Source: Coptis chinensis (Eukaryota; Streptophyta; Magnoliopsida; Ranunculales; Ranunculaceae). Taken from it: DNA of 64,000 nt. The stretch is taken from the NCBI GenBank assembly GCA_015680905.1, contig CM027378.1, positions 88,193,501 through 88,257,500 on the forward strand. The letters run 5' to 3'. The notes below the pieces were generated by a model. That model saw only the letters and a list, made by a program, of their open reading frames with translations, did not search any database and was not told the DNA's origin. Below, piece after piece: positions 1 through 64,000 of this stretch (positions within the stretch are counted from its first letter, which is position 1; every line of letters begins with the position of its first letter). Made by a program: the position numbers and the translations under genes.

Positions 1-200
1 GGTGTGCATGGATATTCGATTATCCGAACCAAATCAGAACCAAAACCATTTATAGCGGTTATGGGTCCTAAATTATTAGACCCATTAAAAGTGGGTCTTC
101 AAGAATCGAACCCGTTAGAATCTAATAGTAAACAATCGGTGGGTACCAGAACCGAAACCAGAATCATAACCGATTATTATGATTTTGATATATAAAATTT
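1..200. repeat. Degenerate dispersed repeat, cut by the window start
   Basis: The first 200 bases are rich in GGTT/AACC-type words (AACCAAA, GAACCG, AACCGATT) and begin with GGTGTGCATGG, a style common at the ends of plant non-autonomous DNA elements. A related word set appears in reverse orientation at about 21190-21390. The open frame here has no recognisable domain and I do not regard it as a gene. The family is uncertain. Confidence 0.3.
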
Positions 201-837
201 AGTATTATATTATACTAAATAAATGCAAACCTAAACATTATAATATATAGTTTTTTTTTTTTAAGTGTAAAAGTCAACTAAATATATAGGGTAGCATAAT
301 AGTTAATGTATGTTTCATAATATTACATTGAACATGTGTATTATAAATATTAATAATAATGTCAACAACTACACGCAAGTATACTATGAATTAATTAATA
401 CACTGTATATATTAACTAATAAACGTGTACATGATAATATTTATATAAGTGCACGTACTTAATATATTACACGTGTATATGTTAACAATTGTAGTATATA
501 TACTTAATATATACATATGATAATGAATGCGTGCAATGCTAACAATTGTAGTATATATACTTATTCTACGTGTTAAAATTTAGTGTGTAATATATATTTA
601 TATATGACGTATATATGTATGTCTAGTATAATGTACACGTGTTCCATTTGAAATAAATGCAAGTTAATACATGCGTACGTCCAATTTATGAGATGTATTT
701 AAAGTTTTTAGAAAACTTTCAAAGATTATTAAATTTAAGACCATTAGAAATGTTATTGTCACACTAAAAAACAACTTTTATATCGGTTATGTAATTAAAA
801 AAATGTAATTTTAGTAATAATAATGTACAAGCTTTCG
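201..837. other. AT-rich filler with no recognisable feature
   Basis: Very AT-rich sequence with short repeated words (CAATTGTAGTATATATAC occurs twice, near 486 and 544). I see no coding frame, RNA gene or transposon end. Confidence 0.5.
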
Positions 838-2469
838 AACCCGTCCTACGAATGGGTGTCGTTATATTAAAGTATTCTAAAAAATATTAGCAACTATACA
901 TAGCTATGAGATATGAAAATTATATTAATCACTCATTCAAATTTTTTACACTACTCTCTATAAAAATAAAGCACCAAACCTTGATAAAACTCATCGACTT
1001 CTTTTTGTTGTTAGGTTTAATAATAGAAGTTTGATTGAAGTTTTGTAAGAATATACAATGTACTTAAATAACAATGTATTCCCAATCATAATAAAAGAAT
1101 TATAATAAACACTGCTTAAAATGCAAAACAATATTTGTCGAAACATTTATTCCCTATGCATATAATACAAACATGTTTTAGGGTTATTAGTTCAATGCAT
1201 TTGCATCAAGTTTCTGATTTTTCATTAATTATTCTTTGAGGTTAGTTCAATATAGTACGTTGCATCCAGTTTCCAATTTCTCATTAATTATTCTTTGAGG
1301 TTAATTCAATGCAGTTGCATCAAGTTTCCGATTTCCCGTTAATTATTATTTGAGGTTAGTTCAGTTTGCATCCACTTTATGAAGGTTCCCGTTAGTTATT
1401 CATTAAGGTTAATTCAGTATATTTACATCCAGTTTTCGATGTTTCGTTAATTAGTCTTTGAGAATAGTTCATTGCATTTGCATCCAGGTTCTAATCTCCC
1501 GTTAATTACTCTTTAAGGTTAGTTCAATACATCTGCATCCAGTTTCTGATTTCCTGTTAGTTATTTTTTTAGGTTAGTTCGATAGTTTACAGTTTATAAA
1601 TATTTATGTTTTGAGGTCAGTGCGATGCAATTACATCCGGCTTCCGATTTCATGTTAACTATTCTTTGAGGTTATTTCAATGCATTTGCATCCAATTTCT
1701 GATTTCCCATTAATTAATCTCTGATTATTTTAGTTTAATGTAGTTACATCTAGTTTCTGATTTTCCGTTAATTATTCTTTGAGGTTAATTCAATGCAATT
1801 GCATCCAATTTCTGATTTTTATGTTAATTGTTCTTTGAGGTTAGTTCAATGCATTTGCATCAAGTTTCCGATTTCCCGTTAATTATTTTTTGAGGTTAGT
1901 TCAATGCAGTTACATCAAATTTATAATTTCCCATTAATTATTCATTTAGGTTAGTTCAGTGCAGTTTCATCCATTTTTTAATGTTTTGTTAATTAGTCTT
2001 TGAGATTAGTTCATTACATTTGCATCCAGTTTCCAATTTGTCATTAATAACTCTTTAAGGTTAGTTCAATACATCTACATCTAGTTTCTAATTATTTATG
2101 CTTTGAGGTTAGTTCGATACAATTATATCCGGTTTCTGATTTCCTATTAACTATTATTTGAGGTTATTTCAATGCATTTGCATTTAGTTTTCGATTTTTC
2201 ACTAATTATTCTATGATGTTAGTTCAATGTAGTTGCATTCGGTTTTTGATTTTCTGTTAATTATTTTTTGAGTTTAGTTCAATGCATTTGCTTCCAGTTT
2301 CCGGTTTTCCATTATTTATTATTTGAAGTTTGTTTGATATATTTACATACCATTTCTGATTTCCCGTTAAATATTTTTCAAGGATTTGCATCCAATTTCT
2401 AATTTCCCGTTAGTTATTCTCTGACGTTAGTTTAATGCAATTGCATCCAGTTTCCGAATTCTAGTTAAT

Positions 2470-3083
2470 TACTTTTTGAGTTTAGTTAATTATATTTCCA
2501 TAAAATTTCCGATTTCCCATTAATTACTCTTTGAGCTCAGTTATGTATTTGAATCCAGTTTCGCGATTTCCTTTTAATTATCCAATGTAATGTGTAATAC
2601 CAACTTCTACTAATCCATTTGTAGTGTTCTTGCAAACATGACATAAAAAATAAATTATGCTTGATTTACTATGTGGAATAATCGAAGATTATCCAGCTCC
2701 CGATTTCCCGTTAATTATTTTTTAAATTATGCATGACTCATTATGTGGAATCTTCAAAGATTATCTACGAACGGGTACTTTTTGAGTTTAGTTTATTATA
2801 TTTCCATAAAGTTTCCGATTTCCCATTAATTACTCTTTGAGCTCAGTTATGTATTTGAATCCAGTTTCCCGATTTCCTTTTAATTATCCAATGTAATGTG
2901 TAATACCAACTTCTACTAATCCATTTGTAGTGTTCTTGCAAACATGACATAAAAAATAAATTATGCTTGATTTACTATGTAGAATCACCGAAGATTATCC
3001 AGCTCCCGATTTCCCGTTAATTATTTTTTAAATTATGTATGACTCATTATGTGGAATCTTCAAAGATTATCTACGAACGGGTG
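2470..3083. repeat. 308-bp tandem duplication within the array
   Basis: The block starting ACTTTTTGAGTTTAGTT near 2469 and ending near the GAACGGG at 2776 is repeated almost base for base at about 2778-3083. Differences are a handful of substitutions, which makes this duplication younger than the surrounding 56-bp units. Confidence 0.8.
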
Positions 3084-3300
3084 TTGTTATATTAACTATT
3101 CTGAAAAATATTTGCATATATGCAGAACTATTATATATTAATATTATATTGATCACTCATCCAAATTTCTTATAACATAAAAACCCCAGTCTCCATTAAA
3201 AAACAAAAGAACTCGCCTTTGATAAAACTCTTCAGCTTCATTTTGTTGTTTAATAATATAAGTTTGATTGAAGTTTTGTGAGATTGCCTAATAAGGTGAA

Positions 3301-3304
<4 letters not shown>

Positions 3305-3349
<45 letters not shown>
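3305..3349. repeat. (TA)n microsatellite
   Basis: An uninterrupted TA run of about 44 bases inside the second copy of the array spacer. The first copy of the spacer lacks it, so the expansion followed the duplication. The minus-strand frame reading YIYIYI here is a translation of this run and not a protein. Confidence 0.9.
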
Positions 3350-3352
<3 letters not shown>

Positions 3353-3580
3353 CCAAGGAGTTCTCAATCATATGGAAAAAGATAAGATAAACATCATTTT
3401 AAATGTAAAATTATACTTACCGAGACATTCCCACAACATATAACTCAACTATGTTTTGAGGCTAGCTAGTTTAATGCATTTGCATCCAATTTCTGATTTT
3501 CCGTTATTTATATTTTGAGGTTAGTTCAATGCAGTTGCATCCAATTTTTGATTCCCGTTATTTATTTTTTGAGGTTATAT

Positions 3581-4005
3581 CACTACTACAGAAAAGCCCA
3601 TATACCACTGTTATTTACAGTAGTAAAAAGCCTTTAGCCACTGTTTTCATACCGTGGTAACAACCACCGTGACAAATACTTCTAACAAAACTGTGGGGAA
3701 AAATATCTCTTATATACCACGGTTTTTAGTAAAACAGTGGTATTAGAATTTACAAAACGTGGTTAATAGCCCGAAAAATCTGCTATATTCGATGTGAACC
3801 GTGGGAAATATGATGATATATACCACGGTTAGATACAAACCGTGGGTTATATAAACTGATATATACCACGGTTGGATACAAACCGTGGGTTATATAAACT
3901 GATATATATAAACTGATATATACCACAGTTGGATACAAACCGTGGGAAATAAATATGATATATATGACGGTTGGATACAAACCGTGGTTTATATTATTTT
4001 TTTTT
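3581..4005. repeat. CACTA left terminus and palindromic subterminal repeats
   Basis: After the terminal repeat, a roughly 43-bp unit recurs about five times between 3790 and 4000. Each unit holds CCACGGTT, then about seven bases, then AACCGTGG, so every unit is an imperfect hairpin. Units are joined by TTATATAAACTGATATATA. In the En/Spm superfamily, subterminal repeats are binding sites for the TNPA-type protein; that these repeats play the same role is inference. The same set appears in copy 2 at 51315-51750. Confidence 0.75.
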
Positions 4006-4589
4006 TAAATAAAAGCCCCTAATTATTTGATTCTAATCATATTCATTCAACCTGCAACCTGCCCATTTTCACCATATATATCCACACTGGATTTAAAAAC
4101 ACATTGCTCAAATGAACAATTCATAGTGCAACACAAACAAAAGAAATAAATTTAGACATCCAACACGAAGACATTGAATTGCTAAAAGAGTTTTGAACTT
4201 TTTTGAGTCATCAATAATGAAAGAAACATCGAAATTTACTTGTTCTATCAAAATAATAATGACCTAAGTTGTTGCATCAATCAAAAAAGCAATCTATTTG
4301 TTCTATCTAAAATATAAAAAAAAAAAATGGTGAGACCAAGCACCACACCTTAACTGGAATGGGTCAAAACCTAGCTAAGACTCGACGCTTGGCTCAAACA
4401 CTCCATTATCTTTGGATGAATCTAAGAATTTCAAGTCGAACAACATCAAGTTCCTCTTGTGTGTATGTAGCTTTAAGAGATAGATTTGTCATCCTTGCGA
4501 TCAAAAAATCAAAAAGTATATAATAACTAAAAAGGAAGAGTAACACAAAATATAGAATACTAGTGTATGATAAATTATACCTTATTTTC

Positions 4590-6041
4590 AAAAGAATTAT
4601 CTGAACAAGCTTCTATTATTTCTCTCATAAACTTCATTACGTAATACCCACACTCTTTACTACCAGGTTGGTACGGGCCCTAAGTACAAACATGGAAAAT
4701 ATTCATAAGTACATATTTTTCCAAACACACAGTATGTATGTATAAGAATTTAATTTGTTTATTACCATAATATTCTCCCACTTCACTGGACCTTTACTTC
4801 CTTTCCCTTCAAGTCTTTCTATTTTCATGACCGCTCTTCAAAATAAGATCAATGTAAAACCTAATTAGCAAGTAAAAGATAAGCACGTAATGATCTAATT
4901 ATTTCATATACATACACACTCATGACAAACCTGTTAAAATAGATATCCATATCATTTGAGGGCAGATTATGCATCGAATCCAACCAATTAAAAGTCATCC
5001 ATGATAAATTAATGGCAATCAAAACCCAATGTCCACTACAAAAAGATCGAGGCATGTGTGGTTAAAAAGAAAAATTAGACATTAAAACTACAATATACAT
5101 TTCAATGAAAATGATAAAACATGGATAGTATTAAAAATATAAGACAATATCCTTACCCTGGATTATAAGGGATAAGAACAACTCTTTTTCCACTTGTATT
5201 CTGCAAGCTCTCCACGATAATTTGAGTTTTCTCATTCCCATTAGCTCTTGTGAAAGATAAAGGGTTTACAAATCCGACGACATCACGACAACTCACAAAT
5301 TCGTCATAAAGAATCCTAGAGAAAATAAAATAAAATAATCATAATTACTAAAACTAAAGATGAATATCTAAGATTTACGATAACACCAACAATGAAGTTT
5401 TGTAGATATTCTAACCTCATGTATACCACCAAAATAGCAGCATCTAACCAACCCATGTTACATACATCCATTATATCGGTTTTCTCCATAATGAAACTAC
5501 CCATATTATCTCCAAACAATTCTCCTCCTACTGGAAAATGTATCGAACCTTGGTCCCCTGGAAGCGCCATATTGAGGAATCCCACAAACGAATCTATTGC
5601 ACCTTGATTATGACTATCACTAGTTTGATTTTTACTTCCCTAAATTAAAAATTCAGAACAACCAATTATTAAAAGAGAAGCCAAATTCAGAAATCGATCA
5701 TATAACTTCATATAAAAGAATCTTGTTATTTACCTCAATGTCGTCTTTATAATTGACATGGTCCTTTAGCCAAGGAACTTGTGCGCCAAGAGCATCTGCG
5801 ACATATCTAAGCTCCTCATTCACTTGTATAGGAAGAGCAAGACGACCAGCTTCTTCAGAAACAAGCGATACAACCGCCGAACACACCTAACATTATCGAG
5901 TCCCAAAGGGTAACCGTGAATTTCTTTTTCGTTTATTTCCCTCAGATACCAAGCCTTCAAAGAAAACAATATTTGATCGGCCAACCGCAGCCAAATAACA
6001 TTCTTTTTCCTATATAAATGTCTAAGTATCATAATAAGCAC
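4590..6041 (-). pseudogene. Ulp1-like C48 cysteine protease domain, C-terminal part of the second CACTA gene
   Basis: Minus-strand exon-like pieces read in order: a segment with NMGWLDAAIL (about 5400-5585); RVVLIPYNPG (about 5160-5316); GHWVLIAIN followed by WLDSMHN (about 4950-5040); then GPYQPGSKECGYYVMKFMRE (about 4600-4682). These match the Ulp1/SENP catalytic core. The histidine is in HWVL, the aspartate in WLDS, the oxyanion glutamine in YQPGS and the nucleophile in ECGYYV, so all key residues are visible. Ulp1 proteases remove SUMO-like modifiers; domesticated and transposon-borne relatives are widespread in plants. The pieces are separated by intron-like AT-rich DNA with GT/AG edges. 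The upstream piece 5698-6041 is less clear. Copy 2 holds the same block at about 52340-53781. Why a transposon keeps it is unknown; a role in protecting transposase or chromatin targeting is speculation. Confidence 0.75.
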
Positions 6042-6662
6042 ACGACATTATATTTTAATAACATATTACGATAAACTACAATTTACCTCCCTAGACCAAA
6101 TGTTTGACCCGTGTTTTTCTTATTTGCCTTGTTCACATGATCAAATTGAGCCAAATTACACTCTAGGCCCTACAATTGAAGTATAAATCTTAGAACCATT
6201 TTAAAATTATATATATAACGTGTAAAATACTACTTACCTCTCCTAGACCAGATGTTAGACCCTGAAATGGTGTTTGACCCCGTGTTTTATTCTTATTTGC
6301 CTTGTTCACACGATCAGATTGAGCCAAATTACACTCTAGGCCCTACAATTGAAGTATAATCTTAGAACCACGCAACATTATTAAAATTATATATATCACG
6401 TGTAAAATGCTACTTGCCTGTCCTAGACCAGATGTTGGCCTCGAAAATGGTGTTTGACCTTCTTGTGTTTTCTTATTTGCTTTGTTACCATGATCCTTTT
6501 TGGGCTTTGATGGGGTTGGGTTGCCTTCCCAATTTTTTTCAACTATTAGTCAGAAAAATAAAATTTGTAGTTAGAAGGTCGGAATGCATAAAATGGTTGG
6601 GTCAAACTGTTGTTGCACAAACACTAGATGCAACGATGAAGGATGTGCAAATAGATGGCAGG

Positions 6663-7563
6663 TTACCAATAAAAAAAATAAAAGAAACATTCACAGTAGT
6701 AACTTACTTGCTGAGCATTTTTAACTAATCTACCAGATTGATGTTTGCCAGATGAGTATATCGTATGATCAATATTGACACTCGTATTGCTGTTTGAAGA
6801 GATTTTTTCAGATGGTAAGGAATTATCTTTGTCCTCCAACCTTCTGACTCTATCCAACAACAACCTAACATCTTCCTGAAGACGGTAGTTTTGGTCCCGT
6901 TGCTCCTGAATTGTCGATTCCAACTTCGTAACATGTTCCTTTGAGCCACGTTTGTTAACGTGGAAATATGTGGTGGGAGTGATCCCCTTTCCAACTGCTC
7001 GAGTGCGACCAGGATGCTCGGGTGTGCCCAATGCTAGAGTTAAGATGTCCTTACTTCCTTCAATAACTACCTTTCCCTCCTCCACTTCCTTAGTCAGCAC
7101 ATCCTTCAATTAAGTTTTGAAGTAAACAAGGATTTAGCAAATCCAAATCACAACAAGCATTCATGTCTAACATTAAAACATAATAATAAACGATTAGAAA
7201 ACTTACAATCTTTTCAGCCACTCTTTCCGTAGCTACTTCAATATATTTTCCTTTTTTTGAGTAAGCTCTTTTCCATATTGAAGGCCTTCGATTTTTTCCA
7301 TTAAAGGATGGTCCCAACTCTTTTTTCTATGGTTACAAAATAATCACGCAAACGACAGGGTTAATACGGTGCATGTCTTCGAAACTCTTAGAGGTTTATC
7401 ATACCCAAACAAATTAACAAAGTGCCTACGGGTATAAATGTCGAGACAGACAATGTACTCACCAATTGTTCTCCAATATCAGCAAATCCCGTCTTCCCCG
7501 TCCTATGGTTATATACTTTTGCTGCTTTCGCGCCGGCACGTGAATTAAGTTTGCTAATTTCCT
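6663..7563 (-). pseudogene. TNP1/TNPA-type protein, C-terminal conserved exons and coiled coil
   Basis: Three minus-strand exon-like segments match the conserved tail of Ptta/En/Spm-type second proteins. EISKLNSRAGAKAAKVYNHR leads into KTGFADIGEQL (about 7450-7563); WKRAYSKKGKYIE with ATERVAEKI follows (about 7203-7317); the signature ALGTPEHPGRTRAVGKGITP ends in TTYF (within 6663-7109). The last segment continues with a heptad-like stretch, HVTKLESTIQEQ and LQEDVRLLLDRVRRLEDK, predicted as a coiled coil and probably a dimerisation arm. The segments lie just upstream of the Ulp1-like block on the same strand, so one spliced gene is the simplest reading. Cargo DNA separates them from the N-terminal Transposase_24 part at 11.8-12.4 kb. 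Confidence 0.75.
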
Positions 7564-8299
7564 GGAAAACATGGAATTAGTTGTCTTTAGGAATAAAAAA
7601 CAATATATGGGTAGGAATAAAAAACAATATATGGGTTTAAAGGAGAACACCGAGTAGTAGAAGTTACGCTTCATAAATGAGTGGCATGAGTAGAGAGATT
7701 TGTGAGAATCCTCCTCCCCGCACACACTCCTTCTTCAATGCTAATGTCATCTTTGGAAGCAATCCACATATTTATTAACCATGTAACAGAGTTTCTTGAC
7801 TTCAATATAAACTATAAACACTAATGGAGACGCAGTTTAAATCTAAATTTAGCAAACTGCTACTATGATGACCAAAGCAGGACTAAAAACCTCATGAGAA
7901 AAGAAAAAAAAGTTGATAATAACTCTTGGAGCAGGAATGCAAGATGCGTAGAGGGGAATGAACATGTAATGTTGTTGTCCATGTATTGTGAATAAAATAT
8001 GACTATATATATGAGTCTTGATAGACAATATGCAAAGGCCAAAACAGTTGATAATGATCTGACAAAATTCAAAAGATTTGTTTAACAAAGTGACTAGCTT
8101 CGGAAGGTAAACTTATTGGACCCAATGCCCTGCAGACAAGTGCTGCTCCTGTCCACAACAGCAACGATTGAATATAAGAGGACATTGCATAATGTGTGCT
8201 ACTCTTTTTCCAGCTACTATCGTTGTGACGACGGAGGAAAATGTTCCTACTATGACGCAGAAGTGGCACTAAGCCCCATACATCTTCTGGAGACAATAT

Positions 8300-8465
8300 A
8301 GGCAAAGTCACGGAACTGGTAGATGCCATTGGTGCAGAGATACCTCCCTGAAGCTGATGGAGTCTCAAAGAGAAGCACTTGGGCGATAGATACATCCTTC
8401 ACATGCACTGCCCCAAGCCAATGATACTCCTGTGTGTCCTTGGATCCCTGTAATACCATTCAAGA
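8300..8465 (-). pseudogene. Captured cinnamoyl-CoA-reductase-like exon
   Basis: The minus strand reads LQGSKDTQEYHWLGAVHVKD, then VSIAQVLLFETPSASGRYLC and TNGIYQFRDFA. This is the pattern of plant extended short-chain dehydrogenases of the cinnamoyl-CoA reductase / dihydroflavonol reductase type (GAVHVKDVAxAQ, SGRYLCTN). The catalytic SYK motif and N-terminal NADP-binding region are absent, so only one exon's worth is present. After FRDFA the match fades. It lies inside the CACTA element between the two halves of the second transposon gene, on that gene's strand. A more damaged counterpart sits near 56750-56800 in copy 2. A fusion transcript with the transposon gene is possible but not shown. 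Confidence 0.65.
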
Positions 8466-8521
8466 GGACCTTACCCTAGAGAACTAAAAGGGAGGGAATT
8501 GGATATCTCTCCTCAACTCTT

Positions 8522-8580
8522 CGCTAGAAGCCATCAATGTTCGAACCTATGACCAATCAGTTAACAGCCCATGACTGAAC
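8522..8580 (-). other. tRNA-Asn-like relic (weak)
   Basis: The minus strand contains GGCTGTTAACTGATTGGTC followed by ATAGGTTCGAAC. This resembles the anticodon arm (GTT) and T arm of a plant tRNA-Asn. The D arm and a matching acceptor stem are not visible. It is probably a remnant or a chance resemblance. Confidence 0.3.
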
Positions 8581-8599
8581 AAAAGAAAAAAAATCAGAA

Positions 8600-10900
8600 A
8601 TAAGAAACTTATCTTTGACTTGAACTTCACTTTCCAACTTGTTAGGAGTAGGGGCTTTCACTGGAACTAAAACTCTATCTTATGTTCAACTCGGCTTCCT
8701 TCTCTTTCTTTCTCTCTTGCTTCTTAAGGAAAGCAATCGATGGATTGGATCATCCTGGGGCAGTGGGGGATTGAGCTCGGGCCGGGCCTGATGAAAGCAC
8801 TACGACGAGACTCGTTCTCGGGTAACCAAGCCGAAGGTTTGAACTAAGGTGATTTCCGGAAGTGAAAACACATTGTATCCCTCGCTCACTTCCTCTCAAT
8901 GTATTTCTTCCTTCGCCTTTTTGGGGCTATGGAAGGTACTGCCTTGCCCAAAGCTACCAAAGAAACTGGAACCCTTGAAAGAACATGGATTTCAACCAAG
9001 GTGCCAGCACAAGAAGAGATTTTTTTACCACAGATGTTAATAATCATCGGTCGGAAAGTCATTTAGACCCTTTTTTCCTCTATTATCTTATGTTGAGGTC
9101 CCGGTATCCAATCTCATAGGGTATAGGTTCTGGTCTAAGCCTGAACTGCTTAATCCCACGGGAGAGAGTATGTGCATGAGTTTAAGGTACTTCATCCTCA
9201 CAGGACACACTCTTCGTATCCCTCTTATTGAGTGAGGACTTATTTGATTCGATTGGCCTTTTTACCCGAAAATACGGAATAAATGGCTTTTATGCGTATG
9301 CTCCTACACCAGTTACTACAACAGCCAATATACTTTTTTCTTTATTTCCTTACTTTACTTTGGTTCAAAAACTAGTGGAGCTAGGAGATTCGGTTGTTTA
9401 ACCTGAGGCAATGAAATTGTTGCGATGGAAGGTCGCTCCCTTTGCTTGTATTCCTCGGTCTCGCCGCTTTCTCTCGATTGATCGGGATCGGTTCATTATG
9501 CAGTGCGTGTGCGGTTTTAGTGCCTCTTACCGCCCTATCTCTAGGATTATGTGACTGGTCTCGCTGACTTAACCGCTGACAAATGCATTTTTTCTTCTAT
9601 GTAAGGATGGATGATAATGGGTTTCGCCATCCTCATAGCCGAAAAGCCGATCTACTCTCTCCACAAAGGTGTACAATCCGGTAAAATCTGTGGTTCTTTA
9701 AGTTCATTCACTGTTCTTACTTTCTCTAATCATTTCTTCCATTATGATATAATGAGCATGGGTTTACTAAAAAGGAGAAGCCACTTAGACGAAAAGAAAG
9801 AAGAAAGAAAGTCACTTTCGACTCACTAAAGGCTGCGGATCTGCGGGGAGAAATAGAGCTCGTTGAATCCGTGGATATAGACCGCAGAAACCTCTATGTT
9901 CATCTGCTTGACTTGTAGTTGCCCTTCTCTTGCTTGGCCTGAATGCAAGAAGTAGTTGAATCGATCTATCGAGTTGAAGCGGCAGCCAGTTGATTAAGTT
10001 TCATCAAGAATGAGGGGGAATTTCATTGCAATTACTAGGTGTCCACGGCACTTTGGTACCGTCAAGTTCGGTTAAATCGGGGTCTCAATTCATCGTTTAT
10101 GAAGTCTCTCTCTCTATTGATTGATCTACTGAATCCAACGGCTTGAAGGCTTCAACCGAGCAATCGGACTATAGGCTTGCTTGGTTTAGTCGATCAAACG
10201 TTCAATCTATCTATCATTCATACTTTATCGAGATATTGGGTTGGTCACGAGAGGGGTTTTACTACTTTCGACTAAAAGGGAAGGATAGAAAACGCCACTT
10301 GACCCTAAGGGACTACAGAGAGCTGTGTCGCTAGCCTTAAAAAAGAATGCGATAGGTTTCATGGTTCGGGAGATGCAATAGAGCGAGTTTCAGCGGTTGA
10401 TCTAGTTTCATCGATTATCTAGTTGAAGCGGATTCGTGATTGATGAAAGAAACCAAAGCAAGGAAGGCAGTCCTTGGCTTACGAATGGCCCCATATCCCG
10501 GCTAGTCAAGATATACACAGTTCTGTCACAGTATAGACACAGTTGCAACAAACTATGTTACATCCGCAGTATAGACACGATTGCAACAAACTATGTTACA
10601 TCACGCGGATAGACCGCGATTGCAACAAACCGCGTGTCTCTAACATAACACACCCTCCATAACATAACACACCCTCCACACAGTTGCAACAAACCATTTT
10701 CCTTTTTCATTATAGCAGCAGAACCTTCTGTTTGTTTACTTTTAAGCGAGTTCTAATAATAACTTCTACTACAATTGTGATTGACGCATAGACTCACACA
10801 ATTTACACCCAAAAGTATATCATCCATCTTTATCGTAGGGGATTGTTCATGCTGTCTAGAACCTAGGAGGTCATGGTTCAAGTCAGAGTCTCTATATGCT
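8600..10900. other. Mitochondrial-looking DNA carried inside the CACTA element
   Basis: Base composition changes from AT-rich transposon sequence to balanced sequence with words such as AGCTCGGGCCGGGCC, AGCACTACGACGAGACTCG, CGGACTATAGGCTTGCTTGG and GAATGGCCCCATATC, in the style of plant mitochondrial intergenic DNA. I recognise no mitochondrial gene in it, and the open frames here are short and without domains. The related block in copy 2 is 56800-59560. The mitochondrial origin is judged by eye and needs a search. Flank 10490-10690 holds short repeated words built on GCAACAAACT and TATAGACAC. Confidence 0.5.
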
Positions 10901-11765
10901 AGTGGTTGCTAGTTCCTATGGACTTACAAATTCTCATTAGGAGTTACAAACTTTTCAGGCACTTGTTAGAATATGCAATCTATACTCTTGATCTTGGATT
11001 ATCCATCAAATACTCTTCACAATCAGTCTAAGGAATGGTACCAGAAGTATCACCAGATACTTCACAATCTAAGGAATCGCACAATACTTCACAATCAGCC
11101 ACTATCACCAGACAATACACCACCCCAAGTGAACACTGGTACCAGAAGTATAGACACACCTGCATGGTTGTCATTTTTTATATGAATCAACTAGTATCAA
11201 TAATAGAAAATCCAATTTAAGATGCATCTTGAAGAAAATACTCATATCGACTAAGGAAGGGGCACCTCTCGCCCATTCTAAGAAAATACTCATAATCCAA
11301 TTCAAGGCCAATAAGCGTAAAGGCAAGTATGGCAATTCATATCAATAGTAGGGGAATGAGAGACAAAGACCAACACTAAATCAGATATGCCCGTAAATGC
11401 TTAATCTTTTTAAAAAGTACAAGGTATCAATGTTCTATACTATTCTAAAAGTTGGCTACTATTTAGGAAAACCTCCTTAACTAGCAGCACCTATTTTAGA
11501 GAGGAAGTAGCAACTGCTATCTAGCAAGCGTCTAGACTCGTGAGACTCGCCCCCAGACTATGACTAAAGAGACTACCAAATTACTACCCACACCCACACC
11601 CAAGAGAAAAATCCAAGATAAAGTAATAGCACATGGGCTGAGGTTTTTAGGATGAAGGCGTTAGGAAGTATCGAGGAAGATAGAATGCTTGTTAACCAGA
11701 AATGAATACAATTATCCAAAACCAATCAAACTAACAAAAATAAGTTATCCTAACCTAAAATTTTG
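10901..11765. other. Transposon-internal non-coding segment, shared by both CACTA copies
   Basis: No coding frame with a recognisable domain. The segment includes ATGGTTCAAGTCAGAG at about 10873, like a pol III box B. It is well conserved at 59640-60575 in copy 2, so it belongs to the element or to cargo taken before the copies separated. Confidence 0.5.
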
Positions 11766-11769
11766 GTGT

Positions 11770-12374
11770 CAGTCTTGACTTCACAAATCTTTCCCAATCT
11801 TCCTATCTAATATTTTTCTCGTGTTTTTTAGGCGGCTTCAAAAGCATTTCAGGTTGGTCTTTGTAGGGAGTGATATAGTACCTAGTCAACCGACTCTTGA
11901 ATTCTTTCCATTTCTCACCAATATCTGAGACAACACCCTTCTTTTCGTCTTCTGTCAAGCTGAATTTGGCCTATAAAATAAGAATAAGCTATAAAGTTAC
12001 AATAAACTAAGACTAATTAGACAATTAATATTACAATTGGAGCTATTTACCTTTATACTATCCCATAACAAGTCTCTCACTTCATCTCCGACAGCATGCC
12101 AATTTTCATAATCAACAATAGAGATTCGGGACTCCGCTAACAAACCTGAGTAGCTTGCCAAATCCTTTCCGCCCTTCCTATCGTTGACCATCTTCATTGT
12201 ATTGAACATTCAATAGTTCACCCTCTCTCATTTTGTTATCTTTTGCATTGAACTGCTCCTCTTCCCCGTCCTTTCTACACTTGAAGCTTGTGTATTGTTA
12301 ACTTCCATTGGTGTATCGGAAGTCTCGTCAACTCCCATATCTGAATCGAATCGAGAATTCTCTCTCGGATCCAT
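11770..12374 (-). pseudogene. TNP1/TNPA-type second CACTA gene, N-terminal part with Ptta/En/Spm (Transposase_24) domain
   Basis: The ATG at 12374 starts an acidic, serine-rich N terminus. Copy 2 shows it unbroken from 61189 as MDPGENSDSDSDMGVDETSD and on to 126 residues. Next come KDLASYSGLLAESRISIVDY and a GDEVRDLLWDSIK segment ending at a GT donor near 12050. The next exon (about 11850-11970) reads AKFSLTEDEKKGVVSDIGEK, WKEFKSRLTRYYITPYKDQP, E. The WKEFKSRLTRYYIxPYKD core is the hallmark of Transposase_24. In En/Spm this type of protein binds subterminal repeats and assists TNP2. Copy 1 shows small indels in the N terminus that copy 2 lacks; they fall at CTG/CAG sites and may be sequence errors. 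The expected middle of the domain downstream is replaced by cargo. Confidence 0.75.
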
Positions 12375-12679
12375 GCTTTGATTTCCTATATACCAAGTAT
12401 AGACATGAAGACTTGAACCAATAATAACATATGAAATAAGCTAGGTATCAATAACTTGGACAATATTAATTAAACAATAATAAGACAAATGATCATCCAT
12501 AACATGAATTAAAGTATTAAGGCAAATATAAATATCAAAGTAGGTAATGCAATTCACATTTAATAACAATATTCAATAGTCAAATAATAAAGGAACAAAC
12601 TTGTTCAAACATCTCCATAGAAAGGAAAAAATCATAACATGCTCTAACTTAATCGTTTGAGGTAGGGTCGACATAAGTC

Positions 12680-15600
12680 CCTCACAATCTACACGCCAAG
12701 ATAAGATGATCTTGATGCACCTGAACTAAGGGAGTCAACATCTGGAAATACTTTACTACTTGTATGATCTAGCTCATCCTCATTCCCTTCCTCAAGGTAG
12801 TCTCTTTCAGGAGTCCTCAAAGCTATTGGCCATTTTAGATTGAGTTGGTCAGGTACATAAAAGACTTGCTTAGCCTGAGAGGCCATCACAAAAGGGTCTT
12901 CCTTATGTCCAATTCTACCAAGGTCAACAGAAGTGAAACCCAAATCATCTACTTTGATGCCATTTCTGTTGTCAACCCAAATCCACACTTAAATCTTTGG
13001 ACTTTGAGTACCGGATAGTCGAAAGCAGACCATATCTCGGTTATAACACCGTAGTAACCCATTTCAAAACAACGGGGTTCTTATCCTTTGCACTAGAAAT
13101 TTGCCTTTGTTGTTAAGCCATTAAACCTACACCACTGTTTTGGTTTACTAGTGAAGCTTCATGATCCTTCGTATGAAAATGGTATCCACCAATAACATAG
13201 CCTGAACACTTTAGAACGTCTCGACGAGGTCCTTGAGCTATAACTTTCAGGGTGTTTGAAAGTTTGTTACTGGTAGCTGCTGCCTCCTCATTAACCTGAT
13301 TATCCAAGTTATCCAAGAATCTTAGTCGAATTTAGCAAAGTTGTATTAGATGTAAAATAATTTCAGATAATCTTACCCTTTGACAAATCCAATAAATGAA
13401 TGTGCGAGTGTGCTCATCTTGATACCATTTGGCTGACTTACGAGGATAAGTAAGATTTAGGTGTTCCATATGCTTCCTATCAAGTTAGGAAAAAAGCTTG
13501 GTCACCATTATCTGTCTAGGTGAAATAAGGAAAAACAAAATTCTATACTAACGCACTCGATATAAGGTTGAACGTCATTAGTGTTTGCCAAAACACATTG
13601 ATGAGCTTGCTCCCAAGTCTTCTCGTCGACTTCAACAACATTCATACCACCAAGAGGCTTTCCATAAGAAATTGTATTTTCTTTCTCCGTATCATTAGTA
13701 TCCATGTTTCTAACTGATGGGACTCCCACTGCATTCACTCCAGATAAATACTCGCTAAGAAACTCAACAGCTTCTTCAAGGATATAATTTTCAGCAATGC
13801 ATCCTTCTGGACGATTTTGATTCCGCACGTAACCCTTTAGTATTTTCATGAACCTAATATTCAAAAAGTGACAAAAGAAGATAAAATAAAAACAAACAAA
13901 CAATCAAATTGATGAAGCTTTACTGAATTATTGAAAGTAGTTAATTCAATTTTTTGTGTACTTGCCTCTCAAATGGATACATCCAACGAAAGAATACTGG
14001 CCCACAAAGCTCAACCTCCCTTATAAGATGAACAGATAGATGCACCATGATGTCAAAGAACGATGGTGGAAAGTACATTTCAAAGACATAAAGTGAGGAC
14101 CAAATTGTCTTGAATTTCCTTTAATTTGGACACATCCACTACTTTGGTGCAAAGAGAGTTGAAAAAGAAACACAACCGAGTGATGGTATACCTCACGTGC
14201 TTTGGCAACACTGATCGTATCGCCACAGGAAGAAGTTGCTGCATCAATATGTGACAGTCATGAGACTTGAGACCATACACTTTTAAATCTTGCATCGACA
14301 CGCAGTGTCTAAAATGTGAAGAATATCCATCTGGCACTTTGAGTTCACGCAACGTGTTGCATACTGTTTCTTTCTCAGCTCTAGATAACGTATGACATGC
14401 TGGTGGAAGATAAGTCCTATTTCCCCTTTTCTCTGGTGCTAGTTCCTTCCTCATGTCCATTTCTAAGAGGTCTAGGTGACTTTTGAGGTCATCTTTTGTC
14501 TTGTACTTAATGTTAAGTAGTGTGCCGATGATGCTATCACAAATATTTTTCTCAATATGCATGACATCCAAATTGTGTCGCACAAGCAAGAATTCCCAAT
14601 ATTCAAGCTCAAAAAATATGGATCTCTTCTTCCAATAATTACCACTTTCATTCTCATCAGAAGTGCTAGGCTGCTTCTCTCGTGTTTGTGACTCTTCATT
14701 GGATGCCTTTGACTTCTTTCTTGATCTTTTTGGCTTTGGAATCACCAGCTTTGGTTTCCCCCATCTAACCTTCATCCCTTTGAGCTTCTCTGAAATCACC
14801 TCTCCAGTTAACGGGTCCGGATGTGATCTTAACTCTTGCTAACCATTAAATGCCTTCCTTTGCCTTCGATAACGATGATTTTTTGGAAGGAACTTTCTAT
14901 GGGACTGATATATGTTTTTATTCGAGTGTTTCAATCTTGTAGAATCAGTTTTCTCACCGCATATTGGACAAGCAAGATATCCCTTGACACTACACCCAGC
15001 TAAATTTCCAAGAGCAGGAAAAATCATTGATCGTCCCACGATTAGAACAACCCTTAATGTAAAAGATTCTTGCTTGTAGGCATCATAAACCTCCACACCA
15101 GATTCCAAAGAGCCTCAGAAATCTTCAATTAAAGGTCTAAGGTAAACATCAATATCATTACCAGGTTGTCGGGGACCTGATATCAACATTGTCAGCATCA
15201 AAAATTTTCTCTTCATACATAACCATGGCGGAAGATTGTAAGTGATCAACATAACCGGCCAGCAACTATGCCTAGAGCTGAGATGACTATGTGGATTGAT
15301 CCCATCTGTCGAAAAGAGCAAGTCGCAGATTTCTTGAATCTTCAGCGAACTCTGGCCACCTTTTATCAACCTCTTTCCATGCTGGAGAATCTGTTGGATG
15401 ACACATTTGACCATTAACTTCTACTCTTCTATCTGCATGCCATACCAAATCCTTTAATGTCTGAGCGGATTGAAACATCTTTGCAAACCTTGGAGAGGCG
15501 GAAAGTACCACAAAACTTTCGCGCAGCGCTTTACCCTTCTTTTCTTGATATCTCGACGTTCCACAAGTTGGACAACTAGTTAAATCCTTGTACTCATCTC

Positions 15601-16251
15601 CTCTGTAAAGTATGCAATCATTGGGACATGCATGTATTTTTTGAACTTCCATTCCAAACGTAGACAAAATATTTCTAGCTTTGGTCATGGATTGTGGCAC
15701 TTCGTTATTATCCGGCAACATTTTTCCCAACACCTTCAATAGCTTGGTAAAACTCGTGTCTGACCACCCACTACTGGCTTTCAAGTTGAACAATTCCACA
15801 AGGGATGATAACTTTGTATAGCTTTTGCAACCTTTGTACAAAGGTTTCTCAGCATCTTCAAGCAATTTACAAAGCTTTTCAGGATTCCCTGTGAAGCTCT
15901 CATATGCATCATTAACCATTCTAACCGTGTCCCCAAAATCACATGGGGTTTCCATATCAAAGTCTTGACATGGAGGTTCATGCTTGTTGACACTTCGGGA
16001 CTTTCCACATCGTGAGGCTTTTCCCCATGCCATATCCACGTTTTGTAACTTTTTTCAAAACCAACATGAAACAGATGATCCCTAATATCGTCCAAACTCT
16101 GATGCAAGTGGTTCCCACAATTAAGGCATGGGCATCTTATGAAATTAAGATTGTCTGGGCCTGCATGCTCTCCAGCACATTTTATAAAATACTTGACCCC
16201 TTCCTCGTATTCATCAGACAGTATATCCATAGACATCCAAGGCTTATCCAT
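12680..16251 (-). pseudogene. TNP2-like CACTA transposase gene, copy 1, multi-exon, with apparent frame breaks
   Basis: The likely start is the ATG at 16251 (MDKPWMSMDILSDEYEEGVK), opening a transposase-associated zinc-finger-like domain with CPCLNCGNHLHQ and TWIWHGE. The Tnp2 domain follows: LYKGCKSYTKLSSLVELFNL, GWSDTSFTKLLKVLGKMLP, KIHACPNDCILYRGDEYKDL, CPTCGTSRYQ, then STDGINPH, GYLACPICGEKT, LDVMHIEKNICDSIIGTLLN and LKSHDCHILMQQLLP. After that come a DUF4218-like part (FFDIMVHL, WMYPFER, GYVRNQNRPEGCIAENYILE) and a DUF4216-like tail (YVIGGYHFHT, DPFVMASQAKQVFYV) ending near 12680. This is the superfamily's catalytic protein, cutting at the CACTA ends. GT/AG introns are likely near 13.3-13.5 and 13.9 kb. 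Frame changes near 16.0, 15.3 and 15.1 kb break it as read. Confidence 0.9.
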
Positions 16252-16872
16252 ACTCAATGTCAGAAATTCAATACACAAGTACTACATACACATGGAAAAA
16301 AAAATGTGATTAAGCAAGATAAAATCACACAATTCATAGATTTTGGCTCAATCTGGTGGTTGAAGCAAATAAAAACATGCAATATAACCTTGTACTAATC
16401 AACCTAAGGTGCCAAAAGTGTAGCGTGGGAATGGATTTAGGCGTATGAATGGGGAAATTCCTACTTTCCTTACATGTGCCCGGCCAGCCACCTAGATACT
16501 TGGTAGAATAAAATGAAATAGCTAAGTGTAGCATTAAGATTAGGGTCTTGATATCAGAAATTCCTAGATCATAATATTCAAGACTTAACTTTGCAAAAAG
16601 ACACACACACAATCAACAAATTGAAAGCTAGTAATCTTTTTACCGTTGAGTGTTTATCTATTTGTCAGCTCAAATCACGATCAGCCAAGCGTTCCTGCCC
16701 AATATATCAATCAACAATAAGCAAACTTGCAAACTAATAGTAAAACAACAGGCATAAGAGCTTCTAAAATCAGTTTATGTAACGAGAACGATCTCCATCT
16801 CTTACTCATTCACCAAACACCTTAAGCCACTAAAATACCGCCACCAAGGCGGCGAGATTACTTTACTTTTAC

Positions 16873-17094
16873 TTGTCAACTTATCATAATACACCTGAAA
16901 GGAAAAACTTTTCCAAAGAAGAGTGGGAAACTTTCACAAGAGACTCAACCGTAAAAGCATTGGAAGAGCTGGGTCTCTTCTCCGACTTCAACAAATGGGT
17001 CAGACGGAATGCTGAAAGGATCACCCTAGCACCACCCAGAAACCAGGGTTCTGAAAAACGCTCAAGGTGGCTCCCATGGTTTTTAAGCAGTTAG
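16873..17094 (+). CDS. Unidentified 73-codon open frame upstream of the transposase gene
   Basis: The plus-strand frame reads KNFSKEEWETFTRDSTVKAL, EELGLFSDFNKWVRRNAERI and a basic, tryptophan-rich end (RSRWLPWFLSS). It is more complex and more gene-like than neighbouring frames and lies on the strand opposite to both transposon genes, between the transposase start (16251) and the right terminus (18054). I do not recognise the family. It could be a captured host exon or organelle-derived piece. The corresponding part of copy 2 lies beyond the window. Confidence 0.35.
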   Translation: MSTYHNTPERKNFSKEEWETFTRDSTVKALEELGLFSDFNKWVRRNAERITLAPPRNQGSEKRSRWLPWFLSS

Positions 17095-17099
17095 GTCTC

Positions 17100-18054
17100 T
17101 TTTTGGAAACGCTAAAAAAATGCTTCGAATTGATCTCCAACTTTTCCACTGGATACCTATCCCGATCTTTGATGTCATATTTAAGGTGAGTTCAAATTAC
17201 GAGAATCGTGCAAAATTTTCAATTTCTTTGTGTAATTTGAGTTCATTGGTTGGGTTGTAGTGTACATGTACACACTCGATGGATATCTAAGCCGCTTTCA
17301 ACCCAAGTGATCAGAATCCGTGATATCTAGCCTCATCGAACAAATACAGAGTTTCCTTTTACACTAAAATCCCCAAATTTTGCAAAGAAAAATTGCAATT
17401 TCTTATTTTTTTTGTGAACCCTATCAACAGCTACCAATGATATAAAGCAAAAACAATTACTTTACAGCCAAAATTGAATTTAAATAGAGCAAAAAACAAT
17501 ACCTGATAGCCGAAATTTAGGAAAGCTGTAGAATAAAATCACTACTATTCTCGGCCGCTTTCTTGATTTATAAGAGACCCGATAGAAGTTGAAGAAGAAC
17601 ACTAGTGGACGATAGAAGTTGAAGAAAAAAGAGAGACCGAGAGAAGTTTAGAGAGTCTGAAGTTAGCAGTTTAGAGAGAGTTTTGGAAGTTGAAAAGACT
17701 AAGTTTGAGCGCGAGACGGTTTTTGGCCCTACTTTCTAATATTAATTTTTCGCGTGGGGTTTTGGTAGACCGACTTTGTCCACGGTATGCTTATTTTTTT
17801 GCAGACATTAGCCACCTTTTTTGTTCACATCGTGGGGTATATGAACATCAAAATACAAATTAGGTGATATTGGTTTGTTCCGTGGTATATGACATACTAT
17901 AAACCACTGTTTTACGAGACTAGTGGCTTTTGCTTGTACCGAAATTAGAAAAGTTTTTCTTACCATGGCATATGCCTATTAGCCACTGTTATTAGAGAAA
18001 CAGTGGTATATGCGCTTTGACCTACCGTGGCTAACGAGCATTTATGTAGTAGAA
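17100..18054. repeat. CACTA right subterminal region and terminus
   Basis: Non-coding. From about 17740 the sequence carries dispersed words of the left end (CCACGGTAT, AGCCACTGTTATTAG, CAGTGGTATATG, CTACCGTGG) and ends TGTAGTAG at 18052. The mix of CCACTG/CAGTGG and CCACGG/CCGTGG words mirrors the left subterminal repeats. Confidence 0.75.
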
Positions 18055-18870
18055 TTAGTTCAATGCAGTTGCATCCAATTTCTGATTTCTCGTTAATTAT
18101 TCTTTGTGGTTAGTTCAATATATTTACATCCAATTTCCAATTTTCTGTTAATTGTCCTTTGAAGTCAGTTCAATGCATTTACATCCAGTTTTTTTATTTT
18201 CCGTTAATTATTCTGTGAAATTAGTTTAATGCATTTGCATCCAGTTTTCGATTTATCGTTTATTATTTGATAAGGTTGCATTTGCATATAGTTTCTGATT
18301 TCCAAGTAATTATTGTTTGAGGTTAGTTCAATGAATTTGCATCTAGTTTCCGATTTCCCGTTAATTATTTCTTGAGTTTAGTTCAATGCATTTGCATCCA
18401 AATTTTATTTTTGAGATTAGTTCAAGTGTAGTTGCATCCGGTTTTTGATTTCCTGTTAATTATTCTTTAAGATTAGTTCCATGCATTTGCATCCTGTTTT
18501 CAATTTATAATTAATTTTTCTTTAAGGTTAGTTCAATATAGTTACATCTAGTTTCTGATTTCCCGTTAATTTAATCTTTGAAGGTTAGTTCAATGCATCT
18601 GCATCCAATTTCCGATTTTTCAACAATTATTTTTATGTTAGTTTGATGTATTTGCATCCAAGTTTTGATTTTCAGTTAATTATTCTTTGATGTTAGTTTA
18701 ATGCAGTTGTATCCATATTCCAATTTTCTATTAATTACTTTTTAAGATTAGTTTAATGTTTGCATTTGTATCCAGTTTTTATTTCCGTTAAATATTATTT
18801 GAGGTTTATTCATGCATTTACATCCAAAGTGTTTGGTTCCCCATTAATTGTTCTTTGTCATTAGTTTCAT
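18055..18870. repeat. 56-bp minisatellite array, right part
   Basis: Continues the array seen at 1189-3577: TTAGTTCAATGCAGTTGCAT is the first unit after the transposon end. About 14 diverged units run to roughly 18870, where the array fades into T-rich DNA. Confidence 0.8.
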
Positions 18871-19109
18871 TAAGTATTATATATATTTTAAAAATATTTG
18901 TCATTATTGCTTTGTCGCTATTTTATTTATTTTTTTCCATTTTATATTATATATTTTGTGATGTTATTTTTGTATATTTTAATTTTCCACATGTAATTTG
19001 TTTTGGTTTGATATATAATTTAATTTTATGTATTTAATTTGTTTTTTTGTTTGGTATATAATTTATTTAAGCCCAACGTCCCACTTTTAACTAAATCTCG
19101 TTATTCCAC

Positions 19110-19164
<55 letters not shown>

Positions 19165-19755
19165 AAGAAATTACATTATTGTGTTGAAAAATTATAAATG
19201 CATAAATTTAATTGGAATACGTCAGAATTATTGTGTCTAGAATTGTGATTTTGGAATCTTTAACTAAGAATAAATGTCTAAATCCCACAATGAATGACGC
19301 ATCAAATTGAAAAGGTTTTAGAAAAATTGTTTTCGGTGAAAACTATTGTTTTTAGCAATTTAGTTTTTTGTCTCATTTTTTTTTTTTTTTTTTTTTGTAA
19401 TTAGCTATATTGTTAAGAAAAAGTTTGAGACTCTGTAAAACTCTAGATGAGATTGTTTTTTCGTAATTAGCTATAGTGTTTAGGAAAAGTTAGAGACTCT
19501 GTGAAACTCTAGATGGGATTGTTTCCTTATTTATATCATATTTTTTTTATAATTAGTAATAGAGTTTAGAAAAAACTGGAGTCTTTGTGAGTACTCCAAA
19601 AAATAGATTGGTGAGGGTACAGCTGTAATATATATTTAAAAATAAAGATAAATATTTGTTTCCTATTTTATCTCCTATTTTTTCTTAATTAGCTATGACA
19701 CGTGGACACTCTAGAAACGCTTCTTCAATTGAAAAGGGTAGAGCTATAATATATA
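18871..19755. other. AT-rich filler with a TA microsatellite
   Basis: No gene seen. A TA run of about 55 bases lies at 19107-19161. From 19380 to 19600 an approximately 75-bp motif built on TTAGCTATA-GTTTAGGAAAAG-GAGACTCTGTGAAACTCTAGATG recurs about three times in diverged form. Confidence 0.5.
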
Positions 19756-21133
19756 CTAGATTTTGGACTCGGGCATACGCCCGGGATCTATTAAATATTT
19801 TGTGTGTCGAAAAGGCTTTACAAAATATCTCACAAATTTTCGAATCATAATATATTTTTATTGAAAATAAATCGAAATACATTAATGAACAGCGATTATG
19901 GTGCATAAGTACTTGAAAACTAAAGGATCAAATTGAGATAGCTTCTTCACTTTGTGGTTTAGGATATTAATCTGTAATTTTCAAATTGAATTATCTTAAA
20001 CTCGATCTAACTTGTATAATAGTTTTTTTAGATTTATGGTGATTTAGTGGTAAATCATCACCGCCGGGTTTACTTACGCACAAATTTGTACAAATTACTA
20101 AAACATGAATATCTATCAAATCACTAAAACAAATTGATTGTTTTATCCTATCCTCAAATAATACACTACTCCCACTTGAAAAGATTTATCACATGAACGT
20201 GTTCTCTACGATGAATTGATGAATACAAAAAAAAATCTCTTTTTAAGAAAATGCGTTCACCTACTTAAAATACTCTCCCAAATATTTTCTCTTTTTCTAT
20301 GTGATTGTTTGTATACATGCAAAATATACTTATTCAATTCCAATATGAATAACAGAGAAGATCATGTCGTTATAAATGTATTGTTTATAAATGAAATTAG
20401 TTAAGTATACTTAAGGTTTTGCTTACCAAGTGCCAAATACAATTTTACTTTTGAGTTCATTTGTGTTTCCCGATGATATCCGAATACAAAATCTAAATTG
20501 TTGTAGTCAACAAATTTCAGGTATATATGAAAGGGTTGTGTGAATAACATTTTGAGTGTTCTAATTCGGTATATCTTACATAATCCTTAGAGAATGTGGA
20601 GAACCATTGGAAGCTGATTTTACACCTTATAATAAGTTATTAACTGGAAAATATGTAGTGTTTTTGAGACCACGTTAAGGATATATTCGAAATAAGTCGG
20701 TGTTTTATCATAGACACTAAAAGTGTATGATTTGTAATAGGGAATTAGCTTCTACAAATCACCTATTTTTTTAGCAATTTTTTTTATTTGATCAAATATA
20801 TAAGAATTGGAATACTAAAAGTGTTTGATTCATAATAAGTTACTTTCTACAAATCACCTATTTTTTAGCAATTTTTTTTTATTTGATAAAATATATAAAA
20901 ATTGAAAATTAACTCAAACTCTCCAAATATAAAATTGAAAATTAACTCAAACTCTCCAAATATAAGAATTAAAATACAAATCAAACTTTATAAAGAGATT
21001 ATATGTATGTGGGATTATAGGCTATTAGAAAAGACTATCTTTTCATATTGTAGGACATATAAGAGAGAAAAATGATAACTCTCATATTAGAGTGCCACAT
21101 AGGAGAGAAAATCCTCCATTGGAAGTCTCTCGC

Positions 21134-21193
<60 letters not shown>
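19756..21193 (-). mobile_element. Candidate non-autonomous Helitron, about 1.4 kb
   Basis: Read on the minus strand, the 3' end shows CGGGC-GTAT-GCCCG, a perfect 5-bp hairpin, then ten bases, then CTAG followed by T. That is the Helitron 3' signature (hairpin, short spacer, CTRR, insertion before T). At the other edge the minus strand reads A|TCTTTTATATATA, giving the expected TC start after A. The 5' region has the style of plant Helitron ends (GCGAGAGACTTCCAATGGAG and then a TGTGGCAC word). No Rep/helicase is encoded, so it would depend on a partner. The TA run inside the 5' end (21138-21187) makes the exact start uncertain. Confidence 0.55.
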
Positions 21194-21195
<2 letters not shown>

Positions 21196-21395
21196 ACCCG
21201 ATAAGAAATTGAAACCGGATTGGAACCAACTTAATTAATAGGTATAGATCCTAGTTTTCTTTAAAAAAAAAAAAAAAAAAAAAAACAACAACAACAACAA
21301 CAACAATTAAATAGAAACCATTAAAAAATATAAATGAAATCGGTAAAAACGAACTGAAACCCACCCATAAACACCGTACCCCTACAAATACAAAT
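21194..21395. repeat. Degenerate dispersed repeat with poly(A) and (CAA)n
   Basis: Holds AACCCGATAAGAAATTGAAA, then about 24 A with a (CAACAA)n tail at 21262-21305, then GAACTGAAACCCACCC and CGTACCCCTAC. It resembles the repeat at window start in reverse orientation. The Helitron candidate abuts or is inserted at its edge. Confidence 0.3.
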
Positions 21396-22342
21396 GGGGC
21401 GATTTGAATTTGTATATAAATATTTGAAAGAATAGGTCAATTTTTTTTTTGTTTTTATTTTATTTATTTGTAATTTAGAATAGACCAAGTGGATGCCAAA
21501 ATCATGAGTTCAAAGTTGAAACAATAAAAATTAAAAAGTGATTTTTACAAATTTGGCTCAATCAATTTAAAACCTGAAGAAAAAAGTTTAAGCATGAAGA
21601 AGAAGAATCCTAGTAGAACTACTAGTCTGAAATTCTGACTCTGACTTCGATCATCCTTCTAAACACGAATATCCATACAACCCGTTTGGGTAGACAGGCC
21701 CACAACAATTAGCCCTCTTCCAGACTTCCAGATGCGGGATAGCCGTATAGAATGAGATGATAATTGGGGAAAATAAAGTGGCATGAGTTTGGGTACGATG
21801 GTAGTCTGAGCCTCTGAAGGGCAAAACTTGTGTAAAAGTCAAAATTCACCAATATCACGTTTTCGACCTACTATGCGACTGTTTGGATAATGACACTCAG
21901 GGGTCAGGGGTGTGTCTTGATGTGTATCAATGAGTATCAGTTGTTTATAAAAATAATAATCTAAATCTATTATTGCACAGTGGGCGAAAAATGCTCATAT
22001 GTGATTTCAGGAGGCCACGTCAGTAATATTTTCACTTAAGGACACATTTTTAATTACTATCTAGGACATGTTCATCGGTTATTACATATAAGTCCTCAAT
22101 CCCAGATAATTCAGTCGTAGGATTCTCTCGAGATCGTGCAGATGATTTCAAGGTACATAAAACAATTAGACGCCACTTTAAAAAAGGATTCGTGATAAAA
22201 CTACGAGTCATAGAAACACAAAATTGATTCTAAAACTAAAAATCCTTCTAGTCCTTCAAAGTTTAAGCTATGAATCCTAGAACAACAAAAAACCTTCTAA
22301 TAGTCCGCAAAATAAAAAACACCCAAAAGACCAAATTCCCAC
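21396..22342. other. Unannotated AT-rich stretch
   Basis: No coding frame with a recognisable domain, no RNA gene, no paired transposon ends. Confidence 0.4.
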
Positions 22343-22520
22343 GAGTTCTCAACCGCCAAGATTGAAGAACTCACGGTTGACGAAGAAAGAACCAATTTAA
22401 TCAGTCAATTGTCTATTCTTTAATTTTTGGGGAGTTCTCAACCGCCAAGATTGAAGAACTCACGATTGACGAAGAAAGAAGCAATTTAATCAGTCCATTG
22501 TCTATTCTTTAATTTTTGGG
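22343..22520. repeat. 89-bp tandem duplication upstream of the carboxypeptidase-like fragment
   Basis: GAGTTCTCAACCGCCAAGAT begins at 22343 and again at 22432. The two 89-bp units differ at only about three positions, so the duplication is recent. Confidence 0.85.
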
Positions 22521-22642
22521 GTTTTGAAATCTATTCAATCCAAACATTACTCTGGGTAACTCTTTTTTTTTTTCGCTTTATTATTTTGCTTAAAAGTTTT
22601 AACGGTCTGCAAACTTAGGTATATTTATGACTTGGGTATTGA

Positions 22643-23567
22643 AAGTATGTGAACATTGATGAGAGTCATGGGAAGAATCTGTTTTACTATTTTATTGCTT
22701 CGAGAGGAACCCATCCAAGGACCCCTGTTGTTCTATGGCTCAATGGTGGACACAGGTGTTCTAGCCGATGGCTTCGTGTATGAGCACGGTATTGGTTTCA
22801 CTTAATTAGCACTCCGATTGATATGACTTAAATTTTCCCTGTTCCAAACATTTAATATGTTATATGTACTATGTAGAAGTTGTTTAGTTAGTTGTTGAAA
22901 CAATTGATAGGAAACGCCTTATCCAAAATGTTTGGTGCAATGGGAGATTTATTTACGCCATTTCATCAACCTAGAATCTACTAAATCATTGCTTAAGTGG
23001 CTTCTTGATGGTTTGATACACTCTGTTTGCCCATTATGTTTGGGGGTGAGGTATGGTCTATGACTCTATGGGGAAGTGAATTAGTGTAATGGCACCTCCC
23101 AATATGAAATTAAGATATCTTTCTATTGTTTTGCATATACAAATGCCTTCTTAATTTCTTGTGGTCTTCCACATAGTGTCTAATTTTATATGTAATACGC
23201 TTGAATTGACTTGAATGTTTTTGGGAAGGAGGCATATCAATATCTCTGCTGCATTTTGGCAGGTCCGTTCAATTTTCAAGCAGGAAAGACTAGTGGAAGC
23301 CCATTGTGCTGCATCTTAATCCATACAGCTGGTCCAAAGTTAAAATACTTGAAAGCGAATATATAATCTTGGAATAATTGTTGCTTACAGCCATTGTTAT
23401 TAGGTTAACTTTTTGTTCCTTGTGTACTTTTATTTTGAATTCAGGTTTCCAATATTATCTATCTGGATTCTCCTGCTGGTGTTGGATTGTCTTACTCTGA
23501 AAATCAAGATGATTACTATACTGGGGACATTAAGACTGCCTCTGATGCTCATACGTTTCTCCTCAAG
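22643..23567 (+). pseudogene. Serine carboxypeptidase-like gene fragment (three exons)
   Basis: Exon 1 (about 22643-22788) reads KYVNIDESHGKNLFYYFIAS then PVVLWLNGG, followed by a damaged CSS region and a readable GFVYEHG in a shifted frame. Exon 2 (about 23263-23338) gives GPFNFQAGKTSGS and, after a one-base shift, LHLNPYSWSK. Exon 3 (23445-23567) is intact: VSNIIYLDSPAGVGLSYSEN and TASDAHTFLLK, with AG before it and GT after it. This is plant peptidase family S10, closest in style to SCPL20-type enzymes: secreted or vacuolar, cleaving C-terminal residues or acting as acyltransferases. No signal-peptide exon is seen, and the exon with the nucleophilic serine (GESYAG) and the later Asp and His are absent. 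The two frame shifts (about 2 bases missing near 22765, one base near 23310) and the truncation argue against function. Confidence 0.85.
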
Positions 23568-24179
23568 GTACTACACAAACTTGAAAGAATGATTCATTCA
23601 TGGTTTTGGATTCGATAGGAGCCTGGCCTGTACATTTCTTCCCTTTAATGTAGAATACACACCACAATGGTTGGTGTCTTACGTTTCTATTAAGGTGATT
23701 AAATTAGTGATTATGTATTTATTAAGTAGACTTGATTATCAATAAATTATAGTAAGATAAACATTAACTGGTATCTAGTAGTTATCCAGATAGATCAGTG
23801 AATGCCAATCTTTAAGTGAAGTGAATGATCTTAACATTTTAACATTAAGTTATATGAATTGAGAGTGCTTTGTACTAAGAACGATAAATTAAAGGGTCAA
23901 TTTTTGTTATGATTGTTACTATTTGAATTTTTTTCTCCTCCATTGGTTTATTACTTAGATTTGTTGATGATTAGTGTTAAGTGACCATATAAATGAGAAG
24001 CAAGCAACTTCAAATATAATATAGGATTTGACACCCTTACATTGTCAAGGCCCATATAATATAAGTTATACCATATATTGTTCTTCACTAGAAGAATATA
24101 ATCCCATACCCTATTGTCAGTATAAACGCATTTGGTAATCCCGCATCCCTTGCTCTCAGTGTTTCTTCTTCTCAATCAG
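23568..24179. other. Intron-like or intergenic AT-rich sequence
   Basis: Follows the donor site of the last carboxypeptidase-like exon. I found no further exon of that gene on the plus strand. Confidence 0.5.
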
Positions 24180-24765
24180 TTTTCCAACAGAAAGGCTCAA
24201 TTGCAACGCCATCATCGGTGTCGCTATAAGTACGAAAAAAGTGCTGCCAATGATCAATGGCAACGCCAATGTAGGCGCCACAAAGGCAAAAAATTGGGTC
24301 ACAAAGCTAAATGAAGACGAACAATTGGCGTGCGCAAAGCTTGAAGGTTATTGCAACGCCTTGTCCCATTGCTATTACTTTATTAAGCGTTGCTAAAGTA
24401 TTTTGCCAAACTAAAATGATTTTTTAAAATATTTAAACTATTTGCAGCGATTGGCGTTGCAAAATGTTCTTTTTAGTCAAGACTTTAAGCGTTGCAAAAG
24501 GGTTACTTTTAGTTGCACCCTCTGGCATCACAAAAGAAGCAAAGCATTAGCTACAGGTTTTTGTCACAAAAGCTTTAAACCATTAGCTGCGCCAAGGGCG
24601 TTGCCAAAAGTGTGTTTTTAGCTGCCCCTTGGTCTTTGTCGCAAAAGGTTTAAACCATTACCTGCATGCCAAAGGCGTTACCTTAAAAGTGTGTTTTTTA
24701 GCTATCCCCGCTAGTGGTTTTAGCCGCACCAAATGTATGCTTTCGCTGCAAATGGGTTTACTCAT
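24180..24765. repeat. Degenerate repeat cluster with GCGTTGC words, probable transposon subterminal remnant
   Basis: Units of about 70-90 bp repeat words such as AAGCGTTGCAAAAG, TAAACCATTAGCTGC, AAGGCGTT and AGTGTGTTTTTAGCTG. CG content is higher than in the flanks. The pattern resembles subterminal repeats of plant CACTA elements, but I cannot find paired CACTA ends. Confidence 0.4.
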
Positions 24766-25920
24766 ATATATAATAGGTATTACGTATTATTTTGAATCAT
24801 TTCAATTTATATAAACCTGCCCAATACAATTTATGATTAAACTAAAAACACCGATCAAATGTATTCATTCACAATAAATTATAGCAAATATATTTCATTA
24901 ATTAAGATCATCCAAAATCATTATTTGAGCATCCATACAATTAGTCTCTTCGAATATACTGAATTACAAAATCTTCAAAGCCATCAACTAAATAATATTA
25001 GTTCTTCAAAAAAATAAGATTTTGGCCAAATTCCCATAATTTGCCGATTCGAACAACATCTACCCAAGTTTTCTTTATCAATATACATGCCCACCAATCG
25101 CTAATCGATACAAACAACAAATTGGAAAGAAAAGAGACATTAGTAAGTATAATTATCCAAATTAAAATAAAATTGAAGCTAAAATGCAAGTAATCAATGC
25201 ATGGGAAATATTTTTATGTGGTCAAACTAGGGTCCCATTGGATATAGGACATGCCTGTGAGACATACATTATCGGTTGTACTTTGTTGTTGCTTCCTTCC
25301 AAAGTAGCTGCAAGTACTACTTTTGGATATATATCTGCAGAGAAACAAAAAACCAAAGATCACATAATGGAGCTACTATACCCACTTTGCAATATCTCTT
25401 GGCAGAAACCCAAGTTGAATATAATATGGTCCACAAAACAATGCATTACATTTAATTAAAGAGCAATGCTTGATACCACAGTAAATTATGGTAAGTGATG
25501 ATGACAAAATGCAAAGGCTGACAAAAGTCGGGCGATTGGACGTCTGTAATCATTTCGTCATGTATCAAGCATTTTGTGCGGGGTTTGTTTGTAATGAACT
25601 TAAAAATCACAATAACTTAGACATATTCTCAAAAAGAGCAAGGCATAGTAGGTAAATCCGTAAGATTTTTCCCGAGTGGATAAAAGTGCATTTTCCTAGA
25701 TCATTCTTCCTTAAATTGTACCGGAAGACCAAAGATACATAGTATTCAACCATTAGACACTTGAGATATTACTTTCAAAGAACAGGCAGTATTTACTATT
25801 AATTTACCATATTTTTGTTGGATTGGACATCGATACATCAAAAGAATAATTTCCACCAAGAAAGATGAGTTGTTTAGCATGTCAACGCTTTAACTGAAAT
25901 TCAACTTCCCCTTAATCACT
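24766..25920. other. Unannotated AT-rich stretch
   Basis: The longest open frame (25184-25459, plus) has no recognisable domain and AT-rich codon use. I do not call it a gene. Confidence 0.4.
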
Positions 25921-26057
25921 TATAAAGAACTCTCAAAGGATACTAGAGGGGTTTGATGAAGGGAAACTTATCGGGTCGTAGCTTTGGGAAAGTCTACCAA
26001 GGGGTCTTAAGGGATGGGACGGTGGCCATCAAAGTTTTGCAGTTACAAACTTACTAG
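25921..26057 (+). pseudogene. Receptor-like kinase fragment (kinase glycine loop and VAIK)
   Basis: The reading YKELSKDTRG, then FDEGKLIGS and, after a shift, SFGKVYQGVLRDGTVAIKVL followed by QLQ matches the start of the kinase domain of leucine-rich-repeat receptor kinases. The pattern is YxELxKATxGFxEGNLIGxGSFGxVYxGVLxDGTxVAIKVxxLQ. The ATP-binding glycine loop and the lysine of VAIK are visible. Two small shifts are needed (an extra G near 25950, two bases missing near 25979), and a stop follows at 26055. No HRD, DFG or ectodomain is nearby, so it is a small relic. Confidence 0.75.
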
Positions 26058-26389
26058 CTCCCTTAAGCCCAAGTATCTCTAGCAATAATATCTTTAACAA
26101 AATCAGGGCAAGACAACTACTACAAGAGAGAATGCATCAAACAAAATCAGGGCAAGACAACTACTAATGTTTACGTTCCTTCTACGAAAATCTACTACAA
26201 AAGAGAATGCATATGACAATTTGTGAAGACAGACTGAAAAAAAGAATGCATCAGTGCCTAGTCTGAAACTAGCTCTGAATGACTTGGACAAGGGATGGTA
26301 CAAGGTTGTGTACAGAAAGCTGAGCATATGCAGGTCTAGAAGGGCGGCGAGGCAATCAAAATCACTGATCATTCTTTAAGGAAATATCA

Positions 26390-28700
26390 TTCGTTAGGGA
26401 TGCATGGCATAGCTCTGAAACTAGGATCTAATAGTTAAACCGGTTGCCTTTGCCACGCCTCTAGGCTTTACTCTCTTCACAGGTTGCTAGACACGAAACT
26501 AGCTTAGTAAATATAGAAGTACATGACTCGGGTAGCCCCGGATACTCGAACTTCGGCTGTTTGGTTGTATTTGGTCTTCCGTTTCAACGAATTTCATCCG
26601 ACAAACCATCGAAAGAGCATTTTCTTATGTTCCTCGAAAGAGTGGTGACTGAAAAAAGTACTGCTCCATTTCAAGATACCAATACACACATGCGGTACCA
26701 TGGAAATATGATTCTCATATAGTAACGCATGGAACATCCGTCACTACTCGGCCGAAGTACATGCGACAATCATTCCGACAAGCTACTATCAATGAGCCAT
26801 CCCTTTAGTCCAATAGCTAACTTGGGTAGGACAGGATCGCCGGGGAAGCGGAAGATGCTACATTTCCGGAAGTAGAAAAGAAAGAGGAAAGGCGGTTGTG
26901 GGTTACCTTAGGCAAAAAGAAAGACAAATGGGGCATTCCTCCCTTTTACCTTAAGCTGAGACAAAGCGAGAGCACATTCTAGAAGGGAAATCCACAAACG
27001 AAGGAAAGAGAGCACTTTTGCTTCCAAACAAACATAGATCATCCCTAAGTAGACTATGTAAAGCCCTTTTGTTTGCCCCGAAAGGAGGCTGTAATCTCTT
27101 ATGTTGGGCGAATGATAGAACTCACATCTCCCTCACGGCTCCATGTCATTCCAGCCGGATGAAGCAATGCAATGTAGCGGTCGGGAGAAGGAACACGAGA
27201 AAAAATAAAGCAATCACTCCAGCGGTGTAAGTAAAAATACTCCGTAGGTAGTTCTTCTTCACGTTGCTACAAAGCGTGAAATCGCTAAGGAACTCAAAAA
27301 ATGGCTCGGTCCCGGGAATGACAAAAAGAATTCCAAAGCGTTTATGAAAAAGAAGCCTACTTGAAGAAAGGCTGCCAAGAGGTCTCAATCTAAGACAAGG
27401 GCGCTTACCTCAATTGTGGCATCGCCTTCATCATCCCTGGAAGGTTGATGAGCTTTTGGACAATTCGATATGGATATGGCGAACCCCATAAGCATCAAAC
27501 CGCGTCAGAATGGAGTCGTCCCTAGTGCCTTTGAACGAACTTCAAGGCCTCTCTCCGCTTGAACTGCCAACCAACTCTTTTCGACTCACGAGTCATCAAA
27601 AGAACGAATGACCACTAGAGGAGGAAAGGGATTCTTTTTTAAACAAACTTTCACGGATGAGGGAAGTCTTAAGGAAGATAGGTCACCTAACCCGGGGGGG
27701 CGATGAAGTAGGTTAACAAGTTGGTTACACGGTTTTTGCGCTTTGCTTGTTGGAAGGTGAAAGGGCAATGGTAAGAGCAAGGTAGGCCATATGCATGGTG
27801 TGAGAGCCTTTAAAGAGAAGTACATTCCGGTGCTTGCTCATGAAAGGTGAATTCATGAATTGTTAGCATGGGCTTTGACAAATTCTCCTAATACATCGCC
27901 TTAGGGAGCAAAGATTCTCAACTTTGTTCAAGGTTTGGAACCCTTTGACTTTGACACATACCATGCGTCACGGAGAAAGAAGAGCAAGCTTGACATAGAG
28001 GAGCCCCGGTCCAACAAACAAGAGGCCTTTCCGAGCCCTCAAATGAGATCCACAATCCTACCCGGCTTCAACAAAGATCATTGGCCCCTAGATCGTGATG
28101 GTAAGTACCCCAACTTCCCATAACGTTTTCTAGCCCATTCGCAATTGGAAGGCAAGGGGATTGAAAAGAATTAGTTCCTTCTCCCCATCACATACCGCTA
28201 TTGCTATACTCCTAGCTTCCCAACTCTCACCCGGGAACAAAGAGATGCGCCAAATCCATCCACGAGACTCAACTCGCAAACAAAGGTCCGGGCTTCACGC
28301 GGAAGGCGATCCGACCTACTTCTCTGCTCCTGGGGCTTAAATAAAGCAAAAAGGGAGCTATTGGGGTTAGACTAAAAATAGCTATCTCACTTAAAAGCTT
28401 TTTTCCCGATATGCTACCCCTACTAAACAAATTCGAAGTTTTGGGGAAGAAGTATGCTTTAGGGACTGACTCATGATGAGCTATTTAATACTTTTCCATC
28501 CTAATCCGTCTGAGTTCGGTGTATTGATAATGAAAGCTTCCTCTCAGAGTTGGTCGAAATTTCACTTCCTTTTTTCGAGGAGATCTATCATTAGCTAGTC
28601 CGAAACTAGCTCAATGAATGAAACTAGCATCGGCCAGTTAAACTAGTGCCTTCGCCCCTCCTCTAGGCTTTACTTTATTTAGAGCAACTAGACCTATAAG
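26390..28700. other. Probable nuclear insertion of mitochondrial DNA (NUMT)
   Basis: Composition is balanced, unlike the AT-rich flanks, with words such as ATGACTCGGGTAGCCCCGG, GATCGCCGGGGAAGCGGAAG and CGGTCGGGAGAAGGAACACG in plant mitochondrial style. A minus-strand frame at 27146-27388 ends with a hydrophobic stretch (FTYTAGVIALFFLVFLLPTA) that could be a membrane helix of an organelle protein, but I cannot name it. The two edges share TCTAGGCTTTACT and ACTAGC words (26455-26500 and 28655-28695). No tRNA or rRNA is recognised. Origin is inferred from style only. Confidence 0.5.
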
Positions 28701-29225
28701 AATTTCATAGAATCGCATCTCGATCTTGCCTAGTATAAATTACGAGGCAATACAGAAAAAGTTTGAGGAAAAAAAGGATACGCGATAGTTCTCACAGATT
28801 AGTATAAATCACAAACACAAAATATCTCAAAAAGGAGTTACTCGTCAGGCATGCAACCAATCAATTTAATGCAAACAGCTCATACATACCATGAAGAACT
28901 AGCATTGACTTGCAACATCCAAGCCTCAAACCTAGCTTCGGACCGCCATCTCCTCTATTTGACTTCTTTGAGAGATATCATTTCAGCGATGAGCTCCTCG
29001 TTCACGCTTTTCAGCTTCCTCGACCCTCCTCCTTTGCACTTCCTCCTCTAAATGAAGGGATGCGACCTTCTAGATGACTCTGGCGGGACCCTTATGCCCA
29101 AGGCCATTGGAGTATCCAGACCTTACACCCAATACTATAATAAAAATTTCACCCTCGCCTTTGGCTCAAAGACCTTCTACTTCGGACTCAGCTTTAAGTT
29201 GTCGATTCGGGTCCTATAAGTTTAA
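28701..29225. other. Balanced-composition segment adjoining the mitochondrial-like block
   Basis: 28840-29130 is again less AT-rich (GGACCGCCATCTCCTC, ATGAGCTCCTCGTTCACGC) and may extend the insertion. The frame 28851-29051 shows no domain I recognise. Confidence 0.3.
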
Positions 29226-29809
29226 ATTGGGCTTAAATATATGAACTATAAGTACACCATGGTAAAGCTAGGTACAAGTAAATTTACTTACATAGTTTTG
29301 TTCAGCAATGAGACTAGTCCATCCCTTACTATTGCTAAAGTGGGTTCGACGATAGAATTGATCTTTCCAATAGGTTCCCGAAGTCTGAGAGTCAAAAAGA
29401 TTTGAAAACATATCCCTTTATAATTTACTTCAAATAATATCAAACTGCGAAAAAGCAATCCAATGTATGTAAATAAAAAAAGTTACGATTCCTCCAAGTA
29501 TCCTAGGAATGATTTTGAACCACCACAATGGTTTGTTTCGAGCTTTTGCGATTATTTGAATTTTTGCTTGCTAATTTTCTGCAATAAAATGAATACAATA
29601 TCAAAAGCAATGCCAACAAAAAACATTAAATTGAACTCATTCAAAATCAATAAATTAAAGTACTCCCTACATCATCCAAATAGAAAGACAGACCAAGCTA
29701 AAACATAAAATTACAATGAGTATGTAGTTTTTCTTTAAGAAATCAACACAACCCTTAAATATAATTCAATACATAGCAGTTTCCTAATTAGCACAATAAA
29801 GTATATTAC
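29226..29809. other. Unannotated AT-rich stretch
   Basis: Nothing recognisable on either strand. Confidence 0.4.
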
Positions 29810-29915
29810 CTTGAAATCTTCTTTTCAAAGCAATCACAACACGCATTCCATTTTCTTGTGCCAAGCCACTATAAGGGGTGTGTGATCGTCGCGACTCCAT
29901 CATTTCACGAAACTC
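29810..29915 (-). pseudogene. Isolated exon-like segment of an unidentified host gene
   Basis: On the minus strand a 106-bp open segment is flanked by TATTATAG before it and GTAATA after it, matching plant splice acceptor and donor patterns. It reads EFREMMESRRSHTPYSGLAQ, ENGMRVVIALKRRFQ. The composition is clearly protein-like against an AT-rich background. I cannot name the family and find no partner exons within about 1 kb on either side, so it is probably a relic or captured exon. Confidence 0.4.
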
Positions 29916-32900
29916 CTATAATAGCTTGTGAAGATTACACCTAAATCCTCTTAAGCGTGCCCCTAATATTAAGTCCCACAACACTTCACATGTGGAGATT
30001 GCATATCACATCAATTTTTTTCCTAACAAGAAATGTAGTTTAAAGTTACATAAAATAATTATGGTATATCATATAGCTAAACATAAAACTCCATTACCAT
30101 AACGGTCGCGTAATGGTTTTCTCACTTCCTCTCCACTTTACTCCAATCATGGCCGCTAGGACCGTGTGTCGGCGCAACTAGGACAATCTCCTTGACAAAT
30201 TGAACTCCACTTCCCCACGTGTCTAGTATTACCTGGTTGAATTTCTATCCTTGGTTTACGACCCGATGAACGTCTTTGTAGTCTATGGCTTTCGATTCAC
30301 AGACCTTACCTCTTTTTCTTCTTAAATGGAGTACATTAAAACCAAAAGGTATGAGCTTCCGACATTTTATTTGAACTAACTAACGAATTACACAAAACCA
30401 TTAATTATAATCCTACCGACACTTTCGAACCGTTCACCTCGTTAACCACGGTGAGGTTGTAGAAATAGATTGTGCCCTAGAGGGTCGATTTAGACTGTAC
30501 CATAACTATAGAAACAAATATAACATGAATATAAAGAAAGAATTCATGAATGATAAAAATCAGCTTTTAATATAGTATGTCACACATATCCAAAAATGAA
30601 ACACATGCTAGAAAAATCAGGTTTAATATAGTATTTCTACTCAATGGAAAAACAAGATAAAATATAAAGATAAAGCTCTCCATTCAATAACAAAATGGAT
30701 AATTAAGTTACTAAAAATATTCAATCTCTAAGTCCGTGTCATCATCACTAATTAATTAACGTAATTATAGCAAAGTTCATAAATCCAAACATGATCCAGC
30801 AGTTTAAGTCCATCTACTTTATTGGGCCAAAAAAACTCTTCAATTTTACTATTAGGCCCAAAATGGACTTGAAACAAGGTATATATATACAACCTAAATA
30901 AGTTAATTGGTCCCGAAATGAATCAAACTAGGTCCATTAATGGAGTCAATTCAGCAAGCGTCAATCGGACTTTGTTTTGCAAAAGTCGACTGCATGGGTC
31001 GATCTAGCCCGGTCTGGTTCATGGGTCGATTTGGATTTTGGGCTTTTGAGGCGTGCCTTTAATTAAATATGTTTTGGATCGATGAGTTGACCAAAGACAA
31101 CTCATCGTCAATGACCTTTAGAATATCTGGCTTCAACAATAATCTTGCAATGGTAGTATTGCTCACCATAAACCATTCGAGTGTATTTAATGTAATAGAT
31201 CTCAAAAGATCCATGGACAAAGCCGGTGAAAGATCGAGTTTTTTAACGGTTACCATACAACTAATAAAAAACATATTGATCAAACCGCCATTCACCTTTA
31301 CGATTATGATTATTGAATAATGAACTTGTGACCATATGAAACCCTTTTTCCTAACGGAACTCAATGATTCGATTAAAATGAAAAATTTTGCAAACCCGCC
31401 ATAACTTTAAAAAGAAACTAACGCATACATGAGTAAATAGAATTAAACTATATGTTCTCTTCAATGATTAACACATAGGCGAATCGATCTGATTGTTAAG
31501 ATTTCTCCATAACCTTAATGTATGTCGATCAATAAAGAAAGTTTAATGGGACATGCAGTCATAACGTTGATCAAGCAAGTCCTATAAGTGGAAGGAACGT
31601 TGTTGTCTTCCAGCACGCAAACCCTTCTTTGTGTTCTCTCACACAGATGGAAAACTATGAGACTCAACTTATATATTGTGGGTATATTTCTATAGCCCAT
31701 CATGATAATAGAAATACGCTTAAGCCCAAAAAGTATTTGCATATAGTTAAGCCCATATCGGCTTTTATACACGCGTGTCATGACGTGCATCGCAGGATTT
31801 GATAATGTAAATGACTCGTCATTTTACTTTAAGATCACTTTGTTTAGTGAGTCAATCCCAATCATACATGTGCGAAGAGTTTGACAATTAACACTATGTA
31901 ATGTGTATGATCTATGTAGGTACACCAAGAGGAAAAGTTCTAACAAAGGTGGGCCCCATGAATCCATTAGAAATTGAAGGTTAAAATGAGATTGAGAGAT
32001 TTCCTCAATGAAAATGGAAACTAGCTAGTTTTGAGGAAAAAATGGAAGCCAATTTGTAGAGTTTTAACCTTATCAACCAAAATGAGTGGAGTGGAGCCCC
32101 AGTTTTGTTTTGTGTTTTTTTTTTTTGGAAAAAAGAGCAACATTTGCATTGAAATTTTACTATTTGAGTAGACACTTGCTCCCAGTTTGAATATTTGTGG
32201 GGCTCTCTCAAAATTGGGCATTGTGTGATGCCCCTCGGTACACCCTCAAATCGATCTCTAAATTTGAGTTTATCTAACCAAGCTTTACTATGCTTAAATT
32301 CAGCTTGTTTAATTAAGCGGCTTTAAATTTAAAATAAGTTCAAACTTGACTAATATATTTATATGATTAAGCCCTAGTAGCTAAATTAATTTAAATTATG
32401 GAGATGTGTAGTATTTGAAGCTCAAGTTATTTACGTAGCTTTAAAGTAAGCTTAGCCACTTTAATTCGCTTATTAATTGAACGAGCTCTAGCCATCAAAA
32501 TCAATTGCACCCTTATTTATCAAAGTATTAAAACCTTCCACACTTCTAGAGGTCTACCTACATATATATATTCCTACTTTTAGAAGTACATACTTACATA
32601 AGTAAAATTTTAGATAGAAAATGAATTCAAACCTAATATTTTGTGGATATGACATACACACTATAAAAATTATCTCCACAAAAATTTCAACTCATTTGAA
32701 ACTTCTAACCTAGATAAAAAATTGTTATCATCTTTAAAAAGAAATCTATATATGTGAATATTTTTAAAATTGTAATCTCTTTACAACAATTTAGGTTAAA
32801 TAGTAAGGCGGTATGGATTTTACATTTTTACTTGTTTTATTAGGTTAAGAAATTTATGTTTTCTTTGTTGGGTAAGAAACAAATGTATTAATAGTAAAAA

Positions 32901-35900
32901 AATAAAATAAAAATGGTGTTAATAATACCTCACCGCACCTTACCACTTTTAAATTCCCCAAAACACTTTTTAATACCCATTATACCCCCTGTATTTTTTA
33001 TTCTAGCACCACCACCTTCTTAAATGACAAACTAATAAACACTTAATCCCTTTCAACCAAGCATGTTTTTTTTATTCTACTTGAATATATCAATTGATGC
33101 ATCAGTTTTCAATTTTTTTTCCATGGGCATTGTTTTGGTAATTAGTGTCTGATTGTATAAAATTAATTTTTTTTTGATTAATAGTATTAACTTAGTTTAA
33201 TGAAAAAAAAAATAGTCCTAATAGCATATTAACAAGACATACTTTCAAAAGCATAACATTGTTTCATTGAGAAATGCTTGTCGATAAAAAATTGCCTAAT
33301 ACATGAATATTGGTTTCATAAAAATCTCCATGGTGGGTTATAATTCAAACGCCATTCTCAACAGATTCCATGCATGGCTAGCTGAACTCACAAATTGTAG
33401 TGCATTAGGTAATCAATTTCAATAAGTAAATTGCAAGTAACAAATTCTGATGAGTTACCTTAAGGGCTGAAATTTGATCGATTCAAGACGAATGTCGGTA
33501 GCTTTCAAAAGTGGTGGAGGATGAAAGGGTATAATTAATGGGTAATCAAAAGCGGTTAGGGGTGAGCTTATAGAGATAATCTTGTGATAATATTAACACC
33601 CAAATAAAAATAAATGGGTCATTTAGCTTTTGGCCCCAAAGATAGATTTAGCATTTGGTCCCAACTTTTTTGTTTATTCGCTTTGGCTTCATGTCCGTTA
33701 GTTGACTCACTAAACGCTTGTGTTGATTTGTGAGTTGTCCTTCACATATTTTGTGTTCTCTTCGAAATATTTAACTAAAGTGAGACCAAAACTAATAAAT
33801 GAAAAGGTTGGGCCAAATGGTGAATACAACTAAATTCAAAATATTGGAATCAAATATAAAAAAAGACAATGACTCACATTTCCATGTGGGTCCAAAATGC
33901 GGAAAACCACTTGAATAAAAAATTAGGTGTGATGAGTCCCCTCCGCCTCTATTAGAGGTGGAGGGCAGCAAAATTCCTAACCGATTCATAGTTATGGAGG
34001 ACTTGTGCCACACTCGAATTTCCTCACAATCAAATAGGGATCAATTAAGATATAAATATCTCAAACATCACCTTATTCAATCATCTTGAAAATCCGGGCC
34101 ATGACGAAAAGTTGATAACCTATTATCAACTGAAAACCTATTATCAAACACGACATTAAAATATGAGATCAAATAGAAAACCAAAAGAACAACCTATCCA
34201 TCTATCACATTATTAAATTAAATGATCGAGTAGCTAACCAACTCTATTACATTTGTCTCAAATCAAAAGCATTACACTTCGTAAAACTTAAACCAATAAG
34301 ACTCTAAGAGCTAAACCAAATGAAGCCTTCAATCCACTGCACTCTACTAACTATGTTCCTATGAACACACCCAATGCTGCAAAACAAAGCAAACATGGGT
34401 CATCAGATTCAATTTGTTGGTATGAGTAAGACTAAATATAAAATAGTAATACATTCAATTTATAAAATGAGTAAGACAAGATAGTTCCGTTTTTCCAAAA
34501 CGACGATAGTTTCTTCCAAGCAAGCTTACCATTAAAATTTCAAAGTAGTATATAAATAAATTATACCTTACATTTAATTTATCACGTCGTGTCAGGGTAG
34601 GAGGACGTCTCTGCATATAAGATTAATAAGTCCTACCCTCCTGCAAAACAATGTTAGATTTTTCAAACATTAACTTTTAAATTATACATCTCTTTCACTC
34701 ACACATCAACCACCATGGGTATAAATAATCTGATATCACAAATATCAATATTATGTTACACCACCATATCCATCATATCACACAAACCACATATACATTC
34801 ATTTGCAAGGAATCATATACATCATAATACACAATCATTTATATCCAAGAACTTACGCATACATAAAAATTAATATTTACTTTGGTTATTTATTATTTCA
34901 TTGACTTATTTATAAACATCACCCAACATTTAGTTCCTACTCCACATTTGCATGACACACATTTGCCAAATCACACAAACTTGTGTGCCTCTCACTCTCA
35001 CACTCGAGTACCACTATAAGACCTGTGTTCCAAGCGGGGTTATAGCCTCTACTTAATACAATCTAACATGTATCCAAGAACTTGTGAGTCACAACCATCT
35101 TCGGGCTTTCAATGCGCATAAAACAAAACCTCTTATGGGCAATCAAAACTATCGTCATTCTTGTGCATTCAAGGAATACTAACCTACATTACAACCAACT
35201 TGCAGAGGCAAATACCCCAGTTCCTCTCTATATAACGGCTTTCCACATGACATCATTAGTCATAAATATTTCTTTTCTATTCACAAATATTTTTTTTTTT
35301 TACAAAGAGGCGAGAGAGAGATCTAAATATGTGGGCTACACATTAAGGTTCACAAACAATTTTATAACGGTTTCAACACCTAAGAGTTCTCATTTATTGT
35401 AATACTTTTCTCATGAGATAAACATTATTCTCAAGCACTAGAATCATTACTAATAGTTCCAAATACTATAGTCATTCAACTCGCCTCAATATCGACTATA
35501 TAAATCATAAATATCAAAATCTTCAATCATAAATAACACATTAATTAAACTAAAAAGGCATGCAATGCATTCCAAGAAAACAAAACATAATTTAATTCTA
35601 TTATTAGGTCTACAATATCAAACGAGAAGAAACTAAAATCTTAGCTATTAATATATCATGTATACATACAAAGTTCATCCAAACAATGATGCATGGGACC
35701 CTTAATCCAATACATGTGATAGAACATTTTAAACAAATAGAAATTTAGAAACTTCAATCAATAAGCATTTGTTTGAAACTTTAATGCGACACAAATTGCA
35801 TGATCAATAGTTTTTCCTCATTCATTGTCTAGAGAACTCATATAATCAAAGTTTTAGATTAATAATTCGTAAACATTCAACTCGCCCAAAAATCAGCTAT

Positions 35901-36480
35901 AGTTCATATAGTAAATTCTTATAATCAACATAAGACACTATTATGCAAAAAGTAATATAACTTTCTAACCGTATATCCAAAACGTAACATGCCATATATC
36001 AAAATGTTTGTATCAAAAAATAAAATGTTCCATCAAAAGGAACTTTATGAGTTTTCTCTGACAAGTTTTGCAAAACCTCAATTCATCGACAAGCACTAAT
36101 TAATTACAATATTAGGTGATAAATTTTATAAGCACACAAATTAGCAACCATCTGAAATAGACTAAAAATTATGAAATTAATACTGGAGTTAGTGGGATCT
36201 TCCATGAATCTACCCACAAAAAATCTAGAATTTTCTAACGTCATGAATAATTCCTAAAAATCATATAAAATAGACATTTAGCAAAATCGGAAGAAATTCA
36301 TTGATTATCCCAAAACACAAAGAATTTTATGTCTAAACACATCTACTCAAAAAGTTCTATCTAATTAAAACTGAATTTAAGTATTATAGTCAGTAGTTCA
36401 ATGAAAGTCTTAGATTAAATAGAGAACATCCCTACAAAAAAAATGGGCTCGCTTTGGAAATTTCTAAATATATGTCTAAA
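29916..36480. other. Long AT-rich stretch without recognisable genes
   Basis: About 6.5 kb of AT-rich DNA. Open frames (for example 31059-31364 and 35112-35402) lack domains and are contradicted by overlapping frames on the other strand. 34.9-35.1 kb has words seen in old LTR-type elements (ACCACTATAAGACC, CCAAGCGGGGTTATAGCC), but no polymerase or integrase remains and the ends cannot be placed. 32586-32740 resembles the diverged repeat described at 36487. Confidence 0.4.
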
Positions 36481-36486
36481 GAGGCG

Positions 36487-36692
36487 GGTTGCAAAATTTC
36501 AAATCCTAACCACTAAAAAATTCACATTTTCAAATCTACTTTTGAAAGGGATAGAGATTTCGAATAAACTTAAATTTTGTGGATATGATCCATATAGTGA
36601 TAAAATCATACCCACAAAGTATTAGCTCTTAGATCAACTTAAAAAGGAAAATGTAGATCCCTCAATTGTATAAACTGTTGTATAAAAAGTGT

Positions 36693-36769
<77 letters not shown>

Positions 36770-37083
36770 AAAATGACCTCCCTAACGAAGCCCAAAGGTG
36801 TTCTTGAATCCTAAAACCAAATAGAGTAATTGTTTTTGCACCATGGAAGGCAAACATGGCATCAACCTATTCATTGCACACAAAGTATTAGCTCTTAGAT
36901 CAACTTAAAAATGGAAAACAGGGTTGCAAAATTTCAAATCCAGACCATTAGAAAAAATCACATTTTCAAATCTACTTTTGAAAGGGATAGAGATTCCGAA
37001 ATTAACTAAAATTTTGTGGATATGATCTATATAGTGATAAGATCATACCCACAAAGTATTAGCTCTTAGATCAGCTTAAAAAG
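36487..37083. repeat. 165-bp direct repeats around a TA microsatellite
   Basis: GGTTGCAAAATTTCAAATCC begins at 36487 and again at about 36923. Both copies run about 165 bp to CACAAAGTATTAGCTCTTAG. A third partial copy of that tail lies at 36880-36915. Between the full copies is a TA run of about 75 bases (36693-36765). The pattern suggests local duplication or a rearranged small element. Confidence 0.75.
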
Positions 37084-38260
37084 AATGTGTTGTATAAAAA
37101 GTGTTGTATATGGGGTTATGTATGTATGTATGTATGTATTTTTAGTTTAATTTATACAGTACTTATTTCGGCGTATGCATTTTCCATTTGGGCCGAACAA
37201 GAAATAATTTATATTATGGTTACTTTACAGCCCATAACCCATTGGAGCACAATTAACTACATTAATAGCATCTTGATTAACTAACATTAAAAGTGATCAA
37301 TTGGTTGCTTATAATTGAGTACTTCTTAACATAATTTCACTTGGTTTAAGATTGTTTGGAACATATCCATATGCAAACCTAGTTTACACTCATATGTAAA
37401 AAGCTACGCACTTACTAAACCAACTAAGCAAGGACATAATTTGAAAAAACATCAGTCCTTGAGGGCTATGGGGAGGTCACAAGAGACCATATATGTTCAT
37501 ACTTTATCTAACTTTTAGTTCGTTAAAATATACAAGTTATTTGACAACTTTGTATTGTGTTGATATATATGTTCCTTATTGGTTGAACAAATCATCATCA
37601 TGCTTTTACATAGATTCGTTTGTGCTTAATTGAAATTTGTCCATGTCCTTGGATATGATACGACACCGGTTGGCCAAATTTTGGGCTTCAAGAAGATCCG
37701 ATCTCTAAATGGTACAAACTCTCCTTTAATTTTGTTATTAGTTTGCTATAATATAAATTCTTTGGAACTTTGAACATAGATTCAAAAACTATGGTTAAGT
37801 TAGATTGGATTGCAATTTAAGTAGAAGCAAATAATGACTAAATATATATGGAATTTCTGCCGCACATTCTGTTTTGAAAAATTGAATTCCAAAGTATATA
37901 GTCAGATTCTATAATTCTAAATAACGCTAGAAATAATTCTATACTTTTCTTCAATTTTCATGATGTTTTGCACCCAATTTCACTATTAGACCACAAAAAG
38001 TTTAGTCGATTAAAGAAGGAAAATTTGCCAATGTCTTTAGTGCAATACCAACACTATTAGTAAGACCATTGATGATACTTGTATTCGATAATAATGGAGT
38101 AAGAGATGTTCATGCCTTAGCGTTCATGGCAATGTTGAAGAGAAATGGTGGGGTTCCACCACCAATCCGCCATAATCATGTGCAAAACCTCATGAAAGTC
38201 ATTAATTGATTTAGTTCTCATTAGAAAAAAATACTTGTGTAATATAATCCACTACACCAT
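37084..38260. other. Unannotated AT-rich stretch
   Basis: Contains a (TATG)n run near 37120. No gene or element end was recognised. Confidence 0.4.
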
Positions 38261-38820
38261 CCGGTGGGTTGTTAATGGGCAAAGCCAAACCCGATGTCCG
38301 ATTGAATCCGAACTGATAAGATAGAAACTTAGAACTTAAATGTTGTCCGATAAGACTATTGGGCCAGTTATGGACACACTCCCGTCCGACCCGATAACGG
38401 CCCGGCCCGAAAACTAATGTTATTTTTTTAGTTTTTCAAATAAGTACGTACTATTAAATTTGTAACTACTAGTATACATAAAATGTTAAAAGACTTGACA
38501 GATTAGTGTTGTAGTGCCACATATAAGGTTTGGGTTTGAGTCTTACTACACTCTATTTTAGTTTTTTTTAGAGAAATAATAAAAAAAAATACACTATTTC
38601 CATATTTTTTTTGAGAATCTATTTTAGTTTTTTTTAGAGAAATAATAAAAAAAATACACTATTTCCATATTTTTTTTGGGAAATAATAAAAATACACAAT
38701 TTCCGGTCCGATCATGTTCAACGGACCTTGACCGGACTTAGACCTTCTAAATGTAAATATAATTTGGACGGGACTTGGACATAAAGTGAGTCCCGTTCGT
38801 CCGCCCGCTGACAGCCCTAT
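38261..38820. mobile_element. Small hAT-like inverted-repeat element (candidate)
   Basis: The left edge GGGTTGTTAATGGGC and the right edge, read on the minus strand, GGGCTGTCAGCGGGC agree at 11 of 15 positions. The GGGCTGTCAA-type terminus is typical of plant hAT-related non-autonomous elements. The interior is non-coding, rich in CCCGA/CCGGTCCG words, and holds a roughly 64-bp tandem duplication at 38560-38690. A clear 8-bp target duplication is not visible. Confidence 0.45.
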
Positions 38821-39060
38821 TCCACGAGAGACTGTTGAATTCTCATGGTTATTTAATAAATACAACACACGAGCAAGGCATAAAGTTTTGATCGCTACAT
38901 GTTGTGGGGAAGGTTAATTTTTCCACTTTACTTCTTGATTCACTAGTGGACATAATACTTGAATCTATCAATCAATACCAGACTACTACAAGGATAATGT
39001 GATTTGATGCAACTTAGGGGGCCGAGCGAGAAGATCGGGAACTCGGGCGGTTACTTCACT

Positions 39061-39568
39061 TTAGAGCATCTCTAGGTGGCTTTATATTTGGTCGATCCTT
39101 CAAATTTGAAGGAATGCGGCCAGAATTTGCATAAATTCCATCTCTAAAGGTAGTATTTGTGGTCGATCACCGCTTGTTCAGATTTTGTTCGCAAAATTTG
39201 GCAATTTGATGCGGATGCGGAGCGAATTATTAATGTCGCCACAATTGCAAATGTCGCCCCCACTTTTTTTTTGACTTTGACTTCACTAGTCCCTTCTAAA
39301 TGTCGCATGGGTTACTTTTGAATGGTTGCGCCGCCACTCTTAATGTCGCGTGGTTGTTTTGAATTAGACCACACGCCGCCATTAGTACCGGGCGCTGCCG
39401 ACAAGAATCTAACGGGCGCTCGGCAATTCCAGCGCCGCGCGGTGGCCCCTACAATCAAATTTGCGTCGAAATTTACTTACCACCACCCAGTTGGTCGAAA
39501 TTTGAGACTTTACGGGTAGCATTCTTCAAATATGAAGAGTATCTACCACCCTTTAGAGATATCTTTTA
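39061..39568. mobile_element. MITE-like element with GAGCATCTC-type ends (candidate)
   Basis: The left edge TTTAGAGCATCTCTAGGTGG and the right edge, read on the minus strand, AAAGATATCTCTAAAGGGTGG are similar. Both are followed by a CTTCAAATTTGAAG-type word. The interior is GC-richer (GGCGCTGCCGACAAG, CAGCGCCGCGCGGTGGC) and non-coding. Superfamily uncertain. Confidence 0.4.
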
Positions 39569-40480
39569 CTTGGTATATAAGTTTATGAGTTTTTTTTTTC
39601 AAAAAAACAAAAAAAGTTTAAGAGTCTTTCTATTTAGACGGTACATATCATAGTAGGCTATTGTGTTTGGTCCAAATAGTTTGTTTGTTTGTTTTTTTTC
39701 CTCACCCAAATTATATATATGCCTACATAGTAGGCTCAACTCACACATGAGTGGTTGCGCGCCTTATATGACACTATCATTTTTACTGATCAGACTTAAA
39801 GAGCTATTAACACAAGTGATTTTGTATATTACATCCACATACCATGACTCCATTCTCAATTCCATGGCTCAGTGGCTCAGATCCTACAAAACTACAAATA
39901 TGTTCAATGAATGGATAAAGCATACATGAACCATAATTTGAAATTTTGAATTTTACATATTGGAATTCTGAAAGCTTCAAAAACCGGAATCCTGAAGAGT
40001 CAAAATGTGCAAAGTCTAAATATTCAGAATTAATTAAAATTTGAAAGTGACCAATCTGGGGCATTGGATTTTGAGACAGTTAAGGGTTTTTTTTTTTACC
40101 TAAGTTAACAATATGGTGGGTTATGGAAGCAACACCACCATAGATTTTGCAAAGCCACCATGAAGAATGCATAGATGAAGACGGTGATGTATGATTTCAC
40201 TGAGGAATGAATATGTCGGAGATGATTTTTCATAGATGCATGTCTTTTCCTTCTCCTTACTCTTCTTCAAATATTTTGCTCTTCCTCATTAATTTTATAA
40301 ATCTAGAGTTAAAGTTAGAATTAGTCAAATCACAAGTGACTGTTGATGGAGAGAAGTTGTGTTTTGGTGGTGGAGAAGTTTGGTTTTGATACTTTCGAAT
40401 TCGAAAGAGCATATTTTTGTTATTTTTCGTCAGTTTTCCTAATATTTACCAAAATTGCCACTGGTACATCTGGGAACATG
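39569..40480. other. Unannotated stretch
   Basis: Short open frames on both strands overlap each other and show no domain. I see no element ends. Confidence 0.4.
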
Positions 40481-40935
40481 TTGTTTCCGAACTTCCGATT
40501 CTATTTTGGACCAAGGCCGAAAATATCGGTCGATTTATCGAAAAATCGCCGATATATATCGTTTTTTCAGCAATCCGACTTCGAAAAATCCGAAATATCG
40601 GCTTTCGAAAATTTAATATTTTTAAATCGATATATATCGGTAAAACCGATATAAAGATATATATATCATGATATATTCCGATGTATTCGATATATCGCTT
40701 GACTTGGTTGATGAATTTGACTTTTGACCGATTTTGTTGATCAAGTTGACCGATATATAACGATATATCCCGATATATATCATTATATATCGGTGATATT
40801 TTCGATATATTCCGATTTTTAATTTTTTTGAATATTATCACCAAAATGGGCAAAAACGATTTATATCCTAGATATATCCGATATATATCTTTTTTGGCCT
40901 CCGATATATCCTAATATCCGAAAAATTGGGCCTTG
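40481..40935. repeat. CGATATAT-rich dispersed repeat, copy A
   Basis: Dense in CGATATAT, CCGATATATCG and TGACCGATTTTGTTGA words. It ends near TTTTTTGGCCTCCGATATAT. A second copy in the same orientation lies at 42285-42645. The open frames here are products of the repeat. Confidence 0.6.
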
Positions 40936-41127
40936 TTTTGGACAAGTATGTGAACCATGTTATGCACCGGTTTTGCATTAATTATCATGAATGAAAGTAG
41001 TAATAGTAAAATAGTCGAGGTTGCTAAAAATTGTAATGAATGAAAGTAGTGATAGTGAAATAGTGAAGGTGAAATTTAGCAAATTGCTAAGAAATTACAT
41101 TTTAGCTAGATCCCAATAGGGTGTTAG

Positions 41128-42112
41128 GGGGCTATTTATTTTTTGGGTTAAGTTATAAAAAGAGGGTCTTATAAGACCATATGTTATAAGAAGAGTCTTT
41201 ATAAGATGGTCTTATAAAGTGGTTTTGCTTTTATTTTAAGTTTCTCTTTATAAACACTTCAGAAAAATAAAAAAACAAAGACATGACATCTTATAGATGG
41301 TTATTTAATGAAATATAACCCTACTCTTTACATCATCACATTTAACTAAAATATATTAATTTGAAACAAACGATAATTTGATTTTCGGTTTCAAATCAAT
41401 TTTTGATAATTAGAATATCGATTTTAGAAAACTACCTTAATTGAATTGGTGGTAATGGTTTTAATAAAGACGACGGTAATTTCGTAGTAGAGGTGATGAT
41501 ATTGGTTTTAATAGCACGGTGATGGTGGTGGTAGTAGAAGTGGTGGATGTCTTAATAGCACGGTGGTGATGATAGTCTTAATAGTACGGTGGTGGTGATA
41601 GTGGAGGTGATAATATTGGTCTTAATAGTACGGTGGTAGAGATGGTGTTGGTGGTAGTGGTGGTTTTAATAAAGACAATGGTGGTGGTGATAGTCTTAAT
41701 AGTACGGTGGTAGTGGTGATGGAGGTAATGATGGTGGTGGTAGTGGTTGTGGTGCTGGTGGTGGTGGTAGTGGCGGCAGTGGTGGTGGTAGTTTTAATCG
41801 TTTGGTGGTGGTGGTGGTGGCTAGGGTAATAGAGTTATTTGGAAAATAAGATAATGAAAAGGAAAAAATAGAAAAATGAGGATATATGGATATATGGATT
41901 CGGAGTGTTTGAGTCATTTTCAAGTTGTAAGACTTATAGAATTGAAGTAGATCCATTTTTGATACTTATAGAATTGGAGCCTTATAAGACATTTCTAGTA
42001 GAATATATTATAAGAAAGACAAAACAAACAAAAAATGTCCAAAATCACTGGCCACATCTTATAAAAGGTTATAAGATCTCAAAGTCTTATAAGAGGTAAA
42101 ACAAATGGTCCC
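41128..42112. mobile_element. hAT-like MITE with an internal GGT-rich minisatellite
   Basis: The left edge TAGGGGGCTATTTATTTT and the right edge, on the minus strand, TAAGGGACCATTTGTTTT match at most positions and fit plant hAT-type terminal repeats. Both ends carry CTTATAAGA subterminal words. The middle (41500-41820) is a GGTGGTGAT/CTTAATAGTACGGTGG minisatellite. The proline-rich minus-strand frame (41696-41956) is a translation of that minisatellite and not a gene. The target duplication is not clear. Confidence 0.5.
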
Positions 42113-42284
42113 TTAGTCATGAGAAAAATAATAGTGAAGGAGATGCAATTTAAATTTTATTGGAAGTAAGTCAGTGATTGAAATAGAACTATTATTTCTA
42201 ATTTGATTTCAATTAGAAATAGTAGTAATTGGAATATGAAAGGTAATTTTTAATTTGAATACAAAAGAAATTTCTAGATAGATG

Positions 42285-42645
42285 GTGACAAGGATCAAAA
42301 TATCGCCTATATATCTTGGTTTTTGAGGTATTTGATATTGTTATATTACGATATATCGGATGGATATATTGACACATTAACTGATATATACCAACCGATA
42401 TATAGATATATCCGATAGAGATAGTTGACTTTGATCAATCTTTAACTGATTTTTATTAATATATCAACGATATTTTCGATATAATTGGCGATATTTATGA
42501 TATTTTATGATATATCGACATACAAAACAAAATTTTGACTGGTCAACAAAAAATATATATATCTACCAATATATCGATATATCTTATAAATATTAGTTTT
42601 TGGGGTCCGATATATCGCCCGATATCGAAATATCATGGTGAGGAC
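42285..42645. repeat. CGATATAT-rich dispersed repeat, copy B
   Basis: Same word content and orientation as 40481-40935, ending at GGGGTCCGATATATCGCCC. The two copies bracket about 1.35 kb that includes the hAT-like MITE. Confidence 0.6.
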
Positions 42646-43225
42646 TAAAGAAGGTGTTTTGAAATTTATCAATGAAAGTCATATAATTTTAGAAACATAT
42701 GGGAGGTAATTCTAAAACTAGTGAAATAAGAAAATCTAAAATAAACTACTCAGTAGTGGGGAGGGGGGGTATATATATATATATATATATATATATGAGG
42801 CGGATCTTCTCATCCGTGTAAAAGGAGCCTTTTACACCTTACAAAATTATATTGACACTGCCTACTCATTTAACCCCCCAAAATTTACGCAACTAACGGT
42901 GTTAGATAAAATCCAAAAAAAAAAAAAAAAAATACACAAATTAGGAAGATTCCATACGGGTTTATCTCCACACTCTCTCTCTAAAAGTGATCTTGAAGTA
43001 AAAAAATAATCTCAACAGAGAACAATATTCTTTCCGTTTTTCACTTTTTCTCCTAAAAACGAAGAATCATCTCTCTTTTGGTATGTTATTCTCACTTTTT
43101 AACTACAATTATATACTTGTACTTAAGCCTTATAATTTGTCCCCAAAAATTGCGGAAAGGTGAAACTCCATTTGTATTATGAAGTTGCCGTTGAATCAAT
43201 TTTTTAAATTGTTAAGCCTTATATA

Positions 43226-44075
43226 CTTGATGAAGGAAGAGCCATAAATCTTTCTCTCATTCTTGGGGACGTTATTGTTTGCTCTAAAAAGAAATCGTGG
43301 TCATGTACCGTATAGGCAAGTTCTCAACCGGGTTTTATCACTTAAATTAATTGTTTATATTCCTTTCTTTGGGTTGTGAGTTCCTACTACGAGGATGATG
43401 ATCCGTTCTTGCTTTGATGCTTCTAGTCTAGCTTAACATGTTTATTTCATTGTTTTGCGTAAAACAAAGTATAGCTAACTCAAATTCTCAAAGATTCACT
43501 TGGTAGGATATTGCAACTTTGAGTTTATATGTAGTTGTTCATGTTACCCGCTTTTCTTACTTGTTTCCTTCTAACTTGTTAGGTGATGGTTCAAAAGTGT
43601 TAATGCTTGTTCACACTAGCCCATGTGAAGAAGATGTTGGGGAGACTACTTGCTCTTTGATTTTCGCAAAGAGGCGGTGAGGGTCTGTAGAGTCAAACAA
43701 AGAAATTCATGAGGTACTAACTCTTGAATGTCCTAAAGTATTAATGTTTATTTATTTATTTTTGGGTACAAACATGCTTAGTAAGTAGCAATGGTTTTAA
43801 ATGGTTTTGCCTCGTCGCTGTTTATTTGAGCCCAAACCGGTTTTAGGTAAATGATGCTAGTGAGAAAGTCTACTTATTTGGTCATAATCAGCCCCGCCAT
43901 GCTTCAGGGACTTGAAGAGGCATCGAGAGAAGACTATTGTCGAACTCAATCAAAAGATGAGAGATGCCGAAGAAGATTGTCAGGAAGTCAAGAACCAAAT
44001 TCTGAAAGCTGAATTCTCCTTTATGAGACAAAAAGATCCTTCAATTGCTGAGATGATAAAAAGATATTCCATCCT
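43226..44075 (+). pseudogene. Kinesin-14 motor fragment captured by the MULE
   Basis: Three plus-strand exon-like pieces fit the C-terminal half of a plant kinesin-14 motor. 43226-43320 reads GRAINLSLI, then LGDVIV and KKKS, with HVPYR in a shifted frame. 43583-43713 reads [31 protein letters not shown], then VES-NKEIHE after a shift, ending at GT. 43908-44075 reads DLKRHREKTIVELNQKMRDA, EEDCQEVKNQILKAEFSF, the charged coiled-coil tail after the motor, ending at GTAAGC. In kinesins these parts bind microtubules and lead to the neck or coiled coil. The nucleotide-binding P-loop is absent. Introns are retained, so the capture was from genomic DNA. A piece (ATTCTCCTTTATGAGACAAA) is repeated at 44335-44356. 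Confidence 0.75.
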
Positions 44076-44408
44076 GTAAGCCTTTTTCAATTTTCTTGTG
44101 TATTTTTTTTTTCCGGTTATGCTATTATAATTTGTGAGCTGACTATAATCTTATATAAATAGACAAGTTCCTTTTGTGTGTTTCATATTTAGAGGAGCAG
44201 GAGTCTTTAAGTATGATAGATACAATAATTAAACATGACCTAAGTAAGTAATTTAGCCAATTATGTTTCAAGTATCAATATCTTCCTTAAGGGCTGCAAT
44301 AATATGGTCTGTTGTACTTGTCAAGTATGTGGCATTCTCCTTTATGAGACAAAATACAGTAAATGCCGCAGTAGCGTTACAATTATGTACTTAACAACTA
44401 TGTGCAAT

Positions 44409-44850
44409 GGATCTTTAGCTTAAATGGAAAAAGCTTTGAGAATTGACCATGTCTCCAATGTATCTCAAGAGATGGTGGTTCAAGTCCACCAAGATCCTTC
44501 AATGATTTGTAGAAAGATTGTCTAACTAGCCAAGGGGAGCTAGGAGCTGGACTTCTTGATAGCTCGCGTTGAATTGTTAGTGGCTCGTGTTGCTTTGGGG
44601 TCCTCGCAGTGAATCTCCATTGTTTGTAAAGTAGGAGTTGGTCCTTTCTGAGGGGTTATGTCCGGTGGCTTGGGTTTATGAAAATCTCCCTCACTTGGCC
44701 TTCACGGACTCGGTATAGGTAAGTTATCTTTGTCCTTCTGGTTTAAACATTTTTTATATTAGTTGATTATAGCTTATATATATGGTTCTTATCAATAAAG
44801 TTTTTTTTTCATCAAATAAATAAAAATAAAAATAAAAATAGGTGTTAAGA
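44409..44850 (+). mobile_element. SINE-like unit with a tRNA-like head
   Basis: 44409-44499 folds on paper as a cloverleaf. The acceptor stem is GGATCTT/AAGATCC (7 of 7), the D stem GCTT/AAGC with loop AAATGGAAA, the anticodon stem TTGAG/CTCAA, a five-base variable loop, and the T stem GGTGG/CCACC with loop TTCAAGT. Only the anticodon loop is abnormal (23 instead of 7 bases). GGTTCAAGTCC serves as a box B. A unique body follows, then an A-rich tail with repeated AAATAAAAATAAAAATA up to about 44841. This is the layout of a tRNA-derived SINE. I see no clear target duplication. It lies inside the MULE. Confidence 0.55.
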
Positions 44851-44961
44851 TGTGTCTGCGACGGAGAGCCTTGGCATGCATTAAAGTGGAAATTTAATTC
44901 TTTGAGAGTCGCTCATAAGTTAGGGTCTTTGAATTAAAGTGGAAATTTAATTCTTTGGAGC

Positions 44962-45153
44962 TTGTGCTTGCACAGTTGGACAACCGTCGCTCATGCCTAT
45001 AAGGAAGTTAACGAGGATGTCTATGGAACTTTTCGATATGTCAATCGAGGAGAAATTAGGAACTATGCAGTCCAAATAATGATGCAAACCTTTATGAAAT
45101 TCCAAATTTGGTTTTCAGTTGTAGCTGTGGCTGCCTTCTTATTTGTGTTGTAA
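44962..45153 (+). CDS. Unidentified frame with a C-terminal membrane segment, inside the MULE
   Basis: The frame reads HSWTTVAHAYKEVNEDVYGT, FRYVNRGEIRNYAVQIMMQT, and ends with a hydrophobic helix FQIWFSVVAVAAFLFVL directly before the stop. Its look is that of a real C-terminal exon of a tail-anchored or membrane protein. I do not recognise the family. Just upstream, ATTAAAGTGGAAATTTAATT occurs twice (44879 and 44934). As it lies between other captured pieces it may be a further capture. Confidence 0.35.
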   Translation: MCLHSWTTVAHAYKEVNEDVYGTFRYVNRGEIRNYAVQIMMQTFMKFQIWFSVVAVAAFLFVL

Positions 45154-45879
45154 TTTTTTTAATGATGAAAACTTGCATTGCTCTTGGATTTTCGATACTG
45201 CAATTGGAAAGCTATATGAGATTGCAGACCACGGATTTTTTTCCGTAGCATTAGCCGCGGTGCATAGATAGTGAATGAGCTAAGCTATAACTTGAAATGA
45301 TTTCCTCCATAGGAATCGCGGCATTATGATAGGATTCCAAAATGTCAAATCATTAATTAGTAGTCCTTTTATCAGATATTCTAGTTATGTATAAGCCGCT
45401 AACCGTTATAGACTTGAGGTTCATTGTAAGAAATTCATATAGTGCTCTTCAAACAAGGCAAACGTAATGATAATAATCATATCATTATCGAAAAAAAATG
45501 ATATCTTCACAAAGATTCATGAAGAACACCGATGGGTCATAAGCGAAAAAACAAAACAAAAAAAAACGAAGCTCCTACGAAAGTTGATCGCAGATGGTAA
45601 ACGCTACAAAACCCCGAGAATGTAAGAATTAACTTGAAAAAAAAAGCTCAAAGTGCAACCGGGGCAGGAGTTATAAAGAAACTTAGATTATTGTCCACCA
45701 ATAAGAACACTTAATAGTGAAAGTAGGGGGGATTGCAAAGCATTTGAGAATCTAAAATACTGCCATACCAAGATTCTTCTAGAAAAATTGCAACAAGTTA
45801 GATTAGTCTACTCTTCGTATAAACGTTGATCTGATATGTTTACAATTTTCCCACTCTTCACTTGGAATAGGACACGATT

Positions 45880-46064
45880 GGGAAGATGCTTTCGAAATCG
45901 GGCACGCTTCCTTGCACCGCCGCCATCTTAAGTCTCTCACATCGGCAACCTCGGAAGTTGGAGGATAGCATCGGCATACTCATCGACATCTGAAGCAAGG
46001 AAACCCATCTGCTGCCCATCTTCTTCCAAAGCAATGTCCATTTTAGGGCCTCGCGACTTAGGAG
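45880..46064 (-). pseudogene. ALG11-like mannosyltransferase exon captured by the MULE
   Basis: The minus strand, starting after an AG at 46065, reads [35 protein letters not shown], followed by ERLKMAA and, with a one-base shift, ARKRARF. This matches the C-terminal region of plant ALG11, the GDP-mannose alpha-1,2-mannosyltransferase that adds the fourth and fifth mannoses to the lipid-linked N-glycan precursor on the cytosolic face of the ER. Conserved features are GPKMDIxLEEDGQxTGFLA and DEYADAIL. In-frame stops and the missing rest of the GT4 enzyme show it is a relic. It lies downstream of the OTU-like block on the same strand. Confidence 0.8.
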
Positions 46065-46479
46065 CTAGAGAGAACACCAAATAGATACTTTGTAAGTGGA
46101 AAAGTACGTTTGCATTTGATACCGAAGCTATCTTGCCCTCCACTTTTAGGTAAAAAACACTAATTAGCTAGTAGCATCCCAAGGCAGTATATAATAACAT
46201 CATCATGAGTCATATTTGTCCAAAATACCATTGTTATAATTCAAGAACACAAGAGTTAGAGGAAAACACTTTCAGTTTACAAGTTCACTGAATTTTAAAC
46301 AAACAACAAATAAAACAAAATGTAAGTAATTAAAAGTTTTCTCATTTAACTACAAATCAAGACTTCCTACATAAATGAAATATAAAGCAAGCACTATTTT
46401 TTTTTTCTTTCCAACAACTAAAACTAATCTAGATAAACATATTGTAAGCCATATTGGTGGGCAGATCAAGCCCACTTGT

Positions 46480-47250
46480 CCAACTTTCCTTTTAGAACGG
46501 TTTCCCATTGTTGCTTTCTCGCCATCTAACAGATCGCCAACCTGGGCAAACCGGAGGTAGAGGAGCATTATCCTTTAGCACAATTGGCACAAAATGTGTT
46601 CCTTCATTTATGTGGCAAACAACGATTATCCGAACATTTCTTACGGACTGCCCTCAACGGGAAGACGTAACACATAATTTTGGTGGCGCTATAGTGACAA
46701 AAACAACATTAAAAGCACTTGCAACTAAGGAACCCATGTCCGGGAGATCAAGCCATTCTTTCTCATTCATTGTAGAAGACTTGGTACACTCTAAGTTTCT
46801 TTTGTGGTTTTCAAACCCGTCATTACCATAACTCTCAGTATAGTAATCAGATATTGCATCAACTCTTCCAAAGATAAGACCCTTTATCCCGCCATGCTAA
46901 ATCATCTGTATATCCTAACAGTGTAGCTATGGATCTATAACCACAATGCCCATCCGGGGTTACCTCAGCCAAATCTTTAATCATATCGCAGATCAAAGGA
47001 TTAAAGTCGGGCAAAATATTTTCCCACTTATGCTCGAGGTCTTCATTTTTAGAATTATCTCCGACCCAATATTTTTTTTTTTTCTCTTCAATTTTCTTTT
47101 GGCCTCTTCTCTTTTCTTGTCGCCATTATTGCTAACAATTTGAGAGTCTTCCAAATCAAATTTTCCGTCAAAAGAGTTCTTGAAAGCTAAATGAGTCAAG
47201 GTCATCGAGGCGATCCACTCCAACCCCAATAATACGATTCATTATTGAAG
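46480..47250 (-). pseudogene. OTU-like cysteine protease domain of the MULE
   Basis: The minus strand reads PDGHCGYRSIATLLGYTDDL then AWRDKGSYLWKS (about 46860-46965), followed by EKEWLDLPDMGSLVASAFNV, VFVTIAPP (about 46670-46780), and NEGTHFVPIVLKDNAPLPPV (about 46540-46620). DGHCGYR is the OTU catalytic box with Asp and nucleophilic Cys; the histidine is in THFV. LPDMGxLxAxxxNVV is a signature of transposon-borne plant OTU-like domains next to FAR1-type transposases. OTU proteases cleave ubiquitin chains; activity here is unproven. Upstream, 46993-47229 is a lysine-rich linker. It is probably spliced or fused to the transposase gene upstream. Some frame changes are present. Confidence 0.7.
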
Positions 47251-48139
47251 TCCAACCTTCTACGTGGTGGTAATTGATATTCTTCAAATTTGAAAGCCTA
47301 TATTAGTAAAGAGATTGATATAAGCTACATTGCTACAAAATGAAAATCTAAATATTGGCATCGTAAAAAGAGATATCCCAACAACAAATAAAATGATATC
47401 GGGATAAACATACCGGATCAGTATTGAGTTCCAATAGTATTATCTTCGATGAACACATTCATTTAAATCGTAGTCCCCACATATTGGTTGATTGTGATTG
47501 CCCTCCAATTTGGTATAAACTACATTGCTACAAAACCAAAATATAAGTATTAGCACGTAAAACATTTAAGCAACAATAAATAAAATGATATAAAGATAAA
47601 CATACTTGATCAGACAGTTCCAATAGTATTCTCTTCGGGATGAACACTTTCATTTAAATCGGGTAGTCCTTGAGCAATATTTATATCACCTTGTTCTTAA
47701 AAAAAAAATAAGATGAGACAAGTTAAAATGTTAGGCAAATGTTAGATGAGAAATAAATGAGACAATATATGCAATCACATGGGCAAAATAAAAATGTAAT
47801 GTGAATTATGACAAACCTTTCTTGTTTTTCTTTATCTTTTTGAAGGCACTTGTGTTGTGTTCATTTGTTTCTTTTTCTTTTAAAGCTCCAATACCTTCAT
47901 TCGAGTCCCGCTTCATTGGTCTCCCTTTTCAGATCCGGATGCAACAACCAATACTTCGCCATCATTTTCTTCAACATTTGTGGCAACACCGGATCTTTTG
48001 GACTTCAAACATTGTCTTAGATATATTTCTTTCATTGGTACAACCCTCGCTCAACTTCTTCCAATCCCTTTTGAGTGCATCTTTAGCTTTTAGATATCCA
48101 TTTTCATTGATCGCCCTTTGTCACAAGCTTCATTGCCAA

Positions 48140-49905
48140 ATGACATAACTCATTGTATCGCAAAGATTGAACTGCATTGCAATTTGACAAATTTGGTTTG
48201 CTACCATTGTCTCTTACAACTCCGACTTTCAACGCTTTAGTCCACCTCTCAGAAGTATATATTGATTAGAATCGTATGTATATTATTATGATAAAATACC
48301 TTCAATATGTGACGACAAATAAGGCCAAGGGACTCAAACTTTTTGCAGCTACACTCGGTCCCGAAAAAGTTAGACATATCAATTCAAGACCTTTCTTACG
48401 CCCATCTTCTCTAGTAACTTCATATGTGTATGTTGTACCATCAACACTGCATTCCTTGATGTTATACATAAGATGTTCCTTATACTCAACTTCAAATATT
48501 TCAAAAACAACATGTGTGTACATATCGACGCTTGCTTTAGCATGGGTGTAGAGACAAATAACCTTTGGGACATCCGAGATGAATTGAAATCGGCTTCAAT
48601 TTCTACCGCTGCGTCGCGACTAAGTAGACACTCAAAACGATGAACAAACTTAGTCAAACTATACTTTCTCTTCACATAATTTTTCAAGAGACTATTGGTA
48701 CTTTCTCCACGGCGGTAGTGGTCATGTCTGCACAAAAAATGTCTCGCCCATACACTAATGCCCATTTCTTCTTTATTTTGATCAATTCAACCAACCACTT
48801 ATTTTCCAAAAGATCATAATCATGCAAAGATCTTGTCCCATCTTGATAAAAAATATCCTCCTCGTCTCACAATTGTATACACACTTATTGAAGTCGTTTA
48901 GAAACCCGGAACTCTGTATACATGGTGGAGGTGCTTTTCAACATTTAGATATATATGCCACAAACAAAGACGATCTTTGTTTTGAAAAAACAATTGGGAT
49001 AGCCTTCGCTATTCTTTGACACCGGTCGGTAAGAATAGTCTTTGGTGGTTTTCTCGACATTGCTTTTTAAAAGGTTTCAAACAACCATTTAAAAGACTCG
49101 GCACTTTCATCTATCAAAATCGCACCCCAAATATAATAGATCGCATATGATGATTGACACCAACAAATGGCTAAACGGTCGTCCATACTTGTTTGTTCTC
49201 CAGAAGTCGTAAAAAACAACAACATCTCCAAAGTAATTATAATCCATCACCGACGTTGCATCCGCCCGCCGAACATATTTGATAGTTGATTTTCATCATC
49301 ACGCGCAACTCATCGTAAAAAGAAAGATGGATTCTCGGCTTTCTTCCTTTTAAAATATTCTATAATTGCATTCCCATCTCCGTTTTGCCAAGTTCTTGCT
49401 CACGCTTCTTACGGAGATAATTTTTATAATCGATGTATGTAAAACCAACATTTTCTAGTCCTCCCGCTTGATCGTCATATATTTATAACTATCAATAGAG
49501 CGCAATTCTGCAAAGATCTAAACTACTAATTTCTGCTCCTTGTGGCTCTTTAACACGCCTTTGAGACCTCAACATGATACGTTGGATGGGGTTGCCAACT
49601 TCGTGGTTATGTTCATGTACCACCTCAATAACAACCCATTCGCTTTTACATTCGAAATAGCCATGTGAGCTTTGCAACCAATTCTTGTTTTAGATTTATC
49701 ATTTTTCACATTTTCATTCCGCTTATCCTTTTACGCACACCTTCCTTGAAACATACAAAGAACCGCCTCCTCAGTTTCTATCTGCTCTATAATATATTTT
49801 GTCCTTCCTAATACTAAAACCGATTTTATGAGCGTAGGAATTATAACTTGCATATGCCTCTTCCTCAGATTGAAAAATCAATCCCTCATATAACAAATCT
49901 TCCAT
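48140..49905 (-). pseudogene. FAR1-type MULE transposase
   Basis: The ATG at 49905 opens MEDLLYEGLIFQSEEEAYAS then YNSYAHKIGFSIRK, the FAR1 DNA-binding (WRKY-GCM1-like) fold. WVVIEVVHEHNHEVGNP with LRSQRRVKEPQ completes it by about 49540. The catalytic MULE domain spans about 49290-48900, with GDVVVF, AGAILIDESAESFKWLFETF-like text and KTILTDRCQRIAKAI. Next is GISVWARHFLCRHDHYRRGE with STNSLLKNYVK and EAEADFNSS (48765-48550), the region before the SWIM finger. The SWIM zinc finger reads CSCKKFESLGLICRHIL (about 48290-48345). Domain order equals FAR1/FHY3 relatives, which are domesticated MULE transposases. The frame is interrupted in several places as read. Confidence 0.85.
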
Positions 49906-50229
49906 TGTTAGTTAAAGAGATTTTCTTTTCTTTGGAGGGAGTATGAATAAAACCTTTTTTTTTTTCTTTTTTCGGATAGAGAGTTGAAGAAGAGGGCGAG
50001 ATTGTGGAGATTTCCCTCCCCCCATTTTCCACGTACAGAATCTTGCCTTATTCTTCCTTATTTGTAGCGATTTTATTTTGATTTTTTTGGTATCTTCTAT
50101 CTAACAATCGTTAGACCTCTTTGTTAATGGGTGTTAAAATGTGAACAGGTGTCACTATATTTTTGTAAAGTGTAAAAGGGCCACTTTTACACCGGAGAAA
50201 AGATCTGGCCTCTATATATATATATATAT

Positions 50230-51314
50230 TGTAGAGAATGTTTAAAACCATAATATGATGGAATTTTGTCCTAATCATGGACTATGGTTTAAACTTCAGA
50301 AGCCAGATCGATGAGGGACGGGGATCGGTGGCATGAAACAATCGGCTATAATAGTCTATGTGGTTCGGACTGTGACATGCACGTGAATATCTTTACATTT
50401 GCTGTCGTGGTTAAACATTTATTAACACACGTGCATGGCATGATAGGTACATGCTGTGGGGTATCCTAGTTTGAGTTCCTAATTGAATTGTTCGTGATTT
50501 CGTGTGTAACCTGGAGTCCCGGACTGCTGTGGTCTTCGTGATTTCGTGTATCGTGCGCAAGTAATATGGGCTGTTGGATTCAGTGGTCCAGTCCCATGAG
50601 TGGCCCAGAATTAGCGTATGGTGCTTCATTTATTTATTTATAGCAAACTCACAAGTTTTTCTAGGAGTTCTCATATAGCCCCTACTGATTTTACAAAGGG
50701 CACCAAATACTAACTACAAAGCAAACGGGTTTTAAATCTAGTAATGAAAAAAAATAACATTTTAAAATAATTTATTAATAATCAAAACACAAATTTTTTA
50801 TGAAATCTTATAATATTCAAAATCAATCAAGAAAAAATTTATAAAATTTATCACTAATTAATTGAAGATACTCATTGATTTATTAAAAGATGATGATTGA
50901 ATTATAAAATTTATCAAAATTTAGAAGAACCCCAACACGAAAACAAATAATTCTCATAATAATTTATGAATCAAATCTATAATCTTTTCTCCACAACATT
51001 ATCACAGTTGAATTCAAATCAAATCAAAACAAAACTTACTGAAATTATACAATCGCGCATTTGAATATGCCAATTTGTTCAATTTTATAGAAGATAATTG
51101 AAATTTTGAATTTTGTCAATATTGAAAATACACATTGAATTAATTGAACACAAGATAAAACCAAACTAATCAAAATTAAACAAATTTAATCTTAAGTGGT
51201 GCCAATTTAATTTTCAAGTGGTGCCCATTTAGTTTTAGAGTATATTTGGTTTTGTTTTGGGTGTGGGCAACTCTTGGCAAAATAAGTGGTGCCTTTATGA
51301 AAACCCTTTTTAGT
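50230..51314. other. Unannotated AT-rich spacer between MULE and second CACTA copy
   Basis: No gene, RNA or element end seen. A run of AAATCAAATC/TAATTGAA-type sequence from 50700 to 51180. Confidence 0.45.
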
Positions 51315-51760
51315 CACTACTCTGAAAAAGCTCATATACCATTTGTTATTTACTTGGTAAAGCCCAACAGCCAGCGTTTTACATACCGTGGGTAACAACC
51401 ACCGTGACAAATACTTCTAACAAAACCGGTGGGGAAAATATCTCTTATACCACGGTTTTAGTAAAAATTGGTATTGAATTTACAAACCGTGGTTAATAGC
51501 CCGAAAAGTCTCGCTATATTATTCGTGAACCGTAGGAAATATCTCTTATATACCACGGTTGGATACAACCCGTGGGTTATATAAGCTGATATATACCACG
51601 GTTGGATACTGAAAAGCGTGGGTTATATAAAGCGATATATACCACGGTTGGATACAAAACGGGTTATATAAACTGATATATACCACGGTTAGAAACCGTG
51701 GAAATAAAATATGATATATACCCACGGTTGGATACAAACCGTGGTTTATAGTTTTTTTAA
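51315..51760. repeat. Left terminus and palindromic subterminal repeats of CACTA copy 2
   Basis: CCACGGTT ... AACCGTGG units separated by TTATATAA-CTGATATATA, matching 3581-4005. Some units are damaged at the CCGTGG core. Confidence 0.75.
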
Positions 51761-52339
51761 ATAAAATCCCTAATTATTTGATTCTAATCATATTCATTCA
51801 ACTGCCTACCCCATTTTCACCATATATATCCACACACTTTGGATTTAAAACACATTGCTCAAATAAGCAATTCATAGTGCAACACAAACAAAAGAAATAA
51901 ATTTACACATCCAACACAAAGACATTGAATTGCTAAAAAGAATTTTGAACTTTTTGAGTCATCAATAATAAAAGAAACATCCAAATTTACTTGTTATATC
52001 AAAATAATAATGACCTAACTTTTGCAAAAATAAAAAAAAAAAATCTATTTGTTCCATCTAAAATATCAAAAAAAAAAAAATGGTGAGACCAAGCACCACA
52101 CCTTAATTGGAAAAGGTCAAAACCTAGCTAAGACTTCGGCGGCATGCCTCGAGCAGCTCCATTATGCTGGATGAATCTAAGAATTTCAAAGTCCTAACAA
52201 CATCAAGTTCCTCTTGTGTGTATGTATCTTTGAGGGATAGATTTGTCATCCGCCGCGATCAAAAGATAAAAAAAGTATATAATAACTAAATAATGAAGAA
52301 GTAACACAAAATAGAGAATGCTAGTGTATGATGAAATAT

Positions 52340-53781
52340 ACCTTATTTTTCAAAAAGAATTATCTAAACAAGCTTCCATTATTTCTCTCATAAACTTCAT
52401 TACGTAATACCCGCATTTTACTACCCGAGTTGGTACGGGCCCTAAGTACAAACATGGAAAATATTCATAAGCATATATTTTTCCAAACAAGATATATATG
52501 CATAAGAATTTGTTTATTACCATAATCCTTCCCCCCAATCGGACCTTTTTACTTCCTTTCCTTCAAGTCTTTCTATTTTCATGACCACACTTCAAAATAA
52601 GATCAATGTAAAACCTAATTAGCAAGTAAAAAGATAAGCAGCGAATGATCTAATTATTTCATATACATACACAATCATGACAAACCTTGTTAAAATAGAT
52701 ATCCATATCATTAGATGGTAGATTATGCATCGAATCCAACCAATTAAAAAGTCATTCAATAAATTAATAGCAATCAAAACCCAATGTCCACTACAAAAAG
52801 AGGCATGTGTTGGTTAAAAAGAAAAAATTAGGCATTAAAACTATAATATACATTCCAATGAAAATGATAAAACATGGATAGTATTAAAAATATAAGACAA
52901 TATTCTTACCCTGGATTATAAGGGATAAGAACAACTCTTTTTCCACTTGTATTATGCAAGCTCTCCACAATAATTTGAGTTTCTCATTTCCATTAAGCTC
53001 TTGTGAAAGATAAAGGGTTTATAAATCCAACGACATCAATGCATAACTGGAAATTAGATGTAAAGAATCCTAGAGAAAGAAAAAATAAAGCAATCATAAT
53101 TACTAAAACTAAATATGAATATCTAAGATTTTACGATAGCACCAACAATGAAATTTTGCAGATATTCTAACCTCATGTATACCACCAAAATAGCAACATC
53201 TAACCAACCCATGTTACATACATCCATTATATCGCTTTTTCTCCATAATGAAACTACCCATATTATCTCCAAACAATTCTCCTCCTATTGAAAATGTATT
53301 TAACCTTGGTCCCTCTGAAGCCATATTGAGGAATCCCACAAATGAATCTATTGCACCTTGATTATGACTATCACTAGTTTGATTTTTACTTCCCTAAATT
53401 AAAAAATCCAGAACAACCAATTATTAAAGAGAAGCCAAATTCAGTCGATCATATAACTTCATATTAAAGAATCTTGTTATTTACCTCAATGTCGCCTTTT
53501 ATAATAGACATGGTCCTTTTGGTCAAGGAACTTGTGTGCCAAGAGCATCTCACGACATATCTAAGCTCCTCCTCATTCACTTGTATAGGAAGAGCAAGGC
53601 GGCCTTCTTCTTCGTAAACAAGCCATACAACCCTTGACCCGAACATTATTGAGTCCCAAGGGTAACCGTTGAATTTCTTTTTTAGTTTATTTCCCTCGTA
53701 TACCAAGTCAATAATTTGTTCGACCAACCGCTGCCAAATAACATTTTTTCTATATAAATGTCTAAGTATCATAATAAGCAC
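52340..53781 (-). pseudogene. Ulp1-like C48 protease domain, CACTA copy 2
   Basis: Minus strand: KCGYYVMKFMREIMEACLDN near 52350-52430 contains the nucleophile. The HWVLIAI / WLDSMHN exon lies near 52700-52790, VVLIPYNPG near 52910-52960, and a GWLDVAIL-type exon near 53170-53290. Compared with copy 1 the glutamine-containing PYQPGS box is garbled, with a small rearrangement at a CCTGG-type site. The N-terminal piece is 53464-53781. Confidence 0.7.
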
Positions 53782-54149
53782 ACAACATTATATTTTAATA
53801 ACATATTACGTGTAAACTACAATTTACCTCCCCTAGACCAAATGTTTGACCTCGTGTTTTTCTTATTTGCCTTGTTCACATGATCAAATTTAGCCAAATT
53901 ACACTCTAGGCCCTACAATTGAAGTATAAATCTTAGAACCATTTTAAAATTATATATATAATGTGTAAACACTACTTACCTCTCTGGACCAGATGTTGGA
54001 CCACTGAAATGATGTTTGACCCGTGTTTTATTCTTATTTACCTTGTTCACACGATCCCGATTGAGCCAAATTACACTCTAGGCCCTACAATTGAAGTATA
54101 AATCTTAGAACCATGCAAACATTATTAAAATTATATATATCACGTGTAA

Positions 54150-55265
54150 AATGCTACTTGCTTGTCCTAGACCAGATGTTGGCCTCGAAAATGGTGTTAG
54201 ACCTTCTTTGTTTCTTATTTGCTTTGTTACCATGATCCGCTTTGGGCTTTGATGGAGGTTGGTCTGCCTTCCCATTTTTTTCAGCTATTAGTCGAAAAAT
54301 AAAATTTGTAGAAGGTGGAATGCATAAAATGGTTAAGGTCAAACATTTGTTGCACAAACACTAGATGCATAGCGATGAATGATGCACAAATAGATGGCAG
54401 GTTACCAATAAAATAAAATAAAATAAACATTCATGGTAACTTACTTGGCTGAGCATTTTTTACTAGTCTACTAGATTGATGTTTGTCGGATGAAGTGTAT
54501 CGCCCGATCAATATTGACACTGTGATATCTTGTTTGAAGAGATTTTTTCAGATGGTAAGGAGTTATCTTTGTCCTCCAACCTTCTGACTCTATCCAACAA
54601 CAACCTAACGTCTTCCCTCAAGGCGGTAGTTTTTCAGTCCCGTTTCTTGAATTGTTGATTCCAACTTTGTAACATGTTCCTTTGAGCCACGTTTGTTAAC
54701 ATGGAAATCGAGTGACGGGGATGCTCGGTGTGCCCAATACTAGAGTTAGATCATCTTTACTTCCTTCAATAACTACCTTTCCCTCCTCTACTTCCTTAGT
54801 CAGCACATCCTTCAATTAAGTTTTGAAGCAAACAAGGATTTAGTAAATCCAAATCTGACAAAAGCATTCATGTCTAACATTAAAACATAATAATAAATGA
54901 TTAGAAAACTTACAATCTTTTTTAGCCACTCTTCCAGAGTTGCTACTTCAATATATTTTCCTTTTTGAGTAAGCTCTTTTCCATATTGAAGGCCTTGGTT
55001 TTTCCATTAAAAGGATGGTCCCAACTCTTTTTTCTATGGTTACAAAATAATCACAAAGCAGCCAGGGGTTAATGTCTTTGAATGTCTTTGGAAACTCTTG
55101 GTTGAAACATTATCATACCCAAAACAAAATAACAAGTGCCTACATGTATAAATGTTGGGGCGGACAATGTACTCACCAATTGTTCTCCAATATCCCGGCA
55201 AATCCCGTCTTGCCCGCCCTATGGTTATATACTTTTCTTTGCTGCCGCTGTGAATTAAGTTTGCT
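54150..55265 (-). pseudogene. TNP1-type C-terminal exons, CACTA copy 2
   Basis: Counterpart of 6663-7563. The ALGTPEHPGR box is partly deleted (54690-54740 has only CGGGGATGCTCGGTGTGCCC of it), and the coiled-coil exon (54540-54650) is recognisable with shifts. The AKVYNHR exon lies near 55200-55260. Confidence 0.65.
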
Positions 55266-55319
55266 AATTTCGAAAAACATGGAATTAGTAGATCTTTAGG
55301 AATAAAACAATATATAGGT

Positions 55320-56390
55320 TTAATGTGATTGGATGTCTTTAATAGTGGGGATTAATTATCACAGCACACATCAAAGGCAATTTGGGAGGTCACATTCCTA
55401 TTAACAACCTAGGTTGGCACACAATCCTAGACTATCAAAGAACGCTTTGAAGTTTAGATGCAAAAATACTTTGTAGATGACATCTATGGCCGGTAGAATT
55501 TGGGGAGGTCACATTCACTCATTAACGTATTGCAAAGAATTTTAGAGGACCAACTATTTAAAGGTGCTTACTGTAATTGGGTTTGTGCGCATGTTGATTG
55601 CCATGTTGTTAGGGCCTATATCGACAAATTCATTATGTTGGTAGGAGAACAAAAGAGTGAATGAGACATTTAGAGAACACAGTCACATTATTTTCATGAA
55701 TGTTGGCGCATTTTTCATGACTTAATGTTGGCGAAGTCACTCGCAGCTAACTCTCCTCCACTTTAGCTCAACTCTCACTCGTCATAATGATTTTCATGAC
55801 TTAATGTTATGTGAGGTTTCAACATTAGCAAGAAAGGTTCGATGACGCTAAGAGTATTCCGGCATCCTGTTCCGGCCTAAAAGTCGACTACAAGTTATAA
55901 CCGAGGGAAGCCTTCCCAATGCCCGATTTCATCTAACCGAAGGCATCAAAGGTAAGCCAAAGTCGATAACGCCACTACCCGTTCTCTATAATATAGCTCT
56001 CACTCTTCGGGCTCTAATAGCTCCAACTCTCCGCCATAATAGTTTCGCTCGCATGTATTGTAAACAAAATTTATGAGCTTACGCCAGCCCATATAATTAA
56101 AGCTTAGAATATAATGGAAGAGCAACCGGGGAAAAACATATGGAAAGGCCAGACGGTATGATAATGTATGCTGCCGACAAAATTCAAAAGTGCTTAACAA
56201 GTGTATGCCGACAAGACCAAGACTTGCTAATCAACTACATCGACATTTTCATACAATACGCTCGTGTTAAAACAATCATCAAGCATTATGGATCGCGTGT
56301 ATAACAGCGATTAAAGTGTATGCCAGCTTTTCGATTTTCCGGCTTTGTGTATGCTTTTTCCAGAGGAAGCAAGGTTTGAAATGTTTCGTG
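55320..56390. other. Copy-2-specific segment in the CACTA cargo region
   Basis: About 1.07 kb replaces roughly 0.57 kb of copy 1 (7640-8205). Words repeat inside it: ATTTTCATGACTTAATGTT occurs at about 55789 and, as TTTTTCATGACTTAATGTT, near 55711; GGGAGGTCACATTC occurs at about 55383 and 55504. I see no domain. Confidence 0.5.
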
Positions 56391-56423
56391 CACCATCTCC
56401 ATTTTCCACAGCTACTATCGAGA

Positions 56424-56740
56424 CGACGATGAAGACTAATAAATCAAGACCCTCTCTACTATCACCATCATAGAGTAATCGGGTCGAGTTTTCGGCAATC
56501 GGGCGTCGAAGTTTTTGAATACCGCCGAGGTATCTTCCATCGAGAGACAATACGCTTTAGGCAATCGGTCGAGTTTTGAATCCGTAGATGTACCATCGGA
56601 TAGTATCAAGCCGAGAGATAGCCAAACTCCCCTCAATCGAAGCGTCGAGTTTTGAATATTCGAGTCTACGACTAATAAAGATGAAGACCTCTACTATCAC
56701 CATCAGATAGATAGTGAATTAAAGAGAACTTCAATGCATC
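56424..56740. repeat. Diverged tandem duplication, about 240 bp, in copy 2
   Basis: GACTAATAAA-CAAGACC-TCTACTATCACCATCA appears at about 56430 and again at 56668. TCGAGTTTTGAAT recurs at 56477 (as TCGAGTTTTCGG), 56570 and 56647. Copy 1 shows a single version near 8205-8300. Confidence 0.5.
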
Positions 56741-56799
56741 GCCTCTAAGCCAATGATACTCCTCGTGTCCTTGATCCTCAATACCATTCAAGAGGACCT

Positions 56800-59560
56800 T
56801 ACCCAGAACTAAAAGGGAGGGAATTGATATCTCCTCAACTCTTCGCTAAGCCATCAATGTTCAACCTATGACCAATCAGCTAACAGCCCATGACCTAACA
56901 AAGAAAAAATCAGAAATAAGAAACTTATCTTTGACTTGAACTTCACTTTCCAACTTGTTAGAGTAGGCTTTCATCGAACTAAAACTCTATCTTATGTTCA
57001 ACTCTCGCTTTCTTTCTTTCTCTTGCCTTAAGGAAAGCAATCGATGGATTGGATCATCCCGGGCTGGGGATTGAGCTCGGCCGGCCTGAAAGCACTACGA
57101 CGACTCGCTCGGCAACCGCCGGTTTGAACTAAGGTGATTTCCGAAGTGAAAACACATTGTATCCCTCGCCACTTCCTCTCAATGTATTTCTTCCTTCGCT
57201 TTGGGGCTATGGAAGGTACCGCCTTTGCCCAAAGCTACCAAAGAAACCGAACCCTTGAAAGAACATGGATTTCAACCAAGGTGCCAAAGACAAGAAGAGA
57301 TTTTTACCACGATGTTAATAATCATCGGGTCGAAAGTCATTTAGACCCTTTTTCCTCTATTATCTTATGTCGAGGTCCCCAGATCCAATCTCATAGTATA
57401 GGTTCCGTCTAAGCCTCAATCGCTTAATCCCACCCGAGAGAGAGTATGTGCATGAGTTTAAGGTACTTCATCCTCACAGACACACTCTTCTCAGATCCCT
57501 CTTATTGAGTGAGGACTTATTTGATTCGATTGCCTTTTAATCCGTAATATACTGAATAAATGGCTTTTATTATCTCCTACACGCTACTACAACACCAATA
57601 TACTTTTTCTTTATTTCCTTACTTTACTTTGGTTCAAAAACTAGTGGAGCTAGAGATTCGGTTGTTTAACCTGAGGCAATGAAATTGTTATGCGATGGAA
57701 GGACTGTTCCCTTTGCTTGTATTTCTCCCCGGTTCTCTCGATTGATCGATCAGCCATTATGTGCAGTGCAGGCGGTTTTAGTGCCTCTTAGCTCTAGGAT
57801 TATTCATGTGACCTGGTCTCACTGACTTAACCGCTGACAAATGCATTTTTTCTTCTATGTAAGGATGGATGATAATGGGTTTCAGCATCCTCTATTAGCG
57901 AAAGCCAGTCTACTCTTCCACAAAGGTGTACAATGCGTAAAATCTGTGGTTCTTAAGTTCATTCACTGTTCTTACTTCTCTAATCATTTCTTCCATTATG
58001 ATATAATGAGCATGGGTTTACTAAAAAGAGAAGCCACTTAGACGAAAGAAAGAAAGAAAGTCACTAAACTCACTAAAGTACAGCATGGATCTTCAGCAAG
58101 GAGAAATAGAGCTCATACAAGAATCCTGATATAGACACTTAACCTCTATGTTCGGTCCCTTGACTTGTAGTTGCTCTTCGCTTGGCAATTGCAAGAAGTA
58201 GTTGAATCGATCTATCGAGTTGGCAGCAGCCGTAGCTGATTCATTAACTATTCATCAAATAACAGAGGGGAATTTCATTGCAATTACTAGGTGTCCACGG
58301 CACTTTGGTACCGCCAAGTCTGCCCCGGCCGAGGTCTCAATTCATCGCTAACCTTGAGTCTCTCTCTATTGATTGATCTACTGAATCAACGGCAAGAGGC
58401 TTCAACCGAGCAATCGGACTATAGGCTTGCTTGGTTTAGTCGATCAAGCGTTCAATCTATCTATCATTCATACTTTATCGAGATATTGGGTTGGTCGAAC
58501 CACCACGAGAGGGTTTTACTACTTCGACTAAAGGGAAGGATAAACCGCCACTTGACCGAAGGGGACTACGGGAGTATTAAGCTAGCCTTAAAAGAATGCG
58601 ATAGGTTTGCGGTTCGGAGATGCAATAGAAGCGAGTTTCAGCGGTTGATCTAGTTTCATCGATCGCTCTAGTTGAAGCGATTCTGTTGATGAAGCAAAAG
58701 CAACCAAAGCAAGGAAGGATCCTTGGCTTACGAATGGCCCCATATCGGCTAGTCGACCGAGTTTTGGGTTATCTCGTATTCGAAGGCTGCTTTCGCCTTT
58801 GGCTACATGTGGATGGATTCTCTTGTACTTTAGTTCTAGTTCTAACTTTATTTTCCAAAACATATTTTTTTCTTGATAATATGATAACTCCTCAACTAAT
58901 CATTATCTGCCCCAAGGGATAGATCCAAAGACAAGGCTGCTATATTCACGCCCTAGCACCTAGTTGGTCATGGCCATACATCAAGGTGCAACAAACCCGA
59001 TTCGTCCGAGTATAGACCACCGTTGCAACAAAGCTGTGTCTCTGAACTTTATAACACTCTCCATAACATATCAAGAACAAGGTGATTTCGGAGTGAAAAC
59101 ACATGTTGTATCCTAACTCAAACTTCCTCTCGATGTATTTCTTCCTTAGCCTTTTGGGGCTATGGTCTTGCCTTACTTAAAGCTACCAAAGCTGGAACCC
59201 TTGAAAGAACATGGATTTCATCAAGGTGCCAGCACAAGAAGATTTTTACTAGAACTAGCTGTGTCACTAGCGCTTAAAGAATCACGATAGGTTTCCACAG
59301 CGGTTCGGGGATCTGATAGACACAGCGAGTTTCAGCGATTGATCTAGTTTCAATCGGTCGCTCTGTTGAGCGGTCGTTGATGAAGCGCAACAAAACAAGG
59401 AAGGTCCTTGGCTCAACGAATGGCCCCATATCGGCTAGTCGAGATAACGTTACACGGTATAGACTTGCTTTAGTCCTGATATGATGCAACAAGCTTGCAA
59501 CAAACCATTTTTCTTTTTCATTATAGCAGAACCTTCTGTTTGTTTTACTTTAAAAGGTTC
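56800..59560. other. Mitochondrial-looking cargo, CACTA copy 2, with internal duplication
   Basis: Collinear with 8500-10730 of copy 1 (same landmarks AGCACTACGACG, GGCTTGCTTGGTTTAGTCGA, GAATGGCCCCATATCGG). Additional material: 59080-59260 repeats 57130-57310 and 59240-59440 repeats 58560-58760, as if the block had been duplicated and its middle lost. No mitochondrial gene recognised. Confidence 0.5.
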
Positions 59561-60575
59561 TAATAATATACTCTGATTGTGATTGGCGCGATAGACTCAC
59601 ACAATTTACACCCAAAGTATATCATCCATCTTTATCGTAGGGGATTGTTCATGCTTTGTCTAGAACCTAGGAGGTCATGGTTCAAGTCGAGTCTCTATAT
59701 GCTAGTGGTTGCTAGTTCCTATGGACTTACAAATTCTCATTAGGAGTTACAAACTTTTCGGGCACTTGTTAGAATATGCAATCTATACTCTTGATCTTCC
59801 AGATTATCCACCGCCAAATACTCTTCACAATCGGGTCAAGGAATGGTACGGTATATCACGGATACTTCACAATCTAAGGAATCGCACAATACTTCACAAT
59901 CGACCACCACTATCACGGACAATACACCACCCCAAGTGAACATTACGGTACTTTGCAGTATAGATTACAATTTTACATGGTTTGTCATTTTTTATATGAA
60001 TCAACTAGTATCAATAATAGAAAATCCAATTTAAGATGCATCTTGAAGAAAATACTCATATCGGCTAAGGAAGGGCACCTCTCCGCCATTCTAAGAAAAT
60101 ACTCATAATCCAATTCAAGACCAATAGCGTAAGGCAAGTATGGCAATTCATATCAATAGTAGGGGGAATGAGAGACAAAGACCAACACTAAATCGGATAT
60201 GCCCGAAAATGCTTAATCTTTTAAAAAGTACAAGGTATCAATGTTCTATACTATTCTAAAAGTTGGCTACTATTTAGGAAAACCTCCTTAACTAAAAGCA
60301 GCACCTATTTTAGAGAGGAAGTAACTGCTATCTAGCAAGCGTCTGAACTTCGTGAGACTAAGCCCGGACTATGACTAAAGAGACTACCAAATTACTACCC
60401 ACACCCACACCCAAAGAGAAAATCCAAAGATAAAGTAATAGCACATGGGCTGAGGTTTTAGGGATGAAGGCAGATGGAAGTATCGAGAAGATAGAATGCT
60501 TGTTAACCGTAAATGAATACAATTATCCAAAACCAATCAAACTAACAAAAATAAGTTATCCTAACCTAAAATTTT
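59561..60575. other. Transposon-internal non-coding segment, CACTA copy 2
   Basis: Matches 10720-11765 closely. No coding signal. Confidence 0.5.
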
Positions 60576-60599
60576 TGGTGTCGGTCTTGACTTCACAAA

Positions 60600-61189
60600 T
60601 CTTTCCCAATCTTCCTATCTAATATTTTTCTCGTGTTTTTAGGCGGCTTCAAAAGCATTTCAGGTTGGTCTTTGTAGGGGAGTGATATAGTACCTAGTCA
60701 ACCGACTCTTGAATTCTTTCCATTTCTCACCAATATCCGAGAATGACACCATTTCTTTTAAATTCGTCAAGCTGAATTTGGCCTATAAAATAAGAATAAG
60801 CTATAAAGTTACAATAAACTAAGACTAATTAGACAATTAATATTACAATTGGAGCTATTTACCTTTATACTATCCCATAACAAGTCTCTCACTTCATCTC
60901 CGACAGCATGCCAATTTTCATAATCAACAATAGAGATTCGGGACTCCGCTAACAAACCTGAGTAGCTTGCCAAATCCTTTCCGCCTTCCCCTATACGTTG
61001 ACCATCTTCATTGTATTGAACATTCAATAGTTCACCCTCTCTCATTTTTGTTATCTTTTTGCATTGAACTGCTCCTCTTCCTGTCCTTTCTACACTTGAA
61101 GCTTGTGTATTGTTAACTTCCATTGGTGTATCGGAAGTCTCGTCAACTCCCATATCTGAATCGGAATCAGAATTCTCTCCTGGATCCAT
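60600..61189 (-). CDS. TNP1/TNPA-type gene, N-terminal exons with Transposase_24 core, CACTA copy 2
   Basis: The ATG at 61189 begins MDPGENSDSDSDMGVDETSD, TPMEVNNTQASSVERTGRGA, VQCKKITKMREGELLNVQYN, then KDLASYSGLLAESRISIVDY and WHAVGDEVRDLLWDSIK. It then meets a GT donor (GTAAATAG) around 60860. The second exon near 60660-60780 carries KEFKSRLTRYYI and PYK. The first exon is unbroken here, unlike in copy 1, so this start is preferred for the family. The acidic, low-complexity N terminus and basic middle are usual for TNPA-like proteins. The downstream exons of the gene are separated by the cargo, as in copy 1. Confidence 0.75.
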
Positions 61190-61479
61190 GCTGATTTCCT
61201 ATATACCAAGTATAGACATGAAGACTTGAACCAATAATAACATATGAAATAAGCTAGGTATCAATAACTTGGACAATATTAATTAAACAATAATAAGACA
61301 AATGATCATCCATAACATGAATTAAAGTATTAAGGCAAATATAAATATCAAAGTAGGTACGAATTCACATTTAATAACAATATTCAATAGTCAAATAATA
61401 AAGGAACAAACTTGTTCAAACATCTCCATAGAAAGGAAAAATCATAACATGCTCTAACTTAATCGTTTGAGGTAGGGAT

Positions 61480-64000
61480 CGACATAAGTCCCTCACAATC
61501 TACACGCCGCATAAGATGATACTTGATGCACCCAACTAAGGGAGTCAACATCTGGAAATACTTTACTACTTGTATGATCTAGCTCATCCTCATTCCCTTC
61601 CTCAAGGTAGTCTCTTTCAGGAGTCCTCAAAGCTATTGGCCATTTTAGATTGAGTTGGTCAGGTACATAAAAGACTTGCTTAGCCTGAGAGGCCATCACA
61701 AAAGGGTCTTCCTTATGTCCAATTCTACCAAGGTCAACAGAAGTGAAACCCAAATCATCTACTTTGATGCCATTTCTGTTGTCAACCCAGTCACACTTAA
61801 ATACTGGGACTTTGAGTACCGATAGTCGAAAGCGACCATATCTCAGCTTATAACACCGTAGTAACCCATTTCAAAACAACGGGGTTCTTATCCTTTGCAC
61901 TAGAAATTTGCCTTTGTTGCCATTAAACCTACACCACTGTTTTGGTTTACTAGTGAAGCTTCATGATCCTTCGTATGAAAATGGTATCCACCAATAACAT
62001 AGCCTGAACACTTTAGAACGTCTCGACGAGGTCCTTGAGCTATAACTTTCAGGGTGTTTGAAAGTTTGTTACTGGTAGCTGCTGCCTCCTCATTAACCTG
62101 ATTATCCAAGTTATCCAAGAATCTTAGTCGAATTTAGCAAAGTTGTATTAGATGTAAAATAATTTCAGATAATCTTACCCTTTGACAAATCCAATAAATG
62201 AATGTGCGAGTGTGCTCATCTTGATACCATTTGGCTGACTTACGAGGATAAGTAAGATTTAGGTGTTCCATATGCTTCCTATCAAGTTAGGAAAAAAGCT
62301 TGGTCACCATTATCTGTCTAGGTGAAATAAGGAAAAACAAAATTCTATACTAACGCGACTCGATATAAGGTTGAGCGTCATTAGTGTTTGCCAAAACACA
62401 TTGATGAAACTTGCTCCCAAGTCTTCTCGTCGACTTCAACAACATTCATACCACCAAGAGGCTTTCCATAAGAAATTGTATTTTCTTTCTCCGTATCATT
62501 AGTATCCATGTTTCTAACTGATGGGACTCCCACTGCATTCACTCCAGATAAATACTCGCTAAGAAACTCAACAGCTTCTTCAAGGATATAATTTTCAGCA
62601 ATGCATCATACGGGCGATTTTGATTCCGCCGCGTAACCCTTTTAGTATTTTCATGAACCTAATATTCAAAAAGTGACAAAAGAAGATAAAATAAAAACAA
62701 ACAAACAATCAAATTGATGAAGCTTTTTACTGAATTATTGAAAGTAGTTAATTCAATTTTTTGTGTACTTGCCTCTCAAATGGATACATCCAACGAAAAG
62801 AATACCGCCCACAAAGCTCAACCTCCCTTATAAGATGAGCAGGATAGATGCACCATGATGTCAAAGAACGATGGTGGAAAGTACATTTCCAGTAGACATA
62901 AAGTGAGGACCAAATTGTCTTGAATTTCCTTTAATTTGGACACATCCACTACTTTGGTGCAAAGAGAGTTGAAAAAAGAAACACAACCGAGTGATGGTAT
63001 ACCTCACGTGCTTTGGCAACACCGATCGTGACGCCCGGGGAAGAAGTTGTCTTTGCATCAATATGTGACAGTCATGAGACTTGAGACCATACACTTTTAA
63101 ATCTTGCATCGACACGCAATGTCTAAAATGTGAAGAATATCCATCGGCACTTTGAGTTCACGCAACGTGTTGCATCTTTATTTCTTTCTCAGGCTCTAGA
63201 TAACGTATGACATGCTGGTGGAAGATAAGTCCTATTTCCCCTTTTCTCTGGTGCTAGTTCCTTCCTCATGTCCATTTCTAAGAGGTCTAGGTGACTTTTG
63301 AGGTCATCTTTTGTCTTGTACTTAATGTTAAGTAGTGTGCCGATGATGCTATCACAAATATTTTTCTCAATATGCATGACATCCAAATTGTGTCGCACAA
63401 GCAAGAATTCCCAATATTCAAGCTCAAAAAAATATGGATCTCTTCTTCCAATAATTACCACTTTCATTCTCATCAGAAGTGCTAGGCTGCTTCTCTCGTG
63501 TTTGTGACTCTTCATTGGATGCCTTTGACTTCTTTCTTGATCTTTTTGGCTTTGGAATCACCAGCTTTGGTTTCCCCCATCTAACCTTCATCCCTTTGAG
63601 CTTCTCTGAAATCACCTCTCCAGTTAACGGGTCCGGATGTGATCTTAACTCTTGCTAACCATTAAATGCCTTCCTTTGCCTTCGATATCGATGATTTTTT
63701 GGAAGGAACTTTCTATGGGACTGATATATGTTTTATTCGAAAGTGTTTCAATCTTGTAGAATCAGTTTTCTCACCGCATATTGGACAAGCAAGATATCCC
63801 TTGACACTACACCCCTAAATTTCCAAAGAGCAGGAAAATCATTGATCGTCCACAGTAGAACAACCCTTAATGTAAAAGATTCTTGCTTGTAGGCATCATA
63901 AACCTCCACACCAGGATTCCAAAGAGCCTGTAAATCTTCAATTAAAGGTCTAAGGTAAACATCAATATCATTACCAGTTGTCCGGGGACTGATATCAACA
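61480..64000 (-). pseudogene. TNP2-like transposase gene, CACTA copy 2, 5' part beyond window
   Basis: Contains, from the C-terminal side: DLGRIGHKEDPFVMASQAKQ (61493-61753), YVIGGYHFHTKDHEASLVNQ (61900-62118), AENYILEEAVEFLSEYLSGV (about 62500-62620), YGLKSHDCHILMQ (62861-63115), LDVMHIEKNICDSIIGTLLN (63189-63515) and CPICGEKTDS (about 63740-63800). Long parts are identical to copy 1 at base level, while short scrambles occur near GG, CAG and CTG sites. The transposase-associated domain and the start codon lie outside the window. Confidence 0.85.

Follow-up and report, generated by a model that had tools for sequence, protein, structure and literature searches.

A 7.4-kb MULE of Coptis chinensis with transposase remains on one arm and host-gene fragments on the other

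Results

The 64,000-nucleotide stretch of Coptis chinensis DNA analysed here (hereafter the window) holds a genuine element at 42797–50212 (C2:88236297–88243712), a 7.4-kb Mutator-like element (MULE) that carries the remains of a transposase on one arm and host-gene fragments on the other. The fragments, which come from a kinesin gene and an ALG11-like gene, are DNA-level copies (the kinesin piece with introns) and are enclosed by the terminal repeats of transposase-bearing copies. We read the element as a two-armed MULE in which the right arm is coding and the left arm is a cargo region filled repeatedly with host DNA, and give this reading a probability of roughly 0.8.

Ends and Architecture of the Element

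The paired 62-bp ends described in an earlier note on this DNA are real terminal repeats but their length was understated, as they align over about 150 bp (42797–42946 on the plus strand and 50063–50212 on the minus strand) with a local score of 93, where 500 shuffles reached no more than 31, and a blastn E of 1.6e-12. Following the left repeat is subterminal sequence of the element's own (42947–43216, plus strand), which is common to the kinesin-less sister C7_92. Cargo lies to both sides of a core spacer (44334–44591, plus strand) that all but one of the 16 sister elements fetched contain, the exception being C6_62, whose fetched stretch is without it. The element sits within TA repeats, with a (TA)13.5 microsatellite as its left flank (42770–42796), inside which the nominal target-site duplication (TSD) TATATATAT is not placeable, and a TA run as its right flank (50213–50229). 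Because of this TA run, and because the flanks are shared with two copies on C3, TATATATAT is not informative as a duplication. Exact 9-bp TSDs are found at seven sister elements and one with a mismatch at a further sister. The long terminal inverted repeats, the 9-bp TSDs of the sisters and the MULE-type transposase are those of a MULE, and the host-gene fragments between the repeats are those of a Pack-MULE, a class further defined by the absence of the transposase that is present here.

The Coding Arm

Remains of a transposase occupy 48252–49911 on the minus strand, with a FAR1 domain for DNA binding, a MULE catalytic domain and a zinc finger of the SWIM type. That it is FAR1-type, as proposed earlier from the letters, agrees with the Pfam matches of the joined ORF pieces of the window copy to FAR1 (9.9e-10), MULE (3.4e-7) and SWIM (4.8e-7), all of which pass the Pfam cut-offs; an ORF in a sister (L026:536–1663) matches FAR1 at 2.7e-22 and MULE at 9.4e-28. 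Transposase-region DNA is present in 12 copies. The frame of the window copy is interrupted at many places, and a scan of 14 copies, two of which miss most of the transposase stretch, gave no full-length frame, the longest being 376 aa (single, unspliced frames). The suggestion that the element could mobilise its captured exons itself is thus not supported as it was written, and movement in trans is equally possible.

Many of the frameshifts have the look of errors made in assembly at CAG/CTG sites, and many frame changes fall at error-prone sites. The broken transposase frames of the window copy are partly assembly error, and distances between copies are blurred by such errors even after masking. 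A literature search on CHG-related nanopore errors in plants gave no match to exact phrases, while looser wording did match papers. Where CAG/CTG-linked errors are left unpolished, a young element can seem dead and old.

The core of the element carries a second ORF on the minus strand (46495–47125), broken in the window and open over 296 aa in a sister (L013:6249–7136). This is the OTU-like domain of the earlier note: the ORF and its DGxC box are present, but Pfam gives no OTU match for the window ORF pieces or for the open ORF of the sister, and a PDB search with the ORF returns only a weak match to 6dx5_B (listed as an RNA-dependent RNA polymerase) at an E of 0.18 with the DGxC box aligned. 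The OTU-like assignment is presumptive and comes from reading the motif. No Ulp1 domain was matched by Pfam among the subset of ORF pieces scanned.

Host-Gene Fragments and Their Parents

The kinesin fragment (43226–44016, plus strand) is homologous to 1487–2254 of the reverse complement of L037, the parent gene at C2:71186121–71189874, whose introns are kept in the captured piece. Its motor exons (43248–43677, plus strand) give Pfam values of 1.7e-4 and 0.11, both under the Pfam cut-off; their best PDB matches are KIFC3, KIFC1 and KCBP (E of 1e-6 to 4e-6), and a PDB look-up with one exon at a threshold of 1e-15 gave no match. The kinesin identity is settled by the location of the parent gene, and we take the motor to be of the “kinesin-14” type named earlier. 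Another candidate parent (C2:18421137–18421365) is without three of the parent's introns and was rejected in favor of L037. The fragment is about 1.5% diverged from its parent outside CG/CHG sites, and the kinesin/core junction has ATTC...CTTT in common. Six other elements, a second lineage, carry the neighboring part of the same kinesin gene (517–1361).

On the other side of the core spacer, 45844–46117 (minus strand) was captured from an ALG11-like glycosyltransferase gene and covers its last-exon region. It is homologous to a last exon that is open at C3:124.179 Mb (parent C3:124179673–124179979, which replaced C6:3686930 and C7:89245393, candidates at 76–77%). A host-gene parent has been found for the fragment formerly called ALG11, but the name itself is presumptive here, the sole Pfam support for the ALG11-like gene being a sub-threshold match to Glycos_transf_1 (2.7e-5) on the upstream exon of the parent. 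Divergence from the parent is about 7% (3.7–7.4% over 8 copies, CG/CHG removed), and judged by these distances the ALG11-like piece is older than the kinesin piece.

Further pieces are present besides these two fragments. Insert X (44034–44333, plus strand) is 97% identical to the C3:107459432 region (L042) and is bounded by 21-bp direct repeats (44013–44033 and 44334–44354). Segment Y (44592–45075, plus strand) has a relative at C2:20587199–20587771 (L047) that is 84–88% identical from the window copy and 96–98% over 70–254 bp from the C8/C5 sisters. One element carries a sucrose-phosphate-synthase-like piece. C4_84 carries 338 bp that are 97% identical to C3:10600639 together with a piece 96% identical to C2:93122949, the latter also being found in C5_65 and C3_80.

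Sister Copies and Insertion Sites

We searched the 936-Mb genome and examined a sister sample of 15 fetched regions holding 16 elements. Kinesin, ALG11 and transposase occur together in six copies, window included. The five sisters (C3:19305820, C5:76565259, C5:76580964 on the minus strand, C6:23385518 on the minus strand and C5:83990680 on the minus strand) also hold the OTU-like ORF; the last has an internal deletion and its right-end match stops early, so that its right end is not seen. Three sisters with kinesin, ALG11 and transposase lie at other sites between their own exact 9-bp TSDs (ttagattta, tttaattaa and aaattttaa), which means that the fragments travel with the element, and TSDs tttgatgtg and atttatgat flank two more kinesin copies with transposase parts. 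It is clear from these sisters and from the located parents that single elements hold transposase and captured host exons together, as had been anticipated; the three full copies enclose the fragments within their own TSDs, so that the fragments are neither outside the ancestral ends nor nested. That the host pieces are chance similarity is rejected by the sisters, their TSDs and the kinesin parent.

Two kinesin elements are without transposase. C3:80417685 (minus strand) is a Pack-MULE-like derivative that also holds part of the right-hand cargo, and the fetched stretch of C3:19277501 matches the window element no further than 44948.

Among the 40 of 1241 candidates scored in a left-flank search, none was an empty site for the window insertion, and beyond the common repeat the left flank was found only at the window and at two element-carrying places on C3. 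The window copy was probably brought in within a larger duplicated segment and not by its own transposition.

Cargo History and Competing Explanations

At least three cargo sets lie beside transposases that are 1.2–6.4% apart (CG/CHG removed), namely the kinesin 3' part with Y and ALG11, the kinesin 3' part with the C2:93122949 piece, and the kinesin 5' part. On a transposase-region tree of 12 copies, built without the CG/CHG columns, a single clade is rejected for the kinesin-3' copies (AU 0.001 and 0.0003) and for the kinesin-5' copies (AU about 0.001), and is not rejected for the six kinesin and ALG11 copies (AU 0.52). Since neither kinesin cargo type forms one clade, there has been either exchange between copies or parallel loss. 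Exchange in its fullest form would be a cargo-swapping autonomous MULE, in which repair pairs a single transposase/OTU arm anew with alternative cargo arms and the cargo region by the core spacer is refilled repeatedly, twice from adjacent stretches of one kinesin gene, such that exons are shuffled and spread by a self-moving element. We hold this to be a tentative and rather doubtful proposal, its odds being reduced by whole-arm distances that roughly match the transposase distances within cargo types (left arm vs. transposase, 3.7% vs. 5.0% for C3_19305 and C4_84, and 3.6% vs. 3.4% for C2_678 and C9_79). This rough agreement counts against arm exchange, and an ancestor that had both kinesin parts, followed by parallel losses, could still account for the tree. 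A 330-bp left-end comparison of 19 chosen pairs was dropped as proof of arm exchange after the whole-arm distances; it is unreliable because it finds a 7.2% difference between the window copy and C3_19305, two copies with a single insertion site in common.

Alternatively, a Pack-MULE family (the left half) may have recombined once with a coding MULE (the right half) and the combination then spread, with no repeated capture. The transposase-less kinesin elements at C3:80417685 and C3:19277501 and the admissible single clade of the six kinesin and ALG11 copies are in keeping with such an event, but it seems improbable given the several cargo sets, the two cargo types that are not single clades, and the right-hand cargo in C3:80417685, which is as expected of a deletion derivative.

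Functional retention of the captured exons, as chimeric genes expressed from the left terminal repeat, is very unlikely. In kinesin-bearing sisters aligned to the parent the kinesin piece has one orientation throughout, reading into the element from its left end, and a 223-aa open frame in C4_84 spans two joined host pieces, but over 13 copies (CG/CHG removed) the exons have diverged from the kinesin parent about as much as the introns (0.4–2.8% and 0.8–3.0%), and the exons of the window copy are frameshifted (partly through assembly error). That the host fragments belong to another transposon nested in or juxtaposed to a coding MULE is scarcely credible: insert X with its direct repeats indicates that some left-arm material was inserted, but the kinesin piece is collinear with the host gene, introns included, recurs elsewhere in copies with their own TSDs, and has no terminal repeats around it among the repeat pairs listed for 42600–50500.

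In the two-armed MULE that we favor, the right arm (transposase and OTU-like gene, both reading in from the right terminal repeat) survives entirely or partly in most of the copies examined, and the left arm, on both sides of the roughly 250-bp core spacer, is a cargo region that has taken up host genomic DNA on more than one occasion. The junctions suggest that the fragments were acquired at short homologies, through gap repair or template switching. Arms may then have been exchanged between copies by like repair, or an ancestor with a longer kinesin piece may have lost different parts; transposase from intact copies could have moved the elements in cis or in trans, with the host exons presumably as neutral passengers.

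Comparison With Known Systems

Like the Pack-MULEs of rice, maize and Arabidopsis, the family presented here is multi-copy, with genomic gene fragments framed by MULE terminal repeats and 9-bp TSDs; it differs from them in that the transposase lies within the same element. The earlier statement that Pack-MULEs usually lack transposase holds partly by definition, as PMC8903248 describes Pack-type elements as non-autonomous and its annotation pipeline places any element with a transposase hit in an “autonomous” class before the cargo check, and it must be set beside published coding elements with transduplicated genes (PMC2528002). Elements of the present sort would thus not be counted as gene-capturing by that pipeline. 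A single genome here offers the parents together with several generations of cargo and with deletion derivatives, which allows a direct test of how MULEs pick up DNA, and of how coding elements become Pack-MULEs.

MuDR of maize has two convergent genes transcribed from its terminal repeats, one of them the transposase (PMC3310237), whereas in our element the second arm is cargo in place of a conserved second gene and there is an OTU-like companion ORF. Among the papers listed in our literature search, none describes an OTU-bearing gene-capturing MULE. The KI-MULEs or KIU elements (VANDAL-type, with a Ulp1 domain) are likewise coding MULEs that spread with a transduplicated domain of host origin (PMC13317346; PMC2528002), but they are described as non-TIR elements in which a single coding domain is conserved, in contrast to the terminal repeats of about 150 bp and the several unrelated, neutral-looking fragments here. 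In Hatvine-6 and other class II elements of grapevine the transposase and ends are common and the rest is variable, often host introns and exons, and one grapevine MULE family holds sequence from a cellulose synthase gene, introns as well as exons (PMC2528002). Among the known systems compared here, these elements come nearest to the pattern of a constant transposase beside variable cargo, although Hatvine-6 belongs to the hAT family and the splitting of one host gene between sister lineages has no counterpart in the sections of PMC2528002 consulted. Transposase-bearing elements with transduplicated genes are already known from grapevine and from KI-MULEs, and the present family is an unusually clear case of them.

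Sister elements and their cargo

The combination described in the earlier note, host-gene fragments of kinesin and ALG11 type beside a transposase and an OTU-like frame, is not peculiar to the MULE at 42797-50212 (C2:88236297-88243712 in a window spanning C2:88193501-88257500). The genome searched comprised 936 Mb in 116 contigs, and copy counts are lower bounds, the left-end search having scored the best 40 of 167 candidates. Among the 16 elements held by the 15 regions fetched, five besides the window copy carry kinesin and ALG11 pieces together with OTU and transposase, one of them with an internal deletion and a right-end match ending at 50138. Kinesin occurs without ALG11 in four more sisters (C4:84496730, C5:65408037, C3:80417685 and C3:19277501), the third lacking transposase and the match of the fourth ending at 44948 within the fetched stretch, and ALG11 occurs without kinesin at C2:98922769. 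The core spacer (44334-44591) is present in 15/16 elements and absent from the stretch fetched for C6:62112748.

At C4:84496730 the ALG11 position is occupied by a 338-bp piece with 97% identity to C3:10600639; its protein matches a glycosyltransferase, probably sucrose-phosphate-synthase-like (PDB 2r60, Glycosyl transferase, group 1, at 3.4e-9; Pfam GT-B_Sucrose_synth at 0.01). This piece is joined in frame with one 96% identical to C2:93122949, giving a fused open frame of 223 aa from two host genes (positions 2433-3101, minus strand, of the fetched region L016). C5:65408037 has the C2:93122949-like piece with just 44 bp of the other, and C3:80417685 has the former and lacks the latter.

Element ends

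The terminal inverted repeats of the window copy are alignable over ~150 bp (blastn E 1.6e-12), with a local score of 93 vs. 31 for the highest of 500 shuffles; in four sisters, 117-124 bases match out of 137-146 aligned. The 9-bp TATATATAT duplication that had been used to delimit the element is uninformative alone, as a TA microsatellite flanks both sides, but exact 9-bp duplications do surround sisters: ttagattta (C5:76565259), tttaattaa (C5:76580964), aaattttaa (C6:23385518), tttgatgtg (C4:84496730), atttatgat (C5:65408037), attcttaaa (C2:67897043) and ctaaatata (C9:79282056), with a mismatch at C3:80417685. The duplication is not readable in the remaining sisters (a TA run at C3:19305820, an unplaced right end at C2:98922769, single ends in the others). 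The left ends of two further elements, at C8:1014k and C5:49.8M, resemble the right end (49904-50212) of the window copy (77 and 76%), which suggests possible end replacement.

Parent genes of the cargo

A genome search with the kinesin piece gave 17 rows: at least 10 elements, window counted (one element giving two rows), an intron-poor copy lacking three introns at C2:18421137 (3 rows), matches to insert X only (2 rows), and a single gene whose exons are open, L037 (C2:71186121-71189874); these exons match the Pfam kinesin motor at 1e-20 and 2.2e-10. The parent whose introns were to be compared is thus located: the cargo spans positions 1487-2254 of the L037 reverse complement (start 1463 or 1479 in three elements) with introns kept, and capture was therefore from DNA. 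A second search (15 rows) found L037 positions 517-1361, adjoining this span without overlap, in at least six other elements. Four of these were fetched, C4:19546472 lies between two end matches, and the nearest end match to C6:62133582 is 20 kb away. The rest of the list consists of the parent, the intron-poor copy (2), second pieces of two elements (2) and weak matches elsewhere (4). No element with both kinesin parts was found among the matches of either search (17 and 15 rows).

Insert X (44034-44333) is 300 bp between 21-bp direct repeats, 97% identical to the C3:107459432 region, and could be a SINE-like insertion or templated filler. The intron-poor copy (802-1614 of the reverse complement of C2:18419637-18422750) is partly spliced and 97% identical to L037, with three introns absent and one apparently retained; LTR-retrotransposon-leader-like sequence lies upstream, and this copy may stem from another capture of the gene, by way of RNA.

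For the glycosyltransferase-like piece, presumably ALG11, the search gave 28 rows: at least 13 places taken as elements, window counted (ends evidenced at 11, with C1:66414022 and C5:19210624 outside that check), three weaker paralogues, 11 matches to the element's own edge only, and the parent, C3:124179673, whose last exon is open up to the stop. Outside CG and CHG positions, the ALG11 piece differs from this parent by 3.7-7.4% (8 copies). Divergence of the kinesin cargo from its own parent, counted likewise, is 0.4-2.8% for exons and 0.8-3.0% for introns (13 copies; exon borders by eye, best-scoring aligned block alone for interrupted copies). The larger divergence of the ALG11 piece means that it is the older, and exon vs. 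intron divergence in the 13 copies gives no sign of selection on the captured kinesin exons.

Cargo against the transposase tree

In a tree of the transposase region (12 copies; 1802 columns after CG/CHG columns were dropped, 229 variable), a single clade of the seven copies with the 1487-2254 part is rejected (AU 0.001 and 0.0003), because C4:84496730 groups with C2:98922769, C2:67897043, C6:62112748 and the kinesin-less sister C7_92 (bootstrap 99). A clade of the copies with the 517-1361 part is likewise rejected (AU about 0.001, C6:62112748 included or left out), and one of the six kinesin and ALG11 copies is not (AU 0.52). Since the borders of each kinesin type are common to its copies, the pattern would reflect either exchange of arms between copies or an ancestor with both kinesin parts followed by parallel loss. 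Left-arm vs. transposase distances are 3.7 vs. 5.0% for C3:19305820 and C4:84496730, 1.6 vs. 2.7% for C3:19305820 and C5:83990680(-), and 3.6 vs. 3.4% for C2:67897043 and C9:79282056, and this rough agreement over the whole left arm within each cargo type speaks to some extent against exchange.

Coding arm and probable assembly error

Minus-strand ORF pieces of the window copy have Pfam matches to FAR1, MULE and SWIM, and in one sister a 376-aa ORF gives FAR1 (2.7e-22) and MULE (9.4e-28) matches. The companion ORF is assumed to be OTU-like from its DGHC and THF boxes; Pfam and PDB comparisons found no profile support for it. A direct duplication of ~160 bp (47315-47476 and 47510-47669, 81% identity) is present in most sisters with that stretch.

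Against the majority of seven sisters, the window transposase differs at 12/14 CAG and 22/27 CTG sites, vs. 3.4% of CAA and 4.9% of ATA. CHG positions are substituted at 35.7%, only 10.3% being C-to-T or G-to-A; CCG (2/7) and CGG (2/8) change less than CAG/CTG, and some contexts able to overlap CAG/CTG are raised too (AGG 3/10). Of 27 frame-changing small indels, 9 fall at CAG/CTG (10% of positions), 6 at CG and 12 at neither. In the transposases of C6:62112748, C2:67897043 and C2:98922769, change is mostly of the C-to-T type, and 3-5 indels alter the frame, 0 at CAG/CTG (1/3 in the OTU region of the last). The changes (CAG to CGG/CG, CTG to CCG/TCG, indels) affect young repeats: 48001-50036, 46233-47246 and, between two CACTA copies, 10684-15188 vs. 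59495-64000, where CAG differs at 43-58%, CTG at 21-31% and CGG at 40-71% vs. 5-7% for CAA. Miscalled bases at methylated CHG sites, in repeats beyond the reach of polishing, are the likely source, inflating frameshifts and divergence. The assembly was presumably built from nanopore reads, whose base calls, according to the consulted part of PMC7501810, are hindered by methyl groups, leaving errors that require short-read polishing. The frameshifts and apparent age of the window copy are thus unreliable at face value, although the putative base-calling error does not explain all of them.

Arrival of the window copy

At C3:19305820 the element is found again between the same two flanks (left 97%, right 93-97% identical), and at C3:19277501 it again has the same left flank (98%; left side compared). 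Its repeat portion aside, the left flank matches only these two places besides the window (best 40 of 1241 candidates). The right flank runs into the second of two CACTA (En/Spm) copies (3580-15188 and 51314-64000). Given these recurring flanks and the run into CACTA, the window copy most likely came along within a larger duplication. CACTA domains comprise Transposase_21, Transpos_assoc and DUF4218 within 13.5-16.3 kb (the tnp2-type domains lying at 15.3-16.3 kb and DUF4218 at 13.5-13.9 kb) and DUF4216 at 61.5-61.9 kb. Diverged tandem-repeat arrays (1187-2581 and 18054-18870; ~70-75% alike, offsets near 55 bp) lie near the first copy.

Comparison with known systems

The element resembles Pack-MULEs in its host-gene cargo and differs from them in having a transposase; the Ulp1 domain that is a feature of KI-MULEs was not found in the scanned pieces of this family. 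The sections of PMC2528002 consulted describe a grapevine hAT family, Hatvine-6, with constant transposase and variable cargo, as here, and a grapevine MULE family that carries exons together with introns from a cellulose synthase gene. For animal Pack-TIRs, replication-fork switching has been proposed for multicopy capture and gap filling for single-copy capture (PMC8277862, in part). Given the Pack-MULE, grapevine and animal Pack-TIR precedents, as far as these excerpts describe them, the element is a newly found, well-resolved case of an already known kind.
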